IMG/VR virus record: IMGVR_UViG_3300036852_000419
Location: 1 to 53,263 of that record
DNA: 53,263 bases
Source: a virus
Strand: one strand, 5' to 3'
Program-made: the position numbers and the translations under genes
Shown here: positions 1 to 53,263 of the stretch, one piece after another
Layout: each line of letters begins with the position of its first letter
Position numbering within the stretch: position 1 is the first letter of the stretch
The notes under the pieces: generated by a model
The model's input: only the letters and a program-made list of their open reading frames with translations
Database searches by the model: none
Told to the model about the DNA's origin: nothing

Positions 1-127
1 AACTGAACGCGCGTGCAAACCGCGCGGGATTTTGCGCAATGACGCGCTTGCAACGTGTATCTCGTCTGACTCAGATACCAAAGCTAATTGCGCGTGGTGT
101 CCTAACAGAGCTTCACGCCATCGCTTT
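1..127. repeat. Left copy of 127-bp end-to-end duplication
   Basis: These 127 bases are identical to 53137..53263. Exact identity, the round k-mer-like length and a reading frame that continues across the join indicate the overlap left when a circular sequence is written linearly. A genuine short terminal repeat is possible but less likely. Confidence 0.95.
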
Positions 128-165
128 TCCTCGGACTGATAATCGTGAACATTGAGCGCGCTCAT
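1..165 (-). CDS. Hypothetical protein, N-terminal part of a gene crossing the sequence join
   Basis: A minus-strand ATG at 163-165 begins MSALNVHDYQSEEKRW and stays open to base 1. It continues in the same frame from 53136 down to a TAA at 52951, giving 116 residues in the circular unit. The start overlaps the stop of the preceding 58-residue gene as ATGA, so the two are probably coupled. No domain is recognised. The peptide is rich in charged residues and ends with a Trp/Arg/Tyr-rich stretch. It is the last gene of the small minus-strand early-type cluster and runs towards the origin-like region. Confidence 0.7.
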   Translation of the reverse strand, partial: MSALNVHDYQSEEKRWREALLGHHAQLALVSESDEIHVASASLRKIPRGLHARSV

Positions 166-338
166 ATCGCGAATCCTTTCACTTTCCCTTGCACGCTACG
201 CAATGTCTCATGTTCAGAACGCTTCAGATGCGCGAGACGAATCTTGTGCGCGCGCTTGGCGTCAATGTGAGAACATGAGTAGGTTGACATGCGAAAAGCC
301 GCATGAACATTAGGTGAAACTGCGTTTTGATTTGTCAT
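162..338 (-). CDS. Small basic hypothetical protein (58 aa)
   Basis: The ATG at 336-338 opens a 58-residue frame ending in a TGA that overlaps the next start (ATGA at 162-165). It lies 12 bases after the stop of the 123-residue gene. The product is basic, with a Lys/Arg/His-rich middle (DAKRAHKIRLAHLKR), which could suit nucleic-acid or host-protein binding. No family is recognised. Tight packing in a three-gene minus-strand cluster is the main support. Confidence 0.55.
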   Translation of the reverse strand: MTNQNAVSPNVHAAFRMSTYSCSHIDAKRAHKIRLAHLKRSEHETLRSVQGKVKGFAI

Positions 339-350
339 AGTGCGAACAGA

Positions 351-722
351 TTAGCTCTGCACACTCGCGTTGTCAAGCGGTTTCTGTTCTTCACTCGCGA
401 CAAGCTCAATCACGCTTGGTTGTGCTTTGGCGGAGCGCTCGTTGTCAGACTCATCGCGACGCTTGCCTGGTCCTGGAAACCCTAGCAATTGCCTGCGCAT
501 CTCACTAAGCTCGCGATATTCCTTGCTCAGTGCCAAGCGCAATCCAGGATCCTGAGTCTTGATAGCATCGCGCCAAAAGCTCATTGCGAGCTTTCGAATT
601 CGCGGCAAAACCTCTTTGTGATAAGTCGCTTTGTGCCAAGCGTAGCTTGTGGCGGAACGTGATTGTGAGCGGAGCAAGGACTTAGATGATAATCTGCCGT
701 CCGCTATGTCGAGAGTTGGCAT
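351..722 (-). CDS. Hypothetical basic protein (123 aa)
   Basis: First gene of the minus-strand cluster that crosses the join. It starts at an ATG 25 bases downstream of a plausible -10 element on the same strand. The middle (about residues 35-85) is predicted to be helical and basic, with WHKATYHKEVLPRIRKLAMSF followed by a second charged helix; the tail is polar. No known domain is seen. Position beside the origin-like region and divergence from the replication genes suggest an early function, but this is inference only. Confidence 0.6.
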   Translation of the reverse strand: MPTLDIADGRLSSKSLLRSQSRSATSYAWHKATYHKEVLPRIRKLAMSFWRDAIKTQDPGLRLALSKEYRELSEMRRQLLGFPGPGKRRDESDNERSAKAQPSVIELVASEEQKPLDNASVQS

Positions 723-746
723 ATCAATTCATCCGAATGTGAGGAT

Positions 747-776
747 AAGTTAAGCTCGCGAGATGAGTTGAGTCAA
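747..776 (-). promoter_or_regulatory. Candidate sigma70-type promoter for the minus-strand early cluster
   Basis: On the minus strand TTGACT (776-771) is followed after 18 bases by TAACTT (752-747), and the first gene starts at 722. It faces away from the plus-strand promoter at 1064, so 723-1100 is a divergent control region. Confidence 0.5.
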
Positions 777-789
777 GCCCCTGAAAGCG

Positions 790-818
790 AAAAAGCCCCA
801 AGCGGAGCGCGAGAGGCT
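790..818 (-). terminator. Intrinsic-terminator-like hairpin (minus strand)
   Basis: Read on the minus strand, AGCCTC (818-813) can pair with GGGGCT (799-794), with one G-U pair, and is followed by a run of T. The loop is long (13 bases), so strength is uncertain. Confidence 0.4.
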
Positions 819-929
819 GGCGAGATCTAACCTGATCTCGATTGAACCAAGTCCCGATGGGTGTTCAAACTGGTCTAAAGGCGGAGCGTAGTGGATATCA
901 ACGTAACGATAGGCTTTCATGTGATGGGT

Positions 930-969
930 GAGAAGAGAAACCCCGCTCCAGCGTGATGCCAGAACGGGG
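930..969 (-). terminator. Intrinsic-terminator-like hairpin (minus strand)
   Basis: On the minus strand, arms 969-958 and 952-941 form a 12-bp stem with three G-U pairs and a 5-base loop, followed by TTTCTCTTCTC. On the plus strand the same three positions become mismatches, so the minus-strand RNA is the folded product. No gene clearly feeds into it. Confidence 0.45.
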
Positions 970-1053
970 CGAGCAGCTATGACCTCTGCTTAAGCTTTGA
1001 CCGGGCGCAGCCAGTGTCAAGAAGGTAATGCGAGCCATGACGCGAAATATCTT

Positions 1054-1091
1054 CACAAACCGCTTGACAGGGGCGCGGGGAGTGATATGAT
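1054..1091 (+). promoter_or_regulatory. Strong sigma70-type promoter for the replication cluster
   Basis: TTGACA (1064-1069), a 16-base spacer and TATGAT (1086-1091) lie just upstream of the ATG at 1101. The -35 is embedded in CACAAACCGCTTGACA, which recurs with one change at 4055-4070, so this is a repeated phage promoter block. The very short distance from -10 to ATG implies a short or nearly leaderless transcript. Confidence 0.75.
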
Positions 1092-1100
1092 GACAGCACT

Positions 1101-1541
1101 ATGACAAAACTCATCCCTATTCCACTCCCAGAACTAGAACGCACAGCCAAGCGCTTTGAGCGCGAGATTACGCGATTGCTCAAGGCACTGAAGAAAGACA
1201 TTGGCGATGATTATCGGGCCAGCGATGATCCGGACGACAAGCTGCCTGGAATGCTGGTCACAGTCAGCACCGACAACGAATTGAGTGGCTGGAATTATCA
1301 GACCGGCGACAATAGCTATACGGGCGGTTGCTATGGGCAGTCACATTGGGCGGTGATTTATCTGTATCGCAAGAGCAATTGCGCTGATCTGGCGCACGAT
1401 GCAGTGGAGGAATTGCTTGACTTGGTTGCTAAATCGCACTCGCTGGCTGGATTTCGTGGCTGGGAAATGCGGACCGAGCGGAGGAGAGCTAAAACCCTCT
1501 TGACAGTCGCGCTCAAAGCGTGTAGAAAGGTTGGACTATGA
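1101..1541 (+). CDS. Hypothetical protein (146 aa), first gene of the replication cluster
   Basis: Begins just after a near-consensus promoter and ends in an ATGA overlap with the next gene. Residues 10-35 form a charged helix (LERTAKRFEREITRLLKALKK). The middle has a Gly/Tyr/Asn-rich stretch (about 60-80), and the C-terminus is helical and basic. There is no Shine-Dalgarno site, which fits a short-leader start. No family is recognised; as the first gene it may be a very early product. Confidence 0.65.
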   Translation: MTKLIPIPLPELERTAKRFEREITRLLKALKKDIGDDYRASDDPDDKLPGMLVTVSTDNELSGWNYQTGDNSYTGGCYGQSHWAVIYLYRKSNCADLAHDAVEELLDLVAKSHSLAGFRGWEMRTERRRAKTLLTVALKACRKVGL

Positions 1542-1876
1542 CACTCTACGAAGAACTTAAGATTGCAGGCACCCCGCCCACCGAGAGCGAGTGGGAAGCG
1601 ATCATTCGATACGCGGACCAGAGAGCCGAACATTTCAGCCATGACCAGTGTTGTGGTCGCGCCAGCATCCCGGCTGAAGGCGTGCTAGATCAGATTCTAA
1701 GGGGGTGTGAGAAGTGCGGACGAGTCTGGACTGAGGATCTCGCGAGTGCGCCTAAGCTTTCCACGCTTTTGATCAACGAAGCTTTCGCGCTCATGAGGCA
1801 GGCTGTGGACAGAGCGGCGCTGGAAGAACAGAGGACGAGGGATGAGTATTTTAGGGGTTTGCGCCGTGAAAGCTAA
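1538..1876 (+). CDS. Hypothetical protein with Cys/His cluster (112 aa)
   Basis: Coupled to the previous gene by ATGA. The centre contains HDQCCGR (about 35-41) and CEKCGRVW (about 57-64), together a plausible zinc site. The flanks are helical and charged. Many phages carry similar small zinc proteins in replication operons, but no named family can be assigned. Confidence 0.65.
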   Translation: MTLYEELKIAGTPPTESEWEAIIRYADQRAEHFSHDQCCGRASIPAEGVLDQILRGCEKCGRVWTEDLASAPKLSTLLINEAFALMRQAVDRAALEEQRTRDEYFRGLRRES

Positions 1877-1915
1877 GCTCAGTGAGCGCCAAGCGTGGCT
1901 GAAGATCGCGAGAGC

Positions 1916-2200
1916 ATGAACCCTATCCATCGTTGTCCAACGTGTCTGACCCCCCTGGTCTTCTTCGACTGCCAGGACAACGGCGTGCAGCTCTACTGCG
2001 GCTTCGGGCCGTGCGAGAGCGAGAGGGCGAACGCTGGGACTCGCGGAGTGACGCTAAGAGACGCTTTCGAGAGGCTGGAAGACGCGGTGCTGTGCGAGCT
2101 GGGGGAGCGCGATGAGCAGCGAGAGCGAGACAGAGCCAAGGAGGAAGAGAATTTTGAGTGGAAGCGGCGGGTGCGGGAGGGATCGAGGTATGCGACATGA
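1916..2200 (+). CDS. Lar-like zinc-ribbon protein (94 aa)
   Basis: The ATG at 1916 is preferred to a GTG at 1895 because the domain begins at once: CPTC near residue 7, then a second Cys pair (YCGFGPCES), then a helix (TLRDAFERLEDAVL). This layout resembles the small Lar-type zinc-ribbon proteins common in phages, whose founder relieves host restriction; that role is not shown here. The C-terminal half is very rich in Glu/Arg, as in a coiled coil. It overlaps the next small gene by ATGA. Confidence 0.55.
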   Translation: MNPIHRCPTCLTPLVFFDCQDNGVQLYCGFGPCESERANAGTRGVTLRDAFERLEDAVLCELGERDEQRERDRAKEEENFEWKRRVREGSRYAT

Positions 2201-2280
2201 ATACAGTCGAAGTCATTCAAGTGATTAAGACCACGCTTTCGAGGCGCGGTGGAGGGCGTAGCACAGAAACTGTGTGGTGA
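2197..2280 (+). CDS. Phage mini-protein (27 aa)
   Basis: ATG overlaps the previous stop as ATGA and encodes MNTVEVIQVIKTTLSRRGGG and seven more residues. Its helix followed by RRG.G resembles a family of very short phage proteins that often stand among early genes. Function is unknown. The copy is shorter than usual for that type, so it may be truncated. Confidence 0.5.
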   Translation: MNTVEVIQVIKTTLSRRGGGRSTETVW

Positions 2281-2316
2281 TGCGAAACAACTAACAACAG
2301 AAAGCGAGAAGAGAGA

Positions 2317-2592
2317 ATGATTACCAGAAAGCTAGTGCCCGCTACGACCAAGTTCGTGGCTGGCGATGGGAGCGAACATGACACGCTGGCGGCAGCACAG
2401 AGAGCGGATTTGATTGTGTTGCTGAGCATTGCCCAAAGCAAGCACATCGTGGACACACTGACCACGGGGCCGAAGAGCATCGTCAAAGCGCGCGCTGTCA
2501 ACGGAGGCAAGAAGCCCCGAAAGCCCCGCGTAGTGGCGGAGCAGTTTGCGCTGCCGGTGGCTGAGGCAGAGGCGCAGAGCAAGAGCGCGTAG
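2317..2592 (+). CDS. Hypothetical protein (91 aa)
   Basis: Purine-rich GAGAAGAGAGA precedes the ATG. Residues 1-55 look globular (VPATTKFVAGDGSEHDTL, then two helices), and the last third is a basic Lys/Arg/Pro and Ala/Glu tail (GGKKPRKPR). The tail may bind nucleic acid. No family is recognised. Confidence 0.65.
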   Translation: MITRKLVPATTKFVAGDGSEHDTLAAAQRADLIVLLSIAQSKHIVDTLTTGPKSIVKARAVNGGKKPRKPRVVAEQFALPVAEAEAQSKSA

Positions 2593-2598
2593 CACGCC

Positions 2599-2799
2599 AT
2601 GGCTATTCGTATAATAGATGTTCCGCTAAGCCCTAACGTGGTAAAGCAGACCGTGTGTCATAATTGCGGTGTGACACTTGAGTATGTACCTGCCGATACT
2701 CGTGAGGAAGTTCGACGGGATTACACGGGGGATGCAGATACGTTCAGAGTCTTAGATTGCCCGAAATGCAAGACCAAGCTCACTGTCGCGCGCTTATGA
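2599..2799 (+). CDS. Zinc-ribbon protein (66 aa)
   Basis: Two knuckles, CHNC (20-23) and CPKC (54-57), flank a short charged loop, a complete four-Cys zinc ribbon. Size and position suggest a small nucleic-acid or protein adaptor; the target is unknown. It overlaps the next gene by ATGA at 2796-2799. Confidence 0.7.
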   Translation: MAIRIIDVPLSPNVVKQTVCHNCGVTLEYVPADTREEVRRDYTGDADTFRVLDCPKCKTKLTVARL

Positions 2800-2996
2800 C
2801 CACCCCGCCTGACATGTCTCCTGAGGCTCCGCTGGTTGCGCTGGTGCGGGATCAGATTGTGAAAGGGAAAAGCCTATCGACTCTGGTTCACGAGGCTCGA
2901 CTCAGGAGAAAGCGTCGCGTGGTGGAAGAGCCCATCGAGAGCTTGAGCGAGGTGCTGGAGAGGGCGAAGAAGGTGAGAGAGGAGAATCCGGCGTGA
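2796..2996 (+). CDS. Hypothetical helical protein (66 aa)
   Basis: Starts at the ATG overlapping the previous stop and ends overlapping the nuclease start (GTGA at 2993-2996). The sequence is almost entirely helical, with basic RLRRKRRVVEE in the middle. No domain is recognised. Its placement between a zinc ribbon and the nuclease suggests co-translation. Confidence 0.65.
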   Translation: MTTPPDMSPEAPLVALVRDQIVKGKSLSTLVHEARLRRKRRVVEEPIESLSEVLERAKKVREENPA

Positions 2997-3991
2997 CACC
3001 ATTTACCGACATGAGCATGTGGCTGCCCAAAAGCGTGCGCGAGGAGGGTGTGTTTCGCTGTGATGCGACGACGCTGAGCGGGATTCTGAAGTGTATGCGC
3101 TACGAGGCAACGCGAACTTCGCTTTCCCGCGTGCCCTCTGGCTGGCAACGCAATCTGGGCTTCGGCGGCGCTCTGCACGCCGCGCTGGACGTGAGACAAA
3201 AGGCGATGATGCGGGGGGAGAAGGTGAGTCAGAGCGCGATGGACGCGGAGATTGAGAAAGCTTTTGCGGGCGCGGTGCTTCAAGATGACGAGTGGCTACA
3301 TTCGGGAAGATGTCGTGAGGCTGTCGGTCTTTACTGCCAGCAATATCCTAGCGAGGATTTTGAGATCATGGCGAGCGAGGTGAGTGCGGAGAAGGAGCTG
3401 GGAACTGTGCTCTATACCGAGACGTTGATGGGTATGGGCAAGGAGCATCGCGTCGAGAAAGAGTGCCGAGTCAAGTGGCAAGGCAAGGGCGACGGCATCT
3501 GGCGACGCGGGCGACACGGGCACTGTGCCGTGAAGGACACGAAATCGACCACGCAGCTCGGCGACCCTGAAATGAAGCGCAAAGAGTTCGAGATGGGGCA
3601 TCAGCTCAAGATGTATGATTGGCTCTTTAGCGACCGCGAGTGGGGCACGATTCGCGAGAATGTAGTGGATCTGGTGGTGCTCAGAGCGCCACTCGCGAAG
3701 GTGACAGCGAAGAGCCTCCCCAGGCATGAGTTCTATCGCTGGGTCATCAGCTACACTGACGAGCAGATCGAGGAAGCCAAGCGCGACGCGCTGAAGGTCA
3801 TTGGGCTCTGGCTCACTGCCTGTGCGCATCACAGCGAGCCGCCACCGATGACGGGAGCGCCGCTGGAGTGCACGTGGGGGAAGGGGTGCTGTTATCGTGA
3901 GGTGTGTGAGCAGCGGAGCGAGAAAGATCGCATGGCTTGGCTTAGCTCAGGTGCTTTTAGGGGCAACGATTTTAACCCCATGAATATGTGA
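2993..3991 (+). CDS. Cas4/RecB-like PD-(D/E)XK nuclease with Fe-S cysteines
   Basis: 332 residues from a GTG start coupled to the previous gene. The nuclease core shows GDG (Asp167) and DTK (Asp182, Lys184), the metal-binding pattern of PD-(D/E)XK enzymes. One Cys near the N-terminus (Cys34, in ILKCMRYE) and four near the C-terminus (Cys293, Cys299, Cys300, Cys305) match the split cluster that binds 4Fe-4S in Cas4 and AddB. This family cuts or resects DNA ends. With the nearby ATPase and DNA-binding protein it probably serves phage recombination or replication. No Cas1, Cas2 or CRISPR array is present. Confidence 0.82.
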   Translation: MTPFTDMSMWLPKSVREEGVFRCDATTLSGILKCMRYEATRTSLSRVPSGWQRNLGFGGALHAALDVRQKAMMRGEKVSQSAMDAEIEKAFAGAVLQDDEWLHSGRCREAVGLYCQQYPSEDFEIMASEVSAEKELGTVLYTETLMGMGKEHRVEKECRVKWQGKGDGIWRRGRHGHCAVKDTKSTTQLGDPEMKRKEFEMGHQLKMYDWLFSDREWGTIRENVVDLVVLRAPLAKVTAKSLPRHEFYRWVISYTDEQIEEAKRDALKVIGLWLTACAHHSEPPPMTGAPLECTWGKGCCYREVCEQRSEKDRMAWLSSGAFRGNDFNPMNM

Positions 3992-4054
3992 AGCTGAAAC
4001 CTTGTCTAGGGATCTTGGAGATAGCGTGGAATAAGCGTGAGTTTGAAATAGTTC

Positions 4055-4093
4055 CACAAACCTCTTGACACCCCGCCTCACTTCAACTAAAAG
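4055..4093 (+). promoter_or_regulatory. Second promoter of the replication cluster
   Basis: CACAAACCTCTTGACA (4055-4070) repeats the block at 1054-1069 with one change. A TAAAAG -10 lies 17 bases after TTGACA. It stands in the 120-base gap after the nuclease gene and would drive the ATPase, SSB-like and polymerase genes. Confidence 0.6.
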
Positions 4094-4114
4094 AGAAAGC
4101 GAAAGACGACGACT

Positions 4115-4210
4115 ATGACAACTCAAGACCAAGCTATGCCGAAAGTGCAAATGCGTCACTACGCTGCGAGACATAATGCCGACGCGATGCTGAAAGCGAG
4201 GGGGAAGTGA
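4115..4210 (+). CDS. Small basic protein (31 aa)
   Basis: An ATG about 20 bases after the promoter -10 region opens a 31-codon frame whose TGA overlaps the next GTG start (GTGA at 4207). The product is short, basic and Met-rich (VQMRHYAARHNADAMLKARGK). It may act mainly as a leader that couples translation. Confidence 0.5.
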   Translation: MTTQDQAMPKVQMRHYAARHNADAMLKARGK

Positions 4211-4392
4211 GCAAGCGTGTCGAATATCTCGTGACTTGTGCTGTGCAAACGAAGGGTCAACAGCAATGGACCGTGATGGCTACAAGTGAAGAGGAAGCCA
4301 AGTTGCGCGTTGAAGAAGGTGAGGGCGAAATAGCTGGAGAGGAATTTGATGTTCAGTCTTCCAAGGTAGTGAAAGTCGAGGTGAACTCATGA
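4207..4392 (+). CDS. Hypothetical acidic protein (61 aa)
   Basis: GTG start overlaps the preceding stop, and the ATGA overlap with the ATPase gene follows. The pattern of beta strand (VEYLVTCAVQ), turn, strand (WTVMATSEEEAK), helix and strand resembles a small alpha/beta fold. Function is unknown; strict coupling suggests stoichiometric expression with the ATPase. Confidence 0.65.
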   Translation: MSKRVEYLVTCAVQTKGQQQWTVMATSEEEAKLRVEEGEGEIAGEEFDVQSSKVVKVEVNS

Positions 4393-5210
4393 GCGACTTC
4401 CTCAACAGCATCATTCCCAGCGCACCCGTCGCTGCTAGTGTGACCGAGCCTCGCTCCCTGCTCATCTACAGCGATTTCAAGGTCGGGAAGAGTCAACTCG
4501 CGAGCGATCTCACGATGCGCGCCAAAGCGCTCTGGCTCGACTACGAGGACGGGAGCGAAGGGCTCCCAGGCGTCAAGATCAACGTGATCAAGCAAGTGAA
4601 CGAGATCAATGCCACGCGGCCAGAGAATAACAAGCTGAAGCGCATAGACTTTCTGCTTCAGCTCTGGCGTGAGCTTGCGGCTGAGACGCCTCCGCGCTTC
4701 GATGTGATCGTGCATGATAAGTTGGATAATCTTGAGGAGTGGGCGACCAAGTGGGCGACGGCATATTACAAAAGTACGGTCATTGGCCGTAACTGGACGG
4801 GCGATAATGTGCTCGAACTTCCTGAAGGGTCCGGCTACAGCTACTTGCGCGACAAGTTCTTAGAGCTATGGAACGCGCTCATGGCCGCTTCACCGCGCTC
4901 GATTCTGTTCACCAGCCTCCGCATGAAATACGTCGGCAAAGCTGACACGATGGTCGAGAGCAAGGATCTGGATCTGTGCGGAAAGGTGAGAAAGATCGCG
5001 GCGGGGTTCACAGACGCGCCGAGCTATATGTGGCGGGATGCACAGAGTGCGAACTGGCTGAGCTTCAAGACGAGCGAGAAAGGGACTTTCTGCGGGTGCA
5101 GGATTCCTTATCTGGAGGGGAGAGAGATCAAGATCAGCGAGAAGATGAGCGACGGGAAGGTGAAAGTGAACTGGCACGAGATTTATCCGAGCTTGTTTCC
5201 GAAGGCATAA
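4389..5210 (+). CDS. RecA/Sak4-like P-loop ATPase
   Basis: 273 residues with a Walker A loop YSDFKVGKS (27-35), a Walker B-like strand (DVIVHDKLD, about 102-110) and downstream strands typical of the RecA-like AAA_24/Sak4 group. That group promotes single-strand annealing or recombination in phages, normally with an SSB encoded beside it. An SSB-like gene does follow two genes later, and a Cas4-like nuclease lies upstream, so the three probably form a recombination set. Confidence 0.75.
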   Translation: MSDFLNSIIPSAPVAASVTEPRSLLIYSDFKVGKSQLASDLTMRAKALWLDYEDGSEGLPGVKINVIKQVNEINATRPENNKLKRIDFLLQLWRELAAETPPRFDVIVHDKLDNLEEWATKWATAYYKSTVIGRNWTGDNVLELPEGSGYSYLRDKFLELWNALMAASPRSILFTSLRMKYVGKADTMVESKDLDLCGKVRKIAAGFTDAPSYMWRDAQSANWLSFKTSEKGTFCGCRIPYLEGREIKISEKMSDGKVKVNWHEIYPSLFPKA

Positions 5211-5213
5211 GAC

Positions 5214-5459
5214 ATGAAACTTCACCTTAGAGCTAACGAGACCAACGCCAAGCACACACGGCTGACGCTGTTTGTGAACGGAGCTAACTGCGGTGAGCTT
5301 TGTCTGCTGAACGCTGAAGCGATCTGGCTGTGTCATATCCTGTCGAAGGGAACCGACGCGCTCTCGCCTGCTGGAAGGATTCCGATTGATTTTGTGTCGT
5401 CGGGACGATTTCCGGAGCCCGATGCGAATGAGATCGACGATTGTGTGAGAAAGCTGTGA
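5214..5459 (+). CDS. Hypothetical protein (81 aa)
   Basis: Starts three bases after the ATPase stop. Beta-rich N-terminus (MKLHLRANETNAKHTRLTLFVNG split over two strands) followed by a short helix and loop. Proteins of this type recur between recombination ATPase and SSB genes in phages. No biochemical role is known to me. Confidence 0.65.
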   Translation: MKLHLRANETNAKHTRLTLFVNGANCGELCLLNAEAIWLCHILSKGTDALSPAGRIPIDFVSSGRFPEPDANEIDDCVRKL

Positions 5460-5475
5460 ACAATTTTCAGATTCT

Positions 5476-6202
<727 letters not shown>

Positions 6203-6219
6203 AGGTGCGACTTTAGATC

Positions 6220-9200
6220 GTGAGCGCTGGCGACCCCAGCTCTCCGTTCGAACGATCAGCTCTAGGCTCGCCCCGTCATAGTCGGACTGGGGCTGATCGG
6301 TCGAGCGAGTGGTGGAAGAGAGACACGCCCATAGCCGATGTTGGGAGTGAGAACTTACGGCAAGTGATCACTGTGCAGAGTGAGATTCTCTGCCTCGCTC
6401 GAATGATTTCAATGATCAAGATCCCAAACCAATTCCCCGCGCTGGAGCCTCAAGGCCCCACGCGCATCGCCATCGTTCTCGATTTTCCCGACCGTGAAAG
6501 CGCTCACCAGGGCGTTGCGCTAGGCGGAGAGGCAGCGAGGCTGCTAGAAGGCGCCCTGGGTCACGTTGGGATCGCGCTCGCGAGCTGCTTCGTGGGCAAC
6601 GTCAGCCAGGTCACAGCCACGAGCTTCAACGTGCTGGCCTGGGAAGGTGAGGAGGTGCAGAGCGGCATCGCACAGCTTCGCGCTGATCTTGAACGCTTCA
6701 AGCCCAGCATCGTGGTTTGCATGGGCACGGCGGCTCTCCATCTCTTTCGCGTCGGCAACCTCGCCCCCCGCAAAGTGAAAGCAGGCTTTGATTGGCCGAG
6801 CAAGATTGGGAGCTGGAGGGGGTCGTTGTTCGAGAGCATGTGGCTGGCTAGCTGCGTGGAGAACGTGCCTGAAAGTGTGATTGTTCATGGCGTGAAGTGT
6901 CTTGCCGCTCTCCCCCCCGCCATGGTCCTTCGCGACTACGGGCTTCAGGCTTACTATCGGACGGGAGTGGGAGGGTTGGGGGATTTGGAGAGACTCAAGC
7001 AAGAGATGGGGATCTGTGAACTAACGCTTCCTCAGCGCAGTATCTGCATCGCAGCCCCTGAATATGGCTGGGGCGTGGAAGGAATCTGTGCGGAACTTTA
7101 CAAGCTGAAGGTCGCGGGTGTGCCGCTGGGCCAGGACTTAGAAGGCTATCCTGGGAATGTGACGTGCATGGCTTACGCGCCCGCTTCGAATCGAGCGCTT
7201 GTAATTCCATTCGCGCATATCGATGGGACTTCGGTGTGGAGCGAGGACGAGGAGACGCGATTGTGGCAAGCGCAGCGGGATTTGATTCTGGAGAACACAG
7301 AGCTTACGAAAGTCGGTCAGAATTACTACTGCTACGATGCGTTCGCTCTCGCGTGGACCTACGGGATTGTGGTTAAGAATATAGAAGACGCTATCCTCGC
7401 GTGGTGGGAATTGTTTCCGGAGCTTTTGAAAGGACTCGCGACTCAGACGAGCTTGCTGACGAGACAGCCGTTCTACAAGCCGGACAAGGAAGACGGCGAG
7501 TTGCAGTTCAAGAGCGATGAGGAGTTCTGGACTTACAACGGGATCGATGCGTGCGTGACGCTGGAGTGCTGGGAGAGGGAGAAGGCGTTGATGGACGCGG
7601 GGCAGCAGAGTCATTATCAGTTCAATATCTCGTTGCTTCCGGCGATTAGGTACATGATGCTCCGAGGCATCAAGTTTGACAAAGGTCGCGCGAAGGAGGC
7701 GAGAGAGAAAGCGTCGCGAGGGGCGATGGAGTTGCAGGCGGAGATTGACCAGGTGCAGGCTCGCGAGGATGGGCTGGGAACAGCGTTGTGCGATCTCTAT
7801 GCGAATCTGATGTCGAGCACGGCGTCTGAGGAATGGTTCGCAGCTCTCACCCTCCGCTGTCTCGGATGCAAGAATCCTCGCGTCAAGGTCGAGGTCGTGG
7901 AAGAGCGCTGGCAGCCGATGAGATGGAATGGAAAGAAGTGGGTGAAGGATGGGAAACGTGTTGATGCAGCGGGACGTGAGTTGCTCAGAGCAAATCCGAT
8001 TTTCAAATGCTTGGAGAAAGACACAGAGCCTTGCGTAGTGATCGAGTTAGGTCTCCTTTGGCTCAAGCCCATGCACAAGCTCACGCTCAAGCGCCAGCCC
8101 TTCGCGCCCGCCTCTCTCTCCGACTGCGAGCCTCACATCTTGGAGAGCAAGAGAGCTGAGTGGAAGAGAGTGAAAGCGATTTGGAAGGAATTAAGCTATG
8201 GACAAACTGCTGATAGAGGAAATTCGTCTGTTAAGATGGCGATTGATGAGAGAAGCGGATTACATACAAGATCATCTGCTCTCCTCGGTGAACTCTCCAC
8301 TCTTCTCGGTCTCGCCGTCAACATCGGGAGCACGAACCAAGGCGGCGACGCGCAGAGGTTCCTCTACGAAACGTGCGGTCTCAGGAGGATCTACAAAGAC
8401 GCGTGGACGGGGAGGTTGTCGTGGGAGGCGGAAGGGGAGTGGAGGAAGAGGCTCAAAGCGAAAGGATTAACATGTGAAACTGAAGCGAATCAAGAGACGC
8501 TTGGAGGATGCGATGACGTGGCTGGAGCCGCCAATGGACGCGCAGAAGGCGAGGATTCATCTATTTGCAGCGCTAAACCTGCTGGAAAGCGTTTCTCCAC
8601 CGATCAGCAAACCCTGGATAAGCTCTACGCGGCGACGCAAGACGTGAGGGTGTTGTGGTGCTTGCAGCAGCGGAGGCTGAGGCTCGCAGCCACGAATCTC
8701 GACAAAGAGATCGATGACGACGGGAGGATCAGAAGCTCGATCAGTCTCGTGAAAGAGACCGGGCGCATGGCGGCGAGTGAGAGTCCGATGGGAACGGGAA
8801 CGAACCTCCAGAGCTGGGACAAGCATCATCGTCATGTGATGGTGGCGGACGAGGGCTGCGTGATGGGGCAGTGTGATCTTGAAGGCGCTGACTCGTGGAC
8901 CGTGGCGGCGGAGTGTGCGGCTCTCGGTGACACGAAGATGCTGGAGGATCTGAGAGCGGGGCTGAAGCCTGCGAAGGGGCTTTGCTTCGGTTACTTCGAA
9001 CCGGGACTCTATCAGAATGCGAGCACGGATCTCATGAAAGCGCGCTTGAAAGAGCTGACGCTTCCGGACTGGCTTTATCCAGGCGCAAAGAGCAGTCTTC
9101 ACGGGGGGTGCTACGGGAGCGGATGGCGCACGACGATTGATACGATTCTGAAGTATTCGATGGCGGATCTGCCACTGGATCTGAAGACAGCGAGACCGAT

Positions 9201-9705
9201 TGTGCTTTCGAAAGAGCAAGTGGATAAGCTGAGAAGCGCGCTATTTCTACGCTACCCTGGCATCAAGGCTTGGCACGCGAAGACTGAGAAGCTCTTGCTC
9301 ACGACGGGAGTGCTTGAGATGAACACGGGGCACCGCAGGAGGATCTATCAGCGCAAAGCGGAATTCAAGCAGGGGAGAAAGGTCGCGTGTCATGAGACGC
9401 TGAAGGAGGTGCTGAGCAGTGCACCTCAATACTACACCACTTACAGCATCAAGCTCGCGCTACGAAATCTGTGGTATGCTGATGATAATCGCGATGGCGA
9501 GAAGTTGAAGGTTGAGCCTCTACTCTGTGTGCATGACTCGATCTTGACTCAATGGAGGCGGGAGGATGACACTTTCGCTCGTCCTTTCATGCGAGAGATT
9601 TTTCAGAACGAGATTCTGATCGCGGGGCAGAGGATTGTCATTCCTGCCGAAGGGTTTTGTTACAGTGACTGGAGCATGGACAAAGAGAAAGCTGAGAAAC
9701 TATGA
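6220..9705 (+). CDS. Family A DNA polymerase with N-terminal uracil-DNA-glycosylase-like domain
   Basis: 1161 residues. The proofreading exonuclease shows Exo I Asp306-x-Glu308, Exo II Asn368...Asp373 and Exo III Tyr439...Asp443. The polymerase shows motif A Asp886-Leu-Glu888, motif B Lys957...Tyr965-Gly966 and motif C His1105-Asp1106. Residues about 80-200 resemble a UDG-superfamily fold (RIAIVLDFPD, GGEAARLLEGAL, SIVVCMGTAALHLF), so the enzyme may couple base inspection to synthesis. The GTG start is uncertain; ATGs at 6403 and 6412 would drop about 61-64 residues. Between exonuclease and palm lies an enlarged Cys-containing region and two stretches (8197-8280 and 8470-8600) whose own-frame sequence is atypical. 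Confidence 0.9.
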   Translation: MSAGDPSSPFERSALGSPRHSRTGADRSSEWWKRDTPIADVGSENLRQVITVQSEILCLARMISMIKIPNQFPALEPQGPTRIAIVLDFPDRESAHQGVALGGEAARLLEGALGHVGIALASCFVGNVSQVTATSFNVLAWEGEEVQSGIAQLRADLERFKPSIVVCMGTAALHLFRVGNLAPRKVKAGFDWPSKIGSWRGSLFESMWLASCVENVPESVIVHGVKCLAALPPAMVLRDYGLQAYYRTGVGGLGDLERLKQEMGICELTLPQRSICIAAPEYGWGVEGICAELYKLKVAGVPLGQDLEGYPGNVTCMAYAPASNRALVIPFAHIDGTSVWSEDEETRLWQAQRDLILENTELTKVGQNYYCYDAFALAWTYGIVVKNIEDAILAWWELFPELLKGLATQTSLLTRQPFYKPDKEDGELQFKSDEEFWTYNGIDACVTLECWEREKALMDAGQQSHYQFNISLLPAIRYMMLRGIKFDKGRAKEAREKASRGAMELQAEIDQVQAREDGLGTALCDLYANLMSSTASEEWFAALTLRCLGCKNPRVKVEVVEERWQPMRWNGKKWVKDGKRVDAAGRELLRANPIFKCLEKDTEPCVVIELGLLWLKPMHKLTLKRQPFAPASLSDCEPHILESKRAEWKRVKAIWKELSYGQTADRGNSSVKMAIDERSGLHTRSSALLGELSTLLGLAVNIGSTNQGGDAQRFLYETCGLRRIYKDAWTGRLSWEAEGEWRKRLKAKGLTCETEANQETLGGCDDVAGAANGRAEGEDSSICSAKPAGKRFSTDQQTLDKLYAATQDVRVLWCLQQRRLRLAATNLDKEIDDDGRIRSSISLVKETGRMAASESPMGTGTNLQSWDKHHRHVMVADEGCVMGQCDLEGADSWTVAAECAALGDTKMLEDLRAGLKPAKGLCFGYFEPGLYQNASTDLMKARLKELTLPDWLYPGAKSSLHGGCYGSGWRTTIDTILKYSMADLPLDLKTARPIVLSKEQVDKLRSALFLRYPGIKAWHAKTEKLLLTTGVLEMNTGHRRRIYQRKAEFKQGRKVACHETLKEVLSSAPQYYTTYSIKLALRNLWYADDNRDGEKLKVEPLLCVHDSILTQWRREDDTFARPFMREIFQNEILIAGQRIVIPAEGFCYSDWSMDKEKAEKL
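8198..8470 (+). other. Overlapping frame inside the polymerase gene, first segment
   Basis: In the +1 frame relative to the polymerase, GGAAGGAATTAAGCT precedes an ATG that encodes a strongly helical start (MDKLLIEEIRLLRWRLMREA). The polymerase frame over the same bases reads as a polar, atypical stretch. The frame stays open for 90 codons, but only the first ~30 look protein-like. It could be a nested small gene or a captured remnant. Confidence 0.35.
8474..8647 (+). other. Overlapping frame inside the polymerase gene, second segment
   Basis: Four bases after the stop of the first overlapping frame, AAAGGATTAACAT precedes a GTG in the same +1 frame. It encodes 57 residues with a basic helix (KLKRIKRRLEDAMTWLE) and a second helix (AQKARIHLFAALNLLESV). 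The polymerase frame here reads as a Gly/Glu/Ala-rich linker. A nested gene or remnant is suspected. Confidence 0.35.
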
Positions 9706-9911
9706 GCAAGAAAGCCGGATTCAGATGGAAGCAGGTAGCTCGAATGTTGGTTTATATTGACCAGTGTTCATCAGCTCAGATGTTCAGAGTGAGAACAAGC
9801 GCAGGAGTGTCAGAGCCGATGCCTTTGACTTCGCTCGAACAGGGGGTTTCATGTCCTCTGGGTGCCGGGTCGTCATATGCTGGAACATTGAGACTGAGGA
9901 GGGTGAAATGA
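9702..9911 (+). CDS. Hypothetical protein (69 aa)
   Basis: The ATG overlaps the polymerase stop (ATGA) and the stop overlaps the next ATG in the same way. Basic N-terminus (MSKKAGFRWKQVARM), then a Ser/Gly/Leu-rich part. Nothing recognisable. The double overlap is the main reason to accept it. Confidence 0.5.
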   Translation: MSKKAGFRWKQVARMLVYIDQCSSAQMFRVRTSAGVSEPMPLTSLEQGVSCPLGAGSSYAGTLRLRRVK

Positions 9912-10270
9912 GCGAACAGAGCGAGCTGAAATCCCACCGTCGCGGACGCACGACCTTCGAGGTGCCAGAGCGCAAGTGGCCGGTGGTCACGCGCACGATG
10001 CTGGCGAAAGCAAGTGAGTGGAATGAGATCACGAGCGCGGAGAATGTGCTGATCACGAGCTTGCTGCGGGGCTACGTGCTGGCAGTGAATGTGGAGACGA
10101 ATCTGAAAAGAGCGTTGCAGGAGGCGATGAAGAAGCGGGACGCGCTTGAACGACCTCAAGAAAGCTGTGATCCTTGGTATCATGCTCAGAAGCTTGTGAC
10201 CTGTCTCGAAGCTCAGCTCTCGCGCATCGAGCAGATCAAGGAAGAGTGGCCGCTGGAGATTGTGGGATGA
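9908..10270 (+). CDS. Hypothetical helical protein (120 aa)
   Basis: The ATG at 9908 overlaps the upstream stop and is preferred to an open extension to 9764 that would cover the previous gene. After a basic segment (SHRRGRTTFEVPERKWP) the rest is helical and likely coiled coil (NLKRALQEAMKKRDALE and LEAQLSRIEQIKEE). No family is recognised. Confidence 0.65.
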   Translation: MSEQSELKSHRRGRTTFEVPERKWPVVTRTMLAKASEWNEITSAENVLITSLLRGYVLAVNVETNLKRALQEAMKKRDALERPQESCDPWYHAQKLVTCLEAQLSRIEQIKEEWPLEIVG

Positions 10271-10416
10271 GAATTATCTATTTACCTTGGAGCTGGTCAC
10301 AAGAGCAATGTTTGGTTTACACGCGGCGACTTCCCGCTGATGGCTGGGCGGCTTGGTGGCGTGGAGAGCGAATAGCGGCTGCCTTTGTGAGTTCCTTCAG
10401 TCGCTCCCTTGGGTGA
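10267..10416 (+). CDS. Small Trp-rich protein (49 aa)
   Basis: Starts in an ATGA overlap and is the last plus-strand gene of the replication cluster. Seven Trp/Tyr lie in the first 35 residues (YLPWSWSQEQ, DGWAAWWRGE). Its stop codon falls inside the loop of the terminator hairpin at 10402-10428. Function is unknown. Confidence 0.5.
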   Translation: MRIIYLPWSWSQEQCLVYTRRLPADGWAAWWRGERIAAAFVSSFSRSLG

Positions 10417-10428
10417 ATCAAGGGAGCG
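10402..10428. terminator. Perfect 10-bp hairpin between convergent operons
   Basis: CGCTCCCTTG (10402-10411) and CAAGGGAGCG (10419-10428) form a perfect stem with a 7-base loop. It lies where the plus-strand replication cluster meets the minus-strand tail cluster and probably stops both. Neither side has a long T run. Confidence 0.65.
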
Positions 10429-10450
10429 CGCGCGTGTCGTGTGCCTTCAG

Positions 10451-10936
10451 CTAGCGAAACACCAGCGAGTAGCGCAACGCTTCCACAGGCTTGATCGCAT
10501 GGTGCCAGGGAAAGCGTGAGGGACCTGAGAGGCTGACGAGCGCGCGCGCTGGGAACTCGAAGGCCAAGCGCTCAGCACCTAAGCTCAACTCAAAAGTGCA
10601 AGCGCTCGCGAGACCGAGAATCAGGATAGGATCGCCGAATTCCAGCGGATCATAGTGAGGCAAGATCGCGCGACCGGGAAGGTATTCGTTGAGGGTGAGG
10701 GAGTCCAGAGGGCGGGGGTCGGGGAGCAGTGCGCGCAGCTCTTCCGCCCAGTCCGGCATTGGCAGCACCTTCTGATGCCCGCGATAGTCCCAGCCGAAGC
10801 GCACGACACGAGAGCGGTCGAGAGAGCGAGCAGGACTGGAGGCGAGGAGCGCGGGGAAGTGAGAGAGCAGCGAGGCTTCGAGTGCGGGGGTGATGAAGGA
10901 AGGAGTGAGAGAGGCGCTGAGGGAGGCGAGGTTCAT
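10451..10936 (-). CDS. AlkB-like 2-oxoglutarate/Fe(II) dioxygenase
   Basis: 161 residues with the jelly-roll signature: His94-Tyr-Asp96 (iron ligands), His146 in FPWHHAI (third ligand) and Arg155...Arg161 (2-oxoglutarate and substrate). The recognition strand TLNEYLPG is also typical. AlkB enzymes remove alkyl groups from DNA or RNA; phage versions may repair genomes. It is the last gene of the minus-strand tail/ejection operon, coupled by ATGA to the 953-residue ejection-type protein, so it is probably made late. That timing is unusual for a repair enzyme. Confidence 0.82.
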   Translation of the reverse strand: MNLASLSASLTPSFITPALEASLLSHFPALLASSPARSLDRSRVVRFGWDYRGHQKVLPMPDWAEELRALLPDPRPLDSLTLNEYLPGRAILPHYDPLEFGDPILILGLASACTFELSLGAERLAFEFPARALVSLSGPSRFPWHHAIKPVEALRYSLVFR

Positions 10937-13794
10937 TCCCGCAGCATCTTTAGAAATTGATCACGAGAGGGCTGGTTGGGGGCAGTCGGGGCGTTAGTCT
11001 GCACAGGCTCTGGAAGCTGTCCCGCTGCGGGGTTTCGTTGCACTGACTGATCCACTGAGTCTTTGATTTGATAAGCTTTCTTTGCGCCTTCGAAGCCATA
11101 GGTGCGCAGGAGAGCTTGAGCGAAGGGAGCGGAGGCGACGGCGTAGTTCACGAGTGTAGCTGAGCCTTGAGGCGTGATAGCTGTGTTCCCGAAGTAACTG
11201 CGCATCGCTGGGGAGGTGTAAAGCGTCGCGGTGAGGAAGTTCTTGAGAGCGCGCTCGACGTAGCGGAGATCGCCTTGCTCGACGATCTTGGCGATCTGTT
11301 GACCAGCTCCGATGCCGCCAGCGGAGGCAAACGCGCCTTGCTGAGCCTCGCCAGCACGCAGGTAAGTCCCTATGCTTAAGAGATCATTGAATGTGTCAGT
11401 GCTTAGGATCGAGCGCAATCGCTTGGTCGCGTTTTCGTTGTTCAGAGCGTCGATGATCTTCTGACCACTGAGCACTTCAGCACCCTGACGGTTGGAGATT
11501 GTTGCGTCATCAAGAACGCGCTTGAACGTGAGTCTGCGGATGTCTTCGATCACTTCAGGGCGGTCAGAAAGCATGCCAAGAACCTGTTGCACATCACTAG
11601 GCTCAGCCTTGAAAGCGAATTTCTCCACGAACTGAGTCGGCTTGATCTTGTCAGGCTTAAGAGTGCCCTTGGCTACGTCGCGGATGATCTCGTTGCGATA
11701 AGCGAGATCCTTATCAGCCTGTCGCTGCATCATGTAAAGGAGATTGACGCCGGAGAGATTGCCACTGGCGATAGCGGCCTGAAGCTCGTCTTCTGGTAGA
11801 GAGCCCTTCTGGAGTTGCTTGAGCACCTGGCCGCTCTCACGGAGGCGCGCAGGAGTGAGCCCGAACACATCCTTGAGAACTTCAGGAGCGTCCTTGGCGA
11901 GATCCTCCAGGCGACGCACGAAGCCAGCGCCGTCGATGGAATCAGTGAGAGGGCTCTTGTCGATCACATCATCAGCTACAGCACGGCGAAGCTGCAGGAC
12001 TTCTGTGCTGCCAGCGCCAAAGAAATCTTTGTAATCGCGATAGTAGCTCCCTGCGTTCGGGCCAGCGGTGGCCCGGCGCACTAGCTCGATATCGTTGAGC
12101 ACGCCGGGCTGGTCGGGGTCGCGAAAGATTTCAGCGATGCCACGTTTCTGAAATCGCTTTGCTTGCTCTGCGTAGTTAGCGTTCGCAGCCTGCCAGTCTT
12201 TGAGGAGCTTTGGGTCGAGTTCTTCGAGTCCGGTTTCGATGCGCTTGGTGAGGGAGTTACGGACCTGGGTGAGATAGCGAGTCTGATAGCCTTTCACGGC
12301 TTCACCCTGTGCAATGTCGTTGTCGATCTCGCGGCGCATTTGCATGAGTTCGTCGAGACGGAATTGCTGGCCTCGAAGAGACGAGAGAGCCTTGACCTTG
12401 GGAATCACATCAGGCGGCACGAACTCTCGCATGACTTCTTTGCCTTTGATGTCGCGAGTGATCGGACTGCCGTAACTATCGTAGTCGATGGCTTGAACAG
12501 TGTTTTCTTTGGTCGGGAGCTTGGCGATTAGGTCGTCAGCATCTTGAGCGAGCACGTTGCCAGGGATGTTCTTCTCTTGTGTGAGTGGGTTCGAGAAGAC
12601 TTCGTTGTAGAGCTTTTCGCTCTTTGAGCCGGGACCTAGAGCTTCTTCGCGCAGAGCAAAAGCACGTGAACGGATTCCCGCACCGAGATCCATTTTGTTC
12701 ACAGGCTGGGAGATGCTTGTGGAAGACGAGATACCTTCGAGAAGCTCTTTCTCGGCCTGAATGCGTGTGCTCTGGGAAGCTTGCTGGATAGCCTCGTCCA
12801 TGGGCTGGGTCTTGACACCGAGAGCTTCCATAGCGCGAGAGGCAGCAGCTTCTTCGTCAGGCACTGCGCCACCGCGCATGATGGTTTGGATTTCCGCGAT
12901 CTTCTGGTTGCGCTCTTTGAGAATGGCTTCGAGTGGCACTGAGGAGCCTGGTTTCTGGAGAGCGAGAGCTTCTGAGCGCTGAAGGAAAGTGCTTCCAGTT
13001 AGCTCGCCGGGAGTCATGGGGAGTTCTTTTCCGAACTTCTGGCTGAGATACTCGCCAGCGCGTCGGGCGTCGAAATTGAGCTGAGGCGAGTTGCCGAAAG
13101 GAGTGATGCCTTTGGTGATTGCTTTGGTGAAGACACCCATGCCAGCACCTAGTCCTAAGCCCAAAGCTCCGAATGCGGCTTGTCTGGTGGCGGTTTCGCC
13201 TAAATTCTGAGGCTGGCCTTCGATTTGACGCACTCCGAGTTCTTTGGCTGCGCCACCAGTGACCTCACCTCCGGTCGATAGCAGGAGTGTCTTCAGGGCC
13301 TGCCACGCGCCCGGCTGAAACGCCCCTTTGCCTTTAGAGAGCAGAGTTCCTGCGATAGACCCTGCGATTTCAGGGGCTTGACCGAGCACTGAGGCAAAGT
13401 CTCCGAAGTCCACGCCCAGGGGATCTACAAGCACGTCCTTCGGCTTTCCATTGTCCATGACAGTAACCACAGGATTGCCGTAGGAATTCTGACGCACGTT
13501 GCCGGGGCCATAAGCGGCTTCGAGGGCTTTGAACTCTTCGGGAGAGGAGGGCTGAACAGCTGAGCGAAGGCGCGTGAGAAAAGGAACGCCAGTGGATGTG
13601 TCAAAAGGGACTCCGGGGCGAGCGCCGAGCTTCTGTGCGTGCGTGTATATGCCGGTATCGGAGAGCGCAGTGACAGGCTGACGGGAGCTGGGGAGAGCGC
13701 TCTGAGCGCGCGGGAGAATGGGCTTTGTGATGTCGGGAGCGCTCGCATCACCTTGAAGCTGTTTCTGAAACTCCTCGCGTGTGATGTCGGCCAT
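10933..13794 (-). CDS. Large internal virion (ejection-type) protein
   Basis: 953 residues, mostly helical and rich in Ala/Gln/Glu, with Gly-rich stretches near 150-220. Length, composition and place after two other helical virion proteins match the large ejection proteins of short-tailed phages (T7 gp16 position). No transglycosylase motif could be identified by eye. These proteins usually leave the capsid before the DNA and form a conduit across the envelope. The assignment is by context. Confidence 0.55.
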   Translation of the reverse strand: MADITREEFQKQLQGDASAPDITKPILPRAQSALPSSRQPVTALSDTGIYTHAQKLGARPGVPFDTSTGVPFLTRLRSAVQPSSPEEFKALEAAYGPGNVRQNSYGNPVVTVMDNGKPKDVLVDPLGVDFGDFASVLGQAPEIAGSIAGTLLSKGKGAFQPGAWQALKTLLLSTGGEVTGGAAKELGVRQIEGQPQNLGETATRQAAFGALGLGLGAGMGVFTKAITKGITPFGNSPQLNFDARRAGEYLSQKFGKELPMTPGELTGSTFLQRSEALALQKPGSSVPLEAILKERNQKIAEIQTIMRGGAVPDEEAAASRAMEALGVKTQPMDEAIQQASQSTRIQAEKELLEGISSSTSISQPVNKMDLGAGIRSRAFALREEALGPGSKSEKLYNEVFSNPLTQEKNIPGNVLAQDADDLIAKLPTKENTVQAIDYDSYGSPITRDIKGKEVMREFVPPDVIPKVKALSSLRGQQFRLDELMQMRREIDNDIAQGEAVKGYQTRYLTQVRNSLTKRIETGLEELDPKLLKDWQAANANYAEQAKRFQKRGIAEIFRDPDQPGVLNDIELVRRATAGPNAGSYYRDYKDFFGAGSTEVLQLRRAVADDVIDKSPLTDSIDGAGFVRRLEDLAKDAPEVLKDVFGLTPARLRESGQVLKQLQKGSLPEDELQAAIASGNLSGVNLLYMMQRQADKDLAYRNEIIRDVAKGTLKPDKIKPTQFVEKFAFKAEPSDVQQVLGMLSDRPEVIEDIRRLTFKRVLDDATISNRQGAEVLSGQKIIDALNNENATKRLRSILSTDTFNDLLSIGTYLRAGEAQQGAFASAGGIGAGQQIAKIVEQGDLRYVERALKNFLTATLYTSPAMRSYFGNTAITPQGSATLVNYAVASAPFAQALLRTYGFEGAKKAYQIKDSVDQSVQRNPAAGQLPEPVQTNAPTAPNQPSRDQFLKMLRE

Positions 13795-13797
13795 AAG

Positions 13798-15045
13798 CTA
13801 GGGGCGCTGAAGGCTGTCGAAGATGTTGAGCGCTTCGGCTTCGGTGAGCGCGCCTGCTTTTTTGGCACGAGCCACGTCTTCGAGAGTGAGAAGGTTGTCA
13901 CGGAGCAAGTCAGCAAACTCACTTTTCGCAATAGAGCGCAGCACAGTGTCATCAGGCTTCGCGCGCTGAAGTTTGAGGAGGCGGAGCTTCTGCGCAACCA
14001 CTGCGTTCTGAATGTTCGCGAGTTGGTTGAGAGCGCCCGGAGCGCCTTTCTCCCACGAGAGCACGTCGCCAGCTTGTTCGAGCTTCGTGAGTTCATAGCG
14101 ACTCATGTTGCCGGAATCGACACGAAGGCTCTTGGCGATGTTCGCGAAAGCGATAGAAGCTTTCTGGCGCGTGTCGGTGATAGGGGTAGGATCGGTGCTG
14201 CGCGGGTTAATATTCCCCTTCACGTTTTCTATGGTTTGTCCAATGATCCCGCGCACTCCGATGGCTTCAGGATTCTTCTGAATAGCTGATACAGCATCCT
14301 GGAGAGAAGCGAGCGCGGTGTCAGCTTCAGAAGAGCGTTGCTGAACCTGTGAGAGTGTCGTGGTCGTAAGCGGGCGCTGTGCAGGCACAAGAGTCGGCAC
14401 AGGACCCCCGCCTTGAGGACTCACGTCTGGCTGTCCTTGAATGTCATAGCCCAGCTCTGAGGCTTTCATCATTTGATCCACTTGGCGTAGTGAGAAGCCC
14501 ATCTGCTGAAGCTGAAGGCGCGTGGCTTCGTTTCGAGTGCGGGCTTCGGAGTTCGAGAGGCGTTGGGAAGAGAGCTGGTCGAGAGTTGCCTGTCGCTGCC
14601 CTTGCATTTCGAGTTCTCGACGCTTGATCGCGAGTTCTTCTGCGTCCTGAACGCGCTTAACGAAAACCTGAGTATGGGGATTGTTTGGGGCTTGCTGGAG
14701 AGCTTCTTGGACTCGGAGACGCTCCCAGTCGGGTTCGGGTTGCTGGTCGCCAGCCTCGCGAGACGCATCAAAAGCTGTCTTCGCTTTAGTGATAGCGGTG
14801 TTCACGTTCAGCATTTGAGCGTCGAAAGCGGCACGTTGCTGGATCTCAGCGCTCAGCTTCTGATTCTCAAGCTCAATGCCAGCGATACGGGCAGCGAGTT
14901 CGCGTTCTCTGATGCGGCGGTCGGCAGCTTGGGACTTCTGAGCTTGGTTTCGCAGCGCCAGGTCAAAGCCTTCGCCAGCGAACTTTGCTGCGTTCAGACC
15001 AGAGTTGAACCACGCGAGACGATTTGCTTCGAGATCAACGGGCAT
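13798..15045 (-). CDS. Internal virion protein, coiled-coil type
   Basis: 415 residues dominated by long helices: about 30-90 (DRRIRERELAARIAGIELE) and 110-200 are rich in Gln/Arg/Glu/Leu, as in a coiled coil. A Pro/Gly linker near 205-220 separates a second helical half. Three bases from the next gene and four from the previous, it matches the T7 gp15-like position. The role in ejection is inferred. Confidence 0.5.
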   Translation of the reverse strand: MPVDLEANRLAWFNSGLNAAKFAGEGFDLALRNQAQKSQAADRRIRERELAARIAGIELENQKLSAEIQQRAAFDAQMLNVNTAITKAKTAFDASREAGDQQPEPDWERLRVQEALQQAPNNPHTQVFVKRVQDAEELAIKRRELEMQGQRQATLDQLSSQRLSNSEARTRNEATRLQLQQMGFSLRQVDQMMKASELGYDIQGQPDVSPQGGGPVPTLVPAQRPLTTTTLSQVQQRSSEADTALASLQDAVSAIQKNPEAIGVRGIIGQTIENVKGNINPRSTDPTPITDTRQKASIAFANIAKSLRVDSGNMSRYELTKLEQAGDVLSWEKGAPGALNQLANIQNAVVAQKLRLLKLQRAKPDDTVLRSIAKSEFADLLRDNLLTLEDVARAKKAGALTEAEALNIFDSLQRP

Positions 15046-15049
15046 AATG

Positions 15050-15739
15050 TTAGCCTAGCGCGGCTTTCCCGGCGACGCCGACCGCTGTGTTAAGGAGACC
15101 TTGGAAGTTGCCTTCTTGCTGAGCCATATAGTTTGCCCAGGCGGCGGTCTGACCAGGGATCTGTGCGGCGAGCGCTTTCGTGTTCATTTTCTGTTGACGT
15201 TCCTGGCCTCTGATGTTGAGAAAGTCCTGAGCGCTGGGGCCAGTGAAGGAGAAAGCGCTCTGAGGCGTGGCTGTGGGGGAGAGGCCACGGAGGGCAGAGA
15301 GCCACTGAAGACCCTTGTCCTTCATGTTCAGAGAAGTGAGTCCGAGATCGCGCGCCACGAGATTGCGGTGCATGCCGCTGCCGCCATAGCCGCCGCCCAG
15401 GGAACGAGCTGCCGCTGAGCGCTGCACGATATCGCTCACATCGTCTGGGATCTGACCAGAGAGGAAGTCGCCAGCGGTGCCGAGGGCCTGGTCGCGCTGG
15501 GCGGTGAAGCCTGGGAGAGACTGCTCTAGAAGCTGATTGATCTGATCTTGACGCGAGATTGCTTCCTGACCCACGAGCTGGGTCGCGCCCGGAAGAAGCT
15601 TTTGCTGATTACCAAGAGCTTGAGCTGAAAGCGCCTCGATGTCGAGACCAGGAGTGTTCGCGATCCTGTTCAGGCGCTTACGCTGAATATCACCAGCGCG
15701 ACCACCGAGAAAAGCACTAGTAAGTCCGGCGAGAGGCAT
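15050..15739 (-). CDS. Small internal virion protein
   Basis: 229 residues. The N-terminus is Gly/Ala-rich (LTSAFLGGRAGDIQRKR), followed by a long helical Gln/Leu-rich region and a small-residue tail ending GVAGKAALG. Small ejection proteins (T7 gp14 position) look like this and insert in the outer membrane. Position before the two larger ejection proteins supports the call; sequence alone does not prove it. Confidence 0.5.
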   Translation of the reverse strand: MPLAGLTSAFLGGRAGDIQRKRLNRIANTPGLDIEALSAQALGNQQKLLPGATQLVGQEAISRQDQINQLLEQSLPGFTAQRDQALGTAGDFLSGQIPDDVSDIVQRSAAARSLGGGYGGSGMHRNLVARDLGLTSLNMKDKGLQWLSALRGLSPTATPQSAFSFTGPSAQDFLNIRGQERQQKMNTKALAAQIPGQTAAWANYMAQQEGNFQGLLNTAVGVAGKAALG

Positions 15740-15757
15740 TAGAGGAGTCCTTTCATA

Positions 15758-16918
15758 TTATCTGAAGTCCGCGAGCAGGTAAGGGAGAGTGTTCGTCGCT
15801 TCCATGTGAGTATAAACAGTCGTGATGTCGCCAGTCATGCTGCGAAGCTCAGCTCTGAGCAGCGGGATCGCTCCACCCTTCGAGAGCGTGGCTTGGTTCG
15901 AAGCGCGCGCTTGCTTCGGTGCGACTCGGCCAAAGAAATGCGCGTCGCCTTCGAGAGTGTTCCCGTTGCGCCAGTGGAACTGAGCGAGCATGGCTTCGCG
16001 GTAGGCTTCCAGGTTCCGAAAGAGCAGCCAGTCGCGGTCAGCGCTGAGTGGGATGTGGTTAAGCTTGACGAGAGCGGTGACAGTGCGAAGCGCGTCGCAA
16101 GAGTCGTCGGTGGAGCAACACCCGCACTTCACATACTTGAAGCCAGGGATATTCGAGACGCGATACTCAGGATTGGTCTCGCTGGGCTGATAGTCGCCAA
16201 GCAAACGTTCATCGCCAGTGTTCACATCAACTTCATACATCAGCACGCGATAGCTGGTGGCTTCTTTCTGGAGAGCGGAAGGGCTGCCAGGATACCAGAG
16301 AGTCGTGGTATCAGTGTAAGGGAGAGCGAGCGTGATCTGTTCGCCGTCCTGGACTTCGCCGTCGAAGGAGGTCCGCACCCAGATGTTGTTCTCGTCATAG
16401 CCCTGGACGACAATCTTCTTACCCACGTCGGCGGAGTGCGAGGGATAGAAGCGAAGGACTTTGGAGGTCCCGCGCGTCCAGTCGAAAGAAGCGGAGAATT
16501 TCGCGCGCATGCGCATGGCGAGGTGGCCACAAGAGCACTGGCCGCGAGAGTTGCAGGAGCCGCAGGTAGAGCCGGACTCGCTGGAACAGCCGCCTTCGCA
16601 GGGATTGACTGAGGCGAGGTTCTCCGTGAACGCATACCACGAGTTCTCGATGGGAATGGGTTCGCCACAGATCGACATCTGTTCAATGGTCCCGACTTCG
16701 CGCGGCCAGACGAGGCAGGAGTTTCTTATGCAAAACTGTGCTTCCACAATGCTCCCCCACCAGCGCCCATAGACTTGCATGCGCTCCTCCGCGCCGTTGG
16801 CATAAGATAGAAATTTAGCTCTCTGTGCAGGTAAGCACAAACCCAGATCCCCTGCTATAAAAGAAGCGTCCGACATTAAATCTGAAACACGTAATCTTTG
16901 GCTCATTTGTGTTGACAA
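15758..16918 (-). CDS. Virion structural protein, possible head-to-tail adaptor
   Basis: 386 residues. The start is a TTG at 16918 or, more likely, the ATG at 16905-16907. The N-terminal 80 residues are helical with Trp/Tyr (RMQVYGRWWGSI), the rest beta-rich. A dense Cys loop lies at about 107-130 (Cys107, 111, 119, 122, 128, 130), and another CGCC/CDA group near 265-280. Placement among tail genes suggests an adaptor or tail component. The Cys loops may bind metal or form disulphides. Confidence 0.5.
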   Translation of the reverse strand: MSTQMSQRLRVSDLMSDASFIAGDLGLCLPAQRAKFLSYANGAEERMQVYGRWWGSIVEAQFCIRNSCLVWPREVGTIEQMSICGEPIPIENSWYAFTENLASVNPCEGGCSSESGSTCGSCNSRGQCSCGHLAMRMRAKFSASFDWTRGTSKVLRFYPSHSADVGKKIVVQGYDENNIWVRTSFDGEVQDGEQITLALPYTDTTTLWYPGSPSALQKEATSYRVLMYEVDVNTGDERLLGDYQPSETNPEYRVSNIPGFKYVKCGCCSTDDSCDALRTVTALVKLNHIPLSADRDWLLFRNLEAYREAMLAQFHWRNGNTLEGDAHFFGRVAPKQARASNQATLSKGGAIPLLRAELRSMTGDITTVYTHMEATNTLPYLLADFR

Positions 16919-16947
16919 GCTCCTCTCGAAAACGCAAAGTTTAATAC

Positions 16948-17508
16948 ATGAATTTTGCTCTCGTTACCAACATTGAACAAGTTCCAATCAGTCATCGCGG
17001 CGCATATGCGCGTTGGAAAATTTTTCACGAAACTATGGAATTTAATGAGCGCTTCTGGAATCGTGTTGAGATCAAAGGAGAAGATGATTGTTGGCTGTGG
17101 ACAGGGGCTCAAGTCAATAGCGGCTACGGAGTCGTGGGTCTGTTGCGTCCGAATAAACGAAACATCTTGGCACATCGAATGGCCTGGATGCTTGAGAACG
17201 GAAAGGCTGTGCCTATGGGGCACTTCATCTGTCATCGCTGTGATGTGAAGCTTTGCTGCAATCCGAGACACTTGTTTCCCGGCACGCCTAAAAGCAATGT
17301 CGAGGATATGATTCAGAAAGGTCGTAGAGTCATTCTTTACGGAGTCCGTCCAGGGAATACCAAGCTTACACTTGAACAAGCAAAAGAGATTAAGAGACTG
17401 CACGCTACGGGTGAGTATTCTACTTATCGTCTGGGGAAGATGTTTGGTGTCGCACCTGTCACTGCATGGCATGTTATCAAAGGTAACAACTGGAAATGCT
17501 TGAGTTGA
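16948..17508 (+). CDS. HNH homing endonuclease with C-terminal helix-turn-helix
   Basis: 186 residues on the strand opposite to its neighbours. CWLWTG (48-53), AHRMAW (75-80) and HFICHRCDVKLCCNPRHLF (92-110) form the zinc-finger HNH core common to phage homing enzymes. Residues 141-178 look like a helix-turn-helix DNA-reading unit. Such genes spread by cutting sites that lack them. It sits between two minus-strand tail genes with only small gaps and is more AT-rich, consistent with recent insertion. TTGACA at 16912-16917 may be part of its own promoter. Confidence 0.88.
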   Translation: MNFALVTNIEQVPISHRGAYARWKIFHETMEFNERFWNRVEIKGEDDCWLWTGAQVNSGYGVVGLLRPNKRNILAHRMAWMLENGKAVPMGHFICHRCDVKLCCNPRHLFPGTPKSNVEDMIQKGRRVILYGVRPGNTKLTLEQAKEIKRLHATGEYSTYRLGKMFGVAPVTAWHVIKGNNWKCLS

Positions 17509-17517
17509 GAACATGAT

Positions 17518-18180
17518 TTAGCGCGGGGTTTGAGGAGCTGTGTTGGTGCCAGAGGCTTTGTTCTGTATGGTCTGGGTGATAGCAGCGACACGCGCCGGGT
17601 TGCCAGGTGTGTTCGTGTAAGCCCAGGGAGAATGAAGCTCTTTCTTGAGCCAGCGACCGCCTGTGAGATTGATAGTGTTTGGATCGCTCGCGATTCCTGC
17701 GTCGTTGGCGCGCTGAATGGTGCGCGCTGTGGGAGACATGAAATTCATCCAGCGCGGAGGACCCTGATACCATTTGAGGTTCGGAGGATCGATATACATC
17801 GTCTGGCGCTGTGTGTTGGTGCCCAGAGGGTCCACTTCTTTGATCGCGTTGTAGAGCAGCGGACCACCGATGGAGTTGCCAATGAAGAGCGAGGCAGGTG
17901 GGTTAGTGCGCAGTGCGTCCTTGATCTGAGTCATAGCATTGCCCACGCCGAGACCAGCGAGACCGTGACCAGTGCCGCGCAGAGGCATCTTGTGCGCGCC
18001 GGGAGCAGCTTTGTCTATGAACGGAAAGAAAGGGTCTTCGAGCGTGGAGCCGTGGCCGCCGATGGCGATGACAGGGAGACCCTTGACAAGGGCAGCTTCG
18101 TCTTTGCGGCGCTGAGCTTCGGAGTCTAGAGGAGCGAGACCATTGGAAGCTGCGGCTGCGTTGAGGTTGAAAGCTGCCAT
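17518..18180 (-). CDS. Predicted alpha/beta hydrolase (lipase/esterase-like) in the tail operon
   Basis: 220 residues. LPVIAIGGHGS (35-45) resembles the oxyanion strand-loop; SLFIGNSIGG holds a GxSxG-type nucleophile elbow with Ser103; YIDPPN gives Asp131, and LHSPWAY gives His183, in the canonical Ser-Asp-His order. The lid region would be GHGLAGLGVG. Located two bases from the collar-type protein and among tail genes, it may hydrolyse a lipid or acylated surface glycan during entry, or act in lysis. Mycobacteriophage LysB is another phage hydrolase with GxSxG, but no closer link is claimed. Confidence 0.55.
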   Translation of the reverse strand: MAAFNLNAAAASNGLAPLDSEAQRRKDEAALVKGLPVIAIGGHGSTLEDPFFPFIDKAAPGAHKMPLRGTGHGLAGLGVGNAMTQIKDALRTNPPASLFIGNSIGGPLLYNAIKEVDPLGTNTQRQTMYIDPPNLKWYQGPPRWMNFMSPTARTIQRANDAGIASDPNTINLTGGRWLKKELHSPWAYTNTPGNPARVAAITQTIQNKASGTNTAPQTPR

Positions 18181-18182
18181 GG

Positions 18183-18947
18183 TTAGCCGACGTAATAGAT
18201 GCGAGCAGTTCTACGAATGAAATAAACTCCTCGCACTGGATGCACCACGGGCATCGTCTGTTGCCCACTCGCGCCGTAAGTATTGTTGGCTGTGAATGGG
18301 AGTGATCGGTCAAGCACAAGGTTCACATCTTGAGCGAGATCGCCAGTGCCGCTGGCCGTGCTGCCGTTCGCGGGCACCCAATAGCCTGTGACCGAAGTGC
18401 GAACGTAGATTCCTTCTTCGTGCTTATGTGAGCCTACTTCATCTGTTGTTTGAAGATGAGCGCCTTCGCCGAAGTCCTCAGCGAGCGCGAGACTCTTAGC
18501 GGGGTTTGCTGTTGGAATCGCGCCCACGCCCATAGGAGAGCGGCCACGATATTCGGTAGCTTCTTCCCACATGGGACCAGAGGCATCACCCACTACGCCT
18601 GCGCTGCCACCGTCGTAGGTTTCGAGATCGCCTCCGCCGCCGATAGTGCCTTCGAAAAGGCGAAGGTCGTTGCCTGAAGCGGCTGCTGAGTTCGCGCGCA
18701 CCCAGAGACCCAGACTAGGATTCCACTTGTAGAACTGATTTGGATCGCTAGGCAGCCCGCCCACGGTCTTGAACCAGATCTTGGTGGTGTCAGCAGGAGC
18801 CGTGTCGCTGATGACGATGTTGTCCGTCGAGATGCTACTCTGAATCGTGGTCGCACTAATGATGTCATTCGTGAACTCTTGCAGCGAGCCAGGACAATAG
18901 CCGTCTGCGAGCGTCGGCGGAACGAGTTGAACAGGGAGCAGGGCCAT
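18183..18947 (-). CDS. Tail collar-type / short fibre protein
   Basis: 254 residues. The first half is beta-rich with Ser/Thr/Asn (TTIQSSISTDNIVISDT, WFKTVGGLP). The second half contains YRGRSPMGVGAIPTANP and VGSHKHEEG, typical of phage tail-collar domains where His residues bind metal in trimeric fibres. Ends RGVYFIRRTARIYYVG, again common for collar domains. It lies between nozzle and hydrolase genes. Receptor contact is likely but unproven. Confidence 0.65.
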   Translation of the reverse strand: MALLPVQLVPPTLADGYCPGSLQEFTNDIISATTIQSSISTDNIVISDTAPADTTKIWFKTVGGLPSDPNQFYKWNPSLGLWVRANSAAASGNDLRLFEGTIGGGGDLETYDGGSAGVVGDASGPMWEEATEYRGRSPMGVGAIPTANPAKSLALAEDFGEGAHLQTTDEVGSHKHEEGIYVRTSVTGYWVPANGSTASGTGDLAQDVNLVLDRSLPFTANNTYGASGQQTMPVVHPVRGVYFIRRTARIYYVG

Positions 18948-18985
18948 TGTGAGTTATGTTATCGTTAAAGTAAGTGTATGCTCAC

Positions 18986-21388
18986 TCATGGAGTTGTGCA
19001 ATAGCTGATTGAGAGGGACCAGCCGGGGGAGCCGAGAGCGAGGTGACCGTCGAAATCACGGAGATAGTGTGCGTTCCAGCCCGTGCCAGCGGTATCCCAG
19101 TACCAGACGAAAGCGTAGCTATCCACGGGAATGCTGTTGCTGAGAGCGTAGGCAAGAAAGTCGGCCTGGAGATGAGCTTTCCACCAGAGAATGAGATCGG
19201 CATCATAGACCGTGTTCGGGTCGTCAGTGATGAGCGCGCCGTCGTTGCGCACGGGGAGACTGGTTGTGCCGTTGGTGCTATACCAGAGGTAGCCGTCGAT
19301 CTGAGTCCCGGCGCATCCGAGCACAGGTGGCGACGTGGGCGGCACGGGAGGCTCGTCTGGGACAGGAGGAGGCCAGCCTTGGTCGTCGATGAGCGGAGGC
19401 GGAGGCGGAGCGGGAGGCCAGCCGGGGGGCTCTGGGGGGTAGTCGGGGGGTGGAGCTGGCGGCGGCGTTCCCTCAGGTGGCGCCGGGGGCACGGGGTCAT
19501 CAGGATCATCAACTATCGAAGCGCAAGAATTGATTCCGTAGGTGAAGAGGAAGTTCCCACCGCACTCGCGAAAGACTTCGCAGTCTGCTTCTGCTACGCA
19601 TTGTTCATAGCGCGGCTCCGGCCAATCATAGGTCCAGAGGCGGAAGAGATCGAGCTGTGCGGGACCGTTGATTGAGAGCTTGGCTTGGAACTCGTAGCCG
19701 ATGCGCGCGATCTTGTTGGAAGCGGTTTCGCAGTCGTCGGGAGGCTGTGAGAGGAGCTTCGGGACGCGATACTGGGGCTGGTTCGGGAGCAGCGAGCAGC
19801 CGGGGAAGGTGGGCACACAGCCTTGAGTCGCGCAGTCACTCCAGCACCACTCTGAGGGCGCGGTCCAGACGGGGTAGCGGTCGGCGCGGAACGCGACACA
19901 GAAGCTCACATCTTTCACGAGATTCGAGCGGTAGAGCGTCGCGCCCATGAGACGCATGAGGTTCTTGGTAATGCCTTCGAAGCTGAAGCGATAGCTGGGA
20001 GTGTCGAGAGTCCAGGAGATCGCCTGGCTGCCGTCGGCGTCGAAGAGAGCGGAGCGAGTGACTTCGTAAAGCGAGATCTTGGAGAGCGAGTTGAGAGCGA
20101 ACGCGAAACAGCGGTCCACGCCACGGACTTGGAGATGAGAGATGTAGAGCGTGTCGAGTCCGGTCCAGAGGCCATCGTAAGCAGGGGGTGTGTCTTGGGC
20201 GAGAGACGATGCTTTCTGGAAATCGAGCGCCATGAGTCCGCGATGCACGACGCCACGCAGAGGGATCGAGACTGGCGAAGCGGTCATGAGCAGGCGGTTG
20301 TCAAAGAGCACCGCGCTGCCGTAGGCAAGGAGATCGATCTGATCGAAAGCGATGACACGGTCCATCTCGTAGCTGAGGGGGGTTGATCCCCACTTGCCTT
20401 CTTCGCGACGCGCTGCCTGAAAGCTCCTGATTCCGTCGTCAGCGCGATACCAGATGTCATTGTTAACGTTCAGCGTGGAGTAGTGACCAAGCGAGCCGTG
20501 AGAGAGCACACCCACGGTCTGGATGGGATACTCGACAACTTTCCAAAGCGTGCGGTCGAAGGGAGCGTTGACGAGGGCTGCACCGCCACTGTAGAAAACC
20601 GCGAGCGGACCCTGACCTAAAGTGGTATCGATAGTCGCCTGGGAGCGAAGAGCTGTGATCTCGTCACCCACAGTGAACGCACCGCCTTCGTTGAGAAAGT
20701 CGTTCTCGGTGAACTTGAGCACCGAGTCTCGGTAGCCATAAGCAGGCGTCCCGCTGGGTCCGAACACAAGGTCTCCCGCGATGAAGTCTCTGCCGTTGGG
20801 ATTCACGAGCCAGAGACGACCCAGCGCATATTTCATCATGCGACCGCCGGGCACTTCGCCCGCTGCGATGTTGGACTCGCGCACTGTAGCCCCGTCGTAG
20901 ATCAGCGGCACGCTCCAGCCGCCGTCTTGCCTGATCACGAACATCTCTGCTTGCTCGAACCAGACCTGAGGTTGCCAGGGCTGTGAGGCGGTCGCGGGAG
21001 TCATGTCAGTCACGATGAACGTGAGCGGATCGATGACGTAGAAGCGACCAGAGATGCTGCACAGGAGCTTGGAGACGCCAGCGTAGCGATAGATGAACCC
21101 GCCTTGCCAGAAGCCGGACTCGAAAGCGAGCTGCTCAGCCTCGGAAGCGAAGATCAGCGGACGGCAGAGAATCCCGGGGCGCTGCTTGGGAGTGCCGGAG
21201 CGAAACTGGGTGTTGGTGGCGAAAGAGAGTTGGTCTTGAGCGAGCTGGTTGGGAGAGACGCCAGAGTGAACACCGCGACCGATGTAGGAGAATCCGTCGA
21301 TGATTCGGCGCTGGTCTGAGACGCTGATACTAACCAACCTCCTTTTCCAGCCAAATGCCTGCATAGCACTGCACGCCGCCAAAAGCAT
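18986..21388 (-). CDS. Tail nozzle protein (T7 gp12-like) with proline-rich linker
   Basis: 800 residues. The N-terminal ~600 residues have repeated short strands and Gly/Tyr/Trp turns (FSYIGRGVHSGVSPNQL, GRFYVIDPLTFIVTDM, GRLWLVNPNGRDF), as in the beta-propeller nozzle of short-tailed phages. A proline-rich linker (about 628-690) joins a C-terminal Trp/Tyr-rich domain of ~110 residues, an unusual addition that may be displayed at the tail tip. The start is uncertain: ATGs at 21388 and 21364 lie inside the upstream fibre gene, and AAGGAGG at 21344-21338 precedes no ordinary in-frame start. Confidence 0.7.
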   Translation of the reverse strand: MLLAACSAMQAFGWKRRLVSISVSDQRRIIDGFSYIGRGVHSGVSPNQLAQDQLSFATNTQFRSGTPKQRPGILCRPLIFASEAEQLAFESGFWQGGFIYRYAGVSKLLCSISGRFYVIDPLTFIVTDMTPATASQPWQPQVWFEQAEMFVIRQDGGWSVPLIYDGATVRESNIAAGEVPGGRMMKYALGRLWLVNPNGRDFIAGDLVFGPSGTPAYGYRDSVLKFTENDFLNEGGAFTVGDEITALRSQATIDTTLGQGPLAVFYSGGAALVNAPFDRTLWKVVEYPIQTVGVLSHGSLGHYSTLNVNNDIWYRADDGIRSFQAARREEGKWGSTPLSYEMDRVIAFDQIDLLAYGSAVLFDNRLLMTASPVSIPLRGVVHRGLMALDFQKASSLAQDTPPAYDGLWTGLDTLYISHLQVRGVDRCFAFALNSLSKISLYEVTRSALFDADGSQAISWTLDTPSYRFSFEGITKNLMRLMGATLYRSNLVKDVSFCVAFRADRYPVWTAPSEWCWSDCATQGCVPTFPGCSLLPNQPQYRVPKLLSQPPDDCETASNKIARIGYEFQAKLSINGPAQLDLFRLWTYDWPEPRYEQCVAEADCEVFRECGGNFLFTYGINSCASIVDDPDDPVPPAPPEGTPPPAPPPDYPPEPPGWPPAPPPPPLIDDQGWPPPVPDEPPVPPTSPPVLGCAGTQIDGYLWYSTNGTTSLPVRNDGALITDDPNTVYDADLILWWKAHLQADFLAYALSNSIPVDSYAFVWYWDTAGTGWNAHYLRDFDGHLALGSPGWSLSISYCTTP

Positions 21389-22589
21389 TCGCGATCCCGA
21401 AGCCGTCGCCTGCGTTCAGGGTCTCGCACTGCGCTTGGATTCTGATGTCCTCCGTCGCGGCTGTGATCGTGATACGGGCCTCGCCTTCGCTAGTGCTCAT
21501 GCAGGTGTCGGCAGCGGCGGATTTAGCGTTCGAGCCATAGCCAATGATCGCAGCAGTCGTGACATTGAAGAGCCGCGATTGAAAGCGATCCACCTGATAA
21601 CCGTGCATGTGCCAGTGGACGCGATAGACTCCGGTGGCCAGTGTGATCGTGTTAGCTGCAATTGAGCCTAGTCCGCCTGTGTCAGCGACCTCCGTGTTGA
21701 GCGGAACCGTGGCCCAGCCTGCGGCGGGATCGAAATCGCCTGCATTTGTGCCCGCAGCAAGCTGATGCTGATAGATGAGAATGTCCTGAGGCGTGCGCTG
21801 AACTCCGAGCGTGGTGCGCATCGCAGTGACTGTGGCATCGTCAATGACACTGCGCCCTGCGGCTGTGAGAGGGGTCTCTGCCCAGGTGTCAACACCTGTG
21901 GTGTAGGCGATGCGATCTGCCGCAGTGCCGAGAAGTGCGATGCTCGTGAGCGTGGCATCGAAAGCTTGAACAGTGACTCCGATGTCGGCGGGTTCGAGGC
22001 CGGTGGTGGGGGAGAGATAGTCGGTGCCGTCAGCAGCTATTGAAACGACGCCTGTGCCGGTAGTAGAGCGGAGGATGCCTGTAGCGAGCGCAGAGAGTGG
22101 CTGTTCGTTCGTGAGCGTCGCGTTGGGAGTCTGAGTGATATAGGTCGCGTTAACAGGCGCGGGAGAAGCTGCGGCAGCGCCTGCGGGACCTGTCACACCA
22201 CTGGGAGAGACTTTGCTATCGTTCGGAATAGCTGTCGCGGGCGCGGCGTTATCGGGATAAGTGCTCGTAGCTGCATCTTCGAGGTTCGTGAGCGTGACTC
22301 CTACGCCGTTGACGTTGAGAGCAGCCACGCGCATGTAACCAGCGACCTGGATGAAAAGCGTCTGACCAAGCGCCATCCAGGTATTGTCATCGACGACAGT
22401 GACGACGTTTGCGAGTTCAGCAGGCATCGTGAAGCCGCCATCGAGAAGAGTAAAAGCGTTAACGCCATCTGTGCCGTCAGCGCCAGCGGCTCCTGCTGCG
22501 CCGGTCGCGCCGGGGACGGTTGTGACAATGGGATCGCAACAGAGATCCTCAGCGGAGCAGCTCCCACCCTGCATTATTTGTGAACTCAC
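21330..22589 (-). CDS. Tail fibre protein with collagen-like segment
   Basis: 419 residues from a GTG (or the ATG at 22574). After a Cys-rich start (GGSCSAEDLCCDP) comes a collagen-like stretch (GATGAAGAAGADGTDG, about 28-43), then repeated beta elements rich in Ala/Thr/Asp, and a C-terminal jelly-roll-like domain (about 270-419). This layout suits a trimeric fibre. First gene of the minus-strand tail operon; its 3' end overlaps the nozzle gene. Confidence 0.7.
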   Translation of the reverse strand: MSSQIMQGGSCSAEDLCCDPIVTTVPGATGAAGAAGADGTDGVNAFTLLDGGFTMPAELANVVTVVDDNTWMALGQTLFIQVAGYMRVAALNVNGVGVTLTNLEDAATSTYPDNAAPATAIPNDSKVSPSGVTGPAGAAAASPAPVNATYITQTPNATLTNEQPLSALATGILRSTTGTGVVSIAADGTDYLSPTTGLEPADIGVTVQAFDATLTSIALLGTAADRIAYTTGVDTWAETPLTAAGRSVIDDATVTAMRTTLGVQRTPQDILIYQHQLAAGTNAGDFDPAAGWATVPLNTEVADTGGLGSIAANTITLATGVYRVHWHMHGYQVDRFQSRLFNVTTAAIIGYGSNAKSAAADTCMSTSEGEARITITAATEDIRIQAQCETLNAGDGFGIANAFGGVQCYAGIWLEKEVG

Positions 22590-22643
22590 TTCTCCACTCT
22601 AACACGTTCAGCCAGAGAGTCGAGCACGGATTTTAGATGAGCT

Positions 22644-22678
22644 AACCGCTTGACGAGAGCAAAAGAACTTCTCTAAGC
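22644..22678 (+). promoter_or_regulatory. Candidate promoter for the terminase cluster
   Basis: AACCGCTTGACG (22644-22655) resembles the -35 block of the two replication promoters. A weak TAAGCT lies 18 bases downstream. It stands in the short divergent gap between tail operon and terminase cluster; TTGACA also occurs at 22686. Confidence 0.35.
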
Positions 22679-22718
22679 TTGACATTTGACAAGGGTTTGG
22701 GTAAGCTCTGAATCAAGA

Positions 22719-23156
22719 ATGAGATGTCCAGACTGTAACAAGTTCGTTTCTTATGATGAACCTCAGTGTGAAATCGAAAGCGTAGATCTGAACGACACTT
22801 CCGTTCATGCTAGCGTAACAGTTCAATTGAATTGTGCTGATTGCGGGACCACTTTGAAAGACTCCGTGATCGAATCCGAAGTGGAGTTCGATCACAAATG
22901 CACCCAACCAGCCTCGCCAGACTTCAAAGAAGGTGAGAATGATCATTTCGAGATTGAGAATGATGGTGATCCAGAGGGCACCAGCCGAACTCAAGATAAG
23001 GATCGTAACGGGAAACAGATCAAATCGTCTCGGTATATGAGAACATTTTATGGGTTCACGCTTGAACCTGAAATCAAATGTTGCAAGTGTGGTGAAGTTT
23101 TCAGCGTTACGCTCGAAGGAGAAGAGCAGGCGAGTGGATTCAATGAATGTTGCTGA
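22719..23156 (+). CDS. Zinc-ribbon protein preceding the terminase (145 aa)
   Basis: Starts with the ATG at 22719 (MRCPDCNKF); a TTG at 22686 is also open. Three Cys pairs are visible: CPDC (3-6), CADC in the middle and CCKCGEVF near the end, plus a final CC. Between them lies an acidic linker (EGENDHFEIENDGDPEG). It resembles two zinc-ribbon units around an acidic arm. Place just before the large terminase raises a packaging-accessory role, but no small-terminase fold is evident. Stop and terminase start overlap. Confidence 0.65.
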   Translation: MRCPDCNKFVSYDEPQCEIESVDLNDTSVHASVTVQLNCADCGTTLKDSVIESEVEFDHKCTQPASPDFKEGENDHFEIENDGDPEGTSRTQDKDRNGKQIKSSRYMRTFYGFTLEPEIKCCKCGEVFSVTLEGEEQASGFNECC

Positions 23157-24967
23157 TGGACCTCTCTCAACATCGCTACTCCTACGGCGCGATCAAAGCG
23201 ACCTGCCCGGCGAGGCTGGAACTGGAAGCGATCAAGCGGTGTCTTTACTCTGGCGACTCTTTCCCTGGCGGCCTCACTCTCGCAGAGCACACCAAGAAGT
23301 TCTGCAAGCTCGCGATGCCTGACTTCGTGTGGCACCGCTGGAACGACATGATGATCGAGGAAGTGAGCAAGGGCGGGACGACTCCGATCTGGGGACCTGC
23401 GAGCGCAGGGAAGACAGCTTTTGCTGCTGTGGCTCCGCTGCTCGCGTGGTACTGGGCTGTGCCGGATGAATTCACGGGGCTGTGCTCGACCACGGACAAA
23501 GAGAGACTGGAGCTGCGGGTATTCGGAGAGGTCAAGATGCGGTTCAAGGAGGCACGCGAGCGCTATCCATGGCTCGCAGGGAACCTCATCGACTCGCGCC
23601 AGCGCATCACGACGGACGCGAAAGACACTGAGGGTCGTGACTTCCGCAACGGCATCCTTGGCATCGCGTGCAAGCGTGGCGGAGAGTGGCAGGGCCTGGG
23701 CGACTATGCGGGCATCAAGAACAAGTTCGTGGTGCTGATCGCCGATGAGTTTCATCTCATGCAAGAGACCATGAGTAAAGGGATCACGAATCTGAAGTCC
23801 AACAACAACAACGGACGCTTTTTCTTCGTGCCGCTAGGCAACCTCGTGGATCTGGAGACGCCGCTCGGACAAGCAGCGGAGCCCGACTGTGGCTGGGACG
23901 CGATGCCGGATAGCAAAGTGAGCCGCGTTTATAAGACCAAAGCTTTCAACGGGAGAGCAATTCAGCTTGTGGGGAAGGACTCGCCGAACTTTGATTTTCC
24001 AGCGGGACAGGAGCCGTATCCTTATTTGATCGGAAGGAACTTCATCGCTGAGCTGAAGCATGACTGTGGCGAAGGCTCACCAGAGTATATCGCGCAAGCT
24101 GGCGGCTTGATCCCACGTGTGTCGTTAGCGAACCGCGTGATCACAAAAGAAATCTGCCAGAAGTTTCAAGCATTTGAGCCTGTCGTGTGGGGGAACGAGA
24201 AGCTCGAGAAGCTATATGCAATGGATGTGAGTTATACGATTGAACACGGAGATCGCACGTGTGGAGCGCCGTTTGGGTTTGGGAAGGACATTGACGGGAA
24301 ACTCAGGCTGTGCTTTCTGGAGCCCCCGCGAGTGTTCTCGTTCTATAGCACAGGGCCACAGACGACGGTGGAGGAGCATATCGCGAACGAAGTGAAGCTG
24401 GAGCTGGCGAGACTTGAGATTCCAGACACGCACTTCTTCTATGATGGCACCGGGAGATCGAGCTTCACAGCGGCAGCGATGCGAGTGATCTCGATCAAAG
24501 TCCAGCCTGTGGAGTTTGGCGGGAGAGCGAGTGAGAGGCCAAACTTCATTGGACGGAGGTATCCTCGCGACCACAAAGACGTGAGAAAGCGCGGCGAACT
24601 GATGCCCTGCTCAGAGGTGTTTGACAAATTCGTGACTGAGCTTTGGTTCGCGACACGCTATCTCATTGAGGCTGATCAGATGCGAGACCTGCCTCAAGAC
24701 ACCGCGCGCGACGGTTTCCAGCGTCTCTGGACTCTCGTGGCAGGGAACAAGATGAGCGTGGAGAGCAAGAAGGATATGAAGAAGCGGCTCAACAGGAGCC
24801 CCGACCTCTACGACATGTTCGCAGTGGCCGTAGAAGCTGCGCGACGCCTGGGCTTCGTGATTGGCCAGGGCCTGGGAGCACGGAACTCCCGAGGCGCTGC
24901 GTGGCTGGGCGCACTGGGACGGGATTATAGAGAACAAGTGAAAGCGAAGGAGTTGAGCTACGGCTGA
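23147..24967 (+). CDS. terL: Terminase large subunit (TerL)
   Basis: 606 residues (597 if the ATG at 23156, in a TGATG overlap, is used). Walker A GPASAGKT (83-90), Walker B VVLIADE with Asp200-Glu201, and a C-terminal RNase H-like nuclease with Asp360 (YAMDVSY), Asp433 (FFYDGTG) and Asp553/Asp556 (PDLYDMF). TerL drives ATP-powered DNA packaging at the portal and cuts the concatemer. No small terminase is recognised beside it; the upstream zinc-ribbon protein is a candidate partner. Confidence 0.92.
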   Translation: MLLMDLSQHRYSYGAIKATCPARLELEAIKRCLYSGDSFPGGLTLAEHTKKFCKLAMPDFVWHRWNDMMIEEVSKGGTTPIWGPASAGKTAFAAVAPLLAWYWAVPDEFTGLCSTTDKERLELRVFGEVKMRFKEARERYPWLAGNLIDSRQRITTDAKDTEGRDFRNGILGIACKRGGEWQGLGDYAGIKNKFVVLIADEFHLMQETMSKGITNLKSNNNNGRFFFVPLGNLVDLETPLGQAAEPDCGWDAMPDSKVSRVYKTKAFNGRAIQLVGKDSPNFDFPAGQEPYPYLIGRNFIAELKHDCGEGSPEYIAQAGGLIPRVSLANRVITKEICQKFQAFEPVVWGNEKLEKLYAMDVSYTIEHGDRTCGAPFGFGKDIDGKLRLCFLEPPRVFSFYSTGPQTTVEEHIANEVKLELARLEIPDTHFFYDGTGRSSFTAAAMRVISIKVQPVEFGGRASERPNFIGRRYPRDHKDVRKRGELMPCSEVFDKFVTELWFATRYLIEADQMRDLPQDTARDGFQRLWTLVAGNKMSVESKKDMKKRLNRSPDLYDMFAVAVEAARRLGFVIGQGLGARNSRGAAWLGALGRDYREQVKAKELSYG

Positions 24968-24968
24968 T

Positions 24969-25124
24969 ATGAACTGCGAAGCATGCGATGGCACGGGAAA
25001 CTCAAGCATAGCTGGCCAACCCTGCTTTCTCTGTGATGGAACCGGAAAGCGATGTGACGTTTGCGGCGAAGCTAGTGATCAAGCGGGCGAGGATGTCTGT
25101 TCTAAGTGTGAGAGTCAATCATGA
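24969..25124 (+). CDS. DnaJ-type zinc-finger mini-protein (51 aa)
   Basis: Begins one base after the terminase stop. Two copies of CxxCxGxG (CEACDGTG at 3-10, CFLCDGTG at 19-26) and two further Cys pairs (CDVC at 29-32, CSKC at 44-47) resemble the Cys-rich zinc centre of DnaJ without the J domain. Perhaps a small chaperone adaptor or a protein-binding finger. It overlaps the next gene by ATGA. Confidence 0.65.
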   Translation: MNCEACDGTGNSSIAGQPCFLCDGTGKRCDVCGEASDQAGEDVCSKCESQS

Positions 25125-25228
25125 TCATTAGCGCTTTCATCTATATTCTGCTCGCGTGGTTCGTGGTAAGCATTGTGTTTGCGTGGCTGTGGAGCAGAGC
25201 ACCACGGGGGGAGAAGCGAGACGAATGA
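25121..25228 (+). CDS. Small single-pass membrane protein (35 aa)
   Basis: ATGA overlap with the upstream gene. One hydrophobic helix (about residues 2-24, IISAFIYILLAWFVVSIVF) and a short charged tail (RAPRGEKRDE), so probably N-out, C-in. Could be a holin-like or envelope-acting peptide. Only size and hydropathy support it. Confidence 0.55.
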   Translation: MIISAFIYILLAWFVVSIVFAWLWSRAPRGEKRDE

Positions 25229-25229
25229 T

Positions 25230-25406
25230 ATGAACTTTTTCCGATTCGCAACTGAGTCACCATGGTTGAGCTTTTTCATGCTGCTCATGATTTGCTCCCT
25301 ATTGTGTAAGTCATGGCGAGCACTAATGCGCTGTCTGAATGTGCGTGCCAAAGGCTGGCCTCCACCTCATGTTGACGCGAACGGCGAATTCAAGAGCGAC
25401 GACTAG
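25230..25406 (+). CDS. Small membrane protein (58 aa)
   Basis: Starts one base after the previous stop. A hydrophobic segment (PWLSFFMLLMICSLLCKSW, about 11-29) is followed by a basic cytosol-like tail (RALMRCLNVRAKGW). Two membrane peptides in a row after the terminase are notable, since the likely lysis cluster lies elsewhere. Confidence 0.5.
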   Translation: MNFFRFATESPWLSFFMLLMICSLLCKSWRALMRCLNVRAKGWPPPHVDANGEFKSDD

Positions 25407-25410
25407 CCCC

Positions 25411-25725
25411 ATGCCCCTCCACTCCACCTCCAAACACCCTCCCAAGGGCTGGCTCTATCGCGAACTGATCGCGGGACGATACTGGACCGCGCCGGACCCG
25501 ATGCTGGGATTTGAGATGGTGGCGAAGGCGCTGTGTGCGGCGAGAGCGAATAACAAAGTGAAGACGACGCTGGCAGAGTGCAAGGAGGCTGTTGCGAACT
25601 TCACGTGCAAGAGGCTTGACAATGATGTGCGCTGGTGCGTGCAGGCGAGTAATCCGCAAGCAGCGGCTGTGGCAGCGAAAGCGAAGCGAGAGTGTGCGGG
25701 ATGTGGAAGAAAGCGAAAGAAATGA
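25411..25725 (+). CDS. Hypothetical protein with C-terminal Cys pair (104 aa)
   Basis: ATG at 25411, four bases after the previous stop. Residues 10-75 seem globular (GWLYRELIAGRYWTAPDP, then helices). The C-terminus is Ala/Lys-rich with CAGCGRKRKK. No family is recognised. The stop overlaps the next ATG as ATGA. Confidence 0.6.
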   Translation: MPLHSTSKHPPKGWLYRELIAGRYWTAPDPMLGFEMVAKALCAARANNKVKTTLAECKEAVANFTCKRLDNDVRWCVQASNPQAAAVAAKAKRECAGCGRKRKK

Positions 25726-25859
25726 AACTACTCGATTGGCTAAAATCTCGACAAAGCTTGCTAGCGGAGAATGAGCGTCTGCGAGCTGAAGTGTTTCACA
25801 TGCGAGCACTTCACGCTGAATGGGCGAAAAACGACTGGATGAGCACTGGGAAAACGTAA
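25722..25859 (+). CDS. Short leucine-zipper-like peptide (45 aa)
   Basis: ATGA overlap. One amphipathic helix with Leu spaced about every seven (LLDWLKSRQSLLAENERLRA), then His/Trp-rich end. It could dimerise. Function is unknown. Confidence 0.5.
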   Translation: MKLLDWLKSRQSLLAENERLRAEVFHMRALHAEWAKNDWMSTGKT

Positions 25860-25863
25860 AGCA

Positions 25864-26211
25864 ATGAGCCTCACTCACTGGATTCTTTCTGGTCATAAGC
25901 CGGTCGCGCCGGAGGTGGCTGAAGCGCGCGCTCGAATCTGCGCGATCTGCCCTCTGAACGAAATCGAGGATCTCTACGAGAGCGCGAAGGGCGTGGCGGC
26001 GAGAGTGATCAAGGCGGCGCTGAGGCGAAAGCATGAGATGAAACTCACGACCGCGTATACCAAGGATCTACACGTGTGCGGGGCTTGCGGGTGTGATCTT
26101 CAGCTTCTCGTGCATGCTCCGTCTGAGACACTAGACACAGAGAAGCATCTTGCTGAACTTCATGTGAATTGCTGGCAGCTCTTGGAACTCAAAGAGGCTC
26201 AATCGCGATGA
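25864..26211 (+). CDS. Zinc-binding phage protein (115 aa)
   Basis: ARICAICPLNE (about 23-33) and CGACGCDL (72-79), with a later Cys, suit a zinc ribbon split by a helical segment. Similar small proteins often stand between terminase and virion-modification genes in phages; their role is unknown. Its TGA overlaps the first glycosyltransferase start. Confidence 0.65.
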   Translation: MSLTHWILSGHKPVAPEVAEARARICAICPLNEIEDLYESAKGVAARVIKAALRRKHEMKLTTAYTKDLHVCGACGCDLQLLVHAPSETLDTEKHLAELHVNCWQLLELKEAQSR

Positions 26212-27812
26212 AGCTTTTAGTAGTGATTCCGTTCACCGCTCGCGATCTTCAGCTCACACTTGGCTTGCTAGACTGGATTTCGCATCTCGGCGGCTGCCTC
26301 GACAACCCTTGTCTGCTCGTGCAAGATTGCCGACTAGCGCAGGACACAGGGAAGTCCGTGTTCGAGAGTGCATCAAAGATCTTCAAGAACGTGGAAGTGA
26401 TCTCGACACCACATCCTCTGCAAAGCGAAGTCTGGCCAGCAGGACCAAACTGGATGTTTGAGACGACGCTCCTCCACATGCAGAAGAGTAAAGCTCAGCT
26501 CCCGTGGCTCTGGCTTGAGCCCGACGCGGTGCCAATGAAAGAGGGCTGGCTGCGCGACCTGGAGAACACCTACAACAGCGTGTGCAAGCGCAAGCCCTAC
26601 GTGGGACAAGTGATTCTGCCAGGGCTGCCTAAGATGCCGAGCGAGATGCTCTCTGGCGTCGCGATCTATCCGCCCGATGCGCATAAGCTCATGCTGGGAC
26701 CGCTCTCGCAAGGCAGGCTCCGAGTTGCGTTCGACGTGAGCACGGCGCTTCACGTCGTTCCGCATGCGCTGCACACGCGCCTGATCTTCAACTGGCACGG
26801 GCTCAAAGATCTCCCGCCGACGTTCGTGAGAGTGCTAGAGCGCGGGCATCCCAAGAATGCACTCACGCTGAAGCATATCCCGCCGCAGACGGTGCTCTTT
26901 CACAGGTGCAAGGATGGGAGCCTTATCAATCTTCTGCGCGGTGACACCGATGCCACGATCCCTCAGCTCTGGATGGCGTGGAAGATGAATACGCGGATCG
27001 AGAAGCCGGGGGTGGTCTCGATTCCAGCCGTGAAGCGCAGTGAGCGTTCACCCACTTTCTACCATGTATGTGAACGACACACGCAGCGAACGCCTCAGGA
27101 CGACAAGCGCGTCATGACAGCAGTGCGGAGTTGGATCACGCTTTACAAAACTAGGCGAGTCGTGCCCACGCATCTGTGGGAGTATGACTATCCTAGGAGC
27201 GCGAGACAGCTTGGGGATAAGCGCGATCTGCCTTATTTCAAGGATGTGATCGCGGAGGGACTGTGGAGATGCAAGCGGGACGACGACGTGATTCTGTGGA
27301 CTAACGATGATACAGTGCTGCATCCGGACGTCGTGCAAGCGCTGACCGAACGCCTCAAGACCACCGACTGCGTAGGGAGCTTTCGCGTGAACTTTGACAA
27401 GGTGACGGAAGAGAGCCTCAAGCTCACCCCCCAAGCGCTCGCGGCGAATGGTGAGAAGAACGGCGATGGCACACTGCGCATTGATCTCGGTCGTGATCTC
27501 TTCGCGTGGCGCAAGAGCTGGCTGGTGGAGAACTGGCTCGCGATTCCAGACTTCCTGCTGGGCGAGCTTGAGTTCGATGTCGTGATGGCAGTGATGGTGA
27601 GGCGGGAGAGCGGAGTGTTTACGGACAAGCGCAACGTGCTTCAGATCATGCCGGGGTGCGAAATTGACAGGGGCTATGTGCTGCATGAGAAGCATGAGCG
27701 CCAGTGGACTGCGAAGGAAGCGAAGGACAGCGCGGCGAAGATTCACAACAAGAGGCTGGCGATTGAGTTTTATGCGACGAATGGGTATCCCAGTCTGATC
27801 TCGAATTTCTGA
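26208..27812 (+). CDS. Two-domain glycosyltransferase-like protein
   Basis: 534 residues from the ATG at 26208, coupled to the previous stop. Two GT-A-type halves can be seen. The first begins MKLLVVIPFTARD and has LWLEPDAVP as its metal-site strand. The second (about 285-534) begins FYHVCERHTQRT and has ILWTNDDTVLHPD with NDD as the DxD analogue. Such proteins move sugars from nucleotide donors. First of a run of sugar-transfer genes in this operon. Confidence 0.72.
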   Translation: MKLLVVIPFTARDLQLTLGLLDWISHLGGCLDNPCLLVQDCRLAQDTGKSVFESASKIFKNVEVISTPHPLQSEVWPAGPNWMFETTLLHMQKSKAQLPWLWLEPDAVPMKEGWLRDLENTYNSVCKRKPYVGQVILPGLPKMPSEMLSGVAIYPPDAHKLMLGPLSQGRLRVAFDVSTALHVVPHALHTRLIFNWHGLKDLPPTFVRVLERGHPKNALTLKHIPPQTVLFHRCKDGSLINLLRGDTDATIPQLWMAWKMNTRIEKPGVVSIPAVKRSERSPTFYHVCERHTQRTPQDDKRVMTAVRSWITLYKTRRVVPTHLWEYDYPRSARQLGDKRDLPYFKDVIAEGLWRCKRDDDVILWTNDDTVLHPDVVQALTERLKTTDCVGSFRVNFDKVTEESLKLTPQALAANGEKNGDGTLRIDLGRDLFAWRKSWLVENWLAIPDFLLGELEFDVVMAVMVRRESGVFTDKRNVLQIMPGCEIDRGYVLHEKHERQWTAKEAKDSAAKIHNKRLAIEFYATNGYPSLISNF

Positions 27813-27815
27813 CTT

Positions 27816-28142
27816 ATGCGCTATTACCAAAACGATTACGACTCAATTCGCCGACAAGTCGAAGCAACTGAGATGGATGATAAGCCTACCTCACAAGAAC
27901 CCATGACATTAGATTGGGTGCATGATAAAGAACGCCGTCCAGCCATCGCAAGCTGGTATCGTGTGAAGCACGGATTGAGCGAGTGGTTTGCTTATCGTTC
28001 GATTCAATCAGGTGGATGGTGGGTTAAGAAGAAGCCTGATGGCTGGGCGATGAGTCCAGAAATCACTTTGTGGCGCACGCTCGACTCAATGGGAGCTATG
28101 CAAGACACGACCGCAATCGAACTAGAACCAATCGAACCATGA
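27816..28142 (+). CDS. Hypothetical protein (108 aa)
   Basis: Trp-rich and compact: DWVHDKERRPAIASWYRVKH, then WWVKKKPDGWAMSPEITLW. No known domain. Three-base gap upstream and ATGA overlap downstream keep it in the glycosyltransferase operon. Confidence 0.6.
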   Translation: MRYYQNDYDSIRRQVEATEMDDKPTSQEPMTLDWVHDKERRPAIASWYRVKHGLSEWFAYRSIQSGGWWVKKKPDGWAMSPEITLWRTLDSMGAMQDTTAIELEPIEP

Positions 28143-28384
28143 CCGACTCACACAAAGCACTTCTCTACGCACCGCACAAGCAAGTGTGCGCGGACTACTG
28201 GAGGCGACGCGCTGACGATATGCCCATGAAACTCAGGCAAGCGTTTCTCGCACGAGCTAACCAGCTCTGCCCCGTGTGGGGATTCGAAGCCAGCGACATC
28301 ATGCGCAACCCGCTCTATGAAGACTGGTGGACGAGGGTGCTGGGCTGGACGAGGGTGCTGGGCTGGAGGAGGCCGAACGGATGA
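28139..28384 (+). CDS. Hypothetical protein with tandem C-terminal repeat (81 aa)
   Basis: ATG at 28139 in an ATGA overlap. Helical, basic N-terminal part (YWRRRADDMPMKLRQAF), then a perfect duplication of six codons near the end (TRVLGW twice) from the 18-bp repeat at 28328-28363. The repeat may be recent. The stop overlaps the next glycosyltransferase start. Confidence 0.55.
   Translation: MTDSHKALLYAPHKQVCADYWRRRADDMPMKLRQAFLARANQLCPVWGFEASDIMRNPLYEDWWTRVLGWTRVLGWRRPNG
28328..28363 (+). repeat. 18-bp perfect tandem duplication
   Basis: Two adjacent identical 18-base units (28328-28345, 28346-28363). The length is a multiple of three, so the frame is kept and six residues are duplicated. 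Confidence 0.85.
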
Positions 28385-29160
28385 ACTCTGTCATTAGCTT
28401 TAGCTTGTTTGGGAGTGCGCCTCTTTATTGTCAGGGTGCGCTACGAAACGCTGAGAAGTATCCCCAGCTTCTTCCCGGCTGGCGCTGTGTCTTCTTCGTA
28501 AGCTCTGACGTGCCTCAGAACGTGAAGCTCAAGCTCAAGCAAGCGGGTGCGGAGCTGCGAGACCCGGACCCACAGATCTCGAACGGGATGTTTTGGCGGT
28601 TTACTGTGCTGGACGACCTCAAAGTGCAGCGCGCGATCTTCCGTGACACAGACTCACGACCTAGCCAGCGAGAAGTTCTCGCGCTCAAGGAATGGGAAAA
28701 GAGCAGCAAGCCATTTCACTCAATGGCTGACCATGTGCATCACACGCTGCCCTTGGGCGGCGGGCTTTGGGGGGTGGATTTCTCGAAGTTTCGCGACGCG
28801 GTCTCTACGCCTCATCTCAACGACAAGCTAGAGTCAATCATTGAGCGCACTCCCTGCGTTCCACATCTCTTGCGTCACGTCACGGAAGCTATCGTGAAGT
28901 CCCGCCTCGCCACGCGCCCTTACAAGCGCGAGACCAGCTACAGTCTCGACCAGACCTTTCTCACTCACTTCATCTGGCCGCTCGCGAAGAAGCACGGGGT
29001 GCTGAGACATGATCTGGCGACGAGACACTTGTTCAGGGAGAGCGTGCCTTGGCCGGGAGGGAGTGGATTCTCAGACCTCTCGTTCGTTGGTGAAATCATT
29101 GACCAGAACGAACAACCGAACTGGAATCACCGTTTCCGAAGATTGAACTATCTGGCATGA
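28381..29160 (+). CDS. Glycosyltransferase-like protein (DxD type)
   Basis: 259 residues from the ATG overlapping the previous stop. FRDTDSRPS (about 91-99) is a clear DxD metal site following a beta strand (QRAIFRD), as in GT-A enzymes. YSLDQTFLTHFIWP lies in the acceptor half. Donor and acceptor cannot be told. Coupled to the next gene by ATGA. Confidence 0.7.
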   Translation: MNSVISFSLFGSAPLYCQGALRNAEKYPQLLPGWRCVFFVSSDVPQNVKLKLKQAGAELRDPDPQISNGMFWRFTVLDDLKVQRAIFRDTDSRPSQREVLALKEWEKSSKPFHSMADHVHHTLPLGGGLWGVDFSKFRDAVSTPHLNDKLESIIERTPCVPHLLRHVTEAIVKSRLATRPYKRETSYSLDQTFLTHFIWPLAKKHGVLRHDLATRHLFRESVPWPGGSGFSDLSFVGEIIDQNEQPNWNHRFRRLNYLA

Positions 29161-29876
29161 AAGAGATTTTACTAGCTTCGCATTTAGGGCTGGGGGATGG
29201 ACTTTTGATCAACGCCATCGCGCGACGCCTCGCCGAAACCTGTGCTGTCTCTGTGATCTGCAAGCCTCACAATTCAACCACTCTCGCCTTCCAGTGGCGC
29301 GACAGCGACCGAATCACCCTCGTCGAAGCCGATGACGACGCTCAAGCGCGCAAGGGCATTGCTGAGATGCGCAAGCACGGTAAGGAAGTGCTGGGGTTGG
29401 GATTCTTTGCGAAAGAGAAATTCGAGCCTCAAAGCGAGTTTGACCGCGTGTTCTATCGACAGACAGGCGTCGAGCACACAGAGCGATGGAACGGGTTCAA
29501 GTGCGCGAGGCAGGAGAGCAGGGAGATCGAAGTACCGAGCGGGAAGTATTGCTTTGTGCATGATGATCCCTCTCGAAACTTCGTGATCCCTCCTGAAGCC
29601 CTCCCGCTCAAGCGTCTCAAGATCGTGCGTCCGAGCAGGGATCTCAAGAACCGCAACGGCGACCCGTGCATTCTGTTTGATTACTGGGGGTGGCTGGACG
29701 GAGCGCAGGAGATCCATTGTTTCGATAGTTCATTCGCTATCATGGTGGATCATTTGCATTTACCTAAGTTCGAAAATAAACGACTTGTCTTACACTTAGG
29801 CTTAAGATCGAATGAATATCCACCTGCACGCATGAAGAACTGGGAAATTTTACGCCATAACACCTTCAAAGCATGA
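29157..29876 (+). CDS. GT-B-type glycosyltransferase-like protein
   Basis: 239 residues. HLGLGDGLLINAIARRLAE (9-27) matches the opening of heptosyl/GT9-type GT-B enzymes, and IHCFDSSFAIMVDHL (about 186-200) fits the conserved donor-site helix. The protein is shorter than most GT-B enzymes. Part of the coupled operon. Confidence 0.6.
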   Translation: MKEILLASHLGLGDGLLINAIARRLAETCAVSVICKPHNSTTLAFQWRDSDRITLVEADDDAQARKGIAEMRKHGKEVLGLGFFAKEKFEPQSEFDRVFYRQTGVEHTERWNGFKCARQESREIEVPSGKYCFVHDDPSRNFVIPPEALPLKRLKIVRPSRDLKNRNGDPCILFDYWGWLDGAQEIHCFDSSFAIMVDHLHLPKFENKRLVLHLGLRSNEYPPARMKNWEILRHNTFKA

Positions 29877-30358
29877 AACAAATATCGCTCTCTCGTGGTT
29901 TTAAAGCAATGGTCGATGACTGCGATTATGACCGTATCGGTCAATACACGTGGTCAGTGAAACAATGCAAAGGCTCTATCTACGCACATCGCCAAGTTTA
30001 CCTGCCCCATAAAACTACAGAGACAATGCACCGCTTTGTTCTGGGCCTTAAAATCGGAGATCAGGAAATTGATCATAAAGATGGCAATGGATTGAACAAC
30101 ACGCGTGAGAATCTCAGGCTAGCTACGCGTGGTCAAAATATAGCTAATCGACAGCCTTATAAAAATTCTCCATTGGGTTTCAAGGGCGTCAAGAAACAGA
30201 AGAATCGTTATCTATGCCGTGTGGGTCCGGGCGGGACCACTTATGTAGGCTCGTTCAAGACGCTTATTGAAGCCTCGCTCGCACGCGACTATTGGGCAGT
30301 GCATCTTCACGGTGAATTTGCTCAACTCAATCCTTACCCCAAGGATCTCGCAATATGA
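29873..30358 (+). CDS. HNH-AP2 homing endonuclease
   Basis: 161 residues. MHRFVLGL (52-59), DHKDGNGLNNTRENLRLAT (67-85) form the HNH catalytic core; residues about 101-150 (GFKGVKKQKNRYLCRV, YVGSFKTLIEASLARD) are an AP2 DNA-binding domain. This pairing is a well-known phage homing enzyme type. It is AT-richer than its neighbours and interrupts the glycosyltransferase run, so it was likely inserted, although its ends now overlap by ATGA. Confidence 0.9.
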   Translation: MKQISLSRGFKAMVDDCDYDRIGQYTWSVKQCKGSIYAHRQVYLPHKTTETMHRFVLGLKIGDQEIDHKDGNGLNNTRENLRLATRGQNIANRQPYKNSPLGFKGVKKQKNRYLCRVGPGGTTYVGSFKTLIEASLARDYWAVHLHGEFAQLNPYPKDLAI

Positions 30359-30417
30359 CCACTGCTCACATTATCACACTCCTTCTGGCCGCACTCCACC
30401 AATTCAATGAGTCCTAA
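30355..30417 (+). CDS. Possible 20-residue leader peptide
   Basis: An ATG overlapping the endonuclease stop opens 20 codons with a hydrophobic core (IITLLLAALHQF). It ends inside the start of the next gene and may only keep ribosomes moving to it. Confidence 0.25.
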   Translation: MTTAHIITLLLAALHQFNES

Positions 30418-31234
30418 CACACCGCTTCTATTTTTCACACTGGTCTTGGACGGTCATCCGTTCCTGCCGCTCATCTATTCTGAACTGCGAAAGCTAGACT
30501 TCGAATGGTCATGGTGGGTGATGGAAGGTGTAGCCGCAGCTCAAAATTGTTCGAAGTGGTGCAAGCAGCTTCCCCCTCGCCTCTCTCGCGACGGCACCAC
30601 TGGCTACCTCGAAGCGCTCGCGAGCTTTGACAAGAGAGTGCTTCATGTGCCTCGCGACCTCTGGCCCGGCGGCAAAGTCCAGATGTGCAACTTCCCGCTT
30701 CAACAGCTTCACGAGCCGCGCTTGCTCTGGCAGATTGACAGTGACGAAATCTGGACCGCTGAACAGATCAAGACCATGAGAGCGCTGTTCATTCGGAACA
30801 AGGCTAAGAACTGTGCTTACTTTAGGTGTCGCTACTTCGTGGGTCCTGACATTATGATCACGAGTCGTGAGGGCTTTGGAAACAACAGCGCATACGAGTG
30901 GCATCGTGTGTGGAAGATTGAGCCGGGGACGAGATTTGTGAGTCATGAGCCTCCGAAGCTGGAGGGAGCGGGATCGAAGTGGAATCCGATTCCGTTCACG
31001 CACGAGGAGACTGAGAAGGAAGGGCTGGTGTTTGATCACTGGGCATGGGCTACGCCTGCTCAAGTCACAATGAAAATGGATTACTATGGATCTCCGAACA
31101 ACGAAAAAGGTGCGCTCTATGCTGGGCTGAGGGAGAAATGGCGAGCACTTCAGAGAAATGAGAAGTGGCCAGTGGCTCAGCTCAGTGAATTTATGCCTTT
31201 TGTGGGCGAGAACGTGACAGCCAATCGAATATGA
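30407..31234 (+). CDS. Glycosyltransferase-like protein (family 2 style)
   Basis: 275 residues. LLFFTLVLDGHPFLPLIY opens a GT-A fold, and LWQIDSDEIWT (about 109-119) carries the DxD site. HRVWKIEPGTRFVSHEPPK and later FDHWAW resemble the acceptor half of plant and bacterial GT2/GT17-like enzymes. Overlaps the methyltransferase gene by four bases. Confidence 0.72.
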   Translation: MSPNTPLLFFTLVLDGHPFLPLIYSELRKLDFEWSWWVMEGVAAAQNCSKWCKQLPPRLSRDGTTGYLEALASFDKRVLHVPRDLWPGGKVQMCNFPLQQLHEPRLLWQIDSDEIWTAEQIKTMRALFIRNKAKNCAYFRCRYFVGPDIMITSREGFGNNSAYEWHRVWKIEPGTRFVSHEPPKLEGAGSKWNPIPFTHEETEKEGLVFDHWAWATPAQVTMKMDYYGSPNNEKGALYAGLREKWRALQRNEKWPVAQLSEFMPFVGENVTANRI

Positions 31235-31722
31235 GTGAACCTAAGGGACAGATCCTGCCAGATAGTGAGTTCGGCGACCTGCTGACGAGTCTTGCGACAC
31301 AGAGCCAGACGATTCTTGAGATCGGCACCTGGCACGGCAAGGGCAGCACGCTCTGCCTGGCACGAGGTTTGAAGCGACCAGATCAGCACATGTGGACCGT
31401 GGATCGGGACAAAGCCGTGTGGGAGGAAGCGCGAGGCTACTACAAACATGAGCCGAGAATCACTTTCCTGAACGCTCGCACTGTGGATGTGTTGACGCAG
31501 CTTCCGATAGAGTTCGATCTCGTGCTCTTCGACGGAGCAGACGAGGATACGAACGAAGAGTTTGATCTGCTACTACCAAGACTCAACCGCTTCGTAGCGC
31601 TCGACGACACGAACGTGCAAAAAAACGAACGTCAGGTGAAGCTGCTCACTGCATGGAACTGGAAGCTCATCAAGCATCGCACCGGCGACCGCAACGGCTG
31701 GGCAGTGTTTGAACGGCCATGA
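31231..31722 (+). CDS. Class I SAM-dependent methyltransferase
   Basis: 163 residues. TILEIGTWHGKGST (about 28-41) is the glycine-rich SAM loop, WTVDRDK (52-58) the acidic second strand, and FDLVLFDGADED (about 91-102) the third. VALDDTNV follows as in O-methyltransferases of the Methyltransf_24 type. Within a sugar-transfer operon it may methylate the added glycan. Coupled on both sides by ATGA. Confidence 0.8.
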   Translation: MSEPKGQILPDSEFGDLLTSLATQSQTILEIGTWHGKGSTLCLARGLKRPDQHMWTVDRDKAVWEEARGYYKHEPRITFLNARTVDVLTQLPIEFDLVLFDGADEDTNEEFDLLLPRLNRFVALDDTNVQKNERQVKLLTAWNWKLIKHRTGDRNGWAVFERP

Positions 31723-32387
31723 CACCGAATCTTCAAGTAGTGGTGCTCGCGCATGGGAATGGAGTGGCTGCGTTCAGACAGCACGAGAAATTCTGGCTCG
31801 CGCACAAAGCTCCGCTGCTCGTGATCTGTCCTGAAAATGATCCTCTGAAGTCTTCACACGAGACTCACAAGGTCGCACAGGCAGCGCACAGCGGAGAGCA
31901 GGCAGCGCAGCGTCTTGGCGACATGCTTTATCTCTTAGAAGCGCGTTCGTGGGATCAGTGCATTATCTATGAGTATGATAGCTTTCTGCTGACACCGCGA
32001 TTGCCAGAGCCTCACGGACTCTATGGCATCACATTCCGCAACCAGGAAGCTCCCAAGTTTATGGCTCCGACCTATGTGAATCCGCCGTGGTTTGTGGATA
32101 GGAGGTCGTTTGATCTAATGATGGCAAAAGCGAAAGCTTATCCGACGGTGAAGGAGCTGGGGTTTGCGGATAGGTTCATCTCAGCGCTCGCTTTCCTAGC
32201 AGGCATCCCGATTCTCTCTTATGATCCTCCCGGCTATAGCAAAGGCACGATCACTTATAGTGATCTTCCACATCTGGATGCGCGGATCAAATATGACCAC
32301 TGCTATGCTTTCCATGGCATCAAACAGAGCTTCGTGCTCAAAGCGATAGAAGACTTCTGGGATGAAGCGAATCCACTCGCAACGTGA
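31719..32387 (+). CDS. Glycosyltransferase-like protein (222 aa)
   Basis: Short GT-A-like protein: LQVVVLAHGNGVAAF start, IIYEYDSFLL (about 87-96) as a DxD-like site, and a downstream YDHCYAFHG. It lacks a long acceptor domain, so donor type and activity are unsure. Last sugar-transfer gene before the portal. Confidence 0.55.
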   Translation: MTPNLQVVVLAHGNGVAAFRQHEKFWLAHKAPLLVICPENDPLKSSHETHKVAQAAHSGEQAAQRLGDMLYLLEARSWDQCIIYEYDSFLLTPRLPEPHGLYGITFRNQEAPKFMAPTYVNPPWFVDRRSFDLMMAKAKAYPTVKELGFADRFISALAFLAGIPILSYDPPGYSKGTITYSDLPHLDARIKYDHCYAFHGIKQSFVLKAIEDFWDEANPLAT

Positions 32388-32396
32388 CATGAGCCT

Positions 32397-32588
32397 ATGA
32401 TCCGAGCAAAAATCGATCCCATGTTAGCTGAAGTCAGTCGCTACGATCTCGTAGTCTGGCTAAATCGAAACTGGTCGAACATCGGTCTGTGGTTACTACA
32501 TGGGAAACGGATCTACCTCGCTGACCCCACTGTCAAACGCGTTACCATCGGTCTCACGGTTACAGTTGTGGAACGCAAGAAATCCTGA
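32397..32588 (+). CDS. Hypothetical protein (63 aa)
   Basis: ATG nine bases after the glycosyltransferase stop. Trp-rich middle (YDLVVWLNRNWSNIGLWLLHG) and a beta-like end (VTIGLTVTVVERKKS). No family is recognised. Confidence 0.55.
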   Translation: MIRAKIDPMLAEVSRYDLVVWLNRNWSNIGLWLLHGKRIYLADPTVKRVTIGLTVTVVERKKS

Positions 32589-32600
32589 TACCTTCCTCCA

Positions 32601-34967
32601 ATGCGCTTCAAAGATGCTGACAAGATCCACACCGCGCTGGAGTCCATGCGCTTGGCAAATTATCCGTGCGCGCTGAACCGGGCGAAGGTCAATGACCTGT
32701 TCAACGGGAATCCGCCGTGGAGCGAGGATGAGAGGCAAAAGAATAAGATTTTTCACAACGCGAATCCGCTCTATGGGACGAGGATTGCGCACAGCGCGCG
32801 CACGAACCTGAACAACGCTTTTCTGAAGCCAGGGAACTATTTCAAGGTCTCGCTCGATGCGCCTCTGAGTCTCGTCCCCCGTCACAAGCGCGACGAGTGG
32901 GGACGAGTGATCACTGCCGAGATCAATCGCTTGCTCAAGCGCCAGCAGCAGTTCAATGACATGTGGGATCAGACGAACGCGCAAGTCGTGCTGCATGGGC
33001 TGGGGCCAGTGTGGTGGAGCCAGAATCAGGAGAATCCGCTGCCACGGTCGATTGGCATCGAAGACGTGCTCGTGCCTGCGCAGACCTTGCTCGATTTCTC
33101 GAATCTGGAGTTCTTCGGAATCTATCGCCAGTGGACCTATGCGGAGCTGTTTGATATGACGCATGGGCGCGCGACAGATCCTGGCTGGAACATGCCGCTG
33201 GTGAAGCAGCTTCTTGAAACCCTCGGCAAACAAGACCTCCAGAGCATCGTGATGGGCAATCGCTGGCTGATGCCAGAGAAACTGAGCGAGGATCTGAAGG
33301 AAAACGCGGGACTCTTCATGACATCTGCCGCGCCGACGCTCTTCGTCTGGGACTTCTATTTCCGCGACTACAGCGAGAGCGATGACAGCGATCAGTTCTG
33401 GAACCGGCGCGTGGTGCTGGATTATCAGCAAATGCAACCGGAGGCGATGCGCTCGGCGCTCAGCAGCACTGCGAAAACGAACTTCCTTTACACGAAGGAT
33501 AAGTATGTCGATGCGCTCTCGCAAGCGATTCACTGGCAGGTTGGGAATTGCTCGAACGTCGCACCGTTTCGCTACTACAGCGTGCGCTCGCTGGGCTTCT
33601 TGCTTTACGCGGTGCTCCAGATCCAGAACCGTCACTACAACCGCTTCATGGACAGCGCGAGCGGGAACCTACTGGAGCTTTTCAGGAACGTGGGCGAGGA
33701 TGACAGAGAGCGCCTGGAAAAGGTGGATCTCTATCACATGGGGATTGTGCCAGACGGACTCTCTTTCGTGACAGCAGCAGAGCGCCACGAGATCAACGAG
33801 CCGCTGCAACAGATGGCCTTTGCGATGAACAAGCAGCTCATGGGTGAGAGCAGCAGCACTTACATGCCTGAGGTGGACACGGGCACTGAAAAGGAACGCA
33901 CCTTGGGTGAGGCACAGATTGCGCTTCAAACGAGTGTGAGCCTTGCGAACGGGCTACTGAACCAGGGCTATAATCGCGCGGTGCATCTTTATCGTGAGAG
34001 CTGTCGGAGGTTCTGCATGAAAGGGACCAAGAACAAGCTCGCGAAGGAGTTTCAGGAGCGTTGCCAAGTGAACGGCGTGCCGCGCGAAGTGCTCGACATT
34101 CAACACTGGGACGTGGAACCTGAGCGCGTGCTGGGCGGCGGGAACAAAGCGGTCGAGGGTATGCAAGCGAACCGGCTGATGGCCGCGAAGGGACAGTATG
34201 ATCCGGATGCGCAAAGACAGATCTTGAGAATCTACACCGAGGCGAACACTGATGATCCCAAGCTGGCTGAGCTGCTCGTGCCGATGGATGAGAAGCCTAT
34301 CAGTGACGCGACACAGCTCGCGACTCTCGCAATGGGCTCGCTCATGGCTGGGCTGCCGGTCGTGCAAAAGCGCGGTATCGCTCACGTGGACTATGTGCAG
34401 ACTATGCTTCAGCTGACTGGACAGGTGCTCCAGCAGATCGAGCAGCTCTTTGAGGTGCCTCAGAGCATGAGCATCAGGATACAGAAAATTGGTGGCCTGG
34501 CGAACGCTTTGGAGCACGTGAAAGAGCATCTGGATATGATCGCGCCGGACCCGACGGCGAAGGAGCAGGTGAGGCAATTTGAGGAGGAGTTGATGAGACA
34601 GGGAAGCGCATTGCAAGGGTTTGCTCAGCAGACGACTGAGGAGATGGAAGCGGCGAACCCGCAAGCGCAGGATGAAGAGGCGGCGAAAGCGCAAGCGAAG
34701 ATTCAAGCGATGATGCTGGAGGCTCAGACACGTGCAGCCAACAAGGACGCTGACGCAGCTCAAAAGCGCGAGCACAAGGATGCTCAGTGGACCTCTGAAG
34801 AACGCCGTCGCGACGCGAAACAAGCGCTGGAACTTGAGCGCAAGCGAGAGCTTCTTTCTGCTGATGTCGAAAGTAAATTGATTCAAACCCAGGCTGATGT
34901 CGCCGCGAAGGATCTCACTACTGAGGCTGAGATAAGGCGTCCCAAACCCGCGAAAGGAAGTGACTAA
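32601..34967 (+). CDS. Portal protein
   Basis: 788 residues, immediately before small genes and a scaffold-like gene. The N-terminal 600 residues mix strands and helices with many Trp/Tyr (NPPWSEDERQKNKIF, VLHGLGPVWWSQ, FYFRDYSESDDSDQFW), as in podovirus portals. From about 630 on it is a long Gln/Glu/Ala coiled coil that could form the inner barrel. Portals form the dodecameric ring through which TerL pumps DNA. It is longer than T7 gp8 (about 536), mainly by the C-terminal coil. Confidence 0.72.
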   Translation: MRFKDADKIHTALESMRLANYPCALNRAKVNDLFNGNPPWSEDERQKNKIFHNANPLYGTRIAHSARTNLNNAFLKPGNYFKVSLDAPLSLVPRHKRDEWGRVITAEINRLLKRQQQFNDMWDQTNAQVVLHGLGPVWWSQNQENPLPRSIGIEDVLVPAQTLLDFSNLEFFGIYRQWTYAELFDMTHGRATDPGWNMPLVKQLLETLGKQDLQSIVMGNRWLMPEKLSEDLKENAGLFMTSAAPTLFVWDFYFRDYSESDDSDQFWNRRVVLDYQQMQPEAMRSALSSTAKTNFLYTKDKYVDALSQAIHWQVGNCSNVAPFRYYSVRSLGFLLYAVLQIQNRHYNRFMDSASGNLLELFRNVGEDDRERLEKVDLYHMGIVPDGLSFVTAAERHEINEPLQQMAFAMNKQLMGESSSTYMPEVDTGTEKERTLGEAQIALQTSVSLANGLLNQGYNRAVHLYRESCRRFCMKGTKNKLAKEFQERCQVNGVPREVLDIQHWDVEPERVLGGGNKAVEGMQANRLMAAKGQYDPDAQRQILRIYTEANTDDPKLAELLVPMDEKPISDATQLATLAMGSLMAGLPVVQKRGIAHVDYVQTMLQLTGQVLQQIEQLFEVPQSMSIRIQKIGGLANALEHVKEHLDMIAPDPTAKEQVRQFEEELMRQGSALQGFAQQTTEEMEAANPQAQDEEAAKAQAKIQAMMLEAQTRAANKDADAAQKREHKDAQWTSEERRRDAKQALELERKRELLSADVESKLIQTQADVAAKDLTTEAEIRRPKPAKGSD

Positions 34968-34973
34968 ACGATT

Positions 34974-35129
34974 ATGAGTAGTGAACACATGCCTGAAATT
35001 AGACTCACGCGCCACGATCCTGACGTTCTCGGACGTGCCGCTTATGACGCTTACTGCGAAACACGTGATTGGAAATCTTTTCGAGGTGAGCCTTTACCTC
35101 AGTGGTCGGACGATGAATTGAATCCTTAG
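34974..35129 (+). CDS. Small acidic protein (51 aa)
   Basis: ATG six bases after the portal stop; ends three bases before the next ATG. HDPDVLGRAAYDAYCETRDW, then PLPQWSDDELNP. The pattern recalls small phage proteins often seen near structural genes, of unknown role. Confidence 0.6.
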   Translation: MSSEHMPEIRLTRHDPDVLGRAAYDAYCETRDWKSFRGEPLPQWSDDELNP

Positions 35130-35132
35130 ACC

Positions 35133-35453
35133 ATGCCCCTCCCCTCACCCAAATCCCGCTTTCTCTCCGACCCCAAGCGAGCTGAACGCTGGGCTGATCT
35201 CGTGGCGAGTGCTGAGTTTCAGCTCGCGCTTGATCACGCGCTGCTTCAGATGCTCTACGAGGGCACAACGCTGCCTCCGGTTTATGACGCACAAGCCAGA
35301 GCGCATCAGCTCGACGGTGCAAAGCGACTGTCTTTGATTCTTCAGCGCCTCGGAGAGCGAGAGCTGCCGGGAGAGAAAGCCCCTGAGACGATTCTTGATT
35401 ACCGGCCTGCGAAAGTGCCAGCGCATTTGCAGCCAGCGAAACCACAACCATAA
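35133..35453 (+). CDS. Hypothetical helical protein (106 aa)
   Basis: Helix-rich middle (AERWADLVASAEFQLALDHALLQM), Pro/Lys-rich tail. Similar-sized proteins commonly follow portal genes in podovirus-like genomes. It could be a small structural or assembly factor; no motif decides. Confidence 0.6.
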   Translation: MPLPSPKSRFLSDPKRAERWADLVASAEFQLALDHALLQMLYEGTTLPPVYDAQARAHQLDGAKRLSLILQRLGERELPGEKAPETILDYRPAKVPAHLQPAKPQP

Positions 35454-35455
35454 CT

Positions 35456-35611
35456 ATGCAACGCTTACTCACTAAACTTCAGATTCTCTATTGGATACGC
35501 CCTATTCGCAGATTGCTACACCGAGCCAAGCATCTTCATTACTGGACGCAGCCGGGTCAGCGATTCTTTCGTTGCACTGACTGCGGTCATCACTGGTCTC
35601 GACCTGAATGA
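35456..35611 (+). CDS. Small basic zinc-knuckle protein (51 aa)
   Basis: ATG two bases after the preceding stop. Very basic N-terminal part (YWIRPIRRLLHRAKHLHYW), then FRCTDCGHHWSR with CxxC and two His, a plausible single zinc knuckle. The stop overlaps the next ATG as ATGA. Confidence 0.55.
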   Translation: MQRLLTKLQILYWIRPIRRLLHRAKHLHYWTQPGQRFFRCTDCGHHWSRPE

Positions 35612-35679
35612 ACGAGATCGAAAAGGCTACACGCAATCTGATGAAGTTCTTAGAGAACTCCGGGACCACTGCGGATTAG
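35608..35679 (+). CDS. Possible 23-residue peptide
   Basis: ATGA overlap with the previous gene; one short helix (EIEKATRNLMKFLEN). No other support. Confidence 0.3.
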   Translation: MNEIEKATRNLMKFLENSGTTAD

Positions 35680-35710
35680 CCGATTGACTTGATTGCACGA
35701 AACCGAAGCA

Positions 35711-35881
35711 ATGAACACCATTCACGAACCCGAAAACATACTCAAGCTATATTGGTGTCCCACTTGTGATCGCACTAATCGAACCGTGCGTCTTGGTCGC
35801 AAACATTATGCACGTGGCAAACTCTGCCCAGGAGAGCCTGTCACACTAATCTATAAGCTAGTTCAATCCCCAACCCACTGA
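35711..35881 (+). CDS. Zinc-knuckle protein (56 aa)
   Basis: ATG at 35711 preferred over a TTG 18 bases upstream. WCPTCDRTNRT and a later CPG (Cys15, Cys18, Cys39) fit a small zinc site. It lies directly before the scaffold-like gene. Function is unknown. Confidence 0.55.
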   Translation: MNTIHEPENILKLYWCPTCDRTNRTVRLGRKHYARGKLCPGEPVTLIYKLVQSPTH

Positions 35882-35888
35882 ACCCACC

Positions 35889-37229
35889 ATGCCAGGCATA
35901 GCACAACCACCAGGAATTCCTTCCATTGACCCCACGCCGGGACCGAACGACATCACGAGCTTTGAGCAGGCGCAGGCTCTGAGCACAGCGCCGGAGAGAA
36001 GCGCAACGCCGGAGCCGGGAGGGAGAAGTGCGCCTGCTGCTTCTGCGCCCGCAGCCCCCGCCAAAGAGATCCAGCTCTCCGCTCCACGCGACGAGAACAA
36101 GCCGGATCAGTTCCCACAGAGCGTGTGGGATGATCTGGATAAGATTGCGAAGCCAGAAACGAAGACTGAGGCGAAGGCTGAAGCGCCCGCTGCGGAGGCA
36201 ACTGAGACCACGCCCGCCACCGAGCCTTCCACCCCCGACCCCACTCTCGAAGCCGATCTCGACAAGCAAGCGAACGCTTTCAAGACTCCCAAGGAACTGC
36301 GCAACGCTTACAAAGAGACTCTGAAGCGCGAGCGGGCGCTGGCGGCGGAACGAGAGAGCCTCACGAAGCGCGTGACCGAGTTCGAAGCTAAGCTCAAGAA
36401 CGGCGACCCGGAGCAGGTCAAGGCTCTGAGCACTGAGCTGGAAACGCTGCGCAAGGATCGTGAAGCGCTGCTCTCGCGAGTCAAAGCTCTCGACTTCACC
36501 CAGCATCCAGAATTCCACGACAAATATGTCCAACCGCTCGCCAAAGAGCTAGGCAAAGCTTATGCGTTCGTGAAAGAGCTGAAGCTGAACGACGATGCCA
36601 CGGGCACGCAACGTGCAGCCACGGAGAGCGATTTCAAGCAACTCCTAGGACTCCCGGCACAGGAGGCGGGTGAGCTGGCTGAGAAGCTCTTTGGGAGATA
36701 TGCGGCGACGCGGGTGCTCAATCACCGCGACCGCGTGATCGAGCTGAAGACCGCTGAGAACGAAGCACGCGCGGAAGCCTCGAAGCTCGCTGACGAGAGC
36801 CAACAGCGCGCGAGCGTAGAGAACACTCAAGCGCACCAGAAGCGCATGGCAGTGTATCAGAGTCGACGCACAGAGATCGAGACAAAGCATGCGGATCTGT
36901 TCAAGGCGAAAGAGAATGACACAGAGGCGCTGAAAGTGCTAGAGAGCGGACGGCAACTCGCACAGCTTTTGGAAGACGAGAGCATCGACGATGAAAGCCG
37001 CACGAAGATCGCAACGGACCTCCGCATGCGTGGCGAAGCCTTTGGTCACGTCGTGCTCCAGCGAAACCGGGCTCAGGCTCAGCTCGCTGAAGCGCTCAAG
37101 AAGCTAGCTGCCTACGAAAAGAGTGCTCCGCGAGATGGCGACGCGCCCACGCAACTTCCGGGAGACGCGCCTGTGGACCCGATGGAGAAGAGCTTGAGAG
37201 GACTGGAGAGGATCGCGAGACCAGTTTGA
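35889..37229 (+). CDS. Scaffold-like protein
   Basis: 446 residues. Disordered Ala/Pro/Glu start (about 1-125), then long coiled-coil helices (TLKRERALAAERESLTKRV, KNGDPEQVKALSTELE) and an acidic, Pro-containing tail (about 415-435). That is the usual look of capsid scaffolding proteins, which template procapsid assembly. Its place after the portal supports the call. The major capsid gene, normally next, is instead on the opposite strand 6 kb away. Confidence 0.6.
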   Translation: MPGIAQPPGIPSIDPTPGPNDITSFEQAQALSTAPERSATPEPGGRSAPAASAPAAPAKEIQLSAPRDENKPDQFPQSVWDDLDKIAKPETKTEAKAEAPAAEATETTPATEPSTPDPTLEADLDKQANAFKTPKELRNAYKETLKRERALAAERESLTKRVTEFEAKLKNGDPEQVKALSTELETLRKDREALLSRVKALDFTQHPEFHDKYVQPLAKELGKAYAFVKELKLNDDATGTQRAATESDFKQLLGLPAQEAGELAEKLFGRYAATRVLNHRDRVIELKTAENEARAEASKLADESQQRASVENTQAHQKRMAVYQSRRTEIETKHADLFKAKENDTEALKVLESGRQLAQLLEDESIDDESRTKIATDLRMRGEAFGHVVLQRNRAQAQLAEALKKLAAYEKSAPRDGDAPTQLPGDAPVDPMEKSLRGLERIARPV

Positions 37230-37337
37230 AAGCGAGGTGATACCTGGTGTGGCCTTTTCCGAATCAAGATCCGAAACTGAATGATAAAGGTCCCGTGCCC
37301 ATAGCGGGGTCGCGCATCCGCTCTATCAAACACGCCC

Positions 37338-37433
37338 TCAGCTCCTCGGCGGCTCCTTGCAAGTGAGCGTGATAGTAATGATCGCGCCCACTCCGACGCC
37401 TGCCAAAAAGCTCGCTATCAGGAGCCAGATCAT
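37338..37433 (-). CDS. Small membrane peptide (31 aa)
   Basis: Starts in an ATGA overlap with the upstream 87-residue gene. One hydrophobic helix (MIWLLIASFLAGVGVGAIIT) and a short polar tail. Last gene of the minus-strand lysis-type cluster; could be a second holin or antiholin. Confidence 0.5.
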   Translation of the reverse strand: MIWLLIASFLAGVGVGAIITITLTCKEPPRS

Positions 37434-37693
37434 TTTCTGAGTGCAGTAGCGGGTGTCGAATCCAAGCGTTTCAAGCGCTCATCTATCCTCACCAGAATTT
37501 CATGATCAATGTCCCGCTTCTCGCGAATCTCAGTGATAGCTTTCCAAGCGAGCGCATTGTTCGTCACGATAGCTTTCTCGGCAAGCTCAAGTCGATAAGG
37601 AATGATCGCCCAGGCTCCGATAGCGCCCAGAATACCTGCTAGGAGAGCAAGCAGCTTTGCAGCTGACATGAAAGATGGTTTGGAGTCAGTCAT
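37430..37693 (-). CDS. Membrane-anchored coiled-coil protein, possible inner-membrane spanin
   Basis: 87 residues: hydrophobic helix (about 10-32, SAAKLLALLAGILGAIGAW) then a charged helix (about 35-78, ITEIREKRDIDHEILVRIDERLK). That topology fits an i-spanin, and the neighbouring lipoprotein would be its partner. In diderm-host phages spanins fuse inner and outer membranes at lysis. A holin accessory is an alternative. Confidence 0.45.
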   Translation of the reverse strand: MTDSKPSFMSAAKLLALLAGILGAIGAWAIIPYRLELAEKAIVTNNALAWKAITEIREKRDIDHEILVRIDERLKRLDSTPATALRK

Positions 37694-37902
37694 TGCCGTT
37701 TGATCGTGATGGTGCCATCTGGCGCGATAGTAGTCACACTGTTAGTGCCGGGGTTCGCACGTTGAAGTGAGACATTGCCGTAGATGGTCGTGACGCGCAT
37801 ATTGACCGTAGCGGTGTCTTTGGAGAGCGCACGAAGCAACGGAGCCGTGGAGCACCCGCTAAGGAGCAGGAGACTGAAGAGCAATAACAGGTGTAGTTTC
37901 AT
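37690..37902 (-). CDS. Small lipoprotein, possible outer-membrane spanin
   Basis: 70 residues with a signal peptide ending in lipobox LLSGC (Cys17), followed by a short beta-like part (TTIYGNVSLQ, VTTIAPDGTITIKRQ). Small lipoproteins in phage lysis clusters are usually o-spanins. The C-terminal part is more beta-rich than usual. Its start lies inside the upstream gene, a common spanin arrangement. Confidence 0.5.
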   Translation of the reverse strand: MKLHLLLLFSLLLLSGCSTAPLLRALSKDTATVNMRVTTIYGNVSLQRANPGTNSVTTIAPDGTITIKRQ

Positions 37903-38158
37903 TCTGAACTTTCTCAGCGTGCTGGCTGACAGACTGGTCTATAAACGTGCGCAACGTGGTCAAACCGACAATGAGCACTGTCAGCGCTGACTTGAACCAG
38001 TCTAGCCAGTGCATGTTCGCGAGCTGATCTGCGCTCAGGCCATCCATCTCGCTAAGCGCTGCCGTGAGAGTCGCGATAGCCATATAGAGCCCGCCACGAA
38101 AGATCACCGGCCACCAGAGCACTGTGCTAGCTGTGCTACGCTTAAGGAATTCAGTCAT
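37859..38158 (-). CDS. Holin-like membrane protein
   Basis: 99 residues with two likely membrane segments: about 13-35 (TVLWWPVIFRGGLYMAIATL) and about 55-72 (WFKSALTVLIVGLTTLRT), ending in a polar tail. Two-helix proteins of this size in lysis clusters are often holins. ATGA coupling to the fibre-like gene upstream. Confidence 0.55.
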   Translation of the reverse strand: MTEFLKRSTASTVLWWPVIFRGGLYMAIATLTAALSEMDGLSADQLANMHWLDWFKSALTVLIVGLTTLRTFIDQSVSQHAEKVQNETTPVIALQSPAP

Positions 38159-38610
38159 TGGATGAGATAGCTAAAAGTGAAATACATGGCACGATTCACA
38201 GGATCTATAGCTGTGAATTCGAGTTGAGCACGATCATTAGCAGAATCCGCATAGATAGCTGAAGCCTGACCGGAAATCTCGGTTGAAACCCCCGTGCCGC
38301 CACATTGATTAACTGACGAGAAATTAGATGCCACAGGCAAAGACACACCAAGCTGAGTCGCCACAGGTATCAGTGTGGGATCAATGTCAGCCCGACCTGA
38401 CACAAAAACCATCGATCCAACTCGGCTATACTGACAAACATAAGCTGTCGAAGCTGAGACGTTTGCGACCGCCGTGAGCACGGGCGTATAAGTTCCACTC
38501 GAAACTTGAGCAACATTATTCAGATTATCAACAGAAGTGGCTGAGTGTGCAACCCACCAAAACAGCATAATCGCCAATAAGCCAACCCAGAATATACGCG
38601 AGATTTTCAT
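38155..38610 (-). CDS. Secreted-type fibre-domain protein (151 aa)
   Basis: ATG at 38610 overlaps the stop of the spike gene. The first ~24 residues form a Sec-type signal or membrane anchor (MKISRIFWVGLLAIMLFWWV). The remainder (SGTYTPVLTAVANVSASTAY, VGSMVFVSGRADIDPT) matches a beta-sandwich domain seen at the ends of phage fibres. A signal peptide on such a domain is unexpected for a virion part. Confidence 0.55.
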   Translation of the reverse strand: MKISRIFWVGLLAIMLFWWVAHSATSVDNLNNVAQVSSGTYTPVLTAVANVSASTAYVCQYSRVGSMVFVSGRADIDPTLIPVATQLGVSLPVASNFSSVNQCGGTGVSTEISGQASAIYADSANDRAQLEFTAIDPVNRAMYFTFSYLIQ

Positions 38611-40724
38611 GGACTCGGTTCCATTAGCAACCATGCCACAGTGCTTGTGTCACCGTTTGCGCTGCTTGTGATCGTAAATGACGTTGAGGCTGTGCGCGCG
38701 CTCACTCTCACGAAGCCCACAGTACCTCCGTCTGCGTTGCCAGTGAGAAAGATCCTAGTATTCGCCGTAACGCTTGTGTTGTTTACAACCACGCTAGCCG
38801 GACTTCCACCATCAAGAACAGCGGTTCCCATACGAGCATTGGAGCCCTCCTTAACTCTGAATCCAGCACCAGCTACCGATGTCTGAATATGCGAAATGGC
38901 TGATATTACGCCCGAGCCAGGATCAGATTCAGCACCTACATTAAGACTCCCGTTTATGGCAACTTTAGCTAGAGGAGCCGTAAATCCCCCCACACCTAGA
39001 TTCTGCCCCACGGTACTGATAAATAGATAAAGATTTCCATCTTGTTTAAACTCCGTGATGGTATTAGCTCCAGACGCAGTTGAGTCTGTATGAAGTTCAA
39101 GTGACCCAGTGGCGGAGTTTCCATCGATTTTAGCGAATGGCGTTACACCCGCTCTTTGGAACCTTAAAACAGGCGTGCTGCCGGAAATCACTAAGGTAGC
39201 AGCTGGGTCATTTGTCCCGATACCCACATTAGAGTTTAATTCTATACTTCCTGTGCCTGAAGGAAGAATACTGAAGCTTATATTATCGTCTCCTGAGCCC
39301 GCAGTATCAGCGGCCAAAGTAATGCGGTTAGAAGCGATTGTGGTTTTTAAGCGTTCGTGATTGCCTCCATTGTCATTGAGTCTCTGTGGGGCGTAAACAG
39401 TTCCACCTTGCGGGGTATAAAAATCAGGTGTGAGAAAGACCCCTTGGTCTAATAAAGTTTGAAACCATGCATTAGTAGCCGTTCCGACACAGTCGGAAAA
39501 CAGTGAAGGAATCGAAAATATCCCACCACTGACGGTATTATTCGACGCAAATACAATAGGGCGATGTGTGGCGGTCCATGCAGTTGACCATTTTCCACCT
39601 GTGATCTGTGTATTAATCAATAATCTATTTCGATTTGCACCGCGAACAGATGGGGTTGCAAAATCCCATGCTAAGCCAAGTCTGAATAGATCATAAGTTA
39701 TAGACTCACTAAACATCTGATCAAAACAAATACTCCTAGTTCCTGTTTCATCCCCTTGATTCAAAGGATCTATATGAACCCCAACCAAACATGATTCTAT
39801 TCTAGGAGTCGTGAAAATCTGATTCGACACTCTGGTCGTGTTATCTGTAGTCAGAATTAGTATTCCGTAATGGCATTGCTGTGCTGCAAATCCCGTCCAG
39901 TTCGCAAGAGATGAATTTCCGTCGCAATGCAATCCTATAAAATTATCCATGCTGGCAACCTTCGTTGCGTTGACCGGAAACGCAAACTCTGTCCTCAACC
40001 CTTTATAGCAACGACGTATAAGAATGTTATCCAATCTGACATCAAGCGCATTTAACACTTCCAGACCAACTGTAGTGGTTGTATTAGTGACTACACCTAT
40101 GGGATTTGAGGGCTCAGGACCGAGAATGTAGAGATTTCGAATTGCTGTAAATCCGCGTTCATTCACGTTGGCGGCTGACGTAGCTCCTATTTTAAGAAGG
40201 CTCCCAGAAGTTAATCCAGAAGCTGAAAAATCAAGCGTAGCTCCGTTGCCTTCAATGACCCAGGTTTGAACCGGGCTATTCACAGAGTCACTCTGGAGAG
40301 TTTTTACTGAAGTTAGAACGTAAGTCTTTGGTTGAAGTTTTAAAGTGGTTCCGTTAGTGCGCAGAAAATCTAACCCAGCTTGAAATGCTGAATCCCCAGA
40401 GCCGAAATATTCTGGAAATACCTCACCATCAAATTGTCTTATCCATCTCCCTGCTACTCCCGTGGACGGAAATACTATGCCGAGATTCGTGGCTGTGACG
40501 CTTGCAGGAGTGAAAAAGAATAGGCCACCTCCGCCATCATTAGCTGTGACACGGCCTGTAACGAGAGCAGAGAGACGGCTGTTGGCAGGGACGTTCTGCA
40601 CTGTGGCAGCAACCATCTCAGTTACGGTTTGATAACGAACTGTAGGAGTTGTGCCTGTGCCGCCTTGAGATAATGCGAGAATGATGCTCATCGCGAAGAT
40701 AAGCAATGAAGCTAGATGTTTCAT
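38607..40724 (-). CDS. Tailspike-like beta-helix protein with signal peptide
   Basis: 705 residues from the ATG at 40724. Residues 1-20 look like a Sec signal peptide (MKHLASLLIFAMSIILALS). About 80-500 show the right-handed beta-helix style of pectate-lyase-like spikes (FGSGDSAFQAGLDFLRT, TLKLQPKTYVLTS, repeating Asn/Thr/Gly turns). The last ~87 residues share a domain with the 514-residue protein (KEGSNARMGTA). Could degrade host polysaccharide, either as spike or as a secreted depolymerase. The coding DNA is more AT-rich than its neighbours. Confidence 0.68.
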   Translation of the reverse strand: MKHLASLLIFAMSIILALSQGGTGTTPTVRYQTVTEMVAATVQNVPANSRLSALVTGRVTANDGGGGLFFFTPASVTATNLGIVFPSTGVAGRWIRQFDGEVFPEYFGSGDSAFQAGLDFLRTNGTTLKLQPKTYVLTSVKTLQSDSVNSPVQTWVIEGNGATLDFSASGLTSGSLLKIGATSAANVNERGFTAIRNLYILGPEPSNPIGVVTNTTTTVGLEVLNALDVRLDNILIRRCYKGLRTEFAFPVNATKVASMDNFIGLHCDGNSSLANWTGFAAQQCHYGILILTTDNTTRVSNQIFTTPRIESCLVGVHIDPLNQGDETGTRSICFDQMFSESITYDLFRLGLAWDFATPSVRGANRNRLLINTQITGGKWSTAWTATHRPIVFASNNTVSGGIFSIPSLFSDCVGTATNAWFQTLLDQGVFLTPDFYTPQGGTVYAPQRLNDNGGNHERLKTTIASNRITLAADTAGSGDDNISFSILPSGTGSIELNSNVGIGTNDPAATLVISGSTPVLRFQRAGVTPFAKIDGNSATGSLELHTDSTASGANTITEFKQDGNLYLFISTVGQNLGVGGFTAPLAKVAINGSLNVGAESDPGSGVISAISHIQTSVAGAGFRVKEGSNARMGTAVLDGGSPASVVVNNTSVTANTRIFLTGNADGGTVGFVRVSARTASTSFTITSSANGDTSTVAWLLMEPSP

Positions 40725-40731
40725 GTGAAAA

Positions 40732-41115
40732 TCAGGCCCAGCCGACATTTGTCCCGACTGTGCCTTGGAAAGTGTATTTCGCACCAGTGTCGAGAGCTGT
40801 GACGAGCTGCCCACAGAACAAGCCTGTGACCACACCGTTAGGATCAGTGGGCGTGCATCCAGGAAGTGCGTTGACAATGTTCGTGTTGATCTCACATAGA
40901 AGCTGAACCATCACGAGCCGAAGCATTCCCGCTGGCAGCGCCGCAAAGCACGCTGCATCATCCATCAGATCTTGAACATTGCATTCAGCCACAGGATCTA
41001 TCGCTTGAAGAATTCGACAGAGAAGTACTGCTTGGAGCGCATCGAGCTGGCCGCTGGTTTCGGCTGCGAAACACGCTGCATCGGCTGTGAGTTCTGAAAC
41101 CGAGCACTCAGCCAT
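40732..41115 (-). CDS. Cys-rich helical-repeat protein (127 aa)
   Basis: Two tandem units of about 38 residues, each with TADAACFAA/MDDAACFAA, then a helix ending LLCRI/LLCEI, so two Cys per unit at matching places. A beta-like C-terminal end (TALDTGAKYTFQGTVGTN) follows. A shorter relative is encoded next door. Between fibres and capsid, it may be a capsid-bound or linker protein. Function is unknown. Confidence 0.6.
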   Translation of the reverse strand: MAECSVSELTADAACFAAETSGQLDALQAVLLCRILQAIDPVAECNVQDLMDDAACFAALPAGMLRLVMVQLLCEINTNIVNALPGCTPTDPNGVVTGLFCGQLVTALDTGAKYTFQGTVGTNVGWA

Positions 41116-41121
41116 TTCATG

Positions 41122-41460
41122 TTAGGGGTTGAGAGATTGGATAATACGGCACTGAAGATAGACCTGCATTGCTTCAAGGTCTTTCGCTTGAAAGCACTCC
41201 AACGCTTTACAATCACCTAGTTCAAGGCCCTCACAAACAGTGGTCGCTTGCAAAAGTCTGAGCTGACCGGCAGAGAGACAGGTGAGATCCACCGCTGCGG
41301 CTGACTCAAGAATACTATCCCAATTTCCGCATGAAAACTCCCCATCGAGTTCTGCAAAGATAGCGCAGAGCAAGAGCAAGAGCATCTCTTTCTGTTTGCG
41401 CGCACTCGCGAACTCCAAACAAGGAGACGCTACGGCTACTGTTAAAAGATCACATGCCAT
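41122..41460 (-). CDS. Cys-rich helical-repeat protein (112 aa)
   Basis: Three degenerate units of the same type as in the neighbouring 127-residue protein: SPCLEFASARKQKEMLLLLLCAI, then AVDLTCLSAGQLRLLQATTVC split over the next unit, and ALECFQAKDLEAMQVYLQCRI in the last. Conserved Cys before and at the end of each hairpin. Probably arose by duplication. No known family name. Confidence 0.58.
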   Translation of the reverse strand: MACDLLTVAVASPCLEFASARKQKEMLLLLLCAIFAELDGEFSCGNWDSILESAAAVDLTCLSAGQLRLLQATTVCEGLELGDCKALECFQAKDLEAMQVYLQCRIIQSLNP

Positions 41461-41475
41461 GAAAGATCCTTTCGC

Positions 41476-43020
41476 TTATGGAGTCGGTTTGATAATGAGC
41501 CAGTTGACTACGCTGTCGTCTTGAGCGTCAGTGCTATTGACAGTGAACGAAACTCCGTTTGAGATCGTGTAACTTAAATGACCGAATTCAGCAGCAGTGC
41601 CGGAGACGCGCTGAATGAAAATCCGATCCCCGGTGGCTGCGCTAGTGTTAGAAACCGCGATAGTGCCGCCAGAGAGAGTAGCCGTCCCCATCCTGGCATT
41701 ACTGCCCTCTTTAATCTGAAATCCATTGCCAGCAGTGCCAAGCACAACATTTCCATTGCTCGCGGTAATTGCTCCGAGAGTCGCTGTGAGCGTGCCAGTG
41801 GCTGTGACGTTACCAGTTGTTCCCGCGTCAACAATCGTCATCAAGCTGTTTGAGCCGTCGGTGACATTCACAGTTCCATCCACGGTGTTATTCAGTGCCT
41901 CGCCGTTAACTAGAGTCAGAACTCCCGTGGATGAGAGAGTGAGCTTTGTAGTGGCTGTCTCACTCGCACCTGTCTGGAAGATGAGCGAGGAGGCGTTGCT
42001 CGTGGCAGAGAAAGTGCCTTCTGCAACTGTGGCGATGGAGCCCGCGACAAGATTCGCATCAGTGCCTGCGGCGTCAAGCGGAGCGTAGAAATTGATCCTG
42101 CCAAGCACGTCGTTGAGAACTACTGAGGGTTCTTTGGTGCCGAGAGTGAGAATCGCCCCGGATGTAGTAAGACCGCCTTGGATTTCAGTTAAAGACGCAG
42201 GTGCCGTAGTGCCGACGCCGACAAGCCCAGCACTTGTAATTCTCATCCATTCCGATATTACACCCCCAGAATTACCCGTATGAAACCGAAGAGCGCCAGA
42301 TTCGTCTCCAGCAGACCCATTCTCTTTATAACCGTCGATAATTCCCAAAGTACTAGTTGACGTTTGTGCTGTGTTGTAACCGGAAAAGTAAAGCGTCGCT
42401 CCGACACCCTGAACCATCGAAGTCGTGTCTCTTAAATATAAAACAGCATTACCGGAAGAGCCAAAACTCTTAGCTACTGTTTTATCCACGTGTAAAGCCG
42501 TCAACGGATTAGCTGTCCTGACACCTACATTGCCAGAAGTTGCGTTAAGGATCGTATTGTTACCGATATTGTTGATATGAAGATTCTTACCGCTGAAGGT
42601 CTGAATGTAAGCGATGTCGTTATCTGCGCCGATACCAAGTAAATTGGTAGCACCTGCACCACGCAAGAGTTTCCATGCATACTCTGTGTCGATAGCTGGA
42701 TTAACAGCGGCTGTCTGATAAGCCACACTCGTCGGTAGCTTCCACCAGCGACCGTTGTTGTTCACGGGCTTGAAGACTGCGTAAACGTTCGTGACAGCGC
42801 TAGAGTTACCGTCGTAGAAGAACATCCCACCCAGACCGTCGTCGCGAGCACTGCCACCACCTACCCAGGCGGTGACTTTGGCGTCGGAGCCAAAGAGCGT
42901 GATCTGGAGCAGCGCGTTGATAGAGTCCACGCGATACTGAGTGGGACCGGACTGAGCGAGCGCGGGCAAGGCTGTCGAGAGCAGAGCTAGCGTGGCGAAG
43001 AGAGAAGTGAATAGTTTCAT
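41476..43020 (-). CDS. Fibre-like protein with signal peptide (514 aa)
   Basis: ATG at 43020 gives a signal peptide (MKLFTSLFATLALLSTALPALAQ split after about residue 23). The body is beta-rich with repeated Thr/Gly/Asn turns typical of phage fibres (LLGIGADNDIAYIQT, VGVRTANPLTALHV, LTLSSTGVLTLVNG). The last 84 residues share KEGSNARMGTA and the WLI.P.P ending with the 705-residue spike-like protein. Located directly after the major capsid gene. Confidence 0.62.
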   Translation of the reverse strand: MKLFTSLFATLALLSTALPALAQSGPTQYRVDSINALLQITLFGSDAKVTAWVGGGSARDDGLGGMFFYDGNSSAVTNVYAVFKPVNNNGRWWKLPTSVAYQTAAVNPAIDTEYAWKLLRGAGATNLLGIGADNDIAYIQTFSGKNLHINNIGNNTILNATSGNVGVRTANPLTALHVDKTVAKSFGSSGNAVLYLRDTTSMVQGVGATLYFSGYNTAQTSTSTLGIIDGYKENGSAGDESGALRFHTGNSGGVISEWMRITSAGLVGVGTTAPASLTEIQGGLTTSGAILTLGTKEPSVVLNDVLGRINFYAPLDAAGTDANLVAGSIATVAEGTFSATSNASSLIFQTGASETATTKLTLSSTGVLTLVNGEALNNTVDGTVNVTDGSNSLMTIVDAGTTGNVTATGTLTATLGAITASNGNVVLGTAGNGFQIKEGSNARMGTATLSGGTIAVSNTSAATGDRIFIQRVSGTAAEFGHLSYTISNGVSFTVNSTDAQDDSVVNWLIIKPTP

Positions 43021-43080
43021 TTTCAGCTTAGAGATAGAGTTCAAGTTTTTCAGGTTCAAAATGAGAGTTCAGCGTCGTAA

Positions 43081-44625
43081 TTATGTGACCCAGGTGATCT
43101 CCACGTCGTTACAGGTGGGCTCGGTGAGCAGGATCTGAGTGCCTTCCTGGACCCAGAGACCAAGAGAGCTGTAGCTGGCGTTGAGGCTGACCACGAGGTC
43201 TGTGATCGTGGCCTCCGAGATTGCAGGACCAGTGACCACCGTGCCATCGCAAGTGATGGTGTTCGCGGCAATGACAAAGTTACCGTCAGCATCCTCCTCC
43301 GGCGTGAAGCTCAGCGTTGAGCCTTCGCAGCGGTCGTTGGAGCTGTTGTAGTATTGATAGGGGTAGCCAGGGTCGGCTGCGCATGTATCCACGGTAACGA
43401 TGACAGCGGCCTCGCGCTTGTGGAAGATTAGCTCGCTGAACTCCACATACTGAGGCTTGAACGCGAGCTTGAAGTCAGCGAGAAACTGACCTTTGTTCCG
43501 GCGCTTGTTCTCGATAGTGCGTCCGTTGCAATCCTCGCCGAGGTTATCCATGACGAATTGCCACTGACCACCGAGAGAGCGGTTAGCGAAGGGCATGAGC
43601 GGGTTGACGCTCTCAGTGCGAGCGATGAGGACCATGCCCGCGCGTCGATGCCAGATGTGAGACCACTGATACTGCGCGGTCTCAAAATCAGGGTTGTATT
43701 CGCTGCCAATGCCTTGAGTGGCAGCGACGTTGCGATACGGGAGCACGACCTGCATGCGGTTGGCGCTGCCAGCGGGGTCGGGGCTGTGGTTGAAGCGGAT
43801 GATGAACGGATCAACGCGCGTCACATACTGACCGAGCTGTCCGTTGAAAGCATATTTGTAGAACTTGTTCGCGGCTTCCCACTCTTGAAAGCGCCACTTG
43901 TCATTGACGTTGGAGTCAGCGATGGCTTTGTCGAGATCCCAGAGAGTATTGTAGTCGGTGACGAGTTCGATCAGCGGTGGCATGTCCTTGAAAGGCTGCT
44001 TACCGAAGTAGCCTTCGAACATGAGGCGACCGACACGGCGCTGAAGCATCTGAGGGGTGAGCTTAGAGGTCGGGATCGCTGACGGGATCATGTAGATCTC
44101 ATCGTTCCCCACCACGCTCCACGTGTAAGTGAACTCCGTCATGGTAGCGTTCGCGACCCACTTCTTGCCAGCGTGATCGGCAGCGCGCTTGCGGAGATAG
44201 AAAGACATGATGCGCGAAGTAGCAGGGCGCAGGATATCGGAGACGATCTGAGCGAAGTGCTCTTTGGCGCGCGTGACTTGGAGGATCTGATCGAAACAGA
44301 GGAGATCAGTGACCCAGCTCTGTTGTTCGAGAGAATATTCTACGCGATCATAGCCCCAGCCGATGAGGTTCTCGTTAGGGTCGCAAGGCGTTCCGATACA
44401 AGAACCTGCGGGCGTCGCCTCCCACTCCTTCGTCACATTCGGCATGACCTGCCGAAAGCGATCAAAGACGTGAGTATTGTTCGAGAAGGGCTCCCATTGA
44501 CCGGTTTCGACGTGACCAATCCAGCCGTCTTCGGGGCGAATGTCGCGGATGATTAGCTCGTCGTAGACGGGCGTTTGGGTGACTAAGAACTCTGCGAACT
44601 GCGTGCCTGTGACACATTGGCTCAT
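43081..44625 (-). CDS. Major capsid protein (putative)
   Basis: 514 residues. Long N-terminal helix-rich part, then mixed beta/alpha with Trp/Tyr-rich turns (TEFTYTWSVVGNDEIYM, LIELVTDYNTLWDLDKAI, YQWSHIWHRRAGMVLI), and a Cys-containing C-terminal domain (about 410-514). Size, own strong promoter, long leader and first place in the late minus-strand operon fit the major capsid protein. Unusually many Cys (about 10) for a capsid protein. A structural fold could not be proved by eye. Confidence 0.65.
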   Translation of the reverse strand: MSQCVTGTQFAEFLVTQTPVYDELIIRDIRPEDGWIGHVETGQWEPFSNNTHVFDRFRQVMPNVTKEWEATPAGSCIGTPCDPNENLIGWGYDRVEYSLEQQSWVTDLLCFDQILQVTRAKEHFAQIVSDILRPATSRIMSFYLRKRAADHAGKKWVANATMTEFTYTWSVVGNDEIYMIPSAIPTSKLTPQMLQRRVGRLMFEGYFGKQPFKDMPPLIELVTDYNTLWDLDKAIADSNVNDKWRFQEWEAANKFYKYAFNGQLGQYVTRVDPFIIRFNHSPDPAGSANRMQVVLPYRNVAATQGIGSEYNPDFETAQYQWSHIWHRRAGMVLIARTESVNPLMPFANRSLGGQWQFVMDNLGEDCNGRTIENKRRNKGQFLADFKLAFKPQYVEFSELIFHKREAAVIVTVDTCAADPGYPYQYYNSSNDRCEGSTLSFTPEEDADGNFVIAANTITCDGTVVTGPAISEATITDLVVSLNASYSSLGLWVQEGTQILLTEPTCNDVEITWVT

Positions 44626-44794
44626 GATAAGGAAATCGTTAATGCAAAGCTAATGCTTCGCTTACTCGCGCTTTTCAGAGCGCACTGTGACGAACGATTT
44701 CCTATCTGGACCCCCGCGTGCTAAGAGCTTCGTCAGATGCTCAGACCGCTAAACGCAGATTTCGGTGACGAATCCGATACATCCTACTTTCGGA

Positions 44795-44823
44795 AGTCTA
44801 TATCGTTAACGGAAGACTGTCAA
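44795..44823 (-). promoter_or_regulatory. Promoter of the capsid/fibre/lysis operon
   Basis: On the minus strand TTGACA (44823-44818), 17-base spacer, TAGACT (44800-44795). It lies just after the terminators and about 170 bases before the capsid start. Confidence 0.65.
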
Positions 44824-44940
44824 GGAGAGAATTGTTCCACGTGATACAAAGAAGAAGCCCCGTTAGCTGAAGCTAGGAGGCCGTAACCGAAGCTAACCAG
44901 AGACGCGACTCTAGCACCCCTCCGCCTCGCGTGTCCAGCA

Positions 44941-44974
44941 AAAAGCCCCTGAACGCGTGACCGCTCAGAGGCTT
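44941..44974 (-). terminator. Intrinsic terminator (minus strand)
   Basis: Minus-strand AGCCTCTGA (44974-44966) pairs with TCAGGGGCT (44953-44945), with one G-U pair, followed by TTTTT. The loop itself can form a small GCG/CGC stem. Confidence 0.72.
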
Positions 44975-45042
44975 CGAGGCTCCACACGGAACCTGGACGT
45001 GGTTTTCGTGCAAAAGAAGGCTAACAGCGTCTGAGTCTCCAG

Positions 45043-45066
45043 TCTAGAAAAAAGAGCCCCGCTCTT
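45043..45066 (-). terminator. Intrinsic terminator (minus strand)
   Basis: Minus-strand AAGAGC-GGG-GCTCTT followed directly by more T: perfect 6-bp stem, 3-base loop. Ends the three small genes at 45923-45151. Confidence 0.75.
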
Positions 45067-45150
45067 GTAATGCACGAAAGCGAGGCTTCAGCGTTCCCTA
45101 CAGATCAGCGCGAGAAAGGCATCTCGCTATGGACAACTCCTTGAAAAAGC

Positions 45151-45372
45151 TTATGGCACATCCTGCTCTTTAAACTTCGCGACGGGTTCACGAGGCGAGA
45201 TTTCCCATGGCATCGGACCGACTTTGAGGTGATTCACGTGAGCCAGCGGGTCGCCAGCGTCGCTCGCGAGCGTGGACTTCGAAACTACTTTCGAGGTCCA
45301 GAGCATGGAGTCGGTGGAGGGAGCTGAGCCGATGCTGGTCAGCTTGGCGGCGGGGTTGAGCATTTCGTTCAT
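45151..45372 (-). CDS. Hypothetical protein upstream of capsid (73 aa)
   Basis: ATG at 45372, four bases after the stop of the previous gene. Ser/Thr/Pro-rich, with MNEMLNPAAKLTSIG at the start and VGPMPWEISPREPVAK near the end. Probably virion-associated or regulatory by position only. A terminator follows. Confidence 0.5.
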   Translation of the reverse strand: MNEMLNPAAKLTSIGSAPSTDSMLWTSKVVSKSTLASDAGDPLAHVNHLKVGPMPWEISPREPVAKFKEQDVP

Positions 45373-45376
45373 AAGA

Positions 45377-45610
45377 TTAGCAGATGATCTCAGGGAGCCA
45401 GTGAGGTGTCGTAGTATCTCGCGTAAACATCGGAAGTCCCCATTGTGGATAAGGCACTGATTTCTCGACCACACGCTCGATCACCGGAAATACGTTGCGC
45501 GGCGAGAGCGTCTCGTTGAGCACTCGCTGAAGCTCTTTAGCTTCTTCGAGAGTGAGTTCCAGAGTGTGAGTACCGACTGTGAGAATGAGCTTTTCGAGTT
45601 TGGCTTTCAT
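45377..45610 (-). CDS. Hypothetical protein (77 aa)
   Basis: ATG at 45610. Strand-strand-helix start (KLEKLILTVGTHTLELTLEEAKELQ split after the helix) resembles a small beta-hairpin plus helix module; the C-terminus is Pro/Trp-rich. No family is named. Confidence 0.55.
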   Translation of the reverse strand: MKAKLEKLILTVGTHTLELTLEEAKELQRVLNETLSPRNVFPVIERVVEKSVPYPQWGLPMFTRDTTTPHWLPEIIC

Positions 45611-45698
45611 GAGAGTGGTTGCGAAGCCTTCGAGTTGCACGAAGCTAAACCTGGTTATGAGCCGGGTTCAGACAATTGGCCTGCCGCCCGCAATAAAA

Positions 45699-45923
45699 TT
45701 AGACTGGTTCGCCCGGCTTGCCAGGATCAGTCGTGCCGTCGTAGCCGCTACTGCCGCTGGTGATGATGGTCGCGCTCGACTTGGGACTGCCGCCGTCGGC
45801 TCCGACGGCGCTAGTGTGGAGCTGCATCAACGTAGCCTCAGAACTAAACATAGGCGTCGGTGTAGGCATAGAGAGCGGCACAAGAGTTTGGGAATTCGAA
45901 TTCATGGTAAAAGATGTTGACAT
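45699..45923 (-). CDS. Low-complexity Ser/Thr/Pro/Gly protein (74 aa)
   Basis: First gene of the small minus-strand cluster. Disordered composition (SMPTPTPMFSSEATLMQL, SGSSGYDGTTDPGKPGEPV). An internal ATG six codons in is an alternative start. Could be a capsid decoration or unstructured virion peptide; speculative. Confidence 0.5.
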   Translation of the reverse strand: MSTSFTMNSNSQTLVPLSMPTPTPMFSSEATLMQLHTSAVGADGGSPKSSATIITSGSSGYDGTTDPGKPGEPV

Positions 45924-45942
45924 TTCCCCTAGAAATTGTCAA
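45917..45942. promoter_or_regulatory. Inverted TTGACA repeat between divergent genes
   Basis: TTGACA (45917-45922) and its reverse complement TGTCAA (45937-45942) bracket a 14-base centre that includes TTTC/GAAA. It lies just before the divergent 74-residue and RAMP-like genes and could be an operator or paired -35 elements. Confidence 0.45.
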
Positions 45943-46071
45943 GCTCTCTCTCGTGACGCTCGTATTTCAGACAACAACTCTTTCCGTGCATGTGGAGCCG
46001 CTTAGAACGGATGAGCGTCACAACTCCCTTTCTGATTTCTCTACATGCGCGATTTTCTAAGGAATGGTCAA

Positions 46072-46689
46072 ATGAGCAAAGCAACTCAAATCGGGACAGA
46101 CATCAGCAACGACGGACAGTTTACGGTGGACTGCTCGAAACCTTACATTGCCACAGTGGTCATCGAAGGCGTGTGCGATCTGTTGTTTCATCGCTGGTCC
46201 AACGAAGATGTGGAAGCTAAAGGGAATGCTGCTAAAGGCAGCAAAGCCAAGAAGCAGGACAACCTGGAGGCTTACGTGTATCGCACCGATGACGGGATGC
46301 TAGCTATTCCCGGCACTTACCTGAGAGGCGCAATTGTGGCCGCAGCCAAATTCAAGCAAGACCCACGCTCACCTCGCAAGTCAATGTGTGATCTGGCGAA
46401 GGCTGCTGTGGTACCGCTTACTGTACTGGCGTCACTTGGAGTGAAAGCTTGGGATTACGAGGACAGGCAGCGAGTCACAATCCAGCGCAATGCCATCACG
46501 CGCTGCCGTCCTGCTATGAAAACTGGATGGAGAGCTGAATTTAACCTGCTTTGCAATCTTCCAGAATATGTGTCGCCGCAGTGCTTGAATGAGCTTATTC
46601 AGAGCGCAGGGAGACTGATCGGGCTGGCTGATTTCAGACCTAGCTACGGAAGATTCTCAGTGATTGGATTTTCAGTCCATCAGGACTGA
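46072..46689 (+). CDS. RAMP (Cas7)-like protein
   Basis: 205 residues from the ATG at 46072, preceded by AAGGA eight bases upstream, one of the better ribosome sites here. An N-terminal strand (IATVVIEGVCDLLFH, 26-40) leads into a Lys-rich loop (50-62). IPGTYLRGA (79-87) matches the IPGSSL(K/R)GA motif of RAMP-superfamily proteins. The C-terminal GLADFRPSYGRF (184-195) matches their Gly-rich loop. RAMP proteins bind RNA in type III/I CRISPR complexes, yet no other Cas gene is present. The gene is followed at once by the pentamer array and a terminator, which suggests that the array RNA is its ligand. Fold assignment is by motif only. Confidence 0.6.
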   Translation: MSKATQIGTDISNDGQFTVDCSKPYIATVVIEGVCDLLFHRWSNEDVEAKGNAAKGSKAKKQDNLEAYVYRTDDGMLAIPGTYLRGAIVAAAKFKQDPRSPRKSMCDLAKAAVVPLTVLASLGVKAWDYEDRQRVTIQRNAITRCRPAMKTGWRAEFNLLCNLPEYVSPQCLNELIQSAGRLIGLADFRPSYGRFSVIGFSVHQD

Positions 46690-46695
46690 GTTGGA

Positions 46696-46895
46696 GTAAG
46701 ATCGGATGGGGTGCGATGTGGTCTGGTTTGGTCGTGCTGGGTCCGGTTCGGTGTGGCGAGATGCGGTGCGATTTGGTCTGATCGGGTTAGGTAGTGTGTG
46801 TTGTGGTATGATTAGGCTTGGCACGGTTAGGTCAATCGAGGTCCGCTACGGTGCGGTTGCGGTGTGCTTGGTTAGGGTGCGTTATGTCAGGGTAT
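46696..46895 (+). repeat. Pentanucleotide-periodic RYNNG array (about 40 units)
   Basis: From 46696 the sequence divides into 5-mers in one unbroken phase. In the first 32 units position 1 is a purine in 29, position 2 a pyrimidine in all 32 (T in 27), and position 5 is G in 29; positions 3-4 vary freely. The last 8 units are looser. It starts six bases after the RAMP-like stop, and a strong terminator follows at 46898, so it is probably part of a transcript. Five does not divide by three, so coding cannot explain the period. Confidence 0.92.
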
Positions 46896-46897
46896 TC

Positions 46898-46936
46898 AAG
46901 ACTCAGGTCTCGAAAGGGATCTGAGTCTTTTCTTTT
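46898..46936 (+). terminator. Strong intrinsic terminator after the pentamer array
   Basis: AAGACTCAG (46898-46906) and CTGAGTCTT (46921-46929) form a perfect 9-bp stem with a 14-base loop, followed by TTCTTTT. Confidence 0.88.
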
Positions 46937-46981
46937 GTAACTGCCTCTGAGCCTTGCAAGCGAGAAGTGAAGAGAAAATGC

Positions 46982-47010
46982 TTGACGCTGGCTCATTGAG
47001 CGTGTAGAAG
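46982..47010 (+). promoter_or_regulatory. Candidate promoter of the right-hand accessory cluster
   Basis: TTGACG (46982-46987), 17-base spacer, TAGAAG (47005-47010). It restarts transcription after the array terminator; the first gene begins at 47023. Confidence 0.55.
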
Positions 47011-47022
47011 GGAGAGCGAAAG

Positions 47023-47316
47023 ATGACCAACCCACTCGAAACAGCTTCAGTGCCTCTCGCGCTCCAGCCTCCCCCCCGCGAAGACCGCCGCCTGCGCTGG
47101 TATCACGCCAAGCTCGCGTTGGGGCTCTGCGGGACGTGTGGCTCGAAGCCGCGCGCTCAGGGCTGTGACGGAAAGCTGTCAGTGAAGTGTGTCGAGTGTC
47201 TGGTGAGCGCGAGAGCGAGAGAGCGCATCAAGCACGGCTGGAAACCGCGATATGTGAGCGGGATGGGCAGGCGAATTTGGCATGGAGCGAAGCGAAGTGA
47301 GGAGGTGGTGTCGTGA
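47023..47316 (+). CDS. Zinc-ribbon protein (97 aa)
   Basis: GGGAG lies 12 bases upstream. CGTCGSKPRAQG and CVECLVSARARER (Cys36, Cys39, Cys56, Cys59) form a zinc ribbon; the C-terminus is basic with Trp/Tyr (RIKHGWKPRYVSGMGRRIW). Nucleic-acid binding is plausible. Coupled to the next gene by GTGA. Confidence 0.65.
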   Translation: MTNPLETASVPLALQPPPREDRRLRWYHAKLALGLCGTCGSKPRAQGCDGKLSVKCVECLVSARARERIKHGWKPRYVSGMGRRIWHGAKRSEEVVS

Positions 47317-47675
47317 GCACTTGGCTATGCGCACAATGCTCAGCCGAATTCAGAACTGAAGCGACTTTGCACGAACATTGCTTGATCGCACACTTGACGG
47401 ATAAACAGCTTCCCCTCCCTCAGATCTTTCTCGACGCCGCCGCACTGATCTCTGGACCGCGCCACGAAAGCTATGGTGACTACGCTGATGAAGCTAATCG
47501 AATCGCTGCGGGATGGAGCGTGCTCATCCAGGCTCCTGTTCAACCTCGTCACGTGCCTATGATGATGGTCTGGCTCAAGCTGATGCGAGAGACACATAAG
47601 CCGGGACAAGATAATAGAACTGATGCGGCGGGCTATCTCGCGCATTTGGATAAGATGATGCAGACAAAGCTATGA
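47313..47675 (+). CDS. C2H2 finger plus DUF6378-like protein (120 aa)
   Basis: Residues 4-25 hold CAQCSAEFRTEATLHEHCLIAH, split here only by name: a classic C2H2 finger (Cys5, Cys8, His21, His26). The rest (AALISGPRHESYGDYADEANRI, VWLKLMRETHKPGQDNRTD each part of one domain) matches the DUF6378 family widespread in phages, of unknown function. The finger fusion is unusual. Confidence 0.7.
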   Translation: MSTWLCAQCSAEFRTEATLHEHCLIAHLTDKQLPLPQIFLDAAALISGPRHESYGDYADEANRIAAGWSVLIQAPVQPRHVPMMMVWLKLMRETHKPGQDNRTDAAGYLAHLDKMMQTKL

Positions 47676-47899
47676 CCCCTGATCACAACCAGACTGAAGA
47701 TCCTCAGAACGTGCTGCCGGAGGAGATTCCATGTGAGCCCCGCTCAGAACGTCTCAAGCTCAGAGCACTTCAGCGCGAGAGTGAGAGGCGCGCGAACATG
47801 GCGTGGGTGCCGAAGGTGGGCGCGACACGATGGCAGGACAGGCGAGGGCAGCGCTACGAGCGGCTGAAGAATGGGCAGATTGTGAGGGTGAGCGAGTGA
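47672..47899 (+). CDS. Hypothetical charged protein (75 aa)
   Basis: ATGA overlap upstream, GTGA overlap downstream. Arg/Glu-rich helix (ERLKLRALQRESERRAN), then WVPKVGATRWQDRRGQRY, a Trp-containing beta-like motif. No family is recognised. Confidence 0.6.
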   Translation: MTPDHNQTEDPQNVLPEEIPCEPRSERLKLRALQRESERRANMAWVPKVGATRWQDRRGQRYERLKNGQIVRVSE

Positions 47900-48276
47900 A
47901 CTCCCCTCTCTACCTCACCGGCCTCACTCCCGATGGCGTCCCTCTCTACGGAGGATTCTTCGAAATGCAGGATCGCGAAGGCTTCCCGCTCGACGCTTCC
48001 TGGGAAGAATGCAGAGCGCGTGGCCTCCACATCGACTGGCTGGAAGCACTCTGCAAGTGCTGGCTGAATGACGTGCTGAAGTTTGAGAGCTTTGTGAAGC
48101 ATGCAGAGATACTGGAGCCGGAAGCTCAGATACGCGAGAAGTTCAAAGCAACTGGCGCACTTGTGCTAGCTGAGAATCCTGAAATGAAAAGTGAACCAAA
48201 TCCTGTGAGCGCTGTGTGCGAGCATATCCTCAAAATTAAGCACGCGTTCACAGCTAACCTTGCTCCCACACCATGA
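47896..48276 (+). CDS. Hypothetical protein (126 aa)
   Basis: GTG at 47896 overlapping the previous stop is chosen over a longer upstream extension. YLTGLTPDGVPLYGGFFEMQ and two later helices (WLEALCKCWLNDVLKFE). It may be a small globular protein; nothing matches a known fold by eye. Confidence 0.6.
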   Translation: MNSPLYLTGLTPDGVPLYGGFFEMQDREGFPLDASWEECRARGLHIDWLEALCKCWLNDVLKFESFVKHAEILEPEAQIREKFKATGALVLAENPEMKSEPNPVSAVCEHILKIKHAFTANLAPTP

Positions 48277-48509
48277 ACTCCACCACCGGCCCCGCTTTCG
48301 TCTGCGGCGTCAACCATGCCCTGGCTGCCATCAAGCTCGCGATGCGCTCAGGCGACCGCTCTCAGGCAAAACTCTTCCACTCCTTCGCCCCCGGCAGCGA
48401 ACAAGAGCTTGCCTTCGACGAGGGCGCGCAGTATGCCACAGTGAGAGCGATGGCGGGAGCGGAGTTTGCGGTGCAGTGCAGGAGTGAGTATGAACCGCGA
48501 GACAACTGA
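48273..48509 (+). CDS. Hypothetical protein (78 aa)
   Basis: ATGA overlap. CGVNHALAAIKLAMRSGDRS forms a helix after a short strand; the end is acidic then Cys/Arg (VQCRSEYEPRDN). Frame choice rests on the overlap. Confidence 0.55.
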   Translation: MNSTTGPAFVCGVNHALAAIKLAMRSGDRSQAKLFHSFAPGSEQELAFDEGAQYATVRAMAGAEFAVQCRSEYEPRDN

Positions 48510-48514
48510 CAACT

Positions 48515-49051
48515 ATGCCTGACTTTCACTGCCCTAAATGCTGCATAAGCTGGCACAGCGAAGATGATCGATGTCCAAACTGTGTCAGCGATTCCACGAA
48601 CAACCCACTGCACGCGTATTGCGACAAGCCCATGACCCCACCACGACAACTCTCCCGCTCCACTCTCATCCTCATCATCTTCCTCTCGTTGCTGAGCGCT
48701 GTGGGTTATAAGCTGTGGGAACTCAAGAAAGCGAATGATCAGACCATAGAGCGCCTTCTCGCCGCGCGCAACGGACAGCCCTCTGCGACTCACACACAGC
48801 AGGCGCTGACTTTCTCGCGCCCCTGGCTGCGCTCGACCAACGGCGCGGCGCTCTTCGCGTTCACTGACAGCGAGTGGAGCACGCTCACGAATCTTTATCC
48901 TGAGAAGCTGGCTGAGATCACGATGCCGCCGACGCTGATCTTTGCTGAGGGCTATGTGATGAAAGTGAGCGAACGCGTGTTTGAGAGCCTGAAGAGCGAG
49001 CTGCCCGCGAGCTGCCTTCAGACCAACCCTGTCTGGTTCCTGAAGCCATGA
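48515..49051 (+). CDS. Zinc-finger and membrane-anchored protein (178 aa)
   Basis: CPKC and CPNC (6-9, 20-23) make an N-terminal zinc site. A Pro-rich break is followed by a membrane helix (about 47-65, STLILIIFLSLLSAVGY) and a soluble C-terminal domain (about 95-178). An internal ATG at residue 40 (MTPPRQLSR) could give a form without the zinc site. Bitopic, perhaps N-in. No family recognised. Confidence 0.6.
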   Translation: MPDFHCPKCCISWHSEDDRCPNCVSDSTNNPLHAYCDKPMTPPRQLSRSTLILIIFLSLLSAVGYKLWELKKANDQTIERLLAARNGQPSATHTQQALTFSRPWLRSTNGAALFAFTDSEWSTLTNLYPEKLAEITMPPTLIFAEGYVMKVSERVFESLKSELPASCLQTNPVWFLKP

Positions 49052-49359
49052 CCCTGCGCGACATCAAATATCGTTCTGCCACTTGGCGACGCGCTCAGCG
49101 AAAGCTGCGCAAGAAGCTCTGTGTCGCATGTGGTTCTCCTCACGGTCAGCTTGAGCTTCATCATATCCACTATGAAAATCTTTCTGAAATTGACTCAAAC
49201 CAGACTATGACGCTCTGCACCTCCTGTCACTTCCTGATCCATCTGCTCAGTCGTCAACTGAACCTGAACATCGAACAAATCGGTCCTACTGAAGCTCGTG
49301 ATCTCGCTTTCGATGTCACTATCGAGCGCTCTCGTCAACTAAGTCTCCCCTTCCCATGA
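49048..49359 (+). CDS. Small HNH nuclease-like protein (103 aa)
   Basis: CVACGSPHGQLELHHIHYE (25-43) has the His-His catalytic pair, and MTLCTSCHFLIH (about 54-65) gives the second Cys pair and His, so the ββα-metal core is whole. Such stand-alone HNH proteins can be nicking or packaging endonucleases. Coupled on both sides by ATGA and followed by a second HNH-type gene. Confidence 0.72.
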   Translation: MTLRDIKYRSATWRRAQRKLRKKLCVACGSPHGQLELHHIHYENLSEIDSNQTMTLCTSCHFLIHLLSRQLNLNIEQIGPTEARDLAFDVTIERSRQLSLPFP

Positions 49360-49664
49360 GCTGCCGCCAGGTCAACTACGCGAATCGCCGGAAGGCTGAG
49401 CTAATCGCTGCGATGGGCGGGCGCTGCTGGGGATGTGGCGCGACTCACGACCTCCAGATAGATCATCCAAATGGACGCGACTGGAAACCACGTGAGAAAA
49501 GTTTCTGTCATCGCATCATCATTTACTGGCGCGAGTGGCTGCGTCATGAGGTGCGCTTGCTTTGTGCGACCTGCAATGAGGATCGGCGCTACAACGGCGT
49601 CGAGCTTCCGTTTCCGGGAGCTATGCTGGAAGCTGAGCCTGCTGATCCTTCGGTTCCTTTCTGA
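49356..49664 (+). CDS. HNH-type zinc protein (102 aa)
   Basis: CWGCGATHDLQIDHPNGRD (22-40) and LLCATCNEDRR (about 69-79) give a zinc-bound His-type core with Asp-His as the catalytic pair. Similar layout to the previous gene but low identity, so a pair of related nucleases. Role could be DNA processing in replication or packaging. Confidence 0.7.
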   Translation: MSCRQVNYANRRKAELIAAMGGRCWGCGATHDLQIDHPNGRDWKPREKSFCHRIIIYWREWLRHEVRLLCATCNEDRRYNGVELPFPGAMLEAEPADPSVPF

Positions 49665-49673
49665 CCCCCTTTC

Positions 49674-49787
49674 ATGCTTCTGGATTATGAAGTATCAATT
49701 TTGCGCGTGACTGGGAAGTTCTCGCTCCCTGGTCAGAAAAGAATCGAGGTGAAAATGAAAAAGCGAAGCTTTGATCACAACCTATGA
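49674..49787 (+). CDS. Small basic protein (37 aa)
   Basis: ATG at 49674; stop overlaps the next ATG as ATGA. Beta-like start (YEVSILRVTGKFSLPG), basic end (KKRSFDHN). Short but well placed. Confidence 0.45.
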   Translation: MLLDYEVSILRVTGKFSLPGQKRIEVKMKKRSFDHNL

Positions 49788-49999
49788 GACGCCCTGTCTT
49801 CTCCTCCTTCGCCATGGTCCCTGTGAGCCTTCGCTGCTCGTGCGGGCGCGTGATCACAAACCTGCGCAGACCAGGAGAGGTTCCACAAGTGGTGCCCAGC
49901 GGCTGCTCATGGTGCTGGCCCCGTTGGATCGAACGAAGACTAGCCAGAGCCTTAGAAGCCGGATCACCTCTTTACGCATGGAAAGATTATGAGCATTGA
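49784..49999 (+). CDS. Zinc-knuckle protein (71 aa)
   Basis: CSCGRVI (18-24) and CSWCWPRW (41-48) pair into a zinc ribbon, followed by a helix (IERRLARALEAGSPLYAW). The frame is preferred to an overlapping one because of the Cys pattern and the ATGA join. Confidence 0.58.
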   Translation: MRRPVFSSFAMVPVSLRCSCGRVITNLRRPGEVPQVVPSGCSWCWPRWIERRLARALEAGSPLYAWKDYEH

Positions 50000-50231
50000 A
50001 CCGAGACCACTGACACCTGAGCACTTCGCAGCAGCACAAACTGGCTGGCCTGATCAAGTTCCCTGGTCAGCGCAACAGATCTCCCAAATCTTGACCGAAC
50101 GGAAAATGTCACTCTTTGCCGCCAGAGGGCTTGTCGCACAGCGACCGCCAACGCACTCCCGGCAGCGAGCCACGATCCCTCCTGGAGCCCTCGTGCGCGC
50201 GAACCCCGGGCTGCTGAGGAGAATGCTGTGA
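49989..50231 (+). CDS. Hypothetical protein (80 aa)
   Basis: Overlaps the previous gene by 11 bases. WPDQVPWSAQQISQILTERK and a basic Pro/Arg-rich end. Ends in a GTGA overlap with the next gene. Function is unknown. Confidence 0.5.
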   Translation: MSIEPRPLTPEHFAAAQTGWPDQVPWSAQQISQILTERKMSLFAARGLVAQRPPTHSRQRATIPPGALVRANPGLLRRML

Positions 50232-50476
50232 GCGACTCCAGCCCCAGTGTCACCCTCGGTCCTGTCTCCTCGCCTCTGATGTGGCCTCCCGGCATCCCCG
50301 TCGTGGCAGCAGTGGAGTGGAGAGCGCCGGAGCTGAAGCCGGAGCAAGAGTGGGATATCTTCTCAGTGGAAACATTTCGACCCTCTACTTACATGTGCTT
50401 CCCGTGCCCTATTTACAACGCGCGCTTACCACGCGATAACCCCCGCGACCGCCTCTCCGTTCGCGTCCAGCCTTGA
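50228..50476 (+). CDS. Hypothetical Pro-rich protein (82 aa)
   Basis: GTG start overlapping the previous stop. SPLMWPPGIPVVAAVEW, then WDIFSVETFRPSTYMCFPCP with a Cys pair. No family. Its 3' end contains the -35 of the next promoter. Confidence 0.5.
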   Translation: MSDSSPSVTLGPVSSPLMWPPGIPVVAAVEWRAPELKPEQEWDIFSVETFRPSTYMCFPCPIYNARLPRDNPRDRLSVRVQP

Positions 50477-50502
50477 CTTCGCGAGCGCGAGGGTGGTAGA
50501 GT
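50473..50502 (+). promoter_or_regulatory. Candidate promoter before the helicase genes
   Basis: TTGACT (50473-50478), 18-base spacer, TAGAGT (50497-50502). Leaves a ~50-base leader to the ATG at 50555, which drives the last three plus-strand genes including the helicase. Confidence 0.55.
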
Positions 50503-50554
50503 CTCAGCAGGTCGAGCAACCCTTGACCACGGCATTGAAGCTGCCGCACATAAA

Positions 50555-50674
50555 ATGATCAGACAACATTCAAAAGAGCCTCCTTCCCCTGTCCTGACTG
50601 CCGCTTTTCTTTCTGGTCGGCGGGACTTCACGGTCGGGACAAGGGAAGTGGGCTTTTACAACGCATATGTTTGA
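50555..50674 (+). CDS. Small protein (39 aa)
   Basis: ATG at 50555, stop eight bases inside the next gene. HSKEPPSPVLTAAFLSGRRD and a short beta-like end (FTVGTREVGFYNAYV). Accepted mainly because it fills the gap behind the promoter. Confidence 0.42.
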   Translation: MIRQHSKEPPSPVLTAAFLSGRRDFTVGTREVGFYNAYV

Positions 50675-50927
50675 CCGCCCCACATGCTCCGCTGAAACTG
50701 CCTTAGAACAAGCCGGGATGACTGCTCACCAGTATCTCGGACAAGCCATTAAAGCCATCGAATTCTGGTTCGGAAAAGGCTATGCTGAAAAACACCCTGA
50801 ACTAGTTTGCGCCATGATCAAGTGCGAGGTCCAAGACTTCAACTGCGTGGCCTACCAAGTTGCCCTGTATGCCATCAGTGACAATCTAGAGCAGATCTCC
50901 ATTGCTCTCGACAAACTCACACCCTAA
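50667..50927 (+). CDS. Hypothetical helical protein (86 aa)
   Basis: Several helices (TAHQYLGQAIKAIEFWFGKG, VAYQVALYAISDNLEQISIA). Small all-helical proteins like this occur upstream of phage replication genes. No Shine-Dalgarno. Function is unknown. Confidence 0.62.
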   Translation: MFDRPTCSAETALEQAGMTAHQYLGQAIKAIEFWFGKGYAEKHPELVCAMIKCEVQDFNCVAYQVALYAISDNLEQISIALDKLTP

Positions 50928-50937
50928 CTCAGTCACG

Positions 50938-52239
50938 ATGCTCACCATGTCCACGCGCAATATCAACGCCTACTACGATAACGAGCACCACACCTACTGG
51001 GTCGAAGGAGACAAAGGATGGATTAGTGTCAGCGAAACCAGCCTAGTTCGTCACCTTCGGAAAGACGGCTATTGCCACAAAACAGTCATCAAAGGCTCGC
51101 TTCTCACCACAGTTGATCAGGAAATCCTAGATATCCAGAACAATTTCGCTGTGGATTACGCCGGACCCATCGCCGGATGGAACAAAGGCTACTATGACCT
51201 CTACGGAAAGCGCGTTCTCGTCACTTCTTCTCCAAAACTTCTTGTTCCAGCCGAAGGTGACTGGAGTTTATGGGAAGCTTGTCTCAATGCGATCCTGGGA
51301 CGGGTTGAACACGGCAAAATTCAGGTCCTGACATGGAAAGCGAACGATAAACTCTTCCTAGAATGCCTCTACGGGCAATTCTATCGACCTGGTGCCGCCA
51401 CTTTTCTCATCGGAGGCGCTGACGCTGGCAAAAGCTTCTTCCAAGACCGGCGCACGACCTACTACGGCGGTCGCGTGGCTAATCCGTGGCTCTTCATTCA
51501 AGGAAAAACACCTTTCAATGAAGAACTAACCGCTGCCGAGCATCACAAGGTCAGCGATCCTCACATCTACAAGCGCGAAGACCGTGCTGATCTCGCTGAC
51601 ATGATCAAAAATTTCCTCTTCGACGAGGCTCAATCTAGCCACGGCAAGTGCAAGACCGCAATTTCTCTGCCTCCCCGACGTCGCATGAGTTTTTCCTGCA
51701 ACAAAGAGCTTCACAACATGATTGTGCCCTCTCTCGACGCCTCCATGCTGGACAAACTGGATCTCAATCTCTGCTCGGACAACTCTGTTCCGCCTCCGGG
51801 CTACGAAAACATCCCTTATGGAGACCTCATCAAGCGCGTGGAAGCTGAACTCCCCGCCTACGTATGGCATCTCCAGAACGAATTCAAGATCCCGGTCGAG
51901 ATGCAGGCTCGTCGCTGCGGTGTCAAGACTTGGCATCATCCGGAACTCGTGCATCTGATCAACGAGAACCTTCGCGAGACCCAGCTTGAGCAAGTCTTGG
52001 TGGACTATAACTTCTTCCAGAACGGCCCTTGGGAAGGCGACTATCAGGATTTTCTGAAAATGCTTGAATTCCTGAGTAGTTATTCTGATGTGAAATCCTT
52101 CACAGACAAACCAGCCATTCTCCCTTATCTCCTCTCTAAGCTTCAGTCCCGCTACCCCGACCGCTATCTCCGTACCGGCTCAAGAGTAGGCAAACGACGC
52201 CAAGGTTGGAAGATTTTCCCTCCAAAAGACCTCAACTAG
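50938..52239 (+). CDS. Superfamily 3 helicase-like replication protein
   Basis: 433 residues from the ATG at 50938 (or 50947). GGADAGKS (159-166) is Walker A, NFLFDEAQ with Asp229-Glu230 is Walker B, and FSCN (Asn255) is motif C, the set that defines SF3 helicases of small viruses and phage P4-type primase-helicases. The N-terminal 130 residues (YGKRVLVTSSPKLLVPAEGD) recall the linker before such helicases, but no primase motif is visible. It stands right before the iteron region and probably opens the origin. Confidence 0.78.
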   Translation: MLTMSTRNINAYYDNEHHTYWVEGDKGWISVSETSLVRHLRKDGYCHKTVIKGSLLTTVDQEILDIQNNFAVDYAGPIAGWNKGYYDLYGKRVLVTSSPKLLVPAEGDWSLWEACLNAILGRVEHGKIQVLTWKANDKLFLECLYGQFYRPGAATFLIGGADAGKSFFQDRRTTYYGGRVANPWLFIQGKTPFNEELTAAEHHKVSDPHIYKREDRADLADMIKNFLFDEAQSSHGKCKTAISLPPRRRMSFSCNKELHNMIVPSLDASMLDKLDLNLCSDNSVPPPGYENIPYGDLIKRVEAELPAYVWHLQNEFKIPVEMQARRCGVKTWHHPELVHLINENLRETQLEQVLVDYNFFQNGPWEGDYQDFLKMLEFLSSYSDVKSFTDKPAILPYLLSKLQSRYPDRYLRTGSRVGKRRQGWKIFPPKDLN

Positions 52240-52261
52240 ACTCTCTGCGCGTGTCTTCACA

Positions 52262-52526
52262 GTGACGCCCAGCGCGTCACCCCCTCTAGACCCTCGTCAC
52301 CGAGGTTAAGTGCTTCTCTCTCACAGCCTTCCAAGACCCAGGTGACGCGGTGACGAGGGTTTCCCACTTTCGCTCTCTCTGTATATATACTACTACTCTC
52401 TATACTTATAATAGTGAAATAGGCTCGTCACCTCGTCACTAACTTCGGGAAGTGTCTCAGACAGAGCAGCTTTCCGAGGTGACGAGGGTGTCGAGAGGCG
52501 CGTCATGGGGTCGTCAAAGGCGTCAC
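52262..52526. other. Probable replication origin: GGTGACGAGG iterons with AT-rich core
   Basis: Nine exact GTGACG/CGTCAC sites at 52262, 52275(-), 52295(-), 52342, 52350, 52426(-), 52434(-), 52479 and 52521(-), several extended to GGTGACGAGG. They flank an AT-rich stretch at 52379-52420. This is the usual layout of initiator-bound origins, and an SF3 helicase gene ends 22 bases upstream. Confidence 0.72.
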
Positions 52527-52935
52527 CTATAAAACGGCACAAGTTAATGTGAGAGAAAGAGTTCGAGAAGATGACACGGGTAGATCTAAAAAGCTAACTT
52601 TCCTTCGAAACGGGACTCAAACCACGCTCCCTGCGCTATATGGGTGCCTACCCCCAGGGGTGGGAGAGACGGTCGCTCTGGCGAGAAAGCATGCTTATGG
52701 GACCCTAAGCGAGTGAGTTCTGAAAAGTGAACATTTTCTCTGGGACACCCTATCAATCACTCAGCTTCCCTCCAGCGGGGGTGCCGGGTAGGGGTCCGGC
52801 GCACGGTTCGCTGCCAGAAAAACGATCCCTTAGAGTCGCGACACTATGAGCGGCTGGTCCTGATCCTGAGCGCGAGCGTGCGACAGGGCCAGAGCTGAGC
52901 TGAGAGCGCAGCCCTGAGCGGAGAGCGTCAGGGCG
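52527..52935. other. Noncoding region right of the origin
   Basis: No gene is supported. Several G/C-rich hairpins are possible: CCTACCCC/GGGGTGGG near 52650, GTGCCGG/CCGGCGCAC near 52783, and GCCCTGA/TCAGGGC (52911-52917, 52928-52934). It may belong to the origin or encode a structured RNA. Confidence 0.5.
52911..52934 (-). terminator. Hairpin after the join-crossing gene
   Basis: GCCCTGA (52911-52917) and TCAGGGC (52928-52934) make a perfect 7-bp stem with a 10-base loop. On the minus strand it follows the stop at 52951 and a CT tract; there is no T run, so terminator strength is uncertain. Confidence 0.4.
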
Positions 52936-52950
52936 GAGAGAGAGAGAGAG
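52936..52950. repeat. 15-base GA run
   Basis: Pure GA alternation directly beside the TAA of the minus-strand gene; shorter version of the tract at 6169-6197. Confidence 0.8.
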
Positions 52951-53263
52951 TTAAGCGCATGGCTCGTAAAGATAGCCAGCTAGACCATATCTACGCCAGT
53001 TGTTCCTTCGACACCATGTGAAAAGCTCAAGACAATCAGAGAACACAGGCGAGACTCTCGAGCCTGGCTCGCGATGAGAGTCACCAGTGAATAGCCAGCA
53101 TCCGATTTCGCCTGTATCAGGTTCGACACATTGAATAACTGAACGCGCGTGCAAACCGCGCGGGATTTTGCGCAATGACGCGCTTGCAACGTGTATCTCG
53201 TCTGACTCAGATACCAAAGCTAATTGCGCGTGGTGTCCTAACAGAGCTTCACGCCATCGCTTT
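52951..53263 (-). CDS. Hypothetical protein, C-terminal part of the gene crossing the join
   Basis: The same frame as 1..165: the last 127 bases repeat the first 127, so codons here continue from the ATG at 163-165 in the circular unit. The full product has 116 residues. This part includes IPRGLHARSVIQCVEPD, WLFTGDSHREPGSR and a Cys/Trp/Arg-rich end (FTWCRRNNWRRYG). No domain is recognised. Confidence 0.7.
   Translation of the reverse strand, partial: KRWREALLGHHAQLALVSESDEIHVASASLRKIPRGLHARSVIQCVEPDTGEIGCWLFTGDSHREPGSRVSPVFSDCLELFTWCRRNNWRRYGLAGYLYEPCA
53137..53263. repeat. Right copy of the 127-bp end-to-end duplication
   Basis: Identical base for base to 1..127. Removing one copy gives a unit of 53136 bases. 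Confidence 0.95.

Follow-up and report, generated by a model that had tools for sequence, protein, structure and literature searches.

Predicted Sec-type leaders on three fibre/spike-like proteins of an uncultured tailed phage, candidates for virion components assembled after export

Tailed-phage particles are taught to be built in the cytoplasm, and an earlier sequence-only reading of the locus described here considered export unexpected for virion fibres. This expectation holds for some phages, since the T7 fibre, the crAss-like phi17:2 and several others are leaderless, but not for all, leader-bearing fibres being found in several phage groups. Phage DGR target proteins lack signal peptides (Benler 2018). 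Genes with signal peptides and a Gln at +1, as in two of the proteins reported here, have been described in Porphyromonas gingivalis phages (PMC10367356); these Q-rule proteins differ in that their function is unknown and that no link to fibres or virions is made there. Among signal peptidase I substrates of Bacteroidetes, approximately 71% expose Gln (PMC10653852). Our literature search, which covered few subscription journals, returned no paper describing exported virion fibres or linking signal peptides to them, and the novelty of such fibres is therefore provisional.

The closest precedent lies in cultured Cellulophaga phages. The GenBank records of phi19:1 gp101-104 and phi10:1 gp91-94 bear the note 'annotation based on experimental MS/MS proteomics analysis', and the MS/MS status of the Cellulophaga phage proteins is taken here from such record notes. 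All eight proteins passed the leader scan described below, with Gln after the predicted site in seven; phi10:1 gp90 is also MS/MS-noted and has no leader. Among the phi19:1 proteins, the PHROG matches were to a tail fibre for gp103 and to a pectate lyase for gp102. Four adjacent fibre-region genes with leaders occur in Ingeline, and similar leader-bearing runs are present in phi19:3, phi46:3, phi13:2 and Nekkels. The MS/MS notes indicate that leader-bearing fibres can be parts of the virion, with envelope contamination of the virion preparations as a possible caveat. These proteins have no detectable homology to the three proteins studied here, so that the precedent is one of kind and not of ancestry.

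In the present work the window is an IMG/VR virus record of 53,263 bp from an uncultured phage. Three of its genes, all on the minus strand, encode proteins of 514, 705 and 151 residues with hydrophobic leaders, called A, B and C below; the open reading frames lie where the sequence-only reading had placed them, and their N-termini are exactly those it quoted. A (43020..41476) starts with the leader MKLFTSLFATLALLSTALPALA, followed after the predicted cleavage site by QSG, and continues with a GGGG N-terminal domain, a repeat region resembling tail fibres and a C-terminal K1-lyase_C domain. B (40724..38607) has the leader MKHLASLLIFAMSIILALS, followed by QGG, then a GGGG N-terminal domain, a middle part that reads as beta-helix-like and K1-lyase_C at the C-terminus. 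C (38610..38155) consists of the leader MKISRIFWVGLLAIMLFWWVAHS, followed by ATS, and a single fibre-tip domain.

The leaders were screened with home-made rules for the n-, h- and c-regions and hand-set thresholds, a procedure that is not SignalP. Five of 50 selected window genes passed: A, B, C, a 70-aa lipoprotein and a call at 26169, the last being an apparent mis-start whose listed TTG start looks wrong. The background was 1.0% of internal positions passing when treated as starts. In A, B and C the scan found a positive start, a hydrophobic core, small residues at -3/-1 and no early acidic residue. A 419-aa collagen-like tail fibre (21330..22589, minus strand), which lies in a separate gene block, has no leader and serves as an internal contrast. 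Two regions on the plus strand were recorded in passing. Positions 26169-32387, upstream of the presumed portal gene, read as glycosyltransferase/methyltransferase-like genes with one methyltransferase match, and a 1161-aa protein (6220-9705) matched uracil-DNA glycosylase N-terminally and, just below the cut-off, DNA polymerase A C-terminally, an apparent fusion of the two.

A, B and C are flanked by the gene presumed to encode the major capsid protein on one side and by a cassette of holin/spanin-like genes on the other. The minus-strand order is the presumed capsid gene (514 aa, 43081..44625), A, a 112-aa protein (41122..41460, 9 Cys), a 127-aa Cys-rich protein (40732..41115, 8 Cys), B, C, and proteins of 99 aa (37859..38158), 70 aa (37690..37902) and 87 aa (37430..37693). 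The capsid assignment is based on position and conservation, as the protein has no family match and a homology search among named phages found no homologue; it was used as a marker for finding relatives, of which L002 (76% identity) and L003 (51%) are considered here. The 99-aa membrane protein, without a family match, is holin-like by position and hydrophobicity. The outer-spanin-like lipoprotein of 70 aa has a lipobox-like site and gave a weak Rz-like match, and the 87-aa membrane protein, whose gene shows an ATGA overlap with that of the lipoprotein, is a possible lysis partner. Neither Cys-rich protein has a family match. They are related to each other and share the pattern 'LxxDAxCFxxL..LLCxI' between the spike genes; the 127-aa protein is also related to a larger, 278-aa protein of L003 into which the Cys-rich relative is fused. 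In L002 the Cys-rich homologue (113 aa) of the 112-aa protein is positioned between the capsid gene and the A homologue. These small proteins are possible adaptors.

The starts of the three genes appear well supported by their sequence context. The ATG of C overlaps the stop codon of B as ATGA (4 nt), and the stop codon of C overlaps the 99-aa gene likewise, while the ATG of B lies 7 nt past the stop codon of the preceding gene. A recognisable Shine-Dalgarno core was present in only 4 of the 36 window-phage genes checked, and the start of A was therefore checked through L002. The A homologue of this relative (55% identity, aligned from residue 1) has its ATG directly after the Cys-rich gene and behind a strong Shine-Dalgarno sequence, 'AAGGACCCCTT'. 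Between the two leaders 43 of 72 nucleotides have changed (60% divergence) and 9 of 24 residues are kept, with the L002 leader still passing the scan; in simulations of neutral leaders at the same divergence 1.9% passed (4% of the stop-free ones). In the domain that follows the leader of A, 41 of 60 residues are kept in L002. The claim of the sequence-only reading that A, B and C carry Sec-type leaders is thus supported by every sequence test made (scan, starts and leader retention in L002), and we regard the leaders as real export signals, as far as such tests can indicate, on fibre/spike-like proteins.

The designation 'fibre/spike-like' was itself borne out: A and B carry K1-lyase_C, and C is homologous to a tail-protein domain. 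K1-lyase_C (Pfam PF24146) scored 65.4 bits at the C-terminus of A and 84.9 bits at that of B, for a cut-off of 27. No catalytic domain was recognised in either protein, and a PDB sequence search, which found no solved relative of K1-lyase_C spikes by sequence, was uninformative. The PHROG label 'polysaccharide deacetylase' (phrog_24355) was rejected for A and B: the best-scoring stretch reaches the C-terminal end of the profile, the match of B is confined to the final 88 profile positions, the part corresponding to K1-lyase_C, and the label is misleading because the spikes match through this C-terminal part. The N-terminal modules of A and B (leader plus GGGG-F-F/Y domain) are 30% identical over residues 1-96, with the GGGG domain directly after the leader. 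In Achromobacter phage Axy04, which is leaderless, this domain is preceded by some 250 residues of different N-terminal sequence, so that the leader of A and B occupies a place that elsewhere may belong to an attachment region. For C, a single-sequence scan of viral contigs gave no match, and a two-sequence alignment used as query gave 11 viral-contig relatives. Named homologues of its tip domain are found in the podovirus ctkAd229 and in Stenotrophomonas phage QDWS359, with 51% and 39% identity to C, respectively, across this domain. The domain is carried by a leaderless protein in most of the 11 relatives; two of them, L055 and L063, have leader-like starts, that of L063 being recognised by eye alone and failing the scan.

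Leader-bearing fibres were also seen in other uncultured phages. The fibre of L006-L012 starts with the leader MLQRLLLITLTLCSLSASA, followed by QW, and in L015 a K1-lyase_C spike of 1075 aa has a leader, as do several further proteins; the remaining viral K1-lyase_C proteins with readable N-termini are leaderless, apart from those of L014/L015. Adjoining the L015 spike is a 2044-aa leader-bearing protein (L015:5903-12034) in which Ig-like modules are repeated and a CTDCH motif occurs. From their sequences, fibres with leaders appear to recur across several phage groups (L006-L012, L015, L055, L063 and the Cellulophaga phages). The inspected fibre/structural genes of T7, crAss-like phi17:2, phi12:1, Axy04, B40-8, P12002S and 11b were without leader, and in two of these phages non-fibre genes passed the scan (B40-8 15801 and 11b 28129). 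The leaderless control fibres indicate that not every Bacteroidota phage has the trait and that it is not produced by the scan whenever fibres are examined.

We slightly favour, over all other explanations together, a model in which a tailed phage has its spike/fibre proteins A, B and C exported before they reach the virion. They would be made as Sec pre-proteins, carried across the inner membrane, relieved of their leader by signal peptidase I and folded outside the cytoplasm in a periplasmic maturation, A and B trimerising there through K1-lyase_C. All three would join virions around lysis, when the adjoining holin/spanin-like genes open the envelope; this favoured link between joining and lysis is read from gene order alone. 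We infer the cleavage, the trimerisation, the place and time of virion joining and the transfer of the precedent to the window phage. Counting against the model, besides the want of homology to the Cellulophaga proteins and the possible envelope contamination, C lacks Gln at +1, and the meeting of periplasmic spikes with cytoplasmic virions is a proposed step. The sequence-only reading had offered secreted depolymerases, surface decoys against superinfection and fibres assembled at the envelope. Assembly at the envelope, or after export, seems to fit best in view of the MS/MS notes on phi19:1 and phi10:1, and the other two options come out weaker.

One of these, that A, B and C are secreted and never enter the virion, is unlikely, albeit a serious alternative. 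B, and perhaps A, would be a depolymerase loosening surface polysaccharide outward from the cell that produces it, accompanied by small adhesins, and would aid progeny release or stop re-adsorption. The leaders themselves, the naming of K1-lyase_C after a capsule lyase, the position beside lysis-like genes and away from the leaderless tail-fibre block, and the 2044-aa leader-bearing protein of L015, which is unlike a tail fibre, all agree with it. On the other hand, comparable leader-bearing fibres of cultured phages are MS/MS-noted as virion proteins, and the want of a recognised catalytic domain in A or B speaks against an enzyme.

We give less credit to the idea that the hydrophobic N-termini are uncleaved segments by which the fibre is seated in tail or capsid, and not working signal peptides. 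The position of the leader is one that an attachment region may take in relatives that have no leader, and C has a long hydrophobic stretch; yet the three-region layout, the small-residue sites and the frequent Gln at +1 (A, its L002 homologue, B and most of the Cellulophaga cases) are hard to explain without cleavage. Together with the low Shine-Dalgarno use, the Gln at +1 of A, of the L002 homologue and of B hints at a possible Bacteroidota-like host of the window phage. A scan of genome contigs for K1-lyase_C did not point to a host, its matches being confined to two Streptomyces genomes and one Parachlamydia MAG.

It is improbable to a still greater degree that A, B and C stay on the surface of the infected cell and block or mask receptors for superinfection exclusion. 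Their export signals are compatible with this function, and domains of the receptor-binding type could occupy receptors. Inspection of the three proteins showed no lipobox or outer-membrane anchor, however, the MS/MS precedent points to virions, and the capsid- and lysis-like neighbours suggest late expression, too late for useful exclusion. Least credible of all is a mis-call of the starts, with translation beginning downstream and no leader made, which the sequence-only reading had itself raised against its claim: the scarcity of Shine-Dalgarno sites makes the starts less certain, but the ATGA overlap at the start of C, the tight junction of B, the strong Shine-Dalgarno sequence at the leader of the L002 homologue and the leader character kept at 60% nucleotide divergence argue against it.

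Should export of the spikes come first, the host secretion pathway would make part of the virion, and host secretion would be a determinant of phage infectivity. The spikes would be exposed to signal peptidase and to N-terminal glutamine cyclisation, and polysaccharide-degrading spikes could be kept from cytoplasmic precursors. For annotation, a signal peptide should not be taken to exclude a virion protein. It is conceivable, although we would stop short of calling it probable, that tailed phages of several diderm hosts have Sec-exported fibres and spikes that mature in the periplasm and are added at lysis, the leader replacing the usual attachment region and the same tip domains being exchanged between proteins with and without a leader.

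In comparison with known systems, A and B share the C-terminal PF24146 domain with K1-lyase_C tailspikes and tail fibres such as those of the Streptomyces phages GiJojo and BRock, with up to 70% identity to the C-terminus of B. C shares its type of tip domain with the tail proteins of ctkAd229 and QDWS359, and differs from the former in that the ctkAd229 domain is borne by a leaderless protein. The Cellulophaga phages phi19:1, phi10:1, phi19:3, phi46:3, Ingeline and Nekkels resemble the window phage in having a run of fibre, pectate-lyase and structural genes with Sec leaders, mostly with Gln after the site. In phi19:1 and phi10:1 these are MS/MS-noted virion proteins; for A, B and C of the window phage a virion location is proposed.

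Follow-up and report, generated by a model that had tools for sequence, protein, structure and literature searches.

The locus that begins with the gene at position 46072 of the window (the whole 53,263-nt stretch of viral DNA analysed here) is very probably a VIPR (Viral Interference Programmable Repeat) system, in which the RAMP protein Vipr is encoded together with a guide RNA array for the programmable repression of competing phages. VIPR was described in a 2026 preprint (PMC13142463), and our literature search found no other paper describing it. According to the main text of that source, phage-encoded RAMP proteins are bound to RNAs (vrRNAs) of alternating GGY and NN, the NN dinucleotides pair with DNA with one target base skipped per unit, and the complex represses transcription, can be reprogrammed and defends against phages. 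For the Vipr of Escherichia phage SUSP1, RNA binding and co-purification, dsDNA binding, repression and phage defence were all shown; among natural targets it names satellites and prophages as well as other VIPR loci, and it gives the vrRNAs that were characterised a length of 9-16 units followed by a structured tail, within a scheme of seven types with differing arrays (PMC13142463). The analyses below establish the fold of the window protein, its homology to a solved Vipr, the co-occurrence of gene and array and, for the family, the one-base-skip code and the identity of targets. The window locus most likely serves to repress competing phages in a programmable way, and we infer that its Vipr/array pair is expressed and acts as in SUSP1.

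Table 1. Positions of the features of the probable VIPR locus in the window.
Feature	Position	Strand	Basis
vipr gene, 205 aa, single-domain RAMP (Cas7/Csm3-like), member of PHROG 4652	46072..46689	+	homology and AF2 fold
AAGGA Shine-Dalgarno, 8 nt 5' of the 46072 ATG	46059..46063	+	sequence inspection
vrRNA repeat tract, 40 GGY/NN units, NN as guide code	46695..46894	+	period-5 z = 21.4, unit listing, scan
hairpin (14-bp stem, GAAA loop) followed by a T tract: intrinsic terminator and/or vrRNA 3' tail	46898..46936	+	hairpin

The Vipr protein

The vipr reading frame is intact from the ATG at 46072 to the stop codon ending at 46689; an alternative in-frame ATG at 46045 has no Shine-Dalgarno. The initial annotation had pointed to an IPGTYLRGA motif and a C-terminal Gly-rich loop, GLADFRPSYGRF, and both are present in the 205-residue product. 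Within this loop G184, R189, G193 and R194 are invariant across 58 relatives, and the window protein keeps all 26 invariant residues of the family.

Sequence searches with the 205-residue protein returned no match in Pfam and a match to phrog_4652 (E=7e-16), the family to which SUSP1 Vipr also belongs (E=1e-96). PHROG 4652, until now listed as 'unknown function', can accordingly be annotated as Vipr. Against the PDB sequences, phmmer gave a single significant match, the 'SUSP1 Vipr protein' of entry 36pp (E=5e-5); a profile built from the 58 relatives matched the same entry over residues 25-195 with E=8.2e-11, and HHalign with SUSP1 Vipr gave a probability of 98%, the window protein being only about 27% identical to it. 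The PADLOC Csm3 model, with E=0.03, was not a significant match to the window protein.

An AF2 model built from the 58 sequences (pLDDT 90.5) replaced a poor model built from nine (pLDDT 68.5). Its leading Foldseek and VIA-align matches were Csm3, Cmr4, type VII Cas7 or Cas7-11, with Csm3 and type VII Cas7 first in Foldseek (E 2e-7) and at Z 12-13 (maximum 13.0) over about 160 residues in VIA-align, so that the RAMP (Cas7/Csm3) fold claimed from the sequence is borne out by the model. Entry 36pp was not among the structure matches listed, which came from a structure library reaching to April 2026. The protein thus has the fold of the class 1 CRISPR backbone proteins Csm3 and type VII Cas7, with no significant sequence similarity to them. 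Csm3 and Cas7 polymerise on a guide RNA whose pairing is periodically interrupted; their period is 6 on a contiguous spacer, as against a period of 5 on GGY/NN RNA in the window. No Cas family was found among about 30 main open reading frames of the window searched against PHROGs (20 of them also against Pfam), and Tandem Repeats Finder detected no CRISPR-like tandem array in the window.

The repeat array

The repeat starts 6-11 bases 3' of the vipr stop codon and keeps one register over 200 bases with zero frame slips. Twenty-one of its 40 units are exact GGY and 28 fit G[G/A]Y; the remaining 12 lie mostly near the 3' end and may mean that the array has decayed in part. A few units at either end of the tract are degenerate. 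Unit positions 4-5 (NN) are near random. The period-5 information amounts to 83 bits, compared with 8.8 +/- 3.5 bits in shuffled sequence, and no signal was seen in the array at any period other than multiples of 5. In a scan for such arrays the tract scored 72 against a null maximum of 13.6 per 53 kb, and no second array of this kind was found in the window. Tandem Repeats Finder did not detect the array, because just three of the five unit positions are conserved.

The hairpin and T tract behind the array form an intrinsic-terminator-like site. The array lies directly after the gene, as noted in the initial annotation, and with this site behind it a single transcript could carry both vipr and the array. 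The hairpin contributes to the predicted RNA fold of 46690-46945 (z=-3.7), and a search of the window against Rfam found no known RNA family.

Co-occurrence of vipr and array in relatives

We found 266 vipr relatives in IMG/VR; the set analysed consisted of 80 of these, nine from an earlier scan and 35 loci on bacterial genome contigs, the latter mainly Phycisphaerales MAGs, with Stenomitos and Thermomonas also represented. Among the 115 loci with at least 400 nt of flank on each side, a GGY/NN array lay within 1 kb of vipr in 113, and only 14 of the 328 arrays in the fetched DNA sit farther off than 1 kb. The link between gene and array that had been suggested from the single locus is thus a property of the family. 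The two observations named beforehand as speaking against a protein-RNA system, an unrelated fold and homologues consistently without an adjacent array, were both looked for and neither was found.

These counts also bear on the reading of the array as a low-complexity or compositional tract (for instance a recombination hotspot or a packaging signal) that has nothing to do with the protein. Slippage can produce period-5 DNA of a purely compositional kind, but it does not yield near-random NN positions, and a compositional tract would not be expected to accompany vipr in nearly all loci while so rarely occurring away from it; we regard the chance that this reading is right as negligible.

The arrays of relatives are found upstream of vipr, downstream of it or on the opposite strand. 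Their median length is 18 units, with more than 16 units in 177 of 314 and a maximum of 106, and their 3' flanks differ from one relative to another. No hammerhead ribozyme was found in 19 related loci, and locus L090 gave one twister-like match below threshold. Clustering of neighbouring genes yielded no partner common to the vipr neighbourhood of the window. In one Stenomitos rutilans MAG a single contig carries two vipr loci (L116 and L117), separated by about 100 kb, whose arrays have the same relative positions.

Test of the one-base-skip guide code

The NN dinucleotides of the 328 arrays were compared with 3.0 Mb of related loci and contigs, with arrays masked and with 0-3 skipped bases. 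A skip of one base resulted in 33, 22, 14 and 10 match clusters at scores of at least 16, 17.5, 19 and 21, respectively, whereas shuffling the order of units gave means of 10.8, 2, 0.5 and 0. At scores of at least 19 there were no clusters in six further unit-order shuffles, none with skips of 0, 2 or 3 in the same 328 arrays and 3.0 Mb, and none with reversed or complemented guides; a smaller array set that included a 4-base skip as a control gave the same outcome. Off-register dinucleotides (Y+N1 and N2+G1), in which one base hardly varies, produced many matches and for that reason showed no excess over their own unit-order shuffles. The longest match spans 19 units and 35 of 38 guide bases (units 3-21 of the L020 array, matching L131). 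Several matches fall in homologous genes, so that the clusters are not all independent events.

Pooled, the arrays of relatives follow the one-base-skip code: NN is a gapped guide, GGY is the scaffold, and the matches of these arrays to genes in other phages greatly exceed the chance expectation. The gapped code of VIPR is thereby independently confirmed on a different and very large clade.

This result bears on what the filament proposed in the initial annotation is for. There, a RAMP protein polymerising on its own 3' UTR was put forward as an anti-CRISPR decoy, an mRNA protector or an autoregulator, in which case the NN bases would be uninformative. The RAMP fold suits that proposal, as does an array lying directly 3' of the gene, probably on the same transcript and with a terminator behind it. 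Arrays in relatives, however, also stand upstream or on the opposite strand, their NN bases match genes of other phages under one specific spacing, and for SUSP1 the preprint's main text (PMC13142463) describes an RNA that works as a guide. We therefore consider a decoy, protector or autoregulator very improbable, and the roles first suggested give way to that of a guide. The idea of periodic loading on RNA is retained, in that the short fixed repeat very probably reflects the spacing of subunits, RNA co-purification being the SUSP1 result reported in PMC13142463.

Targets of the guides in relatives

In the strong matches examined, the dinucleotide falls on codon positions 1-2 and the skipped base on the wobble position of true reading frames. 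Because it is mostly wobble bases that are skipped, synonymous changes offer rivals no easy escape. The genes matched encode an AlpA/HTH_17 excisionase-like regulator, DUF669 proteins, a PD-(D/E)XK nuclease, a ParB-methylase and ResIII helicases, and they also include the vipr genes of other phages. The targets thus belong to replication, recombination and the control of excision in related phages, whose vipr genes are among them.

Four guides directed against vipr fit the rival's gene better than the vipr of their own locus (20 versus 18 of 20 bases, 21 versus 17 of 22, 24 versus 20 of 26, and 21 versus 17 of 22). This is as inter-phage competition predicts and, over four cases, is no more than suggestive. 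Among vipr genes, the L093 guide fits best (24 of 26 bases) to the homologue G036:C1:9055-9633 (L047 5001-5567), for which an in-frame TAG was reported within the matched stretch.

Search for the target of the window array

IMG/VR was scanned with four 8-unit patterns and one 9-unit pattern from the window array (units 4-11, 10-18, 14-21, 22-29 and 28-35). Across these five scans of units 4-35, 16-base matches occurred at about chance level and no convincing target emerged; when matches were extended over the whole array, none was longer than 10 units. A 10-unit match in L146 lies outside any clear gene, with about 0.07 such matches expected by chance in that scan, and was set aside.

The best candidate is a 9-unit match. 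Units 4-12 agree in 18 of 18 bases with the C-terminus of a DnaC/IstB-like ATPase, in frame and at codon positions 1-2, in one phage family (L094, L097, L101 and L105), where about one 9-unit match of this kind is expected by chance, as estimated from the number of 8-unit matches. A search for relatives of this target returned the same four contigs only. The ATPase gene is a weak candidate for a target of the window array, and it would fit the class of target seen elsewhere.

The scarcity of matches, with no target above chance in the window-array scans, would also be expected if this phage carried a VIPR locus whose array is decaying or inactive, and the 12 units off G[G/A]Y, concentrated near the 3' end, agree with that. 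Against it stand a register unbroken over 200 bases, an intact protein with every invariant residue in place, and the poor sampling of the phages likely to be targeted. We judge a decaying or inactive array unlikely.

Long arrays and guide boundaries

The lengths of the arrays raise the question of how single guides are delimited in an uninterrupted tract. Matches in relatives use long tracts in part only: units 1-11 of 31 in L056, units 2-14 of 61 in L093 and units 19-28 of 30 in L029. Moreover, units 3-14 and 20-31 of L046 are the same as units 3-14 and 30-41 of L049, as in-register blocks with insertions between them, and two arrays in L007 have a 13-unit block in common. These patterns lead us to infer that a long tract consists of guides joined end to end. 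The 40-unit tract of the window is probably several tandem guides of about 10-19 units each, processed or read as separate segments, and would on this basis hold about three. The 'staggered arrays with overlapping vrRNAs' mentioned in PMC13142463 may be these long tracts.

A broader proposal is offered tentatively, as a possibility somewhat short of probable: the clade may represent an array form of VIPR that does not appear in the main text of PMC13142463. Its pentamer tracts, which are long (40 units here, 106 at most), uninterrupted and without tails, would each hold many guides and would grow and swap modules of about 12-13 units in register, in the manner of a CRISPR array without repeats or spacers, and the RNA would either be cut into segments or form one long filament that reads many overlapping registers.

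Several elements occur within or beside arrays of relatives. Short hairpins, for example GGGAC-TCGAAAGA-GTCC and GGGCC-GAAA-GGCC, break up the arrays at L025 5592-5996, L064 5625-5778 and L071 2130-2284, and may delimit single guides; the terminal hairpin of the window has a GAAA loop as in GGGCC-GAAA-GGCC. In L077 (1404-1897) and L082 (3363-3892) a recurring motif, GGATACTTTGT(T)..., stands between guide blocks and is possibly a guide tail. A structured-looking recurring element of about 70-90 nt, containing ...CCGCTGATCGGCGG...CCTAGCGATACACGAGAG..., lies between arrays at L090 4794-4860 and at L091 1035-1130 and 1334-1402, and Rfam had no match at this element. In phage DSL-LC04 (L012 4816-4891) a 12-unit array is flanked by the inverted repeat TCTTAGTGGGG ... 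CCCCACTAAGA.

Proposed mechanism and comparison with known systems

By analogy with SUSP1, Vipr would coat RNA from the adjoining tract, probably with one subunit per five-base unit, and its thumb would keep the GGY trinucleotide off the target. In each unit the NN bases, left exposed, would then pair with a DNA strand at two bases out of three, the other being skipped, and binding of the complex to matching DNA of a competitor phage would block transcription. No nuclease was recognised directly beside vipr. In Pfam and PHROG scans of the vipr neighbours, an HNH gene at 49048 was the sole match to a family of nucleases or DNA-binding proteins, and DUF6378 was matched at 47313.

The closest characterised system is the VIPR of SUSP1 (type II; PDB 36pp), as described in the main text of PMC13142463. 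Both consist of a RAMP protein of about 200 residues with a Gly-rich loop and an adjoining GGY/NN RNA, and both are phage-borne; the one-base-skip code and the targeting of competing phages, including other VIPR loci, are common to SUSP1 and the relatives of the window locus. They differ in that the window has a single uninterrupted tract of 40 units and a simple GAAA hairpin, whereas the main text of PMC13142463 gives SUSP1 four separate vrRNAs of 9 to 16 units with tails, the tail being pseudoknotted. In the window, GAY is tolerated in place of GGY, unlike in SUSP1 VIPR as described there. No vipr-accessory protein (vap) was recognised in the window with Pfam and PHROG, libraries that do not contain the vap families. 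The 40-unit length argues against type II and not against VIPR, since 9-16 units is what was reported for the one type that was characterised, and the main text of PMC13142463 gives no full account of the remaining six. TIGR-Tas, as outlined in PMC12045711, likewise combines a small RNA-binding protein with an adjacent tandem array of guide RNAs and is carried by phages; the protein family and the repeat logic are different.

Other features of the window

Megablast with positions 1 to 25 kb of the window as query returned no relative among named phages. The window encodes a Sak4-like annealing protein at 4389-5210 (+) and a DNA polymerase of 1161 aa at 6220-9705 (+), whose relatives in named phages are weak. 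Tail-fibre-like proteins are encoded at 38607-40895 and 41476-43059 (-); the C-terminus of the first is a K1-lyase C-terminal domain (PF24146, E=6e-24), which suggests that the phage may degrade capsules. Just 5' of the DNA polymerase gene, at 6169-6197, lies a perfect (GA)14.5 dinucleotide run.

Follow-up and report, generated by a model that had tools for sequence, protein, structure and literature searches.

VIPR systems, a class reported in April 2026 with SUSP1 as the type phage, pair a standalone RAMP protein, Vipr, with vrRNAs of alternating GGY and NN elements (bioRxiv 2026.04.26.720920; PMC13142463). They bind double-stranded DNA in an RNA-guided manner, the NN pairs alone specifying the target and one target base being skipped between pairs (PMC13142463), and phages use them to silence genes of rival elements (bioRxiv 2026.04.26.720920). 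Published vrRNAs comprise 9-16 repeats each, and a vap accessory gene is described as typical, its universality not being stated (PMC13142463); the same source also mentions staggered arrays of overlapping vrRNAs and seven VIPR types. The window studied here, a stretch of 53,263 nucleotides from IMG/VR virus record IMGVR_UViG_3300036852_000419, very probably holds such a system, judging from sequence homology, a predicted fold and analogy with the published examples: a putative Vipr (46072-46689) followed by a putative guide vrRNA (46700 to about 46930). An initial annotation made from the bare letters had proposed a new class of phage RNA and knew of no named element with such a pattern. This claim has to be withdrawn, as the class had been published as the vrRNA of VIPR systems (PMC13142463), and the element is a fresh member of these systems and not a new class.

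The array consists of 39 GGY-NN units on the plus strand (46700-46894) and was delimited by its periodicity and by the occurrence of the same element beside vipr in relatives. Lag-5 identity of the tract was 0.513 compared with 0.311 +/- 0.031 in 2000 dinucleotide-preserving shuffles (z = 6.5), none of which reached the tract value, so that the excess over shuffled sequence implied by the initial annotation was recovered. Lags 10 and 15 were elevated as well (0.505 and 0.471), lags 3, 4 and 6 were not raised, and the lag-5 score of the tract (0.531) exceeded that of the next-best segment elsewhere in the 53 kb (0.379). Read in its natural frame from 46700, the unit is G-G/A-T/C-N-N with a frequent A at the second position (GRYNN), and the columns of this GGYNN frame carry 1.07, 0.88, 1.01, 0.13 and 0.01 bits, bearing out a non-coding tract on a 5-base grid with three constrained and two free positions per unit. 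The counts originally given for the first 32 of 40 5-mers from 46696 were likewise reproduced (position 2 a pyrimidine in 32/32, position 1 a purine in 29/32, position 5 G in 29/32). The two middle positions are indeed free, with near 0 bits, but by the published mechanism they would be target-specifying letters and not idle spacers. Regularity is highest in the 31 tight units at 46700-46854, while the final 7-8 units are looser and degenerate; the single phase formerly described up to 46895 holds, although an alternative parse with a 1-base slip after 46859 fits the array end about equally well. Among the NN letters, units 1-17 contain one A only (unit 12) and units 18-39 are A-rich, a pattern resembling a junction between two guides of separate origin.

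Directly upstream of the array lies vipr (46072-46689, plus strand), which by homology and predicted fold encodes a standalone RAMP/Cas7-like protein of 205 aa. Its start was assigned to the ATG at 46072, preceded by AAGGA, an in-frame ATG at 46045 being less likely. The single window protein matches PDB 36pp, 'SUSP1 Vipr protein', at E 5e-5, and a profile of 55 relatives (A2) does so at E 5.8e-11. Alignment with the SUSP2 homologue by hhalign returned 97.7% (E 2.4e-12) at an identity of about 26%, and Felix-O1-like phages including SUSP1 and SUSP2 appear as weak tblastn matches of the window protein. The AF2 model (pLDDT 89.5) resembles, by Foldseek, Csm3/Cas7 subunits of type III-A and VII complexes (best E ~3e-7, prob 1.00, TM about 0.5-0.58), and a C-terminal GRF motif is conserved in the alignment of relatives. 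Both the sequence matches and the model point to a small, standalone RAMP protein that is a homologue of SUSP1 Vipr. By sequence the protein also belongs to PHROG 4652 (phrog_4652, E 8e-16), for which PHROGs lists no function; because of the 36pp match and the published description (PMC13142463), this family can be tied to a likely function as Vipr. A family scan of the neighbours recognised no vap accessory gene beside the window vipr, the next genes at 47023-47316 (no family) and 47313-47675 (DUF6378) not being recognisable as vap.

A 5-base period could in principle also arise from an array of sites bound by a TRAP-like ring protein. TRAP reads NAG triplets at a spacing of 2-3 nt, and its sites are likewise near period 5. 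The triplets here are, however, GGY and not NAG, and the product of the adjoining co-conserved gene is a Vipr match with a predicted RAMP fold, which disfavours this reading to the point where we give it next to no weight.

Only 10 bases (46690-46699, plus strand) separate the vipr stop from the first unit. Since a consensus scan of the plus strand found no sigma-70-like promoter between 45600 and 47100, the array is probably the 3' continuation of the vipr transcript. Just 3' of the tract, folding predicts a hairpin of 14 pairs with a 4-base loop and a T-rich tail (46898-46929, plus strand) that lies 5.8 sd below shuffles, a putative intrinsic terminator and the probable 3' tail of the vrRNA. 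The terminator noticed originally was hence confirmed as a terminator-like hairpin, and the view of the tract as a transcribed RNA remains probable with this hairpin at its end, except that the adjoining upstream partner gene had been overlooked. The window array thus shares with VIPR systems a structured 3' tail after the repeats; throughout the clade, 28% of the 3' flanks of arrays fold below z = -3 compared with 3% of the 5' flanks. At the gathering threshold, neither the window nor any of 20 relatives had an Rfam match, and therefore no hammerhead ribozyme was found in the searched arrays. The position 10 bases past the vipr stop and the lack of a detected promoter of its own would also suit a VIPR-related repeat RNA whose main role is not that of a guide but that of a decoy for protein binding or of an autoregulatory 3'UTR in the vipr mRNA. 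The same can be said of the array being far longer than published guides and of its degenerate terminal units.

Relatives of vipr were collected from IMG/VR, where nine with 52-62% identity were aligned and a profile search listed 297, 80 of which were retained. Using a small repeat model with a threshold of 22, a GGYNN array was detected within 800 b of vipr in 86/88 loci, which are not 86 independent events because some are near-duplicates. Shuffled flanks scored no higher than 18.2 bits, and 1/276 gene-distal real stretches exceeded 22. The two remaining loci are a 924-base fragment (L043) and one with a sub-threshold array of 20.5 (L031). Presence at the same locus in related phages, left for verification by the initial annotation, was accordingly observed. 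The clade consensus over 5424 units is G (.92), G (.80) and C or T (.50/.40) followed by two near-uniform positions, and long uninterrupted runs are common among these arrays. In SUSP2, a relative of type phage SUSP1, the same scan revealed four arrays at the homologous gene. As a tandem GGY/NN (YNNGG) array near vipr, the window element has the features by which a vrRNA is recognised. A decayed pentanucleotide microsatellite without function would share the tandem 5-base period, and a segment duplication in one relative (L006) is of a kind expected for it. Yet simple decay would not leave about 1 bit in three of the columns and almost none in the other two, and recurrence beside the same gene in diverged loci refutes this reading, whose probability we regard as vanishingly small.

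Returning to the guide RNA reading, the placement of the arrays varies among relatives, which carry them upstream or downstream of vipr and, in a few cases, on the opposite strand. Arrays opposite in strand to vipr occur in L005 (1732-2166), L009 (4580-5322), L069 (2308-2895), L007, L036, L070 and L079, some with more than 80 units, and cannot be 3' tails of vipr mRNA. That several relatives have their array ahead of vipr or on the opposite strand argues against the decoy or 3'UTR function.

Several further observations concern the architecture of these loci. In L006, two arrays (3768-3957 and 4657-4949) have a common 3' unit block, a near-identical tail and an internal duplication, and arrays seem to grow by copying blocks. 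Phage DSL-LC04 (L011, OR003939.1) carries a vipr homologue (8004-8621) annotated as 'helix-turn-helix transcriptional regulator', with arrays just upstream (7686-7967). An ORF resembling RusA resolvase by its translation lies between vipr and the downstream array in L015 (3618-4058), L018, L021 and L033. A gene reading like an AAA ATPase directly follows vipr in L004, and the window itself encodes an AAA_24 ATPase (4389-5210, plus strand), hinting at a recombination-module neighbourhood. The window also contains an ORF of 1161 aa (6220-9705, plus strand) with a uracil-DNA-glycosylase domain at residues 81-181 and, near the C-terminus, a family A DNA polymerase match at 992-1131 just under the Pfam cut-off, an apparent UDG-polymerase fusion.

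The published pairing code was examined by comparing the NN pairs of all arrays with 0.58 Mb of clade loci, in which arrays were masked, while skipping 0-3 bases. For a skip of one base, 41 windows of 12 units reached 20/24 matches or more, some two to three times the numbers for skips of zero, two and three (14, 12 and 18) and for shuffled unit order (15 and 14); this is to be read as a ratio and not as a p-value, since neither overlapping windows nor related arrays count as independent. A larger test on 1.5 Mb with a stricter threshold showed a small skip-1 excess, with 8 for skip-1, 2 for skip-0, 3 for skip-2 and 2 for shuffled order, as well as 10 for skip-3, the latter probably due to leftover unmasked arrays. 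The top clade matches lie inside ORFs and in codon phase, so positioned that the skipped base is the wobble base; the gene names used for them are readings of translations, not database assignments. In this manner, in frame and with the skip on wobble, the L057 array matches the vipr genes of L056, L072 and others, the L020 array the helicase Walker-A region of L030, L037 and L087, and the L058 array an exonuclease-like gene of L047. The L015 and L030 arrays independently match the same short motif (KKRDD-GE) in a gene upstream of vipr in sister phages, and no own copy of this motif was found within the locus sequences of L015 and L030. The L057 guide scores 23/26 on the L056 vipr, whereas its own vipr reaches 17/26 and ranks 55th of 82; the L020 guide scores 23/26 on the helicase of three others and 19/26 on its own. 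By these comparisons, the clade of the window statistically favours the 1-nt-skip code, with matches to sister-phage genes including vipr. In-frame matches above controls, and two checkable guides that fit others' gene better than their own copy, are hard to reconcile with an array acting mainly as decoy or 3'UTR, and we consider that explanation improbable.

For the window's own array, that explanation would also accord with the lack of a confirmed target. Exact 8-unit tiles under the 1-nt-skip rule (units 1-8, 9-16, 17-24 and 25-32) gave 31 matches in viral contigs, none of which extends above chance into its flanks, a 9-unit tile gave 0 matches, and units 1-13 with up to 3 mismatches were not found in 50 full records of relatives. 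In one genome collection, units 9-16 yielded at least 117 seeds, of which 80 were examined for extension. Under the guide reading, the segment of units 5-17 (46720-46784, plus strand) agrees by 1-nt-skip at 25/26 NN bases with a gene of the Limisphaerales MAG isolate bog_1418 (PLAY01000151.1, L192), in frame and with the skip on wobble. An extension of this grade is expected in about 10% of 80-seed scans, the codon phase being a further coincidence of approximately 1 in 6. The gene encodes a protein of 101 aa with an HTH_17 match just below the Pfam cut-off. Searches of 388 genomes from the phylum of the MAG and 320 from its order recovered the original candidate match alone, and relatives of the HTH gene were not detected in viral contigs. 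As a candidate target of the window array the Limisphaerales HTH gene is suggestive only, and its coding for a small HTH protein, in keeping with the regulators that published systems prefer, was noted post hoc.

By analogy with SUSP1 and P. fulva, whose systems have been published, Vipr subunits would coat the array transcript, each occupying one 5-nt unit, gripping its constant GGY and displaying its two free bases (NN). Together, these NN pairs could then pair with double-stranded DNA, leaving one unread target base between them (xNN xNN), and the bound complex would keep a gene belonging to a rival phage, prophage or satellite from being transcribed. The suggestion of the initial annotation that a multimeric protein reads every unit agrees with this presumed mechanism. 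More tentatively, and with less than even confidence, the clade could represent a VIPR layout of its own. Here an unbroken array of 30-100 units, with no vap gene, would hold several guides that overlap or a single very long one; the guides would follow recombination/replication and vipr genes in sister phages yet spare their own, and the window array would target the HTH (HTH_17-like) gene in Limisphaerales. Because long runs are common in the clade and staggered arrays are mentioned in the publication, the window system may be one of the seven types given there.

VIPR is a newly reported RNA-guided system and a proposed CRISPR ancestor, and the 5-base rhythm spotted in raw sequence provides an independent route to it. 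The clade that carries the element is large (about 300 members detectable in IMG/VR), and the sister-phage gene matches in codon phase offer an outside, purely computational check on the published 1-nt-skip code.

Compared with the VIPR system of SUSP1, the window locus has a standalone RAMP of ~200 aa from the same family, GGY/NN arrays in the adjoining intergenic space, a phage-borne location, a structured 3' end and, for the clade arrays, a 1-nt-skip preference with the skip on wobble. It differs in its single run of 39 units, as opposed to separate vrRNAs with 9-16 units each, in the frequent A at the second unit position, in having no recognised vap gene and in a product ~26% identical to the SUSP2 homologue. 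The tail is a pseudoknot in the SUSP clade, whereas that of the window is an intrinsic-terminator-like hairpin. Membership in class 1 CRISPR-Cas was rejected, as the tract lacks a conserved repeat with spacers and the scanned window proteins, a subset of the ORFs, included no cas family. With the RAMPs of class 1 CRISPR systems (Csm3/Cas7), the window protein shares the predicted fold and probably an oligomeric backbone on a guide RNA with fixed bases per subunit. In class 1 CRISPR every sixth position is unpaired, whereas in VIPR only the NN of each 5-nt unit is read (PMC13142463).
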